Shown piece by piece: positions 1 through 35,542 of a stretch of 35,542 nucleotides of DNA (position 1 is the stretch's first letter; every line of letters begins with the position of its first letter). Source of the DNA: a bacterium. GTDB taxonomy: Bacteria > RBG-13-66-14 > B26-G2 > WVWN01. A program made the translations under genes and the position numbers. Below the pieces are notes generated by a model. It did no database searches. It worked only from the letters and a program-made list of their open reading frames with translations, and was not told the origin of the DNA. Location of the stretch: contig DATKVX010000044.1 of NCBI GenBank assembly GCA_035529855.1, positions 76,189 to 111,730 of the forward strand. The letters are read 5' to 3'.

Positions 1-541
1 GCTCGAGGAAATCGTCGACCTCGGCTCGAGTCACTATGGTCCCGGTAGGATTATTGGGGTTGGCGATTAACACCACCCTGGTTTGCTCGTCCACGGCGTC
101 GGCCATCGCCGGCAAGTCGAACCTGTAATCCTTGAGGGGTATCCCGCGGAATTCGGCGCCCATTATTAAAGTCCCGATCTTATACATAATGAACGACGGG
201 TGCCCGGAGACGACGTTGTGGTCCGGGCCGGCGAAGGTCTTGACGACGAGCTCGATGAGGTCGTTGCCGCCGTTGCCCAGCACGATCTGGTCGAACGCCA
301 GGTCGTATTTTTCGGCGATGGCGTTCACGAGATAGTAACCCGAGCCCTCGGGATATTCGTGGACGCCGGCGAGCGCCTCCGTCATCGCGGCTATGGCTTT
401 GGGGGACGGGCCGAGGTTGTTCTCGTTGGAAGCGAGCTTGATGACTTTCTCCAGGCCGAGCTCGCGCTGCACCTCGGCCACCGGCTTCCCGGGTTTGTAC
501 GGTAAGATCTGGTTTATAATTTCGCGGGGCTTGATGTTCAA
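1..541 (-). CDS. hisC: Histidinol-phosphate aminotransferase, N-terminal part
   Basis: This is the first 180 codons of a class I/II PLP-dependent aminotransferase, cut by the left window edge. The family converts imidazole acetol phosphate and glutamate to histidinol phosphate in histidine synthesis, in the cytoplasm. Visible family motifs are LASNENNLGPSP near residue 40, the GNGGNDLIELV stretch that contacts PLP phosphate, and ANPNNPTGT near residue 167. The catalytic lysine lies beyond the edge. The start is TTG at 539-541, preceded by GGAGG at an 8-base spacing. The gene follows the polymerase-TPR gene by 35 bases and is probably co-transcribed with it. Related aminotransferases (for example CobD-like) share the fold, but the N-terminal motif favours HisC. 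Confidence 0.88.
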   Translation of the reverse strand, partial: MNIKPREIINQILPYKPGKPVAEVQRELGLEKVIKLASNENNLGPSPKAIAAMTEALAGVHEYPEGSGYYLVNAIAEKYDLAFDQIVLGNGGNDLIELVVKTFAGPDHNVVSGHPSFIMYKIGTLIMGAEFRGIPLKDYRFDLPAMADAVDEQTRVVLIANPNNPTGTIVTRAEVDDFLE

Positions 542-576
542 AGCGGATGCCTCCTTCGAATAACAGAGAACCGCGT

Positions 577-3500
577 TTATTCCGTGATGAACTCTTTCGC
601 TTCGGCGAGCGCGGGCTCGAGCTCCATCGCCCGCCGCGCCGCCGCGGACGCTGCTTTCCGGTCGCCCAGATTATAATACGCCTTCGCGCGCAACGCGAGA
701 ACTTTAGCCGAATGTGCCGGGTCGTCGACGGCGTCGAGCTCGGCGAGGGCGTCGCGGTAACGACCGGCTTCGATATAGACGTCGGCGAGGAGGATGCGAT
801 AAGGGGCGGCGGTGGGTGCCGCGGCCCGCGCCCGCTCGAGATAGGGCACGGCCGCCGCCGCCCGGCCGTGCGTGCGATAATAGAAACCGAGGGCGGCGTT
901 GGCTCCCGGCGACGCCGGCTCGAGCGTCACGGCCGCACTCAAGAGGTTCAGGCCCTTTTCGGTTTCCCCCGCGGCCAGCGCCAGCTCGCCTAACCTTTCA
1001 TACAACGCGGCGTCCGCCGGGTCCTTCTTCAACGCCGCCTCCAACACGCGGCGCCGTCCGCGGCCTTCGCCCCGCCGCTTAAAGTAGTCGTCGTAGGCCA
1101 GCGTGATGGGCGAGCCCAGGCCTTCGCGGATGACGCCCTCTCGGTACGTCCGCTCCGCCTCGTCGAAGCGCCCGAGTTCTTCGCAGGCGGCCGCCAACGC
1201 CCGCCGGGCCCACGTCGAATCCGGGTCGACCCGCACGGCATCCCGCAACAACCGCAAACCTTCTTCGGCGCGGCCTAGCCGGCAAAGCTCCTCCCCCCAC
1301 ACGACGTACGGCTCGAGGTCGAAGGGATTTAACCGGCGGGCTTGCGCGTAGTACGCCGCGGCCCCCTCTAGGTCGCCTTGCGCCAAAAGCGCCGCCGCGT
1401 ACCGCGACGCCCACAGCGACCCGGTCGGAATTCGCCGCCGGGCGCGCTCGAGGGAAGCCGTCATTTCGTCGAAACGGCCCTCCCCGCCGTAAAGCCTCGC
1501 CTCCGCAAGGTACGTTACGAGGTCGCCCGGGTATTCCTGCTCGAGCGTCCGAAGCCGCGTCATACTCCCGGCGAGGTCGCCGCCCCGCTCCGCTATCTCC
1601 GCCCGCCGCCGCCATAGCGGTAGGTCCCTCGGCACGCCGTCCCCTTCCAGAAGCTTAAGAGCTTCGTTCTGTAAACCGCGCCGCTGGTAGAACTCGGCCG
1701 ACGCCGCCAACAGGCCGACGTCGCCCGGGTAACGCGTCAACCCCTCGCGATACCTGGTAAGCGCCCTTTTGTAGTCCCCATAAAATTCTTCGGCGTACGC
1801 GTACGCGGCGAAAGCGGCCGGCGACGGCTGCCGAACGTACGGCAACCGCGGCCCCCTCGCGCCGCCCCCGGCCAGCTTTGCCAGCGCGTCGCACTTCAAC
1901 GTTCCCGTCACGGCTCGCCGGAGGAGCCCCTCGCGAACGCCCGCCGCCCCCTCGACGAGCAACGCCAAAGCCCGCGCGTAGTAGCGACACGCGCCGCGGC
2001 CGTCGCCGCCTGCAAGCAAGGCGTCCGCCAGCTCGAGGTCCCACACGGCCTTTTCCTCGGCCAGCGCGTAATAACGCAGCCGTTCGGTCCCCGCCGTACG
2101 GGGCACACCCGGTCGCGGGAGCTGTACGCGCAGCGTTTCCGTCAGGGCTTCGAACGCGGCCGCTATCTCGGGCAACGCCGACGTTTGGCCGGCGTCTTCG
2201 GCCAACAGCGCCATCCCCAAGAGGGACCGCAGCTCCCACCTCCGCTCTTCGACGTCGGGGCGCTGCGCCGGGAAGAACGCGAGGCCGACGCCGGGGTCGT
2301 CCGCGGGTATAACGGCCAACGCCTCCAGGTCGCGGAAAACGGCGTTGGATTGCAGCCGCGTCTCGGCGTAACCTTCGCCCAGCCGGTACGCCGCGGCGCC
2401 GGCTATCCTGCCGCCGGCACCGTCGAGGGCGAACCGCTCGCGGAATCCTGCGGCGTAGACGTCCTCCAGGCAGAGGTCGCGCCGGTACGCCGCGGGCACG
2501 CCGGCGACGAACCGGGGGAACGACCGCGCCTCGTAACCCCTGACGCCGCAGAGCGAAAAGGCTATCTTTTCCCGGAGGCCGCGGTCGGCGTCGCGGGGAA
2601 CGACGCGTAAATAGGTGCGTCGCGCGCCGCCGGCATCCGACGACGCGAACGCCGGACCGGCCGCCAGCCGGGGGTCGACCAGAACCGCCTCCGTGAGCGC
2701 CCGGCGGGCTGCGGCCGTTTCGCCGCGGCTAGCCAGTACGAGGGCGTACGGCGTCTGGTGCGCGCCGCCGACCAAGCCGGCGGGGTCCGCTTCCACCGCC
2801 CGGGCGAGGTAGGCCAACGCGCGCTCGTCGTCGCCCAGAACCCAAGATAATAACCCGCACCGCTCGGGGTACGCCGCGTTACCGCGGGAACGGCCCGCCG
2901 CGGCCCGGTAGGCGTCGAGAGCTTGCCCGAGGTCTCCCCGGCGGTCGGCGAGATGGCACTCGGCAAGGCGTTCGTACGGCGTCGCGGCCCAGGGCGCGAA
3001 CACGGCCGCGCGCTTGAAACACCCGACGGCGCCGTCGAAATCGCCCGCCCTACGCCGCTCGGAGCCCCGCGCCAGGTCCTGTTCCGACGCCGTCGCCGAT
3101 AAACCCAACACGGTGCCGATTACCAATAATAACGAAAAGGCGGCGGCGAGCCACGTCGGCGCCGCGGCCCCCAAACCGCGCCGTCGTATGCCTCCCTCGT
3201 AAATCGCCAAGCCCACGAAAACGATAATAGGAACCGGCGAGAGTCCGCCCAGGCCGAAGGCCACCGTCAATATCGCGCCGGCCCCCACCAGGCTCGCGCT
3301 CACCATTCCGAAGAAAAACCGGTCCCCTTCCAACCTCACCAGGTTGGCGCCCGCCCACACCGCCGTCTGGACCACGATGAAAAACGCCACCAACCCCAAA
3401 AGGCCCATCGTCCCGGCCACTTCCGCGATTACGCTGTGGCTCCGGCCCACGAGGTATTCGGGCACGGCCACCAGCTCGTTTGGCGACAACGCGCGCGCTT

Positions 3501-4803
3501 GCCCGACCCACGCTAAATCGGAGCCCAGGCCGACGCCCGTTAGAAGGTGGTCGCGCAAAGCGTCGAACGCCACTTTGAACGTCACGAGGTGCGTGGTGTA
3601 CGCCCGCGGGTTCAAGAAGCGAGCCGCGCCTCCCGGGAGTACCAGCACGACCAGTAGAACTAAAATTACGAGAACGACCGCCGCGGCCGAGGCCAACAGC
3701 TTCAAATTCATTCGGCGCTCCGGCCCCCAAAACGCGAACGCAAACCACACGACCACCAGCAGCCCCAGGACCCCCGATTTCGACAGCGTCAGCGCCGGCA
3801 CGGCGATCGAGAGGGCGACCTGGGCCCACAACAACCAACGGGGCGCCGCGGGCCGGGCCGACTTGGCGCTAAGGATTAACAGCGGCAGCGCGGCGACGAA
3901 GTACGTGCTGATGGCGTTGCGCGAAACCCCCATCGTCCAGAACAGGTTCTCCTGCGGGATGTTGGGCGGTATCCACCGCCAAACCACCGCGAACTTGGCC
4001 GCCAGCGCTACCTCGAGGACGACCTCGGTCAGTAATATCGCCCACACCAGAGCGGCCGGTATAACGAGAACGTCCGGGGCCTCGAGCTCGCGGGCGAGTA
4101 TTACGAATATCAGGAAACCGTTGGCGAGGAAATATACGGTCCGGAAGCTGCCTCCCCAATCCTGCGACCACAACAGGCTGGCGAGGGCGGCGACGATAAA
4201 AATAATTAAAGCCCCGCCCACGTACGAGAGGCGAGACCTGCCGCCGGTCGAGGATTCGCTTTGGAAGAAAAACACCGCCGCGGAAAAACCGAAAAATACG
4301 CCCCATCCGCCGGCGGCGAGCTTGAACAATTGGCCGTTTACCGCGGCGAGGACCAGAAGGGCGAAGAGGCTCCACGGTAGGAGGTCGCGGCCGCTGAGCC
4401 AATAGAAAGCGCCGACGGCGACGACCAGTAGAAAAATCACCAGGTATAACGGCGGCCAGTTGGGGAGGGCGGCGTACGTGTTCGCCACGGGAAGCGACGC
4501 CATGGCCCGGCCGACGATGGACGCCGAAGCGACCAGGCCCGAGATAAAAAAAGCCGCCTCGCGCGGCTTTAAAATACCGGGGGGAACGAAGCCTTTAGTG
4601 TTTAACCAATTCTGGACCGCTACGAACACCAACACCGCGGCGAACGCCACCGCGGCCCATCCGTAGAGGCCCAGCACCGAGACGGGCCCGGCGGCCGTGA
4701 AGTCCAATATTAAAACGCATACAGAGAAAAGTAGAGCGAATGGTATCGCGAGCGGCCGCTTGAACACGCCCCACCTCGACTTCACTTCCCGGGCCGCGCG
4801 CAA
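577..4803 (-). CDS. O-antigen ligase/polymerase-like membrane protein fused to TPR domain
   Basis: The protein has 1408 residues. Roughly the first 560 form many hydrophobic spans. The periplasmic-loop region around residues 410-480 resembles Wzy_C/WaaL: a GVGLGSDLAW stretch is followed by GRSHSVIAEVAGTMGLLGLV, the usual His-containing loop before a helix. The rest, to the C-terminus, is a long run of TPR-like helical pairs. Known family members join or ligate lipid-linked glycan units at the periplasmic face of the inner membrane; which reaction this one performs cannot be read. It lies 12 bases after the tandem-Wzz gene, which supports a chain-length-controlled polymerase. The start is uncertain: TTG at 4803 has no clear ribosome site, and an in-frame GTG about 12 codons inside follows GAGGTGGGGC. 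Confidence 0.82.
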   Translation of the reverse strand: MRAAREVKSRWGVFKRPLAIPFALLFSVCVLILDFTAAGPVSVLGLYGWAAVAFAAVLVFVAVQNWLNTKGFVPPGILKPREAAFFISGLVASASIVGRAMASLPVANTYAALPNWPPLYLVIFLLVVAVGAFYWLSGRDLLPWSLFALLVLAAVNGQLFKLAAGGWGVFFGFSAAVFFFQSESSTGGRSRLSYVGGALIIFIVAALASLLWSQDWGGSFRTVYFLANGFLIFVILARELEAPDVLVIPAALVWAILLTEVVLEVALAAKFAVVWRWIPPNIPQENLFWTMGVSRNAISTYFVAALPLLILSAKSARPAAPRWLLWAQVALSIAVPALTLSKSGVLGLLVVVWFAFAFWGPERRMNLKLLASAAAVVLVILVLLVVLVLPGGAARFLNPRAYTTHLVTFKVAFDALRDHLLTGVGLGSDLAWVGQARALSPNELVAVPEYLVGRSHSVIAEVAGTMGLLGLVAFFIVVQTAVWAGANLVRLEGDRFFFGMVSASLVGAGAILTVAFGLGGLSPVPIIVFVGLAIYEGGIRRRGLGAAAPTWLAAAFSLLLVIGTVLGLSATASEQDLARGSERRRAGDFDGAVGCFKRAAVFAPWAATPYERLAECHLADRRGDLGQALDAYRAAAGRSRGNAAYPERCGLLSWVLGDDERALAYLARAVEADPAGLVGGAHQTPYALVLASRGETAAARRALTEAVLVDPRLAAGPAFASSDAGGARRTYLRVVPRDADRGLREKIAFSLCGVRGYEARSFPRFVAGVPAAYRRDLCLEDVYAAGFRERFALDGAGGRIAGAAAYRLGEGYAETRLQSNAVFRDLEALAVIPADDPGVGLAFFPAQRPDVEERRWELRSLLGMALLAEDAGQTSALPEIAAAFEALTETLRVQLPRPGVPRTAGTERLRYYALAEEKAVWDLELADALLAGGDGRGACRYYARALALLVEGAAGVREGLLRRAVTGTLKCDALAKLAGGGARGPRLPYVRQPSPAAFAAYAYAEEFYGDYKRALTRYREGLTRYPGDVGLLAASAEFYQRRGLQNEALKLLEGDGVPRDLPLWRRRAEIAERGGDLAGSMTRLRTLEQEYPGDLVTYLAEARLYGGEGRFDEMTASLERARRRIPTGSLWASRYAAALLAQGDLEGAAAYYAQARRLNPFDLEPYVVWGEELCRLGRAEEGLRLLRDAVRVDPDSTWARRALAAACEELGRFDEAERTYREGVIREGLGSPITLAYDDYFKRRGEGRGRRRVLEAALKKDPADAALYERLGELALAAGETEKGLNLLSAAVTLEPASPGANAALGFYYRTHGRAAAAVPYLERARAAAPTAAPYRILLADVYIEAGRYRDALAELDAVDDPAHSAKVLALRAKAYYNLGDRKAASAAARRAMELEPALAEAKEFITE

Positions 4804-4815
4804 GCGGAGAGAGCC

Positions 4816-6672
4816 TTACGTCCCGGCCCCGGCTTGTCGTAGTCGGTAGCTTACCGCGGCCAACGTAATGCCGAGGACCAGCGAGACGAAAAGCACTATT
4901 AAGACGATACTCACGGGGCCCGGGCCCTCGGGCTTAGTCGGCCTTAACGGGGGTACTATAACGGTGGTCGGCTGGGAGAAGACCGGACTTCGCGTCTTGA
5001 TATAAGTGTCGACGTAAACCTGCTGGAAGAGGGCCAGGCTCGAGATGGCGTACGGGTTCTCCTCGTACGGTATCGACCGCGAAAAGAGGGAATACGCCTG
5101 CGCCCCGCCCGAATACTCGGTCTCCTCGTCCGGGGGATAAACCGTCAGGCCCGGCGCCAAAGCCGACGGCTCCAGCCCTATCGGCGCCCCGGCCAGCCGG
5201 TCCATGACCTTCTCGAGGTCGCCGAGGTAACCCTCGAACATCCGATGCGTCTTCTCGTAATCCTCGCGGTCGGCCTCCTCCAGGAGCTGGGCCAAGTTGG
5301 TCGCCAACGCGTAGCAATCTTCGGGCGACTCCGCTTTGACGGCGATCCTCAGCTCGCGGGTAAGGCCCTTGGTGGGCGTCATAACGAGCTCGGCCTCGAC
5401 CATATCCTGGAGTTCGAAGACGTCGTATTTTCTACTTAACCGGTTGGAGAGCTCGTTCAAGAACCAATGCGACGTACACTGTTCTTCTATTATCATCGGG
5501 CTATGGAGCCAATGGTCGCCGACGATACCGGTCGATATGACGAAGTCGGTCTGATATTCGCGAGGTTTGGCAAGGCCGTAAATTAAACCTAAAATTAAAC
5601 CCAAAACCAACGTGACGCCTACTATCCACGCCTGGCTCCGGAATATCCGCCAGTAATCGGGGAGCGTTAAGTTCCGTTGTTCGGGCAAGCGATTTACCTC
5701 TGGGCGTCGTACCGGCGGCGGCTCCCGGCCGGCCGGCTCAGGCGCCGCGGTATTCGGCGTCGGCTCGGGAGTCGGCGCCGGCTCCGGTTCTACCGCCGGG
5801 GGCCACTTTTTTTTTTCGTCCTCGGCCGGGGCACGCGCGTCGCGTTCCTTACCTGAGGGCCGGTCGAAGAAAAACGCGATTATTACGCCCAACGCGAAAG
5901 ATATGGCAAAGGCCAGCAAGATTATACGGCGGCGGTTCGGGCCTGAAGGCGTTCCGGGGGGTATCGGCTCCACCTTAATCCGCGTCGGGGAAGTGTATAT
6001 CTCCTTGCGGAGTTTATTCCGCAAATCGTACGCTATCTCTTCCAGGTGAAGGACGTAACTCTCCTTCTCCTCGATGTAACTGGCGAGGTACGATAACTCC
6101 ACCTGGTTAACGCGGCCGGTGGCCATCAGCCGCGTAATACCCTCGTGGCCGCGGTTAATCTGCGCGCGGATCTCGGCCATCCTCTCGTCGAGCTCTTTCA
6201 GGTAACCGGCGCTGACCGCAACCGATTCTTCGTATACCTCTTCGTGCTCGGCAACCGCCTCGTTTAAAATGCCCTTGGCGAACTTGGCGCTCTTCTCGGG
6301 GTCGTCCGATTGAACGGTTATTTTTATCCCTCGCGTCAACGGCCGGTCCCTGCTCTCGGCGAAGATGGATTCGATTTCCACCATATTCTGAAGCTGGGCG
6401 GGCGGCTCCTTCATGCCCAGTTCGCGACCCACTTTGGCCAAGAAAGGTTTACTCCAGATGCGGTCGATCACCGTGGGCGGGGCCTCGATCGGGTACTCCA
6501 TCACGCGGCCTACCTCGAGCGTCGCCTCGACTCTATAGGTATTCTTTAACGTAACGGCGAAAACGACCGCGGCCACCGTAACGACTAAGGGGACGCCGAT
6601 AACGACCTTGTACTGCCGTCTCAACGTCTGAATGATGTCCGAAATCGTGAATTCCTGGCTGCCGTTTGTCAT
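4816..6672 (-). CDS. Tandem Wzz-type chain-length determinant protein
   Basis: The protein has 618 residues and two Wzz-like halves in one chain. Half one starts with a cytoplasmic segment (ISDIIQTLRRQYKVVIGVP), a membrane span, a periplasmic helical part and a span near residues 253-272 followed by FFFDRPSGK. A Pro/Glu-rich cytoplasmic linker follows (about residues 275-335). Half two repeats the plan: LPDYWRIFRSQAWIVGVT, span, periplasmic part and a final span near residues 585-608. Wzz/PCP proteins set polysaccharide length together with a Wzy polymerase, which here is the next gene. There is no kinase domain. ATG at 6670-6672 is the start; the ribosome site is weak (GGTAAGAAT). Single-unit Wzz proteins are about half this length. 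Confidence 0.85.
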   Translation of the reverse strand: MTNGSQEFTISDIIQTLRRQYKVVIGVPLVVTVAAVVFAVTLKNTYRVEATLEVGRVMEYPIEAPPTVIDRIWSKPFLAKVGRELGMKEPPAQLQNMVEIESIFAESRDRPLTRGIKITVQSDDPEKSAKFAKGILNEAVAEHEEVYEESVAVSAGYLKELDERMAEIRAQINRGHEGITRLMATGRVNQVELSYLASYIEEKESYVLHLEEIAYDLRNKLRKEIYTSPTRIKVEPIPPGTPSGPNRRRIILLAFAISFALGVIIAFFFDRPSGKERDARAPAEDEKKKWPPAVEPEPAPTPEPTPNTAAPEPAGREPPPVRRPEVNRLPEQRNLTLPDYWRIFRSQAWIVGVTLVLGLILGLIYGLAKPREYQTDFVISTGIVGDHWLHSPMIIEEQCTSHWFLNELSNRLSRKYDVFELQDMVEAELVMTPTKGLTRELRIAVKAESPEDCYALATNLAQLLEEADREDYEKTHRMFEGYLGDLEKVMDRLAGAPIGLEPSALAPGLTVYPPDEETEYSGGAQAYSLFSRSIPYEENPYAISSLALFQQVYVDTYIKTRSPVFSQPTTVIVPPLRPTKPEGPGPVSIVLIVLFVSLVLGITLAAVSYRLRQAGAGT

Positions 6673-6733
6673 ATTCTTACCCGATGCGGAAGGCGCCGAG
6701 CGCCGGGTGTAAAAGACCTATAATTTTAAGCCG

Positions 6734-6762
6734 AAACTACCATATAGCCGCAACGGTGTCAA
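6734..6762 (-). promoter_or_regulatory. Promoter for tandem-Wzz operon
   Basis: On the minus strand, TTGACA (6757-6762) is followed after 17 bases by TAGTTT (6734-6739). The -35 is perfect and the -10 is weak (three of six). It lies about 60 bases upstream of the tandem-Wzz start and just after the terminator of the preceding operon, so a separate transcription unit makes sense. Confidence 0.55.
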
Positions 6763-6776
6763 TAATATTTTAATAA

Positions 6777-6800
6777 AAAGGCCGCCCGCAGGCGGCCTTT
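6777..6800 (-). terminator. Rho-independent terminator ending the Glt-like operon
   Basis: A 10-base-pair perfect stem (AAAGGCCGCC / GGCGGCCTTT) has a 4-base loop and is followed on the minus strand by a T-rich tract TTTTTATTAAAAT. It lies 20 bases past the stop codon of the GYF-domain gene. Confidence 0.9.
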
Positions 6801-6820
6801 CGCCAACTACCCAGGCGCGT

Positions 6821-8200
6821 TTACGCGCCCGCCGAGAAGAATACGAACGGGTACACGACCGTGACGTCCCCCGCGTCTATGGGCGGGAAGCGCCACGTCA
6901 TTATGCGGCCGCACACCTCTTGCTCCATGGCGGGATTACCCATCGTAGACGAGACGACCGAACACGCCGTTACGGCGCCGGAAGCGGCGATGGTAAACCG
7001 GACGACGATCTTCCCCTCCATCGTCGGGTTAGTCTTGAGGTACTTCTTGTAGATGTACTCGATGCCCGCCTTGCGCTGGTTCACGATGCGAGCTATGACG
7101 GCACTGGAGCGCAGGCTGTTGGTGGCTGCGGCGCCGGTAATGCCCGGCGGCGCAACCCGCACCCGGCCCTTCTTGATCTCGGTGCGGCCGACCCTCTTCG
7201 CCGTGCCGGCGAGCAAACCGAGGCCGGTACCGCCGCCGCCCAGGCCCAGCCCCGGCCCTCCGGGGCCGAAACCTCCGCCCGTCCCGCGACCCACCGTCCC
7301 GGAACCGCCGGTCTTAAGGCCCGCAATGTTGCCCGCTATAATGTCGAGGTCGCCGCCGGAGCCCATGAGGTCCGCCACCGAACCGTCGGAGCCCATGCTG
7401 GTAATAAGGCCGACGACGCCGACCGAGGCGTAGTCCTCGCCGCCCTGGCCGCCGCCCCCGCCGCCGCCTCCGCCGCCGGTGGTACCGGTACCGGGAGCGG
7501 ATATGATTTCTTCCGATTCGACGAGCGGCTCGAGCGGGACCTCTATCGGCTTATCCACCACCAGTTTGGCAACGCGACTCAGTACCTCCGCGGGCCGCAC
7601 TTCCTCCGGCTCGGGGACTTCCACGAAGCTCGCCGTGGTAATTACCAGGATATTGACGAGGAACATCGTCACCAGCGTCTTCAGGTAATTGCGGTCGTCG
7701 ACGCGAGACAGGTCGCGGCGCGCTTCCTTACGCCACGCGGGCATAACGGCGCGCTCGCGCTTTTCGGCCCCCTTGCCGACATCCTCCAGCTCCTCGCTCT
7801 CCTTCTCCAGACGGGCCTCTTCGACTTGCTCGCGGATCTGTTTGAGGAAGTAGGGGCTTAAAAACGAAACTTCTCCCGCCCGGGCCCAACGCCTTTCGTC
7901 CTCGAGCCAAATGAAATCCATGGCGTTAAACCGGCCCTCGCTTATAAGCCGAACGACCTCGTCCAGGTCCATGGGGCCGATGGTATCGGAACCTATGCGG
8001 ACGTGGTAGCTCACGTCCTTCTTCCCCAACGCCGCGTTCAAGAAGCCAAGCTCGGCGGCCCGAACCCACCCGCTCCGCTCCGGCTCCCAAACGTAATCGT
8101 CGCCGGTCAGCCGACCGTCTCGTACCCACCGGGTAACTTCCTCCGGCGCGAGCGGCCCGTAATTCTTCCCGTCAACGTGTATGAACAATTTTCCGGCCAT
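6821..8200 (-). CDS. GltJ/AgmX-like protein: two GYF domains, membrane span, AgmX/PglI C-terminal domain
   Basis: The protein has 459 residues. Two GYF_2-type domains occupy about residues 3-55 (YGPLAPEEVTRWVRDGRL) and 65-115 (IGPMDLDEVVRLISEGRF). A charged linker leads to one span near residues 175-195, so the N-terminus is cytoplasmic and the rest periplasmic. A long Gly-rich region follows, then a TonB-like AgmX/PglI domain from about residue 355, ending MTWRFPPIDAGDVTVVYPF. The same order occurs in Myxococcus GltJ (AgmX), which links the cytoplasmic platform to the periplasm in gliding. The N-terminal zinc ribbon of GltJ is not visible here. It is the last gene of the operon and ends at a terminator. 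An ordinary TonB is less likely because of the GYF domains and the absence of a Pro-rich linker. Confidence 0.85.
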   Translation of the reverse strand: MAGKLFIHVDGKNYGPLAPEEVTRWVRDGRLTGDDYVWEPERSGWVRAAELGFLNAALGKKDVSYHVRIGSDTIGPMDLDEVVRLISEGRFNAMDFIWLEDERRWARAGEVSFLSPYFLKQIREQVEEARLEKESEELEDVGKGAEKRERAVMPAWRKEARRDLSRVDDRNYLKTLVTMFLVNILVITTASFVEVPEPEEVRPAEVLSRVAKLVVDKPIEVPLEPLVESEEIISAPGTGTTGGGGGGGGGGQGGEDYASVGVVGLITSMGSDGSVADLMGSGGDLDIIAGNIAGLKTGGSGTVGRGTGGGFGPGGPGLGLGGGGTGLGLLAGTAKRVGRTEIKKGRVRVAPPGITGAAATNSLRSSAVIARIVNQRKAGIEYIYKKYLKTNPTMEGKIVVRFTIAASGAVTACSVVSSTMGNPAMEQEVCGRIMTWRFPPIDAGDVTVVYPFVFFSAGA

Positions 8201-8267
8201 ATCTTTGATTGGCCCGGCCCGTTACAGGGCCCGTTTATGCCACCTCTTTTACCTTTTCCCGGGCCGC

Positions 8268-8297
8268 CGGGCGGCGGCCCGCGGGGGCCGCCGCCCG
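8268..8297 (-). other. Strong intergenic hairpin between the two AgmX/PglI genes
   Basis: A perfect 13-base-pair stem (CGGGCGGCGGCCC paired with its complement) with a 4-base loop starts 9 bases after the stop codon of the FHA-domain gene. On the minus strand it is followed by an A-rich, not T-rich, stretch (GGGAAAAGG), so it lacks the terminator tail. It may protect the upstream mRNA or attenuate the last gene. Confidence 0.6.
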
Positions 8298-8306
8298 ACG
8301 CGTAAT

Positions 8307-9623
8307 TTACACTTCCGAGGCCACGAAGACGAACGGATAAACTACCGTCACGCTCCCCGTTTTAACGGGCGGGAACCGCCAACTACGTATCCGGGAGAGG
8401 ATGGAACCCGAAAGCGCCGGGGAATTCAGGGTATTGGTGATAATGCTGGCGCTACCCACCGAACCGTCCGCCGTTATGTTGAAGCGGACCGTTATCTTGC
8501 CGCTGCCCAACGTCGGGTTCTTCTTAAGAGCGGAGTTGTACGCGTTCTGGATGCCCACCAGGTGGCGACGGATTACGCTCGCGATGACCTGGGGCGACCG
8601 GTTGGCCTCGCCCGCGGCTTCGCCGCCCACCGACGATATCGTCCCCGAAACGGAGACCATCTTCTTCGTCAGCTTGCCGCCGGGGCCGCGGCCGGCGTAA
8701 CCGCCGCCCAGGCCCGCGATACCATCCATGCCGCCGCCCAGGCCGGTGCCGCCGGCGCCGCCGGCGCCCAGGCCGCCGCCCAACGCGCCGCCGCCGGCCG
8801 AGCCGCGTAAGCCGCCCAGGCGGTTGGCTATGCTGTCCAGGTCGCCGGAAGAACCGCCGGCGCCCAAGAGGTCCGCGATGGACCTACCCGAGCCGGTACC
8901 GAGCGTCGTAATCGCCGCGACGACGCCGGTCGTAGGGATACCCTCGCCGACGCTGCCGCCGCCACCGCGGCCACCGCCGCCGGTCCCTACGCCTTCGCCT
9001 TCGGCCTCGGTAACTATACCGACGCCCGTAGCCTCCGGGATCTCGAGTTTCGTCACGCGGCTAACGAGGTCCTCGACCTTGAAGCCCCTTTCCTCGATCT
9101 GAGCGTACTGCGAGCCGACCATGAAGGCCACCAATATGGCCCCTACCACGGCTAAGACCCGGTAGTAACGCACATTATCAGAGTCGAACCAAGTCCCGGT
9201 AGCCTCGTAACCGGGGCCGCGTTTGGGAACGACGACTTCCTTCGCCGAAAGCGGGGGCCGGTACGTGAACTCGAACGTAAGGCCGTCGGCCTCGACGTGC
9301 CCGGAACGGCCGCGTTGTATCGGGACGACGTACCGTCCGGCCTCGCGTTTTAAAAGGCCCAACGTCTTAAGATGCCCGAACGAGAGCATCTCGCCGTCGC
9401 CGCCGATTTCGCCGCGGTAATTTTCGGCCAACAACAATTCCGCGTCGCCGCTTTTGCCGATGCGGAATAAAACCGCGGATTTTTTACCACCGGCCGTAAT
9501 TACGTGGTCGGTGCGGGCCCCACCAATCGTCAGCCTATCCTCGACGTCGAAATCCTTCAGGACTCTACCGTCGCAGATAACGCGGAGCCCCAAGACTTGC
9601 TTCTTTGCTTTAACTGCAACCAC
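8307..9623 (-). CDS. GltG/PglI-like protein: FHA-like domain, membrane span, AgmX/PglI C-terminal domain
   Basis: The protein has 438 residues from the chosen start. The N-terminal ~125 residues look like a divergent FHA domain (DRLTIGGARTDHVITAGG), in which the usual GR is GG. One span lies near residues 160-178 (VRYYRVLAVVGAILVAFMVG). A Gly-rich linker follows, and then an AgmX/PglI TonB-like domain ending RSWRFPPVKTGSVTVVYPF. Myxococcus GltG (PglI) has FHA, span and TonB-like domain in this order. The linker shares a motif with the next gene (SIADLLGAGG...DLDSIA here, SVADLMGSGG-DLDIIA there), so the two are paralogues. The start is GTG at 9621-9623, seven bases after the anti-Shine-Dalgarno match AAAGGAGGTGAT. 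An in-frame GTG at 9633-9635 lies inside that site and cannot use it. Confidence 0.84.
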   Translation of the reverse strand: MVAVKAKKQVLGLRVICDGRVLKDFDVEDRLTIGGARTDHVITAGGKKSAVLFRIGKSGDAELLLAENYRGEIGGDGEMLSFGHLKTLGLLKREAGRYVVPIQRGRSGHVEADGLTFEFTYRPPLSAKEVVVPKRGPGYEATGTWFDSDNVRYYRVLAVVGAILVAFMVGSQYAQIEERGFKVEDLVSRVTKLEIPEATGVGIVTEAEGEGVGTGGGGRGGGGSVGEGIPTTGVVAAITTLGTGSGRSIADLLGAGGSSGDLDSIANRLGGLRGSAGGGALGGGLGAGGAGGTGLGGGMDGIAGLGGGYAGRGPGGKLTKKMVSVSGTISSVGGEAAGEANRSPQVIASVIRRHLVGIQNAYNSALKKNPTLGSGKITVRFNITADGSVGSASIITNTLNSPALSGSILSRIRSWRFPPVKTGSVTVVYPFVFVASEV

Positions 9624-9643
9624 CTTCGCAATCACCTCCTTTC
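9624..9643 (-). promoter_or_regulatory. Unusually long Shine-Dalgarno site fixing a start
   Basis: AAAGGAGGTGAT on the minus strand is a 12-base match to the usual 16S rRNA 3' end. It lies seven bases before GTG at 9621-9623 and overlaps a more upstream in-frame GTG, which argues for the downstream start. Confidence 0.75.
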
Positions 9644-9656
9644 GTCCGGATTCGAC

Positions 9657-10196
9657 CTAACGGTTTTTGAGAACGGCCAGCGAAATTTCGCCGTACTCCG
9701 CCCGGCCGCAGGTGTACATCACCCGTTTGAGCAATTCGAAGGTTATCAGCTTGTCGCCTTGGATGATGACCTCGCCGCGGAACTCCTTACTTTCGTCCAG
9801 CTCGGCGATGGCCCGCTTCAAGTCGGCTATGCGCACCATCTCTTCGTAAAGGCCGTCGATGACGAGGTCGGGGTCCTTCAGCGCTTCGTCCGCGCCGGCG
9901 ACCTTCCTGCCCTCGACGACGATGGACTTGTTCGTTACGGCGACGATGACCGATTGCGTGGGCTTATTCTCCACCCGCGCTTCGGGGAGCGTCAGGTCCG
10001 GCGCGATCGACATAATGTCGCCTTCGGCCGAGAAGTTCTGGAAAAGGAAAACGACCAGGATGACGAAAGTATCAATGAGCGAAACGAGCATAAGGCGGGC
10101 TTCCCTCTTGCGCCCTTCCTCGGCCCGCTCCTTCATCCGCACGTTCAGGCGGCCCAGCGTTCCTTTCTCTTGTATTTTGCTCGCCTGTTTGGCCAT
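9657..10196 (-). CDS. TolR/ExbD-family motor subunit (second copy)
   Basis: The protein has 179 residues: a basic cytoplasmic N-terminus of about 35 residues, one span (MLVSLIDTFVILVVFLF) and a periplasmic ExbD/TolR domain. Asp42 in the span sits where the proton-carrying Asp of ExbD and TolR lies. No OmpA-type peptidoglycan-binding domain is present, which separates it from MotB. The start is ATG at 10194-10196 with AGGTGAGAC upstream. It lies 30 bases after the other ExbD gene. One TolQ plus two different TolR proteins matches the AglR-AglQ-AglS motor of gliding myxobacteria. It probably uses proton flow to drive the two AgmX/PglI proteins encoded next. Confidence 0.87.
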   Translation of the reverse strand: MAKQASKIQEKGTLGRLNVRMKERAEEGRKREARLMLVSLIDTFVILVVFLFQNFSAEGDIMSIAPDLTLPEARVENKPTQSVIVAVTNKSIVVEGRKVAGADEALKDPDLVIDGLYEEMVRIADLKRAIAELDESKEFRGEVIIQGDKLITFELLKRVMYTCGRAEYGEISLAVLKNR

Positions 10197-10226
10197 GTCT
10201 CACCTACTTTCCGCGCGGGTAAACGT

Positions 10227-10700
10227 TTACTGCGTGATTTGGCCCGATAACGCGATGTCCGGGAAACCTTCCACAACGCATACGTCCATCGCATGGATGA
10301 TGTTGTCGTAAACTATCTCCGGTTCCGAGATAATGATTATCGACTGTTGGTCGCCGTACTCCTTCTTGACGTCCTTGAGTGTTTCGGTCAACTTATCCCA
10401 GTCGAACTTGTCTCTCTTCTTGGGGATGAGCGGCAATATTGCGCCCGCGCCGCCGACGCGCAATCCCTCGTCCGTTATTATCAGCGAGAGGTTGAGTTCG
10501 CCGGCCTGGGGCGTCATCGCGCTCTCTCCCGTGGGTCCCGTTGTGGTCGGTAGCGAGATCTCGATTACCGCGGTTTGGAGAAGCGACGCCGACATCAACA
10601 AAAAGCAGCAGCACACCACCAACATGTCGATGAACGGCACGAGCTCCGGGTCTTCCCAAACTTCGCGGCGCTTTATCCTCTTCTTGGGAGCGAATGCCAA
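10227..10700 (-). CDS. TolR/ExbD-family motor subunit (first copy)
   Basis: The protein has 157 residues: a short basic N-terminus, one span starting LVPFIDMLVVCCCFLLMSAS and a periplasmic domain. Asp25 in the PFIDML motif is the conserved proton-carrying residue of ExbD/TolR. The start is TTG at 10698-10700: an in-frame stop lies just upstream and AAGGAG lies ten bases before it. An ATG a few bases further upstream is in another frame. The sequence is clearly different from the second copy, so the two may have distinct roles, as AglQ and AglS do. Three cysteines in a row inside the span are unusual. Confidence 0.87.
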   Translation of the reverse strand: MAFAPKKRIKRREVWEDPELVPFIDMLVVCCCFLLMSASLLQTAVIEISLPTTTGPTGESAMTPQAGELNLSLIITDEGLRVGGAGAILPLIPKKRDKFDWDKLTETLKDVKKEYGDQQSIIIISEPEIVYDNIIHAMDVCVVEGFPDIALSGQITQ

Positions 10701-10735
10701 AGGCCATCAACTCCTTACGTTACGCTCGGCCGAAA

Positions 10736-11374
10736 TTACAGCTTGCCTTCGTATTCCGCCAGCGCGTTGATGATGGGGACCATGCTGGCGTCGATGTCGT
10801 TGTTGATGCGCGTCACCCGGCCCTGGAGCATGCCGTATACGACCAGCGACGGGATGGCGACGATCAGGCCGAAGGCGGTGCAGTTCATGGCTTCCGAAAT
10901 ACCCTCGGAAAGCATCGTCGCCTTCTCGGCCGCGGAAGCGCCACCCAGCGCGGCGAAGGTCTTGATCAGGCCCGTAATGGTCCCCAGCAGGCCCAATAGA
11001 ACGGCGACGTTGCCCAGCATGGCCAGGTAGGGCGTCCTCTTGTCGAGACGGGGCAGCTCCGAAAGGCTGGCCTCGTCCACCGCGTCCTGCACGTCGCGCA
11101 TGCTGCCGCCGGCCGCGGACAACGCCGCCCGCGTGATGCGGTAGAGCGCCGCGTCGGAACGGTTCGACAGCGCCTTGGCCTGTTCGACCTTCCCCTGTTT
11201 AATCATGTTGAGTACTTCGCGCGTGAACCGCTCGGCGTTGACGTTCGACTTTATGAAGACGAACCATACGCGCTCGATAATAATCGAAATCGCGAATATG
11301 CCCGTGACGAGGATGGGATGCATCCCCCAGCCGCCGGCGCGATAGTGCTCCGCTAAGAAATTGAAAGCTTCCAT
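10736..11374 (-). CDS. TolQ/ExbB/MotA-family motor protein
   Basis: The protein has 212 residues and three hydrophobic spans, near residues 17-37, 118-140 and 160-182. The family signature is LLGLLGTITGLIKTFAAL in span two, where TolQ and ExbB carry the conserved Thr. GISEAMNCTAFGLIVAIPSL leads into span three. Members form the pentameric inner-membrane channel that converts proton flow into movement of the ExbD/TolR dimer. The start is ATG at 11372-11374, with AAGGAG and a closer TAAGGT upstream. It is followed by the two TolR genes. Without TolB, Pal or a TonB receptor nearby, it is better read as an AglR-type motor than Tol-Pal or iron uptake. Confidence 0.9.
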   Translation of the reverse strand: MEAFNFLAEHYRAGGWGMHPILVTGIFAISIIIERVWFVFIKSNVNAERFTREVLNMIKQGKVEQAKALSNRSDAALYRITRAALSAAGGSMRDVQDAVDEASLSELPRLDKRTPYLAMLGNVAVLLGLLGTITGLIKTFAALGGASAAEKATMLSEGISEAMNCTAFGLIVAIPSLVVYGMLQGRVTRINNDIDASMVPIINALAEYEGKL

Positions 11375-11449
11375 ACCTTACGTACTCCTTTCGTTAACCT
11401 TCACCCGTCGACTCGACCTCGTCTTGCGCCCGCGAGCGAAGCGGTTTTC

Positions 11450-11977
11450 TCACTTCGCGGCCCGGGCGCGGCCACGGTCGATTAAAACCAATATCAAGGC
11501 CGCGGTGGCGGCGGCGCCCGCGCTTACGCCGTAAACCTTAACCTGGGCCCACTCCTCGTTATATGCCTGATATCCGGCCGCGGCACCGGTAGTGGCCGCG
11601 GTAGCGACCGCCATCCAAAGGAGCGGGTTCTTGACGTAGTCGAACTTGGATTCCTTGATCGCGCGCTCGAACTCTTCCTTGTCGATAGGCCGCAGGATGT
11701 CGTCCCAGAAGTCGCGGGCGAAGCGAACCGTCTTGAAGTCGGGCTGCTGGCGCTTGATGAAAAGCGCGACCGGCCTCTCGAGCCGCCCCTCGATGACGAC
11801 CTCTTTGAACACGTACTCCCCCTCTGCGGTGCGCTCGGCCTCGACGCCTGCCTCTTCCTTGATCTCGGCCTTGCCTTCCCCGCCCGCCTCCTCCTGGGCT
11901 AAAGCGGGCGCCCAACCGAAAGCCAACGCCGCTATAATTATAACCGCAAAACCCTTTGTTGGCAAGTTTTTCAGCAT
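11450..11977 (-). CDS. Small exported membrane protein of the Glt-like operon, function unknown
   Basis: The protein has 175 residues. It begins with a signal peptide or anchor (FAVIIIAALAFGWAPALAQ). A Glu/Ala-rich stretch follows, and then a compact domain, residues about 55-100, with VVIEGRLERPVALFIKR and FKTVRFARDFWDDILRPID. Two hydrophobic segments close the protein (residues about 117-135 and 147-166). I do not recognise a named family with certainty. The 'IEG...RP..LFI.R' pattern resembles short proteins that sit beside TolQR/AgmX genes in deltaproteobacteria (recalled, not searched). Its place directly before the motor genes suggests a motor- or platform-associated part. The start is ATG at 11975-11977; GGGGG upstream may be the ribosome site, and it can pair with CCCC before it in a small hairpin. 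Confidence 0.7.
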   Translation of the reverse strand: MLKNLPTKGFAVIIIAALAFGWAPALAQEEAGGEGKAEIKEEAGVEAERTAEGEYVFKEVVIEGRLERPVALFIKRQQPDFKTVRFARDFWDDILRPIDKEEFERAIKESKFDYVKNPLLWMAVATAATTGAAAGYQAYNEEWAQVKVYGVSAGAAATAALILVLIDRGRARAAK

Positions 11978-12031
11978 TTTTTTAGACCCCCGTCAGGGGA
12001 ACTCGGTTACGGGCAACCTGCCGCTTCTAAG

Positions 12032-15000
12032 CTAGAACTCCTCGCCCAGCGGCTCCTCTTCGGCCTCCGTCTCGGCGTCGAATTCCTCCGGCGTCCCGAC
12101 GGCCTCGAAGTCTATCTCGCCGCTGGTCTCAACTTCATAACCTGCGCCCTCACCTTCGCCGGGCACCGGCAGCGCCTCTTCCTCGCCTTCGCCGGGGGCC
12201 GGCAGCGTTTCTGCTTCACTTTCGCCGGGGGCTTCGAGTTCGCCTTCCGTAGGCGTGCCGGCCTCGGGAGTAGGTTCTTCCGGCGTAGGTCCGGCTTCCT
12301 CGAGCGACGGCGCTTCCTCTACCGGCGTAGGCGTCGGTTCGCCGAACTCCTCCTCCGTCGTCGGCGCGCCGAACTCGCCGCCGGTCTCGCCGAACTCGGC
12401 CTCCTCACCCGGCACCACCGGCAGTTCGCCTTCGCCCTCGGGCGCCGCCCACTCCTCCATCGGCATCTCGCCCTCTTCGGGCTGAGCGCCGCCGAATTCC
12501 TCGGGCAGGCCCGTCTCCTCGAACGCCGGCTCGGGCGAGGGGAAGCCGCCCTCCGGCACGAGGGCGAAGTTGAGGCCGTACGAGTCGTCGCGCTCGCGCG
12601 TGACCTCGACGCACACGACGTTGTCGCCGAGGTGGAGGGCGCTCGAGACGTCGTACGTATCCGGCTTGACCCACGGGTTTTCGGCGTAAACGTCGGTTTG
12701 GCCTATCAGCGTCCCGTTGACGTAGAGTTTGTAGGGGCCGCGGCTCTGGATGACGGCCTCGTAATTCGCCGGGTCGTAGGTGAAGGAGAAACTCTTGCGG
12801 AAGTAAACGGTTTCGTCCGCGGGGCCGCCCCAAATGGTCGTCGGTTCGCCCGGGACGCGGGCGACCACCTTCTCCTCGTCCTTCTCGCGCCAGCCGCTCG
12901 TGCCGGCGGGGGCCCACATAGCGGCGTCGTAATTGGCGTCGAGCCAACCGTCCTCGTAGACGTTGGACACGACCCAACCCGTGTCGCTGGTGAAGCCCTG
13001 CATGCCTACGTCCTCGTACTTGACGACTTCGTACGGCCGGATGAGCAGGAGCTGGTTGTAGGCCTTGCGCGACCACTCGGAGTCAACCCGGGCCGCCTCG
13101 GCCACGTTGACCGCCTCGCCGTACTCCATTACGGCCTTCTCTTCCAACGGTATCGCCTGCTCCTCGAGGCCGGCGGTATAATCGTAATAGGCGTTCTCGA
13201 GGAGGGGCTTACGCGGGTCGTCGTCGGGTAGCGCCTCCCAGTATTCGGGCTGGAGCTCTTGGGGTATCTCGGCGTTGCGCAGCGTATCGCGGAAGGAGAG
13301 GTAGACGTCGGCCATGCGGCAGTGGGCGGCCACCGCCCACTTCGGGACGCCCAGGCCGGCGACGTCGGTGTAGCCGGCGATGAGGTCCTGAGACTGCTTG
13401 ACCTTCTTCTGGAGGTTGGCCTCCATCACCTTCTGCGGCATTACGAACTGGATCTCCGCGTAGTCGTCGAACTTGGCGTCGGTGACTTTAAACTCCGCCT
13501 CTGCGACGTACTTCTCGGTCCCGCCGATATCGAAGCCCTGCTCGGACGAAACTTTATATATGGCGACGACTTCCTTATGACGCTCGAGGGCTTCGGCCTC
13601 GCGGCCGAGCTTCTCCTCGGCGCGGGCCTGGCGGAAGGTCGCCTCGAGGCGCGGTTGGGCCTCTTCGGGGTATTCCTCCACGAACCGGGCGAAGGTATTG
13701 GCGGCGCGCGTCCAATCTCCCTGCTGCTCGTACATCAGGCCGGCGCGGAACAGCGAATCCCGACCCAGGGCGGTGGTCTTGTATTCGGGGTATTCGGCGA
13801 TTTGCATGTAAGCCGCGGCGGCGGCGCCCCAATCCTCTTTCCGCTCGTAACACTCCGCGGCTTTCTCGTACGCCATCTTGAGGTCGTCGGCCTTGGGGTA
13901 CTCCTTTATATACTCCGTGTACACGCGGGCCGCGTTGTCCCAGTCGCGGATCTTATAGTAGGTATCGGCGGCTTTACCGAGGCTCAGCCGGCCGACGTCG
14001 GCCCCCTTGTGGTCGGCGGCGTTGGCCTCGTACGCCTGGGCTTCGGCCTGCTTGGCCGCGAACGCCGAGGCTTCAATGGGCGGTAGGGCCGGATATATGA
14101 CGACGAAGTCTTCGTATTCGGCTTCCTCGAGAAGATCCGGCTCGATGGTGGGCTCCTCGATGGCTTCGATGGCGATGCCGGCGCCCTTCATCTCCGCGGC
14201 CTTGAGGCCCGTCAAGCCGGACAGGCTCTTGGCGCGCTCGCTCGTTTCGCTGACGCCCCGGTCCTTGGCCTCGCGCTCGGTCCGGGCGTACCACTGTTTA
14301 GCCAGGGCGTAGTTGTCCTCGGCCGTTTCGTACGCGCCGGCCTTCTCGTAAAACTCCGCCTCGTTGAAGTACGACTTCGCGATGCCCTCGGCGGCGTTCA
14401 CGTAAAGCTGGTTGTGGTCCTTTTGCTTTTCGGCGTCGAGGGCGGTGGGGTACCTGTCGACCAGCTTGCCGTACGCCTCGCGCGCGCGATCGTAGTCGTA
14501 GACGTAGAAATACACCTCGCCCACCTTCGAGAGAACCGTCGGCACCTCGGAGCTTTCGGGGTACTTGTCGACGAAGGCGTTGCAGGCGCGGACGAGGTTG
14601 GCCTCGTTCAAGGTCAGCGATTGCACCGGCATCTCGATGGGGCCGTAGGTTACGAGGCCGTTGGTAGCCTCGGCGCCGGCCGCCGCCGGGGGCTCGGGCG
14701 CGGTTTTCTCCTCCTTGGAGCTCTCGACGTCTCCCTGGAAGATCTCGTCGTACGAGACTATGGCGCTGTAGAGAGATAGTTTCTGGGTGAACTTCTCGTC
14801 CCACTTTTCTATCTTGTACCGTTCGCGGTCGGTGTAGCCCAGCGCCGTCTTCTGGTACTGGTCGCCCGCGTTCGCGAAATCGCCAGCGTTGAAATAGGAT
14901 TCGGCCAGATAGAAATTAACGTGGTACGCCTTCTCGTTGGTGGGGAAAGAGGCCAGGTACTGGTTGTAGCGGTTGATAGCCTCCCGGTAAAGCTCTTTCG

Positions 15001-16339
15001 CTTCCTCGGGATGGGTCCCGATCTTGCTCTCTGCCTGCATGTTGAAGTAAACCGCGACCCCGTAAAGCGCGTTCTCCCAACGCTGCAGCGCCTTGTGGCG
15101 GACGTCGAGGTCTTCCTGGTTCTCGTACCACGCCGAGCCCGGGCCGTAGCCGTCGACGATGCGGACACGGGTCGTGTGGGCATTATCGTAATCCTCCTCG
15201 CGGAGGTAGCACTCCACCAGCGAGTCCAGCACCTCGGGCGCGCGGTCATAGTCGGGGTAGTACTCCAGTACCGCCTCGTAGGCCGTAGCCGCGGCCTTCA
15301 GCTTATCCTGCCTGTAGAGGTAGACGTCGCCCAATTCTTGCAGAACTTCGGGCGAATAGTCGCGTTCCTTGCCGCCGCGGAACTCTTCGCCGTAGTGGCC
15401 TACGGCCTTCGCGATGGCGGTCTCGTCGTTGGGGTCGCTCGACCACTCGGTCAGCGAGATGGCGGCAAACTCCATCGCCTCTTCGGTCAACACCGACTGC
15501 CTCCCGGAACTCTCGATAAGTTCGGTGAAGGCGTCGATGGCCTTCTGGTACTCGATAGAGGAGATGCCGATGTCGCCCTGGTTGTAGAACGCCCACCCCA
15601 TCTTGTAGAGGGCCTTATCGTAGAAGTCGGGGTTGGTATCGGGGACCAGCGCGTAATACTTCACGGCCTTGTCGAACTCGTACTGGTCGAAGAAGTATTC
15701 GCCGATGCGGAAGTACGCCTCGGGCACGAACTTGGATTCGGGGTAAAGCTGGGTGAGCTTGTAGAGGGTCCGCGCGGCCTCTTCATCTTCGAATTGGGCT
15801 TTGAGGCAGTAACCCAGGCCGTAATAGGCCACGTCGGCGTACGGGAAATCCTTGTACTTGAGCGCGATCTGCTGGTAGGCGGCGATGGTCTTCTCGTAGT
15901 GAGGTTCGGGCTCGGGCTCGGTGAATATCTCTCCCCCTTCGCCCGCGGTCTCGAGGCGCAACTGGTAGTCGTCGAGCGCCGTGACGTGTTCCTCCTCGGA
16001 GCGCTCGAGGTAGAGCTCGCCCAGCGCAATAAGGACGTCCGGCGTATACGGGCTTATGGGATACTTGCCCACGAACTCCTCGTACTTCCGGACGGCCTCG
16101 TTGCGCCGCTGGCGCTCCTCGGTGGCGAGCTTACCGGTTTTGCCCATCCGCTCGGACTCCAGCTCGTCGAGCTCCTGCTGGCGCTCGGCGATCTTCTCCT
16201 GGAGTTCCTCGATAGCCACGTCTTCCTTGGCTATGGAGTCCTCGCGGGTGATGACTATTTCTTTGGGCTTGCAGCCGACCGCGGCAAAAATACAAATCGC
16301 GGCCGCCGCCAACGCGCCGCTGTACTTATTAGCATTCAT
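12032..16339 (-). CDS. Giant TPR lipoprotein with inserted jelly-roll domain (GltD/AgmU-like)
   Basis: The protein has 1435 residues. The N-terminal export signal ends in AVGC, a workable lipobox, so it is probably an envelope lipoprotein. A short coiled coil (residues about 35-75) precedes about a thousand residues of TPR units of the YbgF/outer-membrane assembly type, such as YKDFPYADVAYYGLGYCL. Residues about 1105-1265 form a predicted beta domain (TVYFRKSFSF, YKLYVNGTLIG, LHLGDNVVCVEV) like the sugar-binding jelly roll of glycosidases. The last ~165 residues are Pro/Glu/Gly-rich. Long periplasmic TPR proteins such as GltD/AgmU are parts of the Myxococcus gliding machine. The start is ATG at 16337-16339 after AGGGTGAT; a GTG three codons earlier lies inside that site. 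Confidence 0.82.
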   Translation of the reverse strand: MNANKYSGALAAAAICIFAAVGCKPKEIVITREDSIAKEDVAIEELQEKIAERQQELDELESERMGKTGKLATEERQRRNEAVRKYEEFVGKYPISPYTPDVLIALGELYLERSEEEHVTALDDYQLRLETAGEGGEIFTEPEPEPHYEKTIAAYQQIALKYKDFPYADVAYYGLGYCLKAQFEDEEAARTLYKLTQLYPESKFVPEAYFRIGEYFFDQYEFDKAVKYYALVPDTNPDFYDKALYKMGWAFYNQGDIGISSIEYQKAIDAFTELIESSGRQSVLTEEAMEFAAISLTEWSSDPNDETAIAKAVGHYGEEFRGGKERDYSPEVLQELGDVYLYRQDKLKAAATAYEAVLEYYPDYDRAPEVLDSLVECYLREEDYDNAHTTRVRIVDGYGPGSAWYENQEDLDVRHKALQRWENALYGVAVYFNMQAESKIGTHPEEAKELYREAINRYNQYLASFPTNEKAYHVNFYLAESYFNAGDFANAGDQYQKTALGYTDRERYKIEKWDEKFTQKLSLYSAIVSYDEIFQGDVESSKEEKTAPEPPAAAGAEATNGLVTYGPIEMPVQSLTLNEANLVRACNAFVDKYPESSEVPTVLSKVGEVYFYVYDYDRAREAYGKLVDRYPTALDAEKQKDHNQLYVNAAEGIAKSYFNEAEFYEKAGAYETAEDNYALAKQWYARTEREAKDRGVSETSERAKSLSGLTGLKAAEMKGAGIAIEAIEEPTIEPDLLEEAEYEDFVVIYPALPPIEASAFAAKQAEAQAYEANAADHKGADVGRLSLGKAADTYYKIRDWDNAARVYTEYIKEYPKADDLKMAYEKAAECYERKEDWGAAAAAYMQIAEYPEYKTTALGRDSLFRAGLMYEQQGDWTRAANTFARFVEEYPEEAQPRLEATFRQARAEEKLGREAEALERHKEVVAIYKVSSEQGFDIGGTEKYVAEAEFKVTDAKFDDYAEIQFVMPQKVMEANLQKKVKQSQDLIAGYTDVAGLGVPKWAVAAHCRMADVYLSFRDTLRNAEIPQELQPEYWEALPDDDPRKPLLENAYYDYTAGLEEQAIPLEEKAVMEYGEAVNVAEAARVDSEWSRKAYNQLLLIRPYEVVKYEDVGMQGFTSDTGWVVSNVYEDGWLDANYDAAMWAPAGTSGWREKDEEKVVARVPGEPTTIWGGPADETVYFRKSFSFTYDPANYEAVIQSRGPYKLYVNGTLIGQTDVYAENPWVKPDTYDVSSALHLGDNVVCVEVTRERDDSYGLNFALVPEGGFPSPEPAFEETGLPEEFGGAQPEEGEMPMEEWAAPEGEGELPVVPGEEAEFGETGGEFGAPTTEEEFGEPTPTPVEEAPSLEEAGPTPEEPTPEAGTPTEGELEAPGESEAETLPAPGEGEEEALPVPGEGEGAGYEVETSGEIDFEAVGTPEEFDAETEAEEEPLGEEF

Positions 16340-16409
16340 ATATATCACCCTGGTTTAGACCGGCCGCGCGCCGATATCTTTTAACCGGCGGGGCGGCTTG
16401 CAAGGGTTT

Positions 16410-18335
16410 TTATTCCTCGAATTCCTCGCCGCTCTCGGCCCCCGGCTCCGGCAGCTCCTCCTCGACGGCTTCGCCGGCGCCGCTTTCTTCAGCGCCCTCG
16501 GCCGCTCCGCCCTCTTCGCCGGACGCCTCTTCAGGCGGCGTTTCAGCGGGAGCCTCCTCGGGCGTTATTTCCTCGGGCGGCGTTTCGGCGGGAGCCTTCT
16601 CGGGCGTTATTTCCTCGGGCGGCGTTTCGGCGGGAGCTTCCTCCGGCGCGAGCCCCGGTTCGCCCTCGCCCGCCCCGGGCGTTACGGTCGGCGCGGGCGA
16701 CACGTACGTGGGCCGGTAGACGCCGGTCTCGCCGGGTTCGGCGGAAGTCTGTTCGGATATGACGTTGTACTTCTGGATCTCGCGCCGGTATATTTGCTCG
16801 GGCGTCTCGAGCTGTTCGTCCTTCTGGCCTATTATGATCTGTTCCTTGCGGAGCTCGTGGATGTGGACCTCTTTCTCGAAGCGCGTCTTCTCTTCGCGTA
16901 TGGCTCCCAGTTTCTCGACCATTACCTCGTCGTACGATAAGAGCTCCTTCTCCACCTCCTGGGCTCCGCGGAAGGAGATAGTCGCGAGGCCGTAATCAGC
17001 ACCCAGCATAACGTTGCCGCCGGTGATGGAGCGGCCGGTGAACCAGAGCTCGAGGTCGTTGAGGTCTTCGACCAGGCGGTTGACCTCCTGCTGCTCGAGC
17101 CGGACCTGCGCCTGAACGTCGGAGCGGCTTTTCTCCTTGGCGATTTTATTGAGCTCCTGGAGGGCGGTACTTACGCGTTTGACGTTCTCGACTTCGGCGA
17201 TGATGCCTTCCAGGATCTTGGCCACCTGGGGGTCGCCGGCGAATTCCGCGGCGAGCGAGAAGTTATTGACGACGTACTCGTACGTATTTATGGCCTGGTC
17301 GTATTTACCTTGCCCCAGATAACAATGCGCCAGCGTCAGCCACGCTTCGGCGTAGACTTCCGACCCCTCCATATGGTCGGTGATGCGTTTCATCAGGCCC
17401 CCGGCGCGCCGGAAATGGCCGTCGGCCTTGCCCTCGTCCTCCTCCTGCTCGGCGCGTTTGACTTCGACCCAACCCAGGCCGAATACGGCGTTGTCGTAAT
17501 TGGCCGAGTCCCGGCTCGAGACGTTGTTGAATTCGTCCTCGGCCTCGTCGTACCGCCCGGCCTGGTAATGGAGCTGGCCGAGGGTAACGTGGGCTTTACC
17601 CGCCAGCGTGCGGCCGAGCGGGGACTTGTGTTTAATGCGGAAAATATTCTCGAGCTGGCCTATAGCCCTTTCGACGCCTTTCTCGAGGTCGTTGTCGCGC
17701 ATCCCCTCGCGGAGGTAACAGAGCGCGAGCGAATATTGGCCGAAGCCGTAGTATTCGCTCTCGTTGGGGATGTCCGTAAACGTCCTCTTAGCGTTTTCGA
17801 AATCGTTTATACTGTAGAACGCTAGGCCCGCGAAATACCGGGCGCCGTCGACGTCGGGCGAGTTGGGGTAATTCCGGATGAGCTGTTCGTAGTAACCCAC
17901 CGCGGCGTTGTAGCGCTCCATCTTCAAACTCGAGAGCTCGAGGCGGTATAGCGAGCGCGGTACGTATTCCGTTTGGGGGAAATTTTTTAGGATGCGGTTG
18001 AAGGCCGAAGCGGCGTCGGTATACATGCCGGCCTGGTAATAAGCCTCCCCCATCATGAAGGTCGCGCGGTCGACTTTGGAGAAAGAGGGGTAGAGGAGGA
18101 CGACTTCCTTGAATTTCACCGCGGCGTCGTAGTATTTCTCGCCCTTGAAAAGGCGGTACGCGCGTTCGTAGGCCGTGGAAGCCAGCGCCTCGAACTCCTT
18201 GAACTTCTTACCCTTGCGGAGTTCTTCGGCGTATTCGCCGGTGATTTCGTCCGCAGCCCCCACGCGGCCTACGAAAGCGAAAGTCACCACGACTAGCGCG
18301 ACAGCGGCTATACCTACCTTGCTTGGCATAATCAT
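16410..18335 (-). CDS. Exported TPR protein with coiled coil and Pro/Glu repeat tail (GltE/AglT-like)
   Basis: The protein has 641 residues. A signal peptide (VGIAAVALVVVTFAFVGRVGA) has no lipobox. TPR units run from about residue 40 to 370, for example YYDAAVKFKEVVLLYPSFSK and YTDAASAFNRILKNFPQTEY. A helical, probably coiled-coil segment (about 375-530) follows, and then a Pro/Glu-rich tail with a 14-residue repeat. The protein is likely periplasmic or surface-linked and a scaffold. In Myxococcus, the TPR proteins AgmU and AglT belong to one gliding complex, and here two TPR genes are also adjacent. Two ATG codons (18335 and 18329) are possible starts, and neither has a strong ribosome site. 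Confidence 0.8.
   Translation of the reverse strand: MIMPSKVGIAAVALVVVTFAFVGRVGAADEITGEYAEELRKGKKFKEFEALASTAYERAYRLFKGEKYYDAAVKFKEVVLLYPSFSKVDRATFMMGEAYYQAGMYTDAASAFNRILKNFPQTEYVPRSLYRLELSSLKMERYNAAVGYYEQLIRNYPNSPDVDGARYFAGLAFYSINDFENAKRTFTDIPNESEYYGFGQYSLALCYLREGMRDNDLEKGVERAIGQLENIFRIKHKSPLGRTLAGKAHVTLGQLHYQAGRYDEAEDEFNNVSSRDSANYDNAVFGLGWVEVKRAEQEEDEGKADGHFRRAGGLMKRITDHMEGSEVYAEAWLTLAHCYLGQGKYDQAINTYEYVVNNFSLAAEFAGDPQVAKILEGIIAEVENVKRVSTALQELNKIAKEKSRSDVQAQVRLEQQEVNRLVEDLNDLELWFTGRSITGGNVMLGADYGLATISFRGAQEVEKELLSYDEVMVEKLGAIREEKTRFEKEVHIHELRKEQIIIGQKDEQLETPEQIYRREIQKYNVISEQTSAEPGETGVYRPTYVSPAPTVTPGAGEGEPGLAPEEAPAETPPEEITPEKAPAETPPEEITPEEAPAETPPEEASGEEGGAAEGAEESGAGEAVEEELPEPGAESGEEFEE
16534..16648 (-). 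repeat. 42-bp in-frame tandem repeat
   Basis: Units start at 16534, 16576 and 16618, the last partial. Each encodes 14 residues of the type PAETPPEEITPEKA in the tail of the TPR protein. Unit-to-unit differences are few, which suggests recent expansion by slippage or unequal crossing over. Confidence 0.9.
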
Positions 18336-18392
18336 GTATCCGATAATATCGAACCGCCGCGTTTACGCGTAGCGCGGCCGGCCGGCGAAAAT

Positions 18393-19421
18393 CTACGGCC
18401 CCATCAATTCTTCGCGGATCTCTTCGACGCGCTGCTCCAAGATCTCACGGCGTTGACGCGCTTGTTTGAGCCTCTCCTCGGCGCGCTTGAGCCGCGAGCG
18501 CAGCGCGCGCAGCCGCTCGGTCTCGGCCTTGCGGTAGAGCGGCCCTACGTAAAATTGGACCGCGATGCCGCCTTTGGGCGAGTCGTACTCGTCGTCGTAC
18601 GTAATCCCGTGCGGGTACGCGGGGGAAGGTTTGGTGGAGGTAGTAGGCGCGCCCCACCACGCCTCCTCCAACTCCGAGACGTAGGGCGTGACTACGAAGC
18701 CCCACGGCAACTTGAACCTGGCGCCCAGATTCAGGTCGCGGCCGTCGACTTCTCCGATTATGGAGATCCTCTCGTCGAGGAAGTGGTATTCCACGGACCC
18801 GAACATCCCCTGCCACGGTTTCGAATGCGGCCAGCGGGGGTCCGTCCCCTGGAAGCGCGCGGCGCCGACGCCGGCGTTGATCGTTATGGGCACGCGTATG
18901 ATGTTGCGCATGTTTTTGCTGGCGACGATGTAATAAGCATTGTCCTGGCGGTCCCGGTCGGAATACCAGGCCGAGTTCTCGCCGTACGGGCCTATGTCGT
19001 GGTCGCCTCCGACGTTGAAAATGCCGGCCGCTACCGCGGGCCACCGGGAGCTTTCCTTCTTAATCAACACCTTGGCGTTCCCGACGTACTTGTCGGGGGT
19101 ATACTCTCTGACGCCGAGCTCAAGCCGCCCGAATAGCCCGATCTGGAAGAAGGCGTCCAGCTCCCTCAGGTTCTTATTTATTTCCGGATAATACCACTTG
19201 CCCTGATCGTTCTTCAGAGGGTCGCGTCTGTAGGACGTGATCTCGCCGGCCGTAACGGCATAACTGGAGACGCCGATGTTGAATTGCGTGTTCTCCATAA
19301 CGTACGCGTTGGGGGTATCGAGCACGCCGTTCTGAACATCCACGCCCGCCAGCGCCGGTACCGCCGCTACGCCGACGATACAAATCGCCGGCGCGATACG
19401 TATTCCCGTTAAACAGCCCAT
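18393..19421 (-). CDS. Outer-membrane beta-barrel-like protein with C-terminal coiled coil
   Basis: The protein has 342 residues. A signal peptide (about residues 1-25, ending PALAG) is followed by alternating, aromatic-rich beta segments typical of a barrel: FNIGVSSYAVTAGEI, LDAFFQIGLFGRLELGVREY, GGIAVQFYVGPLYR. From about residue 298 the chain is a highly charged helix (RLRALRSRLKRAEERLKQAR), probably a coiled coil. Barrel proteins normally end with the last strand, so a helical tail is odd; it may reach into the periplasm. It is the first gene after the strong promoter and is probably the outer-membrane part of the machine, as porin-like Glt proteins are in Myxococcus. The start is ATG at 19419-19421. 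A YjbH-like exopolysaccharide porin is an alternative. Confidence 0.7.
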   Translation of the reverse strand: MGCLTGIRIAPAICIVGVAAVPALAGVDVQNGVLDTPNAYVMENTQFNIGVSSYAVTAGEITSYRRDPLKNDQGKWYYPEINKNLRELDAFFQIGLFGRLELGVREYTPDKYVGNAKVLIKKESSRWPAVAAGIFNVGGDHDIGPYGENSAWYSDRDRQDNAYYIVASKNMRNIIRVPITINAGVGAARFQGTDPRWPHSKPWQGMFGSVEYHFLDERISIIGEVDGRDLNLGARFKLPWGFVVTPYVSELEEAWWGAPTTSTKPSPAYPHGITYDDEYDSPKGGIAVQFYVGPLYRKAETERLRALRSRLKRAEERLKQARQRREILEQRVEEIREELMGP

Positions 19422-19475
19422 AACGTTAGTCTTTCGCTTTGGAATTAAAAGATTCCTTTACAAACCACCTTTAAC

Positions 19476-19504
19476 ATTATAGTCGTTAAACCGCCAAGTG
19501 TCAA
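19476..19504 (-). promoter_or_regulatory. Consensus sigma-70 promoter of the Glt-like operon
   Basis: On the minus strand, TTGACA (19499-19504), a 17-base spacer and TATAAT (19476-19481) match the consensus at all twelve positions. The leader to the first ATG is about 50 bases. No operator-like repeat is obvious, which points to strong constitutive expression of the nine genes. Confidence 0.9.
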
Positions 19505-19549
19505 GCCAAAAAACCCGACATTATCCGAAAACCCGCCGTCATCGGGGCC

Positions 19550-20818
19550 CTATTCTTCTTCCACCCGGCGAATGGAGGCGCCCAGCGACGTGAGCTTATC
19601 TTCCAAGCCCTCGTAGCCGCGGTCGACGTGGTACACGCGGCGTACGTTCGTCTCCCCCTCCGCGGCCAGACCGGCTAAGACCAAAGCCGCCCCCGCCCGC
19701 AGGTCCGCCGCCATAACGAACGCCCCGTATAACCGGTGGACGCCGTTGATGACGGCCGTCGGCGGCGTAACCTCCAGGTGGGCACCCAAGCGTATGAGCT
19801 CGGGCGCGTGGTTGAACCGGTCGGGGTAAATCCCCTCTACGACGACGCTCCGGCCCGACGCCAGGCTCAGCAGCGCCGTCATTTGCGGCTGCAGGTCCGT
19901 AGGGAAGTCCGGGTAAGGGCCGGTCCTTATCTCCAACGGAGCTACCGGGAGCGCACTTCTAGCGGTAAGGCCGCCGTCCGAAACCTCCAACGCCACGCCC
20001 GCTTCCCGCATTTTCTCGCTAAACAGGCCCAAGTATTCGGCGTCGGCCCCCTCCACCGTTACGTCGCCGCCGGTTATGGCGCCGGCGAGCAGGTACGTCG
20101 CGGCCTCGATCTGGTCCGCCATCACGTCGTACTCACAGGGCTCGAGGCCGCCCACCCCCGTCACCGTAATTTCGGCGGAACCGGCGCCCTCGATCCGCGC
20201 GCCCATCGCGTTTAACATGTTCACGAGGTCGACGGTCTCCGGTTCGCGGGCGGCGTCTTCGATAACGGTAACGCCGTCGGCCAACGCCGCCGCCATCATT
20301 AAATTCGCGGTCGCGCCCCGGCTCGGGCCCGCCGGGCCGCTCAAGTTCACGCGCTTACCTTTAAGCACCGCGGCACGGGCCACGATGTAACCGCCCTTCA
20401 ATTCCACCGCGGCGCCCAACTCCCGGATGGCTTTGATATGGAGGTCTACCGGCCGCGGGCCGAACGCGCACCCGCCGGGCAGCGATACCTCCGCCCGGCG
20501 GAAACGTCCCACCAACGGCCCCAACACCGCGATCGACGCCCGCATGCGCCGGACCAGGTCGTACGGGGCGACGTATTTATTCACGCCCCGGGTGTCGACG
20601 GCCAAAACGTGCCGTCCGTCCCACTCGACCGTCGCGCCCAAGGCACGCAAAACCCCCGCCATGGTCTCGATGTCGGACAGGCGCGGGACGTTGCGCAGCG
20701 TCGTCTCGCCGTCGGCCAAAAGCGCCGCGGCCATCATCGGCAAGCAGGCGTTTTTCGACCCCTGGGCCGTCACCGTGCCCCGCAAAGGACGGCCGCCCTC
20801 GATAACGAACTTATCCAT
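19550..20818 (-). CDS. murA: UDP-N-acetylglucosamine 1-carboxyvinyltransferase
   Basis: The protein has 422 residues, the usual length. It transfers enolpyruvate from PEP to UDP-GlcNAc, the first committed step of peptidoglycan synthesis, in the cytoplasm. Key residues are present: Lys22 and Asn23 in GSKNACLP, the catalytic Cys117 in LPGGCAFGPRPVDLH, and YPDFPTDLQPQ, which carries the catalytic Asp. Because the active-site residue is Cys and not Asp, the enzyme is expected to be of the fosfomycin-sensitive type. The start is ATG at 20816-20818 with AGAGG seven bases upstream. It lies 12 bases after the glycosyltransferase gene and shares its promoter. No convincing terminator was seen after it. 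Confidence 0.95.
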   Translation of the reverse strand: MDKFVIEGGRPLRGTVTAQGSKNACLPMMAAALLADGETTLRNVPRLSDIETMAGVLRALGATVEWDGRHVLAVDTRGVNKYVAPYDLVRRMRASIAVLGPLVGRFRRAEVSLPGGCAFGPRPVDLHIKAIRELGAAVELKGGYIVARAAVLKGKRVNLSGPAGPSRGATANLMMAAALADGVTVIEDAAREPETVDLVNMLNAMGARIEGAGSAEITVTGVGGLEPCEYDVMADQIEAATYLLAGAITGGDVTVEGADAEYLGLFSEKMREAGVALEVSDGGLTARSALPVAPLEIRTGPYPDFPTDLQPQMTALLSLASGRSVVVEGIYPDRFNHAPELIRLGAHLEVTPPTAVINGVHRLYGAFVMAADLRAGAALVLAGLAAEGETNVRRVYHVDRGYEGLEDKLTSLGASIRRVEEE

Positions 20819-20830
20819 AGTCGAACCTCT

Positions 20831-22735
20831 TCACATCCAACGGGGGTCGGAGTAGCCGAAGAACCCGCGGAAAAAAGGCCGGTGCATTACCAAGTCCGTA
20901 AAACGCTCCCGCCACCGGTCCTTCGACGGCTCGAGCCAAAGCGCGCGGCGGTAGTGGGCTATCGCCGAATTCCTGTCGCCGCGCCGGTAATAAATTTCGG
21001 CCACCCTGGTGTAGGGCCAAGACTCGTGCGGGTACCGGCGGACGTAATCCCCGGCGAGCCGCAAAGCCCTTTCGTATTCGCCGCGCCCGGCGTACAAGTT
21101 AGCGAGCTCGAAAGTCGCGGCTTCGTTACGCTTTTCGACGGCCAGCGCGTTCTCGAAATATCCCGACGCGACTTTACCGCGGCCGGCGCGCAACGCGTGC
21201 TTGCCGAGGGCGTTCGCCATTACCTCGGGCGGTACGCCGACCAAATCCCCGGGAAGCTTCTCGTACAATTCCGCGGCGCTGCCGTGCGACGAGTCGTGGT
21301 ACAAAACGTCCACCCCTCTAAGGCGGAACGAGACCGTAGCCGGGAAACGCTCCAGGAGCTCGCCCGTGAACTCGCCGTCGGTACACACGACGAAGACGCG
21401 CGGCCACCGCTCGAGCGTCTTATAGATGCGCGGGCGCGGCTTCGCCATCGCGCCGGGGCCGCCTTGCGTTTTGGTATAGAAATTGTAACAGTCGAGGTTG
21501 CGGTAAGGCCACACCAGCACCTTGGTCTGCCAGTTCCGATTCCGGTTCACTAACGCTACCGCCCCCCTGAAATCCTGAACCGGCGTCCCGTACAGCACGC
21601 GCAAAGCTACGACGTCGTCGGCGACGGCCCGGGCAACCCCCGCCGCCAATACGACCGCCAGCGCCGCGGCGCCGAAACTCCGTCGCGACGCGGCCGCTAT
21701 CCATTTCGCCCAAGCTACGAAGCCGAACGCCGCCACCGCCATCGCCGCCGGGAACGCGAAGTACGAGAACCGCGGGTTCCAATATTGGGTCGTAAATCTT
21801 ATTACTACCACCGGCAAGAGCACCGGCAATACGACCAAGGCCAGCGCCGCGGTCCCGGCGAAGGCGCCCGCGCGGCGCCATATGGATGCCGCCCCCACGG
21901 CCCAGGCGCCCAGGAAAAGGACGTTGGCCGCCGCCCGGCCCCAACCCGCGACCGCGAAAGCGCCCCACAACAACGACGGCGTCACCGCCATCTCGCCGCC
22001 CGGGAAGCGGTCGCGGTCGTACAACGCCTTCCCAAAGGCGGGCCAGGCCGCGGCGACGGCGGCGCACGTCGCGACAACCAACAGCGCGAAGATTACCGCG
22101 TAACGGCCCGTCGCGCTGACGCGGCGCGGCCGGAGCGCCGGCAACCACCCGAGCGCCGCTACGGCGACAAGGGTCGCTATCACGATGGCCGCGAAGTAGT
22201 GACTATAGAGGGCGAGCGCGGCGAAGACGGCATACAACGGAAACCAGACGTACTTCCGGCCGCCCCGAAAGGCGAAGAGGAAGCAGGCGGATGCCGCCGC
22301 CGCGAAAAACATCGCCGGCGCGTACGGCCGTGCGTCGTGGGCGAAATATACGAAAGAAGGTGAAAACGCCGCCAGCGCGCCGGCCAGCGCCCCGACGCGC
22401 GCGTCCCCCCACGCGGCCGCCGCCGCGAAGATGAATACCAGCGACGACGCCGACGCCAGCGCCGCCGGCAACCTTAACGACCACTCCGACAGGCCGAACG
22501 CTCTCCTGCTCCAGTGCTCCGCGAGCGCGGTTGCCGGCGGGTGGGAGTCCATCTTGCGAGCGGCCAAGATATCGGCCGCGCTACGCAAGTCGGCGACGCG
22601 GGCGCCGGTAATTTCGTCATACCAAAGGCTGTGGACGCCGAGGCGGTAAAAGCTCGTCGCCGTGCCCGCAGCGAGAACTAATACCAGCGCCGCTCCCGCG
22701 CCGCTCAACTTTATCCGCCGAGCCGGCCTCGCCAT
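20831..22735 (-). CDS. GT39/ArnT-type membrane glycosyltransferase with C-terminal TPR
   Basis: The protein has 634 residues. About 350-370 N-terminal residues form multiple membrane spans. WYDE at residues 38-41, then SHPPAT, RLPAAL and HDARPYA, fit the PMT_2/GT39 superfamily, whose members move sugars from polyprenyl-phosphate donors at the outer face of the inner membrane; Asp40 corresponds to the catalytic Asp. After a mixed periplasmic domain, residues about 530-610 are TPR units (LANLYAGRGEYERALRLAGD, AEIYYRRGDRNSAIAHYRRA). The acceptor is unknown. The ATG at 22733-22735 lies eight bases after a good -10 box, so the message may be leaderless. A TTG at codon 10, preceded by GGCGGAT, is the alternative start. 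Confidence 0.85.
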   Translation of the reverse strand: MARPARRIKLSGAGAALVLVLAAGTATSFYRLGVHSLWYDEITGARVADLRSAADILAARKMDSHPPATALAEHWSRRAFGLSEWSLRLPAALASASSLVFIFAAAAAWGDARVGALAGALAAFSPSFVYFAHDARPYAPAMFFAAAASACFLFAFRGGRKYVWFPLYAVFAALALYSHYFAAIVIATLVAVAALGWLPALRPRRVSATGRYAVIFALLVVATCAAVAAAWPAFGKALYDRDRFPGGEMAVTPSLLWGAFAVAGWGRAAANVLFLGAWAVGAASIWRRAGAFAGTAALALVVLPVLLPVVVIRFTTQYWNPRFSYFAFPAAMAVAAFGFVAWAKWIAAASRRSFGAAALAVVLAAGVARAVADDVVALRVLYGTPVQDFRGAVALVNRNRNWQTKVLVWPYRNLDCYNFYTKTQGGPGAMAKPRPRIYKTLERWPRVFVVCTDGEFTGELLERFPATVSFRLRGVDVLYHDSSHGSAAELYEKLPGDLVGVPPEVMANALGKHALRAGRGKVASGYFENALAVEKRNEAATFELANLYAGRGEYERALRLAGDYVRRYPHESWPYTRVAEIYYRRGDRNSAIAHYRRALWLEPSKDRWRERFTDLVMHRPFFRGFFGYSDPRWM

Positions 22736-22743
22736 TGAAAGGT

Positions 22744-22772
22744 ATATTAAGGCACCGCCCCGCGGGTGTCAA
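22744..22772 (-). promoter_or_regulatory. Promoter for glycosyltransferase-murA, probably leaderless
   Basis: On the minus strand, TTGACA (22767-22772), a 17-base spacer and TAATAT (22744-22749) lie directly upstream of the glycosyltransferase. Only eight bases separate the -10 from ATG at 22735, so transcription should begin at or next to the start codon. Confidence 0.72.
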
Positions 22773-22792
22773 GCAAAAGGCTATTCTCCCGC

Positions 22793-22822
22793 TTGACGAG
22801 ACCCGCCCGGTTATTGTAGAAT
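22793..22822 (+). promoter_or_regulatory. Promoter for coiled-coil protein/Wza/sirtuin operon
   Basis: TTGACG (22793-22798), an 18-base spacer and TAGAAT (22817-22822). It is back to back with the divergent glycosyltransferase promoter; the two -35 boxes are 20 bases apart. Confidence 0.68.
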
Positions 22823-22840
22823 TAGGCGGAAGGTGGCGAT

Positions 22841-23230
22841 ATGGTGCAAATGGACGATATCAAGAAAACCATCGAGAAGGGCGTCAGCATCGCGAAGGAG
22901 GGCGTAACGTACGCCGCGGCTCGAGCCGAGGACCTGTCGTTGGCCGCGGCCCTCCGCCTTCGCATCTTCGCACGTCGCCGCCGCATAGAACGGTTATGCG
23001 CCGAGCTCGGCGAAAAAACTTACAAGCTATCGCTGGCGAAGGCCGACGTCGGCGCGGACGCGGCCGTGAAAAAGCACGTCAAGAAAATCGCGGCCCTCGA
23101 GCGCGAGGTCGACGGCTTGTTCAAAGAGCTCGAGAAATTTTCGCGCAAAAGCGGCGGCGCGCGAGGCCGGCCCGCGAAGAAGAAACCGACGCGCAAAGGC
23201 CCGAAGAAAGCACGCGCCTCGAGTCGGTAA
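22841..23230 (+). CDS. Small basic coiled-coil protein, function unknown
   Basis: The protein has 129 residues, no signal peptide and no hydrophobic span. Residues about 1-35 form an amphipathic helix (DDIKKTIEKGVSIAKEGVTY). Residues about 40-105 are heptad-rich and probably a coiled coil (IERLCAELGEKTYKLSLA). The C-terminal ~25 residues are Lys/Arg/Pro-rich, a possible nucleic-acid- or membrane-binding tail. I do not recognise a family. ATG at 22841 has GGAAGGTGG upstream; a second ATG three codons later is possible. It lies four bases before the Wza-like gene and is almost surely co-transcribed with it. Confidence 0.72.
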   Translation: MVQMDDIKKTIEKGVSIAKEGVTYAAARAEDLSLAAALRLRIFARRRRIERLCAELGEKTYKLSLAKADVGADAAVKKHVKKIAALEREVDGLFKELEKFSRKSGGARGRPAKKKPTRKGPKKARASSR

Positions 23231-23234
23231 CGGT

Positions 23235-23921
23235 ATGCGGAAAAAATTTTCGGTAATGCTGGGCGCGGCGCTATGCGCGGCGGCGGTCGCGGCCGAGGAA
23301 CCCCCCGCGGCTGTGGCCGAAGAAGCGCTCGCGCCGGAAGGGTACGTAATCGGCGAAACGGACGTACTGAACATCCGCGTCGCCGGCGAAACCGACCTCA
23401 CCGGCAACTACGCCGTCCGCCTCGACGGCAAAATCGTCTTCCCGTACGTGGGCGAGATTCGAGCCGCGGGAGTCCCTCTCCCGACGTTCAACCGCGCGCT
23501 GCGCGACGAGCTGTCGGCGTACTACAAAGACCCGCAGGTAACGGTCGAGGTCGGCGAGTACAACTCCTGCGTCATCTACGTCCTGGGAGAGGTCAAGAAG
23601 CCGGGGGTGTACAGGTTCGAAGGCCGCACGACGCTGTTGGAGACGGTGGCCGAGGCCGGCGGGTACGAGCGCAGCGCCGCCCGGGCGAGCACGATGGTGG
23701 TGCGCGCGTTCTACGCCGAACCCAAAGTCATGCGGATAGATATGGAACAGGTCATAGACGACGGCGCCATCACGCTCAACATCCCCCTAGAGAAAGGCGA
23801 CGTCGTCGTCGTCCCCAAAACGTTCATCACTAACCTCAACGAATTCCTCACCGATATATCGCCGTCGCTGTCGGCGTACCTGCGCGTAAACTCGGTATAC
23901 CGTACGACGTGGGAGCGTTAG
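23235..23921 (+). CDS. Wza-type polysaccharide export protein (Poly_export + SLBB)
   Basis: The protein has 228 residues. A signal peptide (VMLGAALCAAAVAAE) lacks a clear lipobox. Residues about 35-112 are a Poly_export domain (YVIGETDVLNIRVAGE, LDGKIVFPYVGEI, YYKDPQVTVEV). Residues about 115-195 are an SLBB domain (VIYVLGEVKKPGVYRFEGRT, LLETVAEAGG). The family forms the periplasmic/outer-membrane exit channel for capsule or exopolysaccharide and works with a Wzc-like kinase, for which the gene at 32025-34397 is a candidate partner. It is shorter than E. coli Wza and has a single SLBB domain. The C-terminal tail is not clearly the membrane helix of Wza. Confidence 0.9.
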   Translation: MRKKFSVMLGAALCAAAVAAEEPPAAVAEEALAPEGYVIGETDVLNIRVAGETDLTGNYAVRLDGKIVFPYVGEIRAAGVPLPTFNRALRDELSAYYKDPQVTVEVGEYNSCVIYVLGEVKKPGVYRFEGRTTLLETVAEAGGYERSAARASTMVVRAFYAEPKVMRIDMEQVIDDGAITLNIPLEKGDVVVVPKTFITNLNEFLTDISPSLSAYLRVNSVYRTTWER

Positions 23922-24658
23922 CGAGCACGGCCTTGTTTACCGATAAAATAAAAGAGACCGTAGACGACGCCGGCAGCGTCGTCGTTCTTACGGGCGCCGG
24001 CGTGTCGGCGGAGTCGGGCGTCCCCACCTTCCGCGGCGAGGACGGCCTGTGGCGCAACTTCCGCGCCGAAGAGCTCGCGACGCCGGGCGCGTTCGCCCGC
24101 GACCCCAAGCTGGTGTGGGAGTGGTACCAGTGGCGCCGGGAGCTGGTCGCGGCCTGCAAGCCCAACCCGGCCCACGAGTTCATCGCACGGCTGGAGCGCG
24201 AGCACCGCGGCGACTTCCTCCTGGTGACGCAGAACGTCGACGGCCTGCACCGTCTCGCCGGCTCGAGCAAGTTGCTCGAGGTCCACGGCGACATCTGGCG
24301 GGTGCGCTGCACCTCCTGCGGCTCGAGCCGCGAGGACCGCACGCTACCCTTCCCGGAGTTGCCGCCCAAGTGCGACGAATGCGGCGGCCTGTTGCGGCCG
24401 GGGGTCGTCTGGTTCGGCGAGGCGCTGCCGGAGGAGGCGATAGGCCGGGCCTTCGCCGCGGCCAACTCGTGCGACTTGATGTTGGTCGTCGGTACGTCGG
24501 CCGTCGTCTACCCGGTGGCGTACCTGCCGCAACTCGCCAAGCGCGCCGGCGCGTACGTCGTCGAAGTCAATCCCACCGAGACGCCGCTCACGGCGCTGGC
24601 CGACGAGAGCCGGCGCGGCAAGGCGGGCGAGGTGTTAAAAAATCTATTGAAACCATAA
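23909..24658 (+). CDS. cobB: NAD-dependent protein deacylase, sirtuin family
   Basis: The protein has 249 residues, complete. It removes acyl groups from lysine using NAD+, in the cytoplasm. Visible motifs are TGAGVSAESGVPTFRG (NAD binding), TQNVDGLH, the catalytic His126 in EVHGD, two zinc CxxC pairs (CTSC and CDEC), GVVWFGEALP and VVGTSAVVYPVA. Tyr73 and Arg76 form the YxxR signature of class III sirtuins, which accept succinyl or malonyl groups. GTG at 23909-23911 overlaps the Wza-like gene by 13 bases and has no clear ribosome site, so coupling to upstream translation is likely. A TTG eight codons further in is an alternative start. Confidence 0.92.
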   Translation: MGALASTALFTDKIKETVDDAGSVVVLTGAGVSAESGVPTFRGEDGLWRNFRAEELATPGAFARDPKLVWEWYQWRRELVAACKPNPAHEFIARLEREHRGDFLLVTQNVDGLHRLAGSSKLLEVHGDIWRVRCTSCGSSREDRTLPFPELPPKCDECGGLLRPGVVWFGEALPEEAIGRAFAAANSCDLMLVVGTSAVVYPVAYLPQLAKRAGAYVVEVNPTETPLTALADESRRGKAGEVLKNLLKP

Positions 24659-24676
24659 TTGTAACGCTGCGAAACG

Positions 24677-24707
24677 AAACGCCGGCTCTTGGGGCCGGCG
24701 TTTTTTT
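24677..24707 (+). terminator. Rho-independent terminator after sirtuin
   Basis: A 10-base-pair stem (AAACGCCGGC / GCCGGCGTTT) with a 7-base loop runs into a seven-T tract, 18 bases past the sirtuin stop codon. Confidence 0.92.
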
Positions 24708-24820
24708 CGTCATACCGGTCTGAATTTCACGTCAGAGGCCACAAAACCGCGGGCCGATTTCTTCCGAAATGCCTTTAACTCAGGCGAATATATATAAGGT
24801 TATTACACATAAATAAATGC

Positions 24821-24850
24821 TTGACAACAAAACGATTTAGAGTTTATAAT
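24821..24850 (+). promoter_or_regulatory. Promoter for peroxidase/cytochrome-porin operon
   Basis: A perfect TTGACA (24821-24826), an 18-base spacer and a perfect TATAAT (24845-24850) lie 41 bases before the peroxidase ATG. The upstream region 24760-24820 is AT-rich compared with the window. No regulator site was recognised. Confidence 0.88.
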
Positions 24851-24891
24851 CTGGCCGCATAGGGACGTTTCTTTCTCTCCGAGGAGGTGTC

Positions 24892-25959
24892 ATGAACAAA
24901 TACTTTTTACTGGCGGGCTTGATGCTCGTGCTTTGTACGGCGGGCGCCGTACCCGGAAATAATCCGGCCTCGCCCGTAACCGCGGCGGACGCGCTCGGCG
25001 TCGGGCCCCTGCCGCTGGGGCCGCTCCCGGCGGTAACGGCTCCCGCGACTAACCCGCAAGATAACGCCAAGATATTCCTCGGCAAACAGCTTTACTTCGA
25101 CCCGCGGCTCTCGGCGGACGGCACCGTAAGTTGCGCCACGTGCCACGACCCGGCCCACGGCTGGTCGGACGCGGGGCCCACCAGCGAAGGCATCGCGGGC
25201 CAAATGGGCGGCCGGCGCGCGCCGCCGGTATCGAACGCGGCATACCATCCTCTCCAATTCTGGGACGGCCGCGCCGCGAGCCTGGAGGAACAGGCCATCG
25301 GCCCGATAGCGAACCCGGTCGAGATGGGCTTTACCCACGACGCTTGCGTCGCCTGCCTCGAGGGGATACCGGCGTATGTCGGCGCCTTCCGCGACGTCTT
25401 CGGGACGCCGTATATCACCATCGAACAGGTGGGCCAGGCGATCGCGGCCTACGAGCGCACCGTCGTCACCACGGATTCGCCTTTCGACCGCTACGCCAGG
25501 GGAGAAAACTCGGCGCTTACGCCCCTGGAGCGCCAAGGCCTCGAGGTCTTCAACGGCAAGGGGCACTGCACCTCCTGCCACTGGGGCCCGAATTTCTCGG
25601 ACGGCCGCTTCCATAATCTGGGCGTCCCGCAGACGGGGCCGCTCGCGAGCGACGACGGCCGCTACGAGGTGACGAAGAACCCGAAAGACAAGGGCGCGTT
25701 CAAAACCCCCACGGCGCGGGACGCGGGCGCCCGGCCGCCCTACCTGCATACCGGCGGCGAGAAAACCATCGAGGACGTAATCCGGTTCTACAACCAGGGC
25801 GGCGGCGCAAACCCGAACCTCGACCCGTTGATGGTCCCGTTGGGCCTCTCGGAACGCGAAGTCGAAGCGCTCGTGGCCTTCATCGAACACGGCCTGGCCA
25901 GCCTCAACGCCGAAGTGGCAAACGAACCCGGCATTCCCGCCGACCAACTTCCCCGGTAA
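24892..25959 (+). CDS. Diheme cytochrome c peroxidase (CcpA/MauG family)
   Basis: The protein has 355 residues: a signal peptide (LLAGLMLVLCTAGAVPG), then the two-domain CCP fold. Heme one is CATCH at residues 81-85, preceded by LGKQLYFDPRLSADGTVSC. Heme two is CTSCH at 226-230, after LERQGLEVFNGKG. FWDGRA, NPVEMG and PPYLHTGG are typical of the family. The enzyme normally reduces hydrogen peroxide in the periplasm with electrons from a small cytochrome; MauG relatives oxidise other substrates. ATG at 24892 follows GAGGAGGTG. It lies 11 bases before the cytochrome-porin gene, so electron exchange between the two products is likely. Confidence 0.93.
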   Translation: MNKYFLLAGLMLVLCTAGAVPGNNPASPVTAADALGVGPLPLGPLPAVTAPATNPQDNAKIFLGKQLYFDPRLSADGTVSCATCHDPAHGWSDAGPTSEGIAGQMGGRRAPPVSNAAYHPLQFWDGRAASLEEQAIGPIANPVEMGFTHDACVACLEGIPAYVGAFRDVFGTPYITIEQVGQAIAAYERTVVTTDSPFDRYARGENSALTPLERQGLEVFNGKGHCTSCHWGPNFSDGRFHNLGVPQTGPLASDDGRYEVTKNPKDKGAFKTPTARDAGARPPYLHTGGEKTIEDVIRFYNQGGGANPNLDPLMVPLGLSEREVEALVAFIEHGLASLNAEVANEPGIPADQLPR

Positions 25960-25970
25960 AGGAGGACGAT

Positions 25971-27254
25971 ATGGGAAAAATGAATATAAGGAGCGCCGTC
26001 CTCGTCGGGGTATTGCTGCTGTCGGCCCCGGCGGCGCTGGCCATCCCGGCGTTCGCCCGGAAAACCGCGTTCAACTGCGCCATGTGCCATACGGCGTTCC
26101 CGAAGCTGAACGACTTCGGCCAGCGCTACCGCGACTCGGGTTACCAACTCCTCGGGCAAGAGGGTACCGAGAAAACGGTCTTCGACACGGCCGCGCCGCC
26201 CATCGCCCTCCGCACCACCCCGGTCGTAACGGTATACAACGCCACCCAACCGGACCAGGGCCAAGGGGAAGTTAAGGGCACGACTTCCGGCTTCAACGTA
26301 GCCGGCCTCGACCTCCTCGCCGGCGGCCTTCTCCACAAAAACATATCCGCCTTCTTCGTCTATACGCCCCGGCTGGACTTCCCCGCCGTGTACGGCGCCG
26401 TCGGCAGCGTACCCGAGCCGTCGCAGTTGGGCTCGTTGGAGTCAGCCAACGTCGTCTTCTCGAATATCGTACGCCGGGCGCTAAACGTCCGCGCCGGAAG
26501 GTTCGAACCGGCGTATTGGCCGATATCTCCCCGCCGTTCCTACTTCATTTTCCAACCCTACGAGATATACGACTTCGGCGGCGCCTCGGCCCTTCCCTAC
26601 GGCGAAAACCAATTAGGCCTGGAGGCCACGGGCCACTTCCGCAACGGCTTCAAGTACGGCCTGGGCGTAGTCAACGGCACCGGCGGTTTCGCGGACAACA
26701 ACGTCAACAAGGACGTATACCTTAACGTACTCAAGGTATTCGGCCCGGGCGACGGCCAAAGCTCCGGCCAGGCGGTAGGCCTCTTCGGGTACTACGGCTG
26801 GCAGCCGACGGCTTTCGACTCGCCCATCGTATCGCCGTGGGGCGAGCTGGACGGCGGCGCAAACAAGCCGGTGTATCGCCTGGGCGGCGACGTCAGCCTG
26901 AACTGGCAAACGCTCAACCTGCGCGCCCTCTACTTGCAGGGCTTCGACGACATGGCCTTCAACGCCGCCGCGCCGACCGAAGACTACAAATATTCCGGCG
27001 GCTTCGCGGAACTGGATTGGGCGACGTTGGCGAACAATAAGCTCGTCGCCGGCGTGCTGTACAACTGGGTTGCGCCTCCCTCCTCCGATGAGAGCTCGAC
27101 CGTGGTCTCGTACGCCGGCCTCGCCCGCTACTACCTGGGCGACTGGAAAGCGGTGAACGTCGCGCTCCACGCCGAATACGCCTACCGGAAAACCGGTAAG
27201 GCCGACGCGGTCAAGGAGAATATAACCGGCGCCGCGATCGACGTCGCGTTCTAG
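25971..27254 (+). CDS. Cyc2-like fused monoheme cytochrome-porin
   Basis: The protein has 427 residues. After a signal peptide ending about Ala24, a short cytochrome segment carries one heme site, CAMCH at 36-40, in the context ARKTAFNCAMCHTAFPKLN and FGQRYRDSGY. The remaining ~360 residues are beta-rich with alternating aromatic patterns (LNVRAGRFEPAYWPISP, YKYSGGFAELDW) and end in IDVAF, with a terminal Phe as in outer-membrane barrels. This layout, an N-terminal heme plug on a porin, is that of Cyc2, the outer-membrane iron oxidase, and of relatives with unknown donors. ATG at 25971 follows AAAGGAGG at five bases. Partnership with a CCP peroxidase is the unusual feature. The direction of electron flow cannot be read. 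Confidence 0.82.
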   Translation: MGKMNIRSAVLVGVLLLSAPAALAIPAFARKTAFNCAMCHTAFPKLNDFGQRYRDSGYQLLGQEGTEKTVFDTAAPPIALRTTPVVTVYNATQPDQGQGEVKGTTSGFNVAGLDLLAGGLLHKNISAFFVYTPRLDFPAVYGAVGSVPEPSQLGSLESANVVFSNIVRRALNVRAGRFEPAYWPISPRRSYFIFQPYEIYDFGGASALPYGENQLGLEATGHFRNGFKYGLGVVNGTGGFADNNVNKDVYLNVLKVFGPGDGQSSGQAVGLFGYYGWQPTAFDSPIVSPWGELDGGANKPVYRLGGDVSLNWQTLNLRALYLQGFDDMAFNAAAPTEDYKYSGGFAELDWATLANNKLVAGVLYNWVAPPSSDESSTVVSYAGLARYYLGDWKAVNVALHAEYAYRKTGKADAVKENITGAAIDVAF

Positions 27255-27274
27255 ATTCCAGTTTACACCCACTT

Positions 27275-27306
27275 AAAAGGGGAACCGGTAGCGGCTCCCC
27301 TTTTTT
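27275..27306 (+). terminator. Rho-independent terminator after cytochrome-porin
   Basis: The stem AAAAGGGGA / TCCCCTTTT has inner CCG/CGG pairing and a six-T tail, 20 bases past the stop codon. Confidence 0.88.
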
Positions 27307-27372
27307 ACATAACGGCGCGATCGACCCCCGCCGCCCGAAACGAGGCGACGGGTGCGGTAATAACCAATAAAA

Positions 27373-27397
27373 AAGGCCGGCGTCAAACGCCGGCCTT
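27373..27397 (-). terminator. Rho-independent terminator for secreted protein gene
   Basis: A perfect 10-base-pair stem (AAGGCCGGCG / CGCCGGCCTT) with a 5-base loop is followed on the minus strand by TTTTTTATTGG, 18 bases past the stop codon of the gene at 27415-28236. Confidence 0.9.
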
Positions 27398-27414
27398 ATC
27401 GCGTACGGGGTACC

Positions 27415-28236
27415 TTAGCGGAACAGAGCCTTTACCCTACCCAGGGACGCGGGCGCTACGGCGGGGATTACTTCGTTACCCAGGTCGATTTGATAGACGA
27501 CGTTATTTTGGTAACCGCGCATCGCTAACGCCCAGAGCGTCGTGCCGTAGGCAGCGGGGTACCCCGGCCCGGCCGCGCCGCCGTAAAGCGAATAACCGGC
27601 CTCCTGGTTGAACGTCGCGACCAGGGACCCGGCCGGTTCGTAGACGGCGCAGATCGACCCGCCGAAGGTTATCAAATATTCGCCGGGAGCGCGCGCGAAG
27701 CCGTCGGTAGCGGCCAATTTCAAACCGTAATCGGGTACGAAGGAGCTAATGAGGCTGCCGCCGGTGTTGAACCGGTAGACGATAATGTCGCTGTCTTCGG
27801 GCCAAACGGTGACGAAATAATACGGGCTACCCGGGCGATGGGCGTAGCCGACGGTCTCGGTAAGCTCGACGTGGTCCCAACGCGCCCACGACCCGCCGGA
27901 TTTCGGGTAAGTGACCACTCCGGCTTCTACGGCGAGGGTTATGTACGAGGACCCGAGGTAACTGTGGTCGGGGTCTTCGGGAACGAAACGGCAATTCTGG
28001 AAATTCGAAATCCCGACATAGCTCCCCGTCGGCGTATATTTCATGGCGTAGTGAAAAAGCGGCCCCATCATGTGGATAACGTAAACGTAGTCCGCGTCCC
28101 GGTATGCGCCGAAGGGACTATCCCCCGTTTCGGTCACCTTGAAAGAGCTTATCACGGACCCGGGCCCGGCCCAGGAACACGCGGCCACGCACGCCAAAAC
28201 CCCCGCGATTGCGGTGATTCCCTTACTCGTAAGCAT
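27415..28236 (-). CDS. Secreted beta-propeller-like protein, function unknown
   Basis: The protein has 273 residues. The signal peptide (ITAIAGVLACVAACSWAG) may allow lipidation at one of two Cys residues, but no lipobox is good. The body repeats strand-rich units with a 'GxYxxxFxxxGS-L-SF' flavour (VYRFNTGGSLISSFVPDYG; AVYEPAGSLVATFNQ), suggesting a small propeller or NHL-like fold. The last residues, VAPASLGRVKALFR, form a short basic-amphipathic tail that may be a family-specific end signal. ATG at 28234-28236 has GGGAGG six bases upstream. It has its own promoter and terminator. I cannot assign a function. Confidence 0.75.
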   Translation of the reverse strand: MLTSKGITAIAGVLACVAACSWAGPGSVISSFKVTETGDSPFGAYRDADYVYVIHMMGPLFHYAMKYTPTGSYVGISNFQNCRFVPEDPDHSYLGSSYITLAVEAGVVTYPKSGGSWARWDHVELTETVGYAHRPGSPYYFVTVWPEDSDIIVYRFNTGGSLISSFVPDYGLKLAATDGFARAPGEYLITFGGSICAVYEPAGSLVATFNQEAGYSLYGGAAGPGYPAAYGTTLWALAMRGYQNNVVYQIDLGNEVIPAVAPASLGRVKALFR

Positions 28237-28261
28237 AGCGAACCTCCCTGTTGACTTTTAC

Positions 28262-28290
28262 ATTATAGCAAAATTATCCGTCGTGGTCAA
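28262..28290 (-). promoter_or_regulatory. Promoter for secreted protein gene
   Basis: On the minus strand, TTGACC (28285-28290), a 17-base spacer and a perfect TATAAT (28262-28267) lie 25 bases before the ATG. Confidence 0.86.
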
Positions 28291-28373
28291 ATCCGTAATA
28301 TCACGACGCGGCGGCCCGGCCCTAAACGAAACGGCCGCCTCGCGACGACCGACGCCCAATTCCCGATAAACGT

Positions 28374-28401
28374 AAAAAAGGCCGGGTTCGCGCCCGGCCT
28401 T
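28374..28401 (-). terminator. Rho-independent terminator of the five-gene operon
   Basis: The stem AAGGCCGGG / CCCGGCCTT has a 6-base loop and is followed on the minus strand by six T. It lies about 160 bases past the tldD stop codon, with the palindromic repeats in between. Confidence 0.85.
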
Positions 28402-28466
28402 GCTTATTTACTAAATATCAATAGCCCCCTGGACGCTAATTTAACGGAAGCCGCGGTGTCGCATTA

Positions 28467-28490
28467 GACAGTGGGCTTAAGCCCACTGTC
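28467..28490. repeat. Perfect 24-bp palindrome
   Basis: A fully symmetric sequence centred on GGGCTTAAGCCC. Twelve bases later a further CTTAAGCCCC occurs, so part of the motif is repeated. It could form a 12-base-pair cruciform or RNA hairpin without a loop. It has no T-tract of its own. Confidence 0.85.
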
Positions 28491-28555
28491 TCACCCACGC
28501 TTAAGCCCCTTGTCCACCACGGCGGGCCGGCCTCAAGGCCGGCCCCTACATAACA
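28491..28555. repeat. Second palindromic repeat element
   Basis: At 28524-28545, GGGCCGGCCT and AGGCCGGCCC form a 10-base-pair stem with a CA loop, followed by CCTACA. Such short GC-rich palindromes ending CCCCTACA look like REP/MITE-type dispersed repeats. Together with the preceding palindrome and the two regulatory sites, this accounts for the 320-base gap between genes at 28237-28558; no coding sequence is seen there. Confidence 0.7.
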
Positions 28556-28558
28556 TGG

Positions 28559-30004
28559 TTACGTCCCCTGGACGTTGACGTTGCGGAAGCGGGCCGCGGC
28601 GGTGCCGTGGCCTACGTGCATCGCCTGGCCCGGTTGGCCCTTGCCGCAGTTGGGCGTCCCCCACATATACCACTCGCTTTCGCCACCTATCGCGTCGCAG
28701 TTGCCCCAGAAGACGGGCGTCTTGCCGGTGTAGGTGGGGTTCTTGACGACGGCGCCGAGCTTGCCGTCCTTGACGAGGCGGCCCCACTCCGTCGTGAACT
28801 GGAAGTTGGTGCGCTTGTCGTCGATGGACCAGGCACGGTTGGTTTCGACGTAGAGGCCGTCGTCGGTGGTCGCGATCATCTCCTCCAGCGACGAATCGCC
28901 CGGTAGGAGGTTGATGTTGGTCATGCGGATGATGGGGATGTTGTTCCAGGACTCGGCGCGCGCCGTCCCGTTGGACCGCGCCTCCGGCCCCAGCACCGGC
29001 GCCGTCTCGCGGTTGGTGAGGTAGTCGACGAAGATGCCCTCCTTCACGATATCGGTGCGCTGCGCCGGGACGCCCTCGTCGTCGTAACCGAAGGTGCCCA
29101 GGCCGCCGGGCACGGTGGCGTCGGCGACGATGTTCACGATGGGCGAGCCGTACTTGAAATGGCCGCGCTTGTCGAGCGTCAGGAAGGAAGTCCCGGCGTA
29201 CGCGGCCTCCTGGCCCAGTACGCGGTCGAGCTCGATGGGGTGGCCGCACGACTCGTGCACTTGAAGCGCGAGCTGCGACGGGCCGATGATGAGCGTGGTC
29301 TCGGTCGTGGGGCAGACCTGCGCCGCCAGGAGCTGGGCCGCCTCGTCGGCGATGCGCGGCGCGTGCCCCACGAGGTCGAGGTCGCGGATGGCCTCGTAGC
29401 CGACGGTGCCGAAGTTGCCGCGGAAGGAGTTGGGGTACGAACGGGTTTGGATATCCTCGTCCGATACCGCGGTGGCGACGATGCCGCCGCCGGACTCTAC
29501 GATCTTCTGTTCGATAAAGGCGCCCTCGGTGGAGGCGAAAATTTTCTCCGTGCGCCAGAACTGCAGGAACCCCTCCGACACCTTTATTTGCTCGCCGCGT
29601 TTCATTTCCTCGGTCGCGCGGACCAGCAGGTCCATCCGCTCCTCGAGCGGGACGGCGAACGGGTCCTCGCCCACGACGTTGGCCCACGAGGCCACGACCG
29701 CCTCCTGCGGAGCGAGGACGACGTCCTCGGCCTTGAAGCGCGCGCTCGCCCGGGCGATGGCCACGGCCTGCGAGGCCACGCGGAACATCTCGTCCTTGCC
29801 CAACTTGGAAGACGCGGCGAAACCCCAGGCGCCGTCGACGACAACGCGTACGCCGAAACCCTCGGTCTCCGTGGCCGCGATAGTTTCGGGTTTACCGTTC
29901 TTCGCCTCCAGGCTCTCGCTGCGACGGCGTAAGACGCGGATGTCGCCGTAGCTCGCGCCCTCCGCCTTAACTCGATCAAAAACGTTGCCGATTAAATCCT
30001 TCAT
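28559..30004 (-). CDS. tldD: TldD metalloprotease
   Basis: The protein has 481 residues, the normal length. TldD is the catalytic subunit of the TldD/TldE (PmbA) protease, which degrades unfolded leader peptides and some modified peptides in the cytoplasm. The zinc motif HExxxH is visible in QVHESCGHPIELDRVLG. FGYDDEGVPAQRTDIVKEG and WNNIPIIRMTNI are typical of the family. ATG at 30002-30004 has GGAAGGTG upstream. It is the last gene of its operon. The usual partner TldE is not in this window, so it is either elsewhere or absent. Confidence 0.94.
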   Translation of the reverse strand: MKDLIGNVFDRVKAEGASYGDIRVLRRRSESLEAKNGKPETIAATETEGFGVRVVVDGAWGFAASSKLGKDEMFRVASQAVAIARASARFKAEDVVLAPQEAVVASWANVVGEDPFAVPLEERMDLLVRATEEMKRGEQIKVSEGFLQFWRTEKIFASTEGAFIEQKIVESGGGIVATAVSDEDIQTRSYPNSFRGNFGTVGYEAIRDLDLVGHAPRIADEAAQLLAAQVCPTTETTLIIGPSQLALQVHESCGHPIELDRVLGQEAAYAGTSFLTLDKRGHFKYGSPIVNIVADATVPGGLGTFGYDDEGVPAQRTDIVKEGIFVDYLTNRETAPVLGPEARSNGTARAESWNNIPIIRMTNINLLPGDSSLEEMIATTDDGLYVETNRAWSIDDKRTNFQFTTEWGRLVKDGKLGAVVKNPTYTGKTPVFWGNCDAIGGESEWYMWGTPNCGKGQPGQAMHVGHGTAAARFRNVNVQGT

Positions 30005-30035
30005 TCCGCACCTTCCTTAAGTTAATGCCCCGGCG

Positions 30036-31016
30036 TCAGCTGCGCTTCACGGGTATGTATCCAGAACACGCCGTTACGTCCAGCTCCTCTCCCGCCATAA
30101 CGCCGCCCAGGAGGAGGTTCAATCCCAGCGAGTCGGAGGGAGCGTGGCCCGCGATTACGACGTTGATGTGATTCTCCCTCGCTATCTCCAAGCTATCTTC
30201 GGAGACGTGCATGCCGACGAAAGTGCCGACTTTGGTGTTGGTAGCCAACTTCTCGAACATCCATTTCGAACCGCCCGTACCGCCGGTCATATCGACGAAG
30301 ACCTCGCCCGCGCGAATACGCGCCGGGTTGTGCTCCGATTTTATGGAGCGGGCCAGGATTTGCAGGCCGGCGCCGTGCAGCTTGGCCTCGGCGTACTCCG
30401 GTTGCGCCTTTAGCAAACCTACTACGTCGGCGAGGGTGTCCGGTCGCTCGGCGTCGAAGCGGCCTTGGAGGAACTTGGTGACGCAGTTATCCGCCACCGT
30501 GTGCAAGCATACGAACGGAAAACCCAGGAGCTTCGCCGCATCCAACGCCCGGGTATGGTTCTGCACCAATAAACGTCTTTTAACTTCGTGGAGGCGGGGG
30601 TCGAGAATGCCTTCGGCTACTGTGATGGGAACGCCCAATCGGGCCAGCACGTCGGCCTGCATCTCCATAACGCGGTAGAGGTTGGCCAGCGCGTACCCTT
30701 CCGGGTGGTGGGCCACGCAGAGGTCGACCCGGCCGCCGCGCTCGCGGAGCCGGTCCGCCAGGACCAGCTCGCCGACCTCGAAGTCTATCCCCACCATTAT
30801 GGCCTTCACGTCGGTGTCGTCCGCGCCGTTGAGTACGCGGGTGTCGTGGTATGGGTTCGTCAGGCGGTCGACGTCAAAGTCGGGCTTGGCGTCGTCGGTC
30901 AAACCTTCGTACGTTCGGCGTTCTTTGGCCAGGTACGCCAAGACGCCGTCCTCGCCGCGGGGGTCGTTGGCCCGGCCGACGGCCAACGCGCGGTCGAAAA
31001 ATTCGCGCAGCTTCAA
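30036..31016 (-). CDS. NIF3/DUF34-family metal-binding protein
   Basis: The protein has 326 residues. NIF3-like proteins bind two metal ions; they resemble GTP cyclohydrolase I type 2 in annotation, but their biochemical role is unsettled. Matching features are AHHPEGYAL near residue 102 (metal His pair), FVCLHTVADNCVTKF, a GTGGSKWMFEKL stretch and AGHAPSDSLG near residue 286. No signal peptide is seen, so it is cytoplasmic. The start is TTG at 31014-31016, with AAGGTGA seven bases upstream. It lies 31 bases before tldD. The gene appears co-transcribed with envelope genes, but the reason is not visible. Confidence 0.82.
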   Translation of the reverse strand: MKLREFFDRALAVGRANDPRGEDGVLAYLAKERRTYEGLTDDAKPDFDVDRLTNPYHDTRVLNGADDTDVKAIMVGIDFEVGELVLADRLRERGGRVDLCVAHHPEGYALANLYRVMEMQADVLARLGVPITVAEGILDPRLHEVKRRLLVQNHTRALDAAKLLGFPFVCLHTVADNCVTKFLQGRFDAERPDTLADVVGLLKAQPEYAEAKLHGAGLQILARSIKSEHNPARIRAGEVFVDMTGGTGGSKWMFEKLATNTKVGTFVGMHVSEDSLEIARENHINVVIAGHAPSDSLGLNLLLGGVMAGEELDVTACSGYIPVKRS

Positions 31017-31056
31017 AGAACGTTCACCTTCCTTTATCCTTCAAAAGTCACTTCGG

Positions 31057-32028
31057 TCAAAGGCCGCGCGTCACGATTCGCTTCGTCCACTTGGAGTTCC
31101 GCAAACCCCAGACGAGGGCCGATGCCGGATTGTCGAGGGAAGCCGCGTATACGGCGGCCGCGCGTATGCCGCGGCCCGCGTAACCGCCCGACAGGGCCGT
31201 TCGGGCCAGCGTCTTCAGGATACCGAATTCCCCGGCGGTAGACGCTCCGTCGAAGAAAAACCGCGCCATCGCGAGAACGAACTGCGTCGCTCGCAGCGCC
31301 CCCCACCGCCGGGCCAAAAGCCAATAGCGGGGCCACGAAACGCGGCCCGCAAGCAAGAGCGCTTCGTAATAGTCGAGCAACTGCAACGAAAAGAAATGGT
31401 TTTGGTGGTGACACACCGATACCAATAAACGGAACTCGTCCGTCACGGCTTCGGGGTTGCGAACGAAGTCCGACGACGACGCCCGACGCGGCGGGGCGGC
31501 CGCGGCCGGACTCCAATGCAAATCAACGGCCTCGCCGCTCCGTAAAAAGGTACTGCCCGGCCACCAAGGCGGTCGCCGCGCTATAGGCACGAACCCCTCG
31601 CGCTCGAGGATATTCGCGGCCGCTTCGATACTATCGGGCGACACAAGGACGTCTACGTCGGTCATGGGTCGGCACGCGGGGCTGGGATAAACGGCAAACG
31701 CTACGTCTACCCCCTTTATGGGAAGCGCGGGTACGCCCGCCGCGGCGAATTTATCCCGGAATTCCTCGTACAATTTCCGTCGAATCAGGTTGGCGGCGAG
31801 GACTTCGGGCACCAGCGAACGCAGGTTTTCTTTGAAGTCGTCGTCGGCCGGAAAATCGCGGCCGCGGAGACGGTACGCCAGAAGCGGGGCCAGCCGCTCT
31901 TCGTTTAAAATATCGGCCAGCCGGCTCCACGAGCCGCACGCTCGCCGGGCGGCGACCAAAGCGCCGACGTCTACCGCGTTGCCGTCCAGCGCGCGCGCGA
32001 CGAGGCGCCGCGCCGGAATACCTATCAC
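31057..32028 (-). CDS. Nucleotidyltransferase family protein (NTP_transf_5)
   Basis: The protein has 323 residues. The diagnostic block is LPIKGVDVAFAVYPSPACRP followed by MTDVDVLV: a Lys-Gly-x-Asp motif and a DxD pair as in minimal nucleotidyltransferases of PF14907. Substrates of this family are largely unknown; members are frequent beside exopolysaccharide and peptide-modification genes. The start is GTG at 32026-32028, overlapping the kinase gene stop by four bases (GTGA), so the two are translationally coupled. That coupling suggests a job in polysaccharide assembly or regulation. Confidence 0.8.
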   Translation of the reverse strand: MIGIPARRLVARALDGNAVDVGALVAARRACGSWSRLADILNEERLAPLLAYRLRGRDFPADDDFKENLRSLVPEVLAANLIRRKLYEEFRDKFAAAGVPALPIKGVDVAFAVYPSPACRPMTDVDVLVSPDSIEAAANILEREGFVPIARRPPWWPGSTFLRSGEAVDLHWSPAAAAPPRRASSSDFVRNPEAVTDEFRLLVSVCHHQNHFFSLQLLDYYEALLLAGRVSWPRYWLLARRWGALRATQFVLAMARFFFDGASTAGEFGILKTLARTALSGGYAGRGIRAAAVYAASLDNPASALVWGLRNSKWTKRIVTRGL

Positions 32029-34397
32029 GAGGGCCCGTCCTGTTCGGTGTAAGCCTGGTAGTATTGACTGTAATATTTGTAGCCGTACGCGCCGAAAACG
32101 CGCGACATCTCAACCTGGTTGAAGACAACCCCCAGAACCCTGCAGCCGGAACGTTCCAACATCTCCAGCGCGCGGCGGGCCGCGTTTCGGTCGGTCCGGC
32201 CGGCGCATACCACGAAACATACGCCGTCGGCGAGCCCCCCCAAGACGAGGGCGTCGGTCACGGCCAGGACCGGGGGCGCGTCCATAACGACGCGGCCGAA
32301 CTTGGCGGCCAACTCGCCCAAAACCGTCTCGAATCGCTTCGAGCCTAAAAGCTCCGACGGGTTCGGGGGCACGACGCCGCTGGGCAATATCGTCAAATTC
32401 TCCACGCCGGTAGGCTGGAGAGCCTCGTCGAGCTCGGCCCGGTCCATTATCACTTCGGCCAAACCGGGGACCCTCTCCACGCCGAACGCCCGGTGAACCG
32501 TCGCGCGGCGGAGGTCGCAATCCACCAGTACGACGGCGTCGCCGGCCTGGGCGAATATTATGGCCAGGTTAACGGAAGTTATGGTCTTCCCGTCGCCCAA
32601 GCCCGTGCCGGTTATCAAAACCTTTTTTACCTCGACGTCGACGCCCGAGGCGCGAATCGCCGTCCTGAGGGTACGGAAAGCCTCGGCCACCGGCGACTTG
32701 GGGTAGGTGTGGGTCGCGAAATAATAATCGAACTCGCCGGCCCTCTGCACCAACCGGCTTACGCCGCCGCCCCCGATCCGCGGTATTATCCCGATCACCG
32801 GCGTGCCGAGCCGGCGCTCCACCTCCTCCACGGTATTGAGCGAGGTGTCGGCGAACTCGAGCATGTACGCCACGCCGACGCCGAGGAAGACCCCCAACAA
32901 TATCCCCACCAAAATGTTCTTGGCGTAGTTCGGGCTTACGGGGACCCGGGGCACGAGGGCGTAGTCGACGACCCTGATGTCGGCGGTTCGCATGGCCTCG
33001 TTGATCTTGGCCTCCTGGAGCTTCTCCAGCAGCGTGGTGTAAACTTGTTCGTTCACCTGATAGGCGCGGACGAGGCGATTGAGCTCCATTTCCTTTCGAG
33101 GCAACGAGGCCGTGAGGTCCCGGTAGTCGGCGATGGCTTCCTCGATCATCGCCACTTTCTCTTCCCCCAGCTCGACGTTGGTGGCGAGCTCGCCGTGCTC
33201 GAGCGCGTCGGACAGCCCGCGTCTGAGCTCGCCTTCGGCGGCGGCGATTTCGGCGTCCACGGCCCCGACCAACGGGTGCTCGGGCGTCCGGGTCTGGACC
33301 AACTCCGCGCGGCGGCGCTGCAACTCGATGATCCGGTTTTCGAGTTGTTGCAACGCGCTGCCGGCGGCGAAACGCGATATCAGGACCTCCTCGGTGGGGA
33401 AAGCTTCACCTTCCCCGGAGAGCGCCGCCCGCCGCCGTTTTAATATGTCCAGCTCTACCGCGGATATCCGCCGGTCCAGGCTCTCCTCCAAAAGCTGCGA
33501 CTCGAGGTTGCCGAGCAACGTGACGTATTGCCTGGTCTCGGCGCTCATATCCAGTATCCCGGTCTCGCGCTTGAAGGTCTCGAGCGCGATTTCGGCCTCG
33601 CGGAGGTTGTTCGCGGTCCGCTCGATCTGCTCTTCGATAAATATACGCGTAGTGGTCGCTTGCAGCTTCTTCTCCTCCAGGCTCGCCTCGACGTATACGT
33701 CGGCGACGACGTTGGCCAGGCGGGAGACCTTCTTGGGGTCGCGGCCTTTGACGACCACGCGCAACATATTGACGTTCTCCACCGGTTTGACGTGAACCGA
33801 GGCTATCAAACCCGAGACGACGGCGTCGACCTTTTGCGTTTTAATTATAATCTTGTCCCCGGCGCGGGCCCGGTCGGTCTCGAGGAGCAACGTACCGAAT
33901 TCGGCTTCGAAAAATTCCCCCGGCCGTCCCGTACCCGCGGGGCGGCCGTCGAAGTCTACTTTAAACGTACCGGGCCCGGTGAAGGTAACAACGAGGTCGC
34001 CGGCCGGCGTTCCCTCTACGAACTCGGCTCGAGCTACGGCGTCGCGAAGGCGGGGCGGCGCGGCGGCAACCCGGTACGTCATCCCGAGGCGATTCGCCAC
34101 CGTCGTCAGGAGCGCGCGGCTGCGAATCATCTCTATCTCGGTCTCCAGGAAGAAGGGGTCGTAATAGAACGTCGGCAGTATGGTCTGGCCCACGACCCGT
34201 TGGCTCACCTTTACCGTTACCGACGTCTGGTACACCTTGGGCATGCGAAGGCTGACGAGCGTCGCCAAAACCACCGTCGTCAAGAATATTATCACGACCG
34301 CCCACTTGCGGCGTATCACGACGCGGAGGTAGTCGCCCAGCGACACGCCCGCGTCGAAAGCCCGCAGCTCGGCCTCCGCTAGCCTCGGCTCTTCCAT
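32025..34397 (-). CDS. Wzc-like chain-length protein with BY-kinase domain
   Basis: The protein has 790 residues. The N-terminal Wzz domain begins SLGDYLRVVIRRKWAVVIIF with span one. A long periplasmic coiled-coil region (about residues 240-470) ends at a second span near residues 500-525 (NILVGILLGVFLGVGVAYML). The cytoplasmic kinase domain carries Walker A GTGLGDGKT near residue 600, Walker A' VVLVDCDLRR and Walker B VVMDAPP. The C-terminal tail is a Tyr cluster (YGYKYYSQYYQAY), the usual autophosphorylation site. The family controls assembly and export of capsule or exopolysaccharide, cycling phosphorylation with a phosphatase. ATG at 34395-34397 starts nine bases after the preceding gene; no ribosome site is clear. 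The matching Wza-like gene is at 23235-23921. Confidence 0.94.
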   Translation of the reverse strand: MEEPRLAEAELRAFDAGVSLGDYLRVVIRRKWAVVIIFLTTVVLATLVSLRMPKVYQTSVTVKVSQRVVGQTILPTFYYDPFFLETEIEMIRSRALLTTVANRLGMTYRVAAAPPRLRDAVARAEFVEGTPAGDLVVTFTGPGTFKVDFDGRPAGTGRPGEFFEAEFGTLLLETDRARAGDKIIIKTQKVDAVVSGLIASVHVKPVENVNMLRVVVKGRDPKKVSRLANVVADVYVEASLEEKKLQATTTRIFIEEQIERTANNLREAEIALETFKRETGILDMSAETRQYVTLLGNLESQLLEESLDRRISAVELDILKRRRAALSGEGEAFPTEEVLISRFAAGSALQQLENRIIELQRRRAELVQTRTPEHPLVGAVDAEIAAAEGELRRGLSDALEHGELATNVELGEEKVAMIEEAIADYRDLTASLPRKEMELNRLVRAYQVNEQVYTTLLEKLQEAKINEAMRTADIRVVDYALVPRVPVSPNYAKNILVGILLGVFLGVGVAYMLEFADTSLNTVEEVERRLGTPVIGIIPRIGGGGVSRLVQRAGEFDYYFATHTYPKSPVAEAFRTLRTAIRASGVDVEVKKVLITGTGLGDGKTITSVNLAIIFAQAGDAVVLVDCDLRRATVHRAFGVERVPGLAEVIMDRAELDEALQPTGVENLTILPSGVVPPNPSELLGSKRFETVLGELAAKFGRVVMDAPPVLAVTDALVLGGLADGVCFVVCAGRTDRNAARRALEMLERSGCRVLGVVFNQVEMSRVFGAYGYKYYSQYYQAYTEQDGPS

Positions 34398-34406
34398 AAA
34401 GTTACT

Positions 34407-35096
34407 TTAAGGGTTGTGCCCTTCTTTTATACCGGCCGGGTCGATACAGCGCACTTCGATCTCGCCCTCCGGCGTTATGCTCACGGCGTAATCGACGTCG
34501 CCCTCGTCATCGTCGGCCGGGCAATCGAAAACGGCCGGGTCCGTCGTATACGCCGGCCCGTCTTCAGGCTTCACCAGGTCCCCCTCGGGCGATAAATCCA
34601 ATTCCTTCAAATCCTCGGGCCGCGCGTCCGGGTGGTCGAAACCCCACATCTCCGGCCCCAACATGATCGCGATCTTTTCCTGGTTCGAGCGACATTTCTT
34701 TACGCGCTCCTCCAACGACAGCTTACCGTCGCCGCCGCGGCCGAAAATAATGCTCAGCGCGATGCCGGCCCCCAACAACAACAATATCGCCAAAGCGCCG
34801 ACGCCGGCCAGGACGACGCCGGCCACGGCTCGGCCCCGGGAGAACGGTCGCTTTAGCGCGCGGACGCCGACGACGACCGTCCCCACGTCCAGCACCAGCG
34901 TCGCCGCCAGCGCCACGATGAGGACGACGACGTTGCGCGTCGTCTCTCGGGGCGCGAGCGAAAATTCGCCCGGGGCACCGCCCCACTGCGTCAGCGCCCA
35001 CATTATCAAGATAAATAAAACCGGCCAAAAACCGACAAGGCCCGCGACTAATATCGCCGTCGGCCTTTTGCCGCGTGCGGCGCTATCGTCAGACAT
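34407..35096 (-). CDS. Membrane protein with pilin-like C-terminal region
   Basis: The protein has 229 residues. Three hydrophobic segments lie near residues 17-36, 56-77 and 92-117. A polar C-terminal region follows (LSLEERVKKCRSNQEKIAIM ... AVFDCPADDDEGDVDYAVSI ... RCIDP). The 'CRSNQ' helix, paired Cys and final GH resemble the soluble part of type II pseudopilin-like proteins, but there is no prepilin cleavage site, so the relation is uncertain. ATG at 35094-35096 with GGAGG five bases upstream is preferred over a TTG four codons earlier that overlaps the ribosome site. It is the first gene of the operon with the Wzc-like kinase. Confidence 0.7.
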   Translation of the reverse strand: MSDDSAARGKRPTAILVAGLVGFWPVLFILIMWALTQWGGAPGEFSLAPRETTRNVVVLIVALAATLVLDVGTVVVGVRALKRPFSRGRAVAGVVLAGVGALAILLLLGAGIALSIIFGRGGDGKLSLEERVKKCRSNQEKIAIMLGPEMWGFDHPDARPEDLKELDLSPEGDLVKPEDGPAYTTDPAVFDCPADDDEGDVDYAVSITPEGEIEVRCIDPAGIKEGHNP

Positions 35097-35138
35097 TTTT
35101 TCCTCCAACGAAGTCTTCGCAAGTCGCTCCGAACGTTT

Positions 35139-35167
35139 ATGCTAACACAACGCCATACACGTGTCAA
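35139..35167 (-). promoter_or_regulatory. Promoter of kinase/NIF3/tldD operon
   Basis: On the minus strand, a perfect TTGACA (35162-35167), a 17-base spacer and TAGCAT (35139-35144). The leader to ATG at 35096 is about 36 bases. Confidence 0.68.
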
Positions 35168-35290
35168 AACTAAAAGTCGGCTTTTGCAACGCGGCGTATG
35201 GCAAACGGCCACCCCGGGCATCGTGCTTCGCAATCGGAAGCTCCGCCCTTGGCCGCCCCACGCCGGCCGCCACCCGCGCGCGGTTATTCG

Positions 35291-35322
35291 AAATTAAAAA
35301 GGGGCGGCCTTCGGGCCGCCCC
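35291..35322 (-). terminator. Rho-independent terminator of the right-edge gene
   Basis: The stem GGGGCGGCC / GGCCGCCCC with a four-base loop is followed on the minus strand by TTTTTAATTT, 22 bases past the stop codon of the right-edge gene. Confidence 0.92.
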
Positions 35323-35343
35323 GGCATAGCCTTGGGTCGAATA

Positions 35344-35542
35344 CTAGTGCACTACCGCCAGCCTCTTGGCCGCTACCCGGCCGCCGACCTCGAGCCGCAG
35401 TATGTACACCCCGGCCGGCATGCCGCCCACCTCCAGCGCCGCGACGTGCTTGCCTTCGCTCAGCACCCGGTCCACCACCGTCGTCACCCGGCGTCCCGCC
35501 AGGTCGTACAGGCTCACCTTCACCGCCGCGGCCCCGGGTAGG
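35344..35542 (-). CDS. Secreted protein, C-terminal Por/T9SS-type sorting domain (partial)
   Basis: Only the last 65 residues are inside the window; the gene continues to the right. The order of motifs is VKVSLYDLAGRRVTTVVDR, EGKHVAALEV, then MPAGVYILRLEVGGR and the ending AAKRLAVVH. This is the pattern of type A C-terminal sorting or FlgD-Ig-like domains: 'Y-D-hydrophobic-x-G-R-x-V', 'P-x-G-x-Y-hydrophobic-x-R-hydrophobic' and a final K-R-L-x-V. In Bacteroidota it directs cargo through the type IX system; in other phyla the same domain occurs where the secretion route is unproven. The stop codon is TAG at 35344-35346. Confidence 0.85.
   Translation of the reverse strand, partial: LPGAAAVKVSLYDLAGRRVTTVVDRVLSEGKHVAALEVGGMPAGVYILRLEVGGRVAAKRLAVVH

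Follow-up and report, generated by a model that had tools for sequence, protein, structure and literature searches.

A nine-gene envelope operon in Candidatus Coatesbacteria

What might a trans-envelope machine resembling the Agl-Glt system of Myxococcus do in a bacterium outside the known gliders? The question is raised by a 35,542-nucleotide stretch of contig DATKVX010000044.1 (hereafter the window) from an uncultured bacterium, Candidatus Coatesbacteria, in which nine co-oriented genes, all on the minus strand, run from position 19421 to 6821 and encode a β-barrel outer-membrane protein, two exported TPR proteins, a GltF/CglF homologue, a TolQ, two TolRs and two TonB-C spanning proteins. 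A first-pass annotation made from the sequence had read these genes as a single operon, and this is borne out: all nine open reading frames were found, and gene-neighbourhood comparison reveals that the genus keeps their order, as does the wider phylum with the genes in one block or two. A promoter identical to the sigma-70 consensus at 12 of 12 positions (TTGACA-17-TATAAT; 19476..19504, minus strand) lies 5' of the barrel gene, and promoters before this gene recur in G002, G003 and G004, placed 67-86 bp ahead of the orthologous start. Because a GT39 gene and a MurA gene upstream, and Wzz and Wzy genes downstream, share the strand of the operon and are separated by no more than 148 bp, the transcribed unit probably extends beyond the nine genes. 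A tRNA scan and an Rfam scan returned nothing.

An Agl-type motor with two unlike TolRs

Pfam and NCBIfam models recover MotA_ExbB once and ExbD/TolR twice in the operon: in P0005, a TolQ/AglR-type motor subunit (10736..11374; MotA_ExbB 3e-28), in the AglQ-like TolR P0004 (10227..10700; ExbD 2e-14) and in the AglS-like TolR P0003 (9657..10196; ExbD 3e-12). Both TolRs hold the proton aspartate in their transmembrane helix, Asp25 in P0004 (kept, in our table of Asp states) and Asp42 in P0003, as the annotation had noted. Its further proposal, that the motor is of Agl-Glt rather than Tol-Pal or ExbBD type, is upheld by the TolQ trees, in the more careful of which P0005 clusters with AglR and core motors while the Tol/Exb rows split off at 100/99. 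An AU test constraining the window's class together with the Tol/Exb rows gave p 0.60, a value that does not count against AglR-type membership because it asks only whether the window's class may be the deepest core-side branch; monophyly of all Coatesbacteria TolQ together was neither shown nor rejected. A sister relationship between the window's class and Myxococcales AglR, at 85 in a quick tree, was unsupported in the careful one and is not claimed.

Comparison of the TolR subunits shows that the machine family divides into two motor types according to the proton-binding residue. In the AglS-like subunit the Asp never changes (98 of 98 rows), whereas the AglQ-like subunit carries Asn, Ser or Gly in most core complexes and in the sister Coatesbacteria class; a Pro at +7 accompanies all 66 AglQ-like subunits of the Asn/Ser/Gly type and none of the 36 of the Asp type. 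The class of the window has Asp in both subunits (Asp/Asp), a state it shares with Myxococcales AglRQS, and by this residue the Asp/Asp type would comprise AglRQS, Bdellovibrionota and the Coatesbacteria class of the window. Since the Asp is lost in the AglQ-like subunit only, always with Pro +7, and the AglS-like Asp never varies, the pattern shows two non-interchangeable subunits. A review (PMC9389320) states that whether AglR is joined by heterodimers of AglQ and AglS or by homodimers is not known; the natural loss of the AglQ Asp in relatives offers a direct genetic test.

Two TonB-like transducers

Both spanning proteins end in AgmX/PglI domains (97 and 89 bits; cut-off 40). P0002 (8307..9635; NCBIfam AgmX/PglI 1e-25) is GltG-like, with an FHA-fold domain, a transmembrane helix, a Gly-rich linker and a TonB-C/AgmX domain. 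The FHA-like label given to it earlier stands as fold but not as profile: the Pfam FHA model matches neither P0002 nor a clearer relative (L038), whereas an AlphaFold2 model searched with Foldseek shows an FHA-type sandwich (residues 12-126) and a TonB-C domain (325-441), and by sequence the N-domain corresponds to the FHA-like domain that comes second in true GltG rather than to the canonical FHA that comes first. Against the GltG equivalog model P0002 reaches 98 of the 650 bits needed, missing the cut-off.

The second transducer, P0001 (6821..8200), carries two GYF_2 repeats (Pfam, 2e-19), a transmembrane helix, a Gly-rich linker and a TonB-C/AgmX domain (AgmX/PglI 4e-28), confirming the annotated architecture. 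Its likeness to GltJ holds for domain order but not for orthology. The GltJ zinc ribbon is absent from P0001 by Pfam and profile search, the protein scores 92 bits against GltG and 44 against GltJ, its AgmX domain falls among GltG-like rows and not with GltJ, and tests of a GltJ grouping gave p-AU 0.048 (all GYF rows) and 0.088 (class 1); orthology is thus disfavoured, and the GYF transducer is probably not a GltJ orthologue. Across the operon, searches with Glt/Agl profiles, the check proposed in the annotation, find AgmX/PglI, GYF and CglF-family homology, but all equivalog cut-offs are missed by far. Of the outcomes that the annotation had named as refuting its reading, only the missing Pfam FHA match came about.

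Periplasmic and outer-membrane components

The small exported protein that had been left unnamed, P0006 (11450..11977), is a GltF/CglF homologue with a conserved, TonB-box-like IxIxGxLxKPQ motif evident in alignment (NCBIfam CglF 2e-4). The homology is found in both directions: a P0006 family HMM recovers true Myxococcales CglF (L158 at 2e-6, a sequence matching the CglF model at 5e-42), and P0006 itself falls below the CglF equivalog cut-off.

Two large exported TPR proteins are present, as annotated. P0008 (16410..18335) matches TPR families and, locally, the GltC model (6e-11, far below cut-off). P0007 (12032..16348) is a TPR lipoprotein that likewise matches TPR families; its class HMM picks out, at 3e-27, the TPR protein that a true gltDEFG locus carries in the GltD position. 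By position and TPR matches P0008 would fit GltC and P0007 would fit GltD, assignments that are weak because TPR repeat families match widely. In the window no separate GltE gene stands between P0007 and P0006; in Coatesbacteria family f5 that place is taken by a short TPR gene.

P0009 (18393..19421), the annotated outer-membrane barrel, is exported and predicted to form a barrel of about 12 strands with a C-terminal periplasmic coiled coil, on an AlphaFold2 model of low confidence (pLDDT 60) whose best PDB match in Foldseek is FapF. Its family occurs in 7 of 7 Coatesbacteria genomes searched, whereas its profile went undetected in five of seven Myxococcales genomes and gave marginal matches to the C-terminal coiled coil only in the other two.

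Relation to known Agl-Glt systems

Agl-Glt 'core complexes' outside gliders were published in 2011 from Gammaproteobacteria, Geobacter and Fibrobacter (Luciano et al., PMC3169522), and we find the layout also in KSB1, Calditrichota, Nitrospirota and other phyla. That the machine lies outside the known gliding bacteria, the headline of the annotation, is therefore nothing new in kind. Like the core complex, the window groups an AglR-type TolQ, two TolRs, a GltG-type transducer and GltC/GltD-type TPR proteins in one cluster; unlike it, the window adds a second, GYF transducer and keeps the AglQ-like Asp where most core complexes have Asn, Ser or Gly with Pro +7, and, of the core parts, only a separate GltE is missing. 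With Myxococcus Agl-Glt (AglRQS, GltA-K) it shares the Asp/Asp motor, the GltG-like, GltF-like, GYF-transducer, barrel and TPR parts, and MglA and MglB-type genes in the genome; it differs in forming a single operon rather than three clusters, in a GltG-like protein without the canonical first FHA, in a GYF transducer without the zinc ribbon, and in that GltE, GltI, GltH and GltK are not seen beside the operon.

Three points go beyond the published picture: the second, GYF-bearing transducer carried by the phylum, the two motor types, and the place of GltF, which by homology is part of a widespread cluster, contrary to the 2011 proposal that it was a late addition in the Myxococcus line (PMC3169522).

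Linkage to polysaccharide export

The best functional clue is the polysaccharide-export surroundings. Downstream, at gaps of no more than 148 bp, follow a tandem Wzz-type chain-length protein, P0013 (4816..6672, minus strand; Wzz 9e-9), probably co-transcribed and adjacent in 4 of 4 genus genomes, and P0012 (577..4803, minus strand; Wzy_C 9e-10), a Wzy/O-antigen-ligase membrane domain fused to TPR repeats; the pair follows directly in all four genus genomes. On the other side lie a PMT/GT39-type glycosyltransferase with a TPR tail, P0011 (20831..22735, minus strand; PMT_2 1e-11), a short Wza-type OPX protein without the outer-membrane-spanning domain, P0024 (23235..23921, plus strand; Poly_export 2e-20, SLBB), and a Wzc-type polysaccharide tyrosine autokinase, P0020 (32025..34397, minus strand; GNVR and AAA domains; TIGR01007 2e-54, above cut-off). 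P0024 is the only Wza gene in the host genome, and in G000, G002 and G003 some 4-6 kb separate the sole Wza gene from the barrel gene; the order is the same in G001, whose contig ends after TPRsm. In G004, from another family, Wza, MurA, the barrel and both TPR genes stay together with the motor 1.5 Mb away. Elsewhere, Wza/Wzc genes adjoin 7 of 62 core loci in other organisms, a minority partly related to each other, plus L050, L052 and G041:C49.

Function of the machine

On balance, the sequence evidence points to a proton-driven trans-envelope machine of the Agl-Glt/Nfs class whose cargo would most likely be the surface polysaccharide of the adjoining Wzz/Wzy/Wza/Wzc pathway, and we favour an Nfs-like role, moving or deploying that polymer, over gliding. 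Agl-Nfs transports the spore-coat polymer in Myxococcus (PMC3858216); there, with the Exo (MASC) genes, as in the window, an Agl-type motor and Glt/Nfs-type envelope parts accompany a Wzx/Wzy-type pathway, but in the window a single physical locus holds the motor, the envelope parts and the polysaccharide genes. From the observed domain make-up, homology, gene order and export-gene linkage, we infer how the parts would assemble, transmit force and act on cargo. TolQ and the two TolRs would form an inner-membrane motor driving two TonB-like transducers, of which the first has an FHA-fold domain in the cytoplasm and the second a pair of GYF domains. The periplasmic TonB-C domains of both would extend across the wall to make cyclic contact with the GltF-like protein, the TPR proteins and the barrel; the polysaccharide made and exported by Wzz/Wzy/Wza/Wzc would be moved much as Agl-Nfs moves spore coat. 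The claim of a polysaccharide cargo does not extend to the whole phylum, because Coatesbacteria families f3, f4 and f5 retain the machine without the Wza linkage.

A true gliding motor, with MglA/MglB as polarity switch, the cell propelled and polysaccharide serving as slime to push against, is the strongest alternative, although we think it unlikely. The Asp/Asp motor of the AglRQS subclass, GltF and the two transducers would suit it, as would the suggestion that possession of AglRQS together with GltD, E, F, G, C, A and B makes any bacterium a potential glider (Luciano 2011, PMC3169522). MglA, placed outside the window by the annotation, is indeed encoded elsewhere in the genome with an adjacent partner: it occurs in 14 of 14 Coatesbacteria genomes (66-71% identity), and in G000 (C7; 67%) a Robl_LC7 (Roadblock, MglB-type) gene lies beside it, with a DUF4388 protein adjoining. 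But MglA is also present in sister Coatesbacteria with the other motor subclass, GltE, GltI, GltH and GltK were not found beside the operon, the barrel has no detectable relation to Myxococcales barrels, and the GYF transducer is, on present data, not a GltJ orthologue. NF033763, considered as a gliding regulator, was rejected: the model is TraB and matches OmpA domains only. Our literature search found no paper naming Coatesbacteria with gliding or TolQ.

We regard it as improbable that the operon is merely this lineage's version of the general core complex, serving the envelope in a way that has nothing to do with polysaccharide (for example, by shifting or positioning outer-membrane lipid or protein), with the Wz genes as chance neighbours in one order. 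KSB1, Calditrichota, Gammaproteobacteria and other Coatesbacteria do have the same layout with no Wz genes, but Wza/Wzc linkage recurs in other lineages and, in G004, linkage to the outer-membrane half survives the splitting of the operon. A Ton- or Tol-type function, import through an outer-membrane receptor or outer-membrane attachment during division, is largely refuted and very improbable: the TonB_C domains, TolQ/TolR subunits and YbgF/CpoB-like TPR matches speak for it, and the motor-transducer logic is shared with Tol-Pal and ExbBD-TonB, but P0005 stands apart from all Tol/Exb rows, a branch populated by other TolQ/ExbB-type genes of the same genomes (L073, L197, L199), two unlike TolRs and cytoplasmic FHA-fold and GYF domains set the window apart, and its partners are TPR proteins and a barrel; the window genes examined include neither Pal nor TolB nor a TonB-dependent receptor.

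Joining the polysaccharide reading to the motor comparison, we tentatively entertain an Agl/Glt family with two mechanistically different proton motors, the window representing an Asp/Asp, motor-assisted surface polysaccharide deployment system. In the one-Asp type, an AglQ-like Asn, Ser or Gly and a kinking Pro would leave just one of two axle subunits carrying protons; in the window, a complete single-locus Asp/Asp machine would couple FHA-fold and GYF-type transducers to polysaccharide export. Such an operon would tie the machine to polysaccharide export outside Myxococcota and offers a compact, single-locus version for reconstitution. As a further precedent for a polysaccharide cargo, in M. 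xanthus the gltD homologue is MXAN_1922 (PMC3169522) and the OPX gene wzaB and wzpB are MXAN_1915 and MXAN_1916 (PMC7310880, PMC9603273), placing MXAN_1922 near wzaB/wzpB as judged by locus number.

A nine-gene operon with an AglR-side motor

The window (G000:C44:76189-111730) comes from a 2.6 Mb genome whose closest named record by TolQ is Candidatus Coatesbacteria bin961 (97% identity); the other closest named record, Coatesbacteria RBG_13_66_14, belongs to a different class of the same phylum. As the first-pass annotation had proposed, the machine occupies a single operon: nine minus-strand genes run from 19421 to 6821 with intergenic gaps of 21-106 bp, encoding an outer-membrane barrel (P0009), a TPR protein (P0008), a large TPR lipoprotein (P0007), a small exported protein (P0006), TolQ (P0005), two TolR proteins (P0004, P0003) and two spanning proteins (P0002, P0001). 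A TTGACA-17-TATAAT site lies 83 bp 5' of the barrel gene, and because the identical consensus precedes its orthologues in two genus-mates (G002, G003) and a member of another family (G004), the operon probably begins there. Nothing resembling a terminator was seen from P0001 to the downstream Wzz and Wzy genes (gaps of 148 and 12 bp), and these two may therefore be co-transcribed with the nine genes; upstream, on the same strand, lie GT39 and MurA. A comparison locus labelled Candidatus Zixiibacteriota (L079, JAUWLW010000024.1) has the gene content of G001, a genus-mate of the window (96% TolQ identity), so that its public name looks wrong.

Pfam matches identify the motor proteins (P0005 to MotA_ExbB, 3e-28; P0003 and P0004 to ExbD, 3e-12 and 2e-14). 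In a maximum-likelihood tree of 72 TolQ proteins, every Tol/Exb row (E. coli TolQ and ExbB, with further TolQ/ExbB copies from Coatesbacteria and Myxococcales genomes) is split at 100/99 from every AglR row and every row from core, Agl-Glt-type loci. The window TolQ falls on the AglR side of this split, in agreement with its earlier assignment to AglRQS rather than Tol-Pal or ExbBD; its class lies near Myxococcales AglR, with the sister relation not resolved in this tree.

The proton Asp of the AglS-like TolR (P0003 in the window) is invariant (98/98 rows; 102 distinct rows in a second tally). Among AglQ-like TolRs (P0004 in the window, 10227-10700), 66 distinct sequences lack Asp, carrying Asn (58), Ser (6) or Gly (2), and all 66 have Pro at +7, compared with 0 of 36 distinct sequences that have Asp (Fisher p 2e-28, over rows related by descent). 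Three state changes at this site suffice on the tree, so that independent events are few. Judged by these residues, the motors fall into two subclasses: one has Asp and no Pro(+7), the other Asn/Ser/Gly with Pro(+7), the partner TolR Asp being constant in both; we found no prior report of them in the literature searched. The Asp/Asp state is found in Myxococcales (AglRQS and a second motor), in Bdellovibrionota, in the window's Coatesbacteria class and in a few others; the sister Coatesbacteria class has Gly/Asn with Pro at the AglQ-like TolR. Gliding in M. xanthus needs the AglQ proton site (PMC9120999), and AglQ/AglS pairing is an open question (PMC9389320).

Transducers, barrel and GltF relative

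Both spanning proteins match the NCBIfam AgmX/PglI C-terminal model far over its cut-off, bearing out the domain first assigned to them. The FHA-like domain proposed for P0002 finds no match in Pfam's FHA profile and draws its support from structure and from GltG: an AlphaFold2 model built with 26 homologues is confident for a sandwich at 12-126 and for a second domain at 325-441, with a helix (152-177) and a Gly-rich disordered stretch between them, and Foldseek aligned it with PDB entries of FHA type (5djo, probability 1.00) and of TonB-C type at E-values of 0.007-0.02, so that the fold call leans on agreement among matches, not on one match. By sequence, the N-domain matches the second, FHA-like domain of true GltG (residues about 214-346; 2e-9 to 2e-8) and matches the canonical first FHA weakly.

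The description of P0001 as GltJ-like stands for its two GYF_2 domains (2e-19) and TonB_C (Pfam), its span and its AgmX/PglI domain; P0001 departs from GltJ in the zinc ribbon, which is present in Myxococcales GltJ but absent from P0001, and in the AgmX-domain tree, in which GltJ forms a separate clade (96) apart from the Coatesbacteria rows. AU tests weakly reject trees that join GltJ with the Coatesbacteria GYF rows (p-AU 0.048 with all GYF rows, 0.088 with class 1), and for P0001 the GltG model outscores the GltJ model by 92 to 44 bits. Among 142 spanning proteins, sampled via TolQ, AgmX and GltG/GltJ matches and not a census, GYF domains occur in Coatesbacteria and Myxococcales GltJ only. 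The likeness of P0001 to GltJ is probably a convergent assembly. Other AgmX/PglI-domain proteins occur in the same genomes at L072 (G000:C100:3443-4756, an additional GYF-span-TonB_C protein), L070 (G000:C66), L071 (G000:C60) and L069 (G004, a 539-aa TPR-span-TonB_C fusion); no adjoining motor gene was found at these four loci.

P0009 is modelled as a barrel of roughly 12 strands followed by a coiled coil at the C-terminus (mean pLDDT 60), its top Foldseek match in the PDB being the FapF barrel. P0006 matches the NCBIfam model of CglF (2e-4), which is GltF (PMC4488436), and an HMM of its Coatesbacteria family retrieves L158:1153-1431 (2e-6), itself CglF at 142 bits against a cut-off of 90. In KSB1, Calditrichota and further core loci, GltF relatives occupy the place that separates the TPR genes from TolQ. 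According to work of 2011 (PMC3169522), only Myxococcales and Bdellovibrionales have GltF and GltJ; for GltF, that view is outdated. The family shares an IxIxGxLxKPQ motif (G64 in at least 90% of rows, P69 in all; alignment A4). TonB-box similarity has been noted for GltF in a review (PMC9389320) and possible TonB boxes for GltAB (PMC5349195), and the motif may be a TonB box.

Polysaccharide genes and possible function

Wzz and Wzy lie downstream of the machine in all four genus genomes. In G000, G002 and G003 the sole Wza gene and the barrel gene are some 4-6 kb apart; G001 has the same Wza-barrel order, its contig ending after the first TPR gene. In G004, Wza, MurA, barrel and the two TPR genes form one group, which has the same promoter and is 1.5 Mb from the GltF-motor-transducer genes. 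Two further Coatesbacteria families (f3, f4) have barrel-TPR-TPR apart from the motor part and Wza elsewhere, and another (f5) has all machine parts together without Wza. Of 62 core loci from other phyla, 7 have Wza or Wzc no more than about 10 kb away; Wza/Wzc is also near the machine at L050 and L052 and beside G041:C49. The M. xanthus gltD homologue, MXAN_1922 (PMC3169522), is close by locus number to wzaB (MXAN_1915) and wzpB (MXAN_1916; PMC7310880, PMC9603273). At 228 aa, the OPX protein of the window is a short one that lacks an outer-membrane-spanning domain; such proteins operate with a partner barrel (PMC9601211, PMC9603273). Two of the flanking genes on the machine strand encode fusions to C-terminal TPR repeats, of a Wzy/O-antigen-ligase domain (577-4803) and of a PMT-type glycosyltransferase (20831-22735).

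The machine very probably belongs to the Agl-Glt/Nfs class; its parts list, the conservation of those parts, the motor class and the linkage to export genes are directly established. The motor would drive two TonB-like arms (P0001, P0002), which would engage the GltF-like, TPR and barrel proteins. The main rival reading, that the machine is a gliding motor, gains from the genome search for mglA and mglB suggested at first pass: MglA occurs in all 14 Coatesbacteria genomes, and in G000 a Roadblock gene adjoins it. By analogy with Agl-Nfs, whose cargo is exported polysaccharide (PMC3858216), polysaccharide would be the cargo here too, and we lean slightly towards a polysaccharide role. The G000 mglA group (L232, G000:C7:5766-8044) comprises an mglB-like Roadblock gene, mglA and a DUF4388 gene, beside which is encoded a 1092-aa zinc-ribbon/AAA/TPR protein.

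Proton-driven Agl-Glt-type machines are a kind already known; the literature searched gave no precedent for this variant, which combines a single-locus Asp/Asp motor, two transducers and a physical union with polysaccharide genes in a new phylum. None of the papers listed there for gliding or TolQ names Coatesbacteria, most subscription journals lying outside its reach. Elsewhere in the window, the plus-strand stretch 24892-27254 holds what looks like a gene for a di-haem cytochrome c peroxidase-like protein, with CxxCH motifs, and then one for an exported protein that carries a CxxCH-like motif and looks barrel-like.
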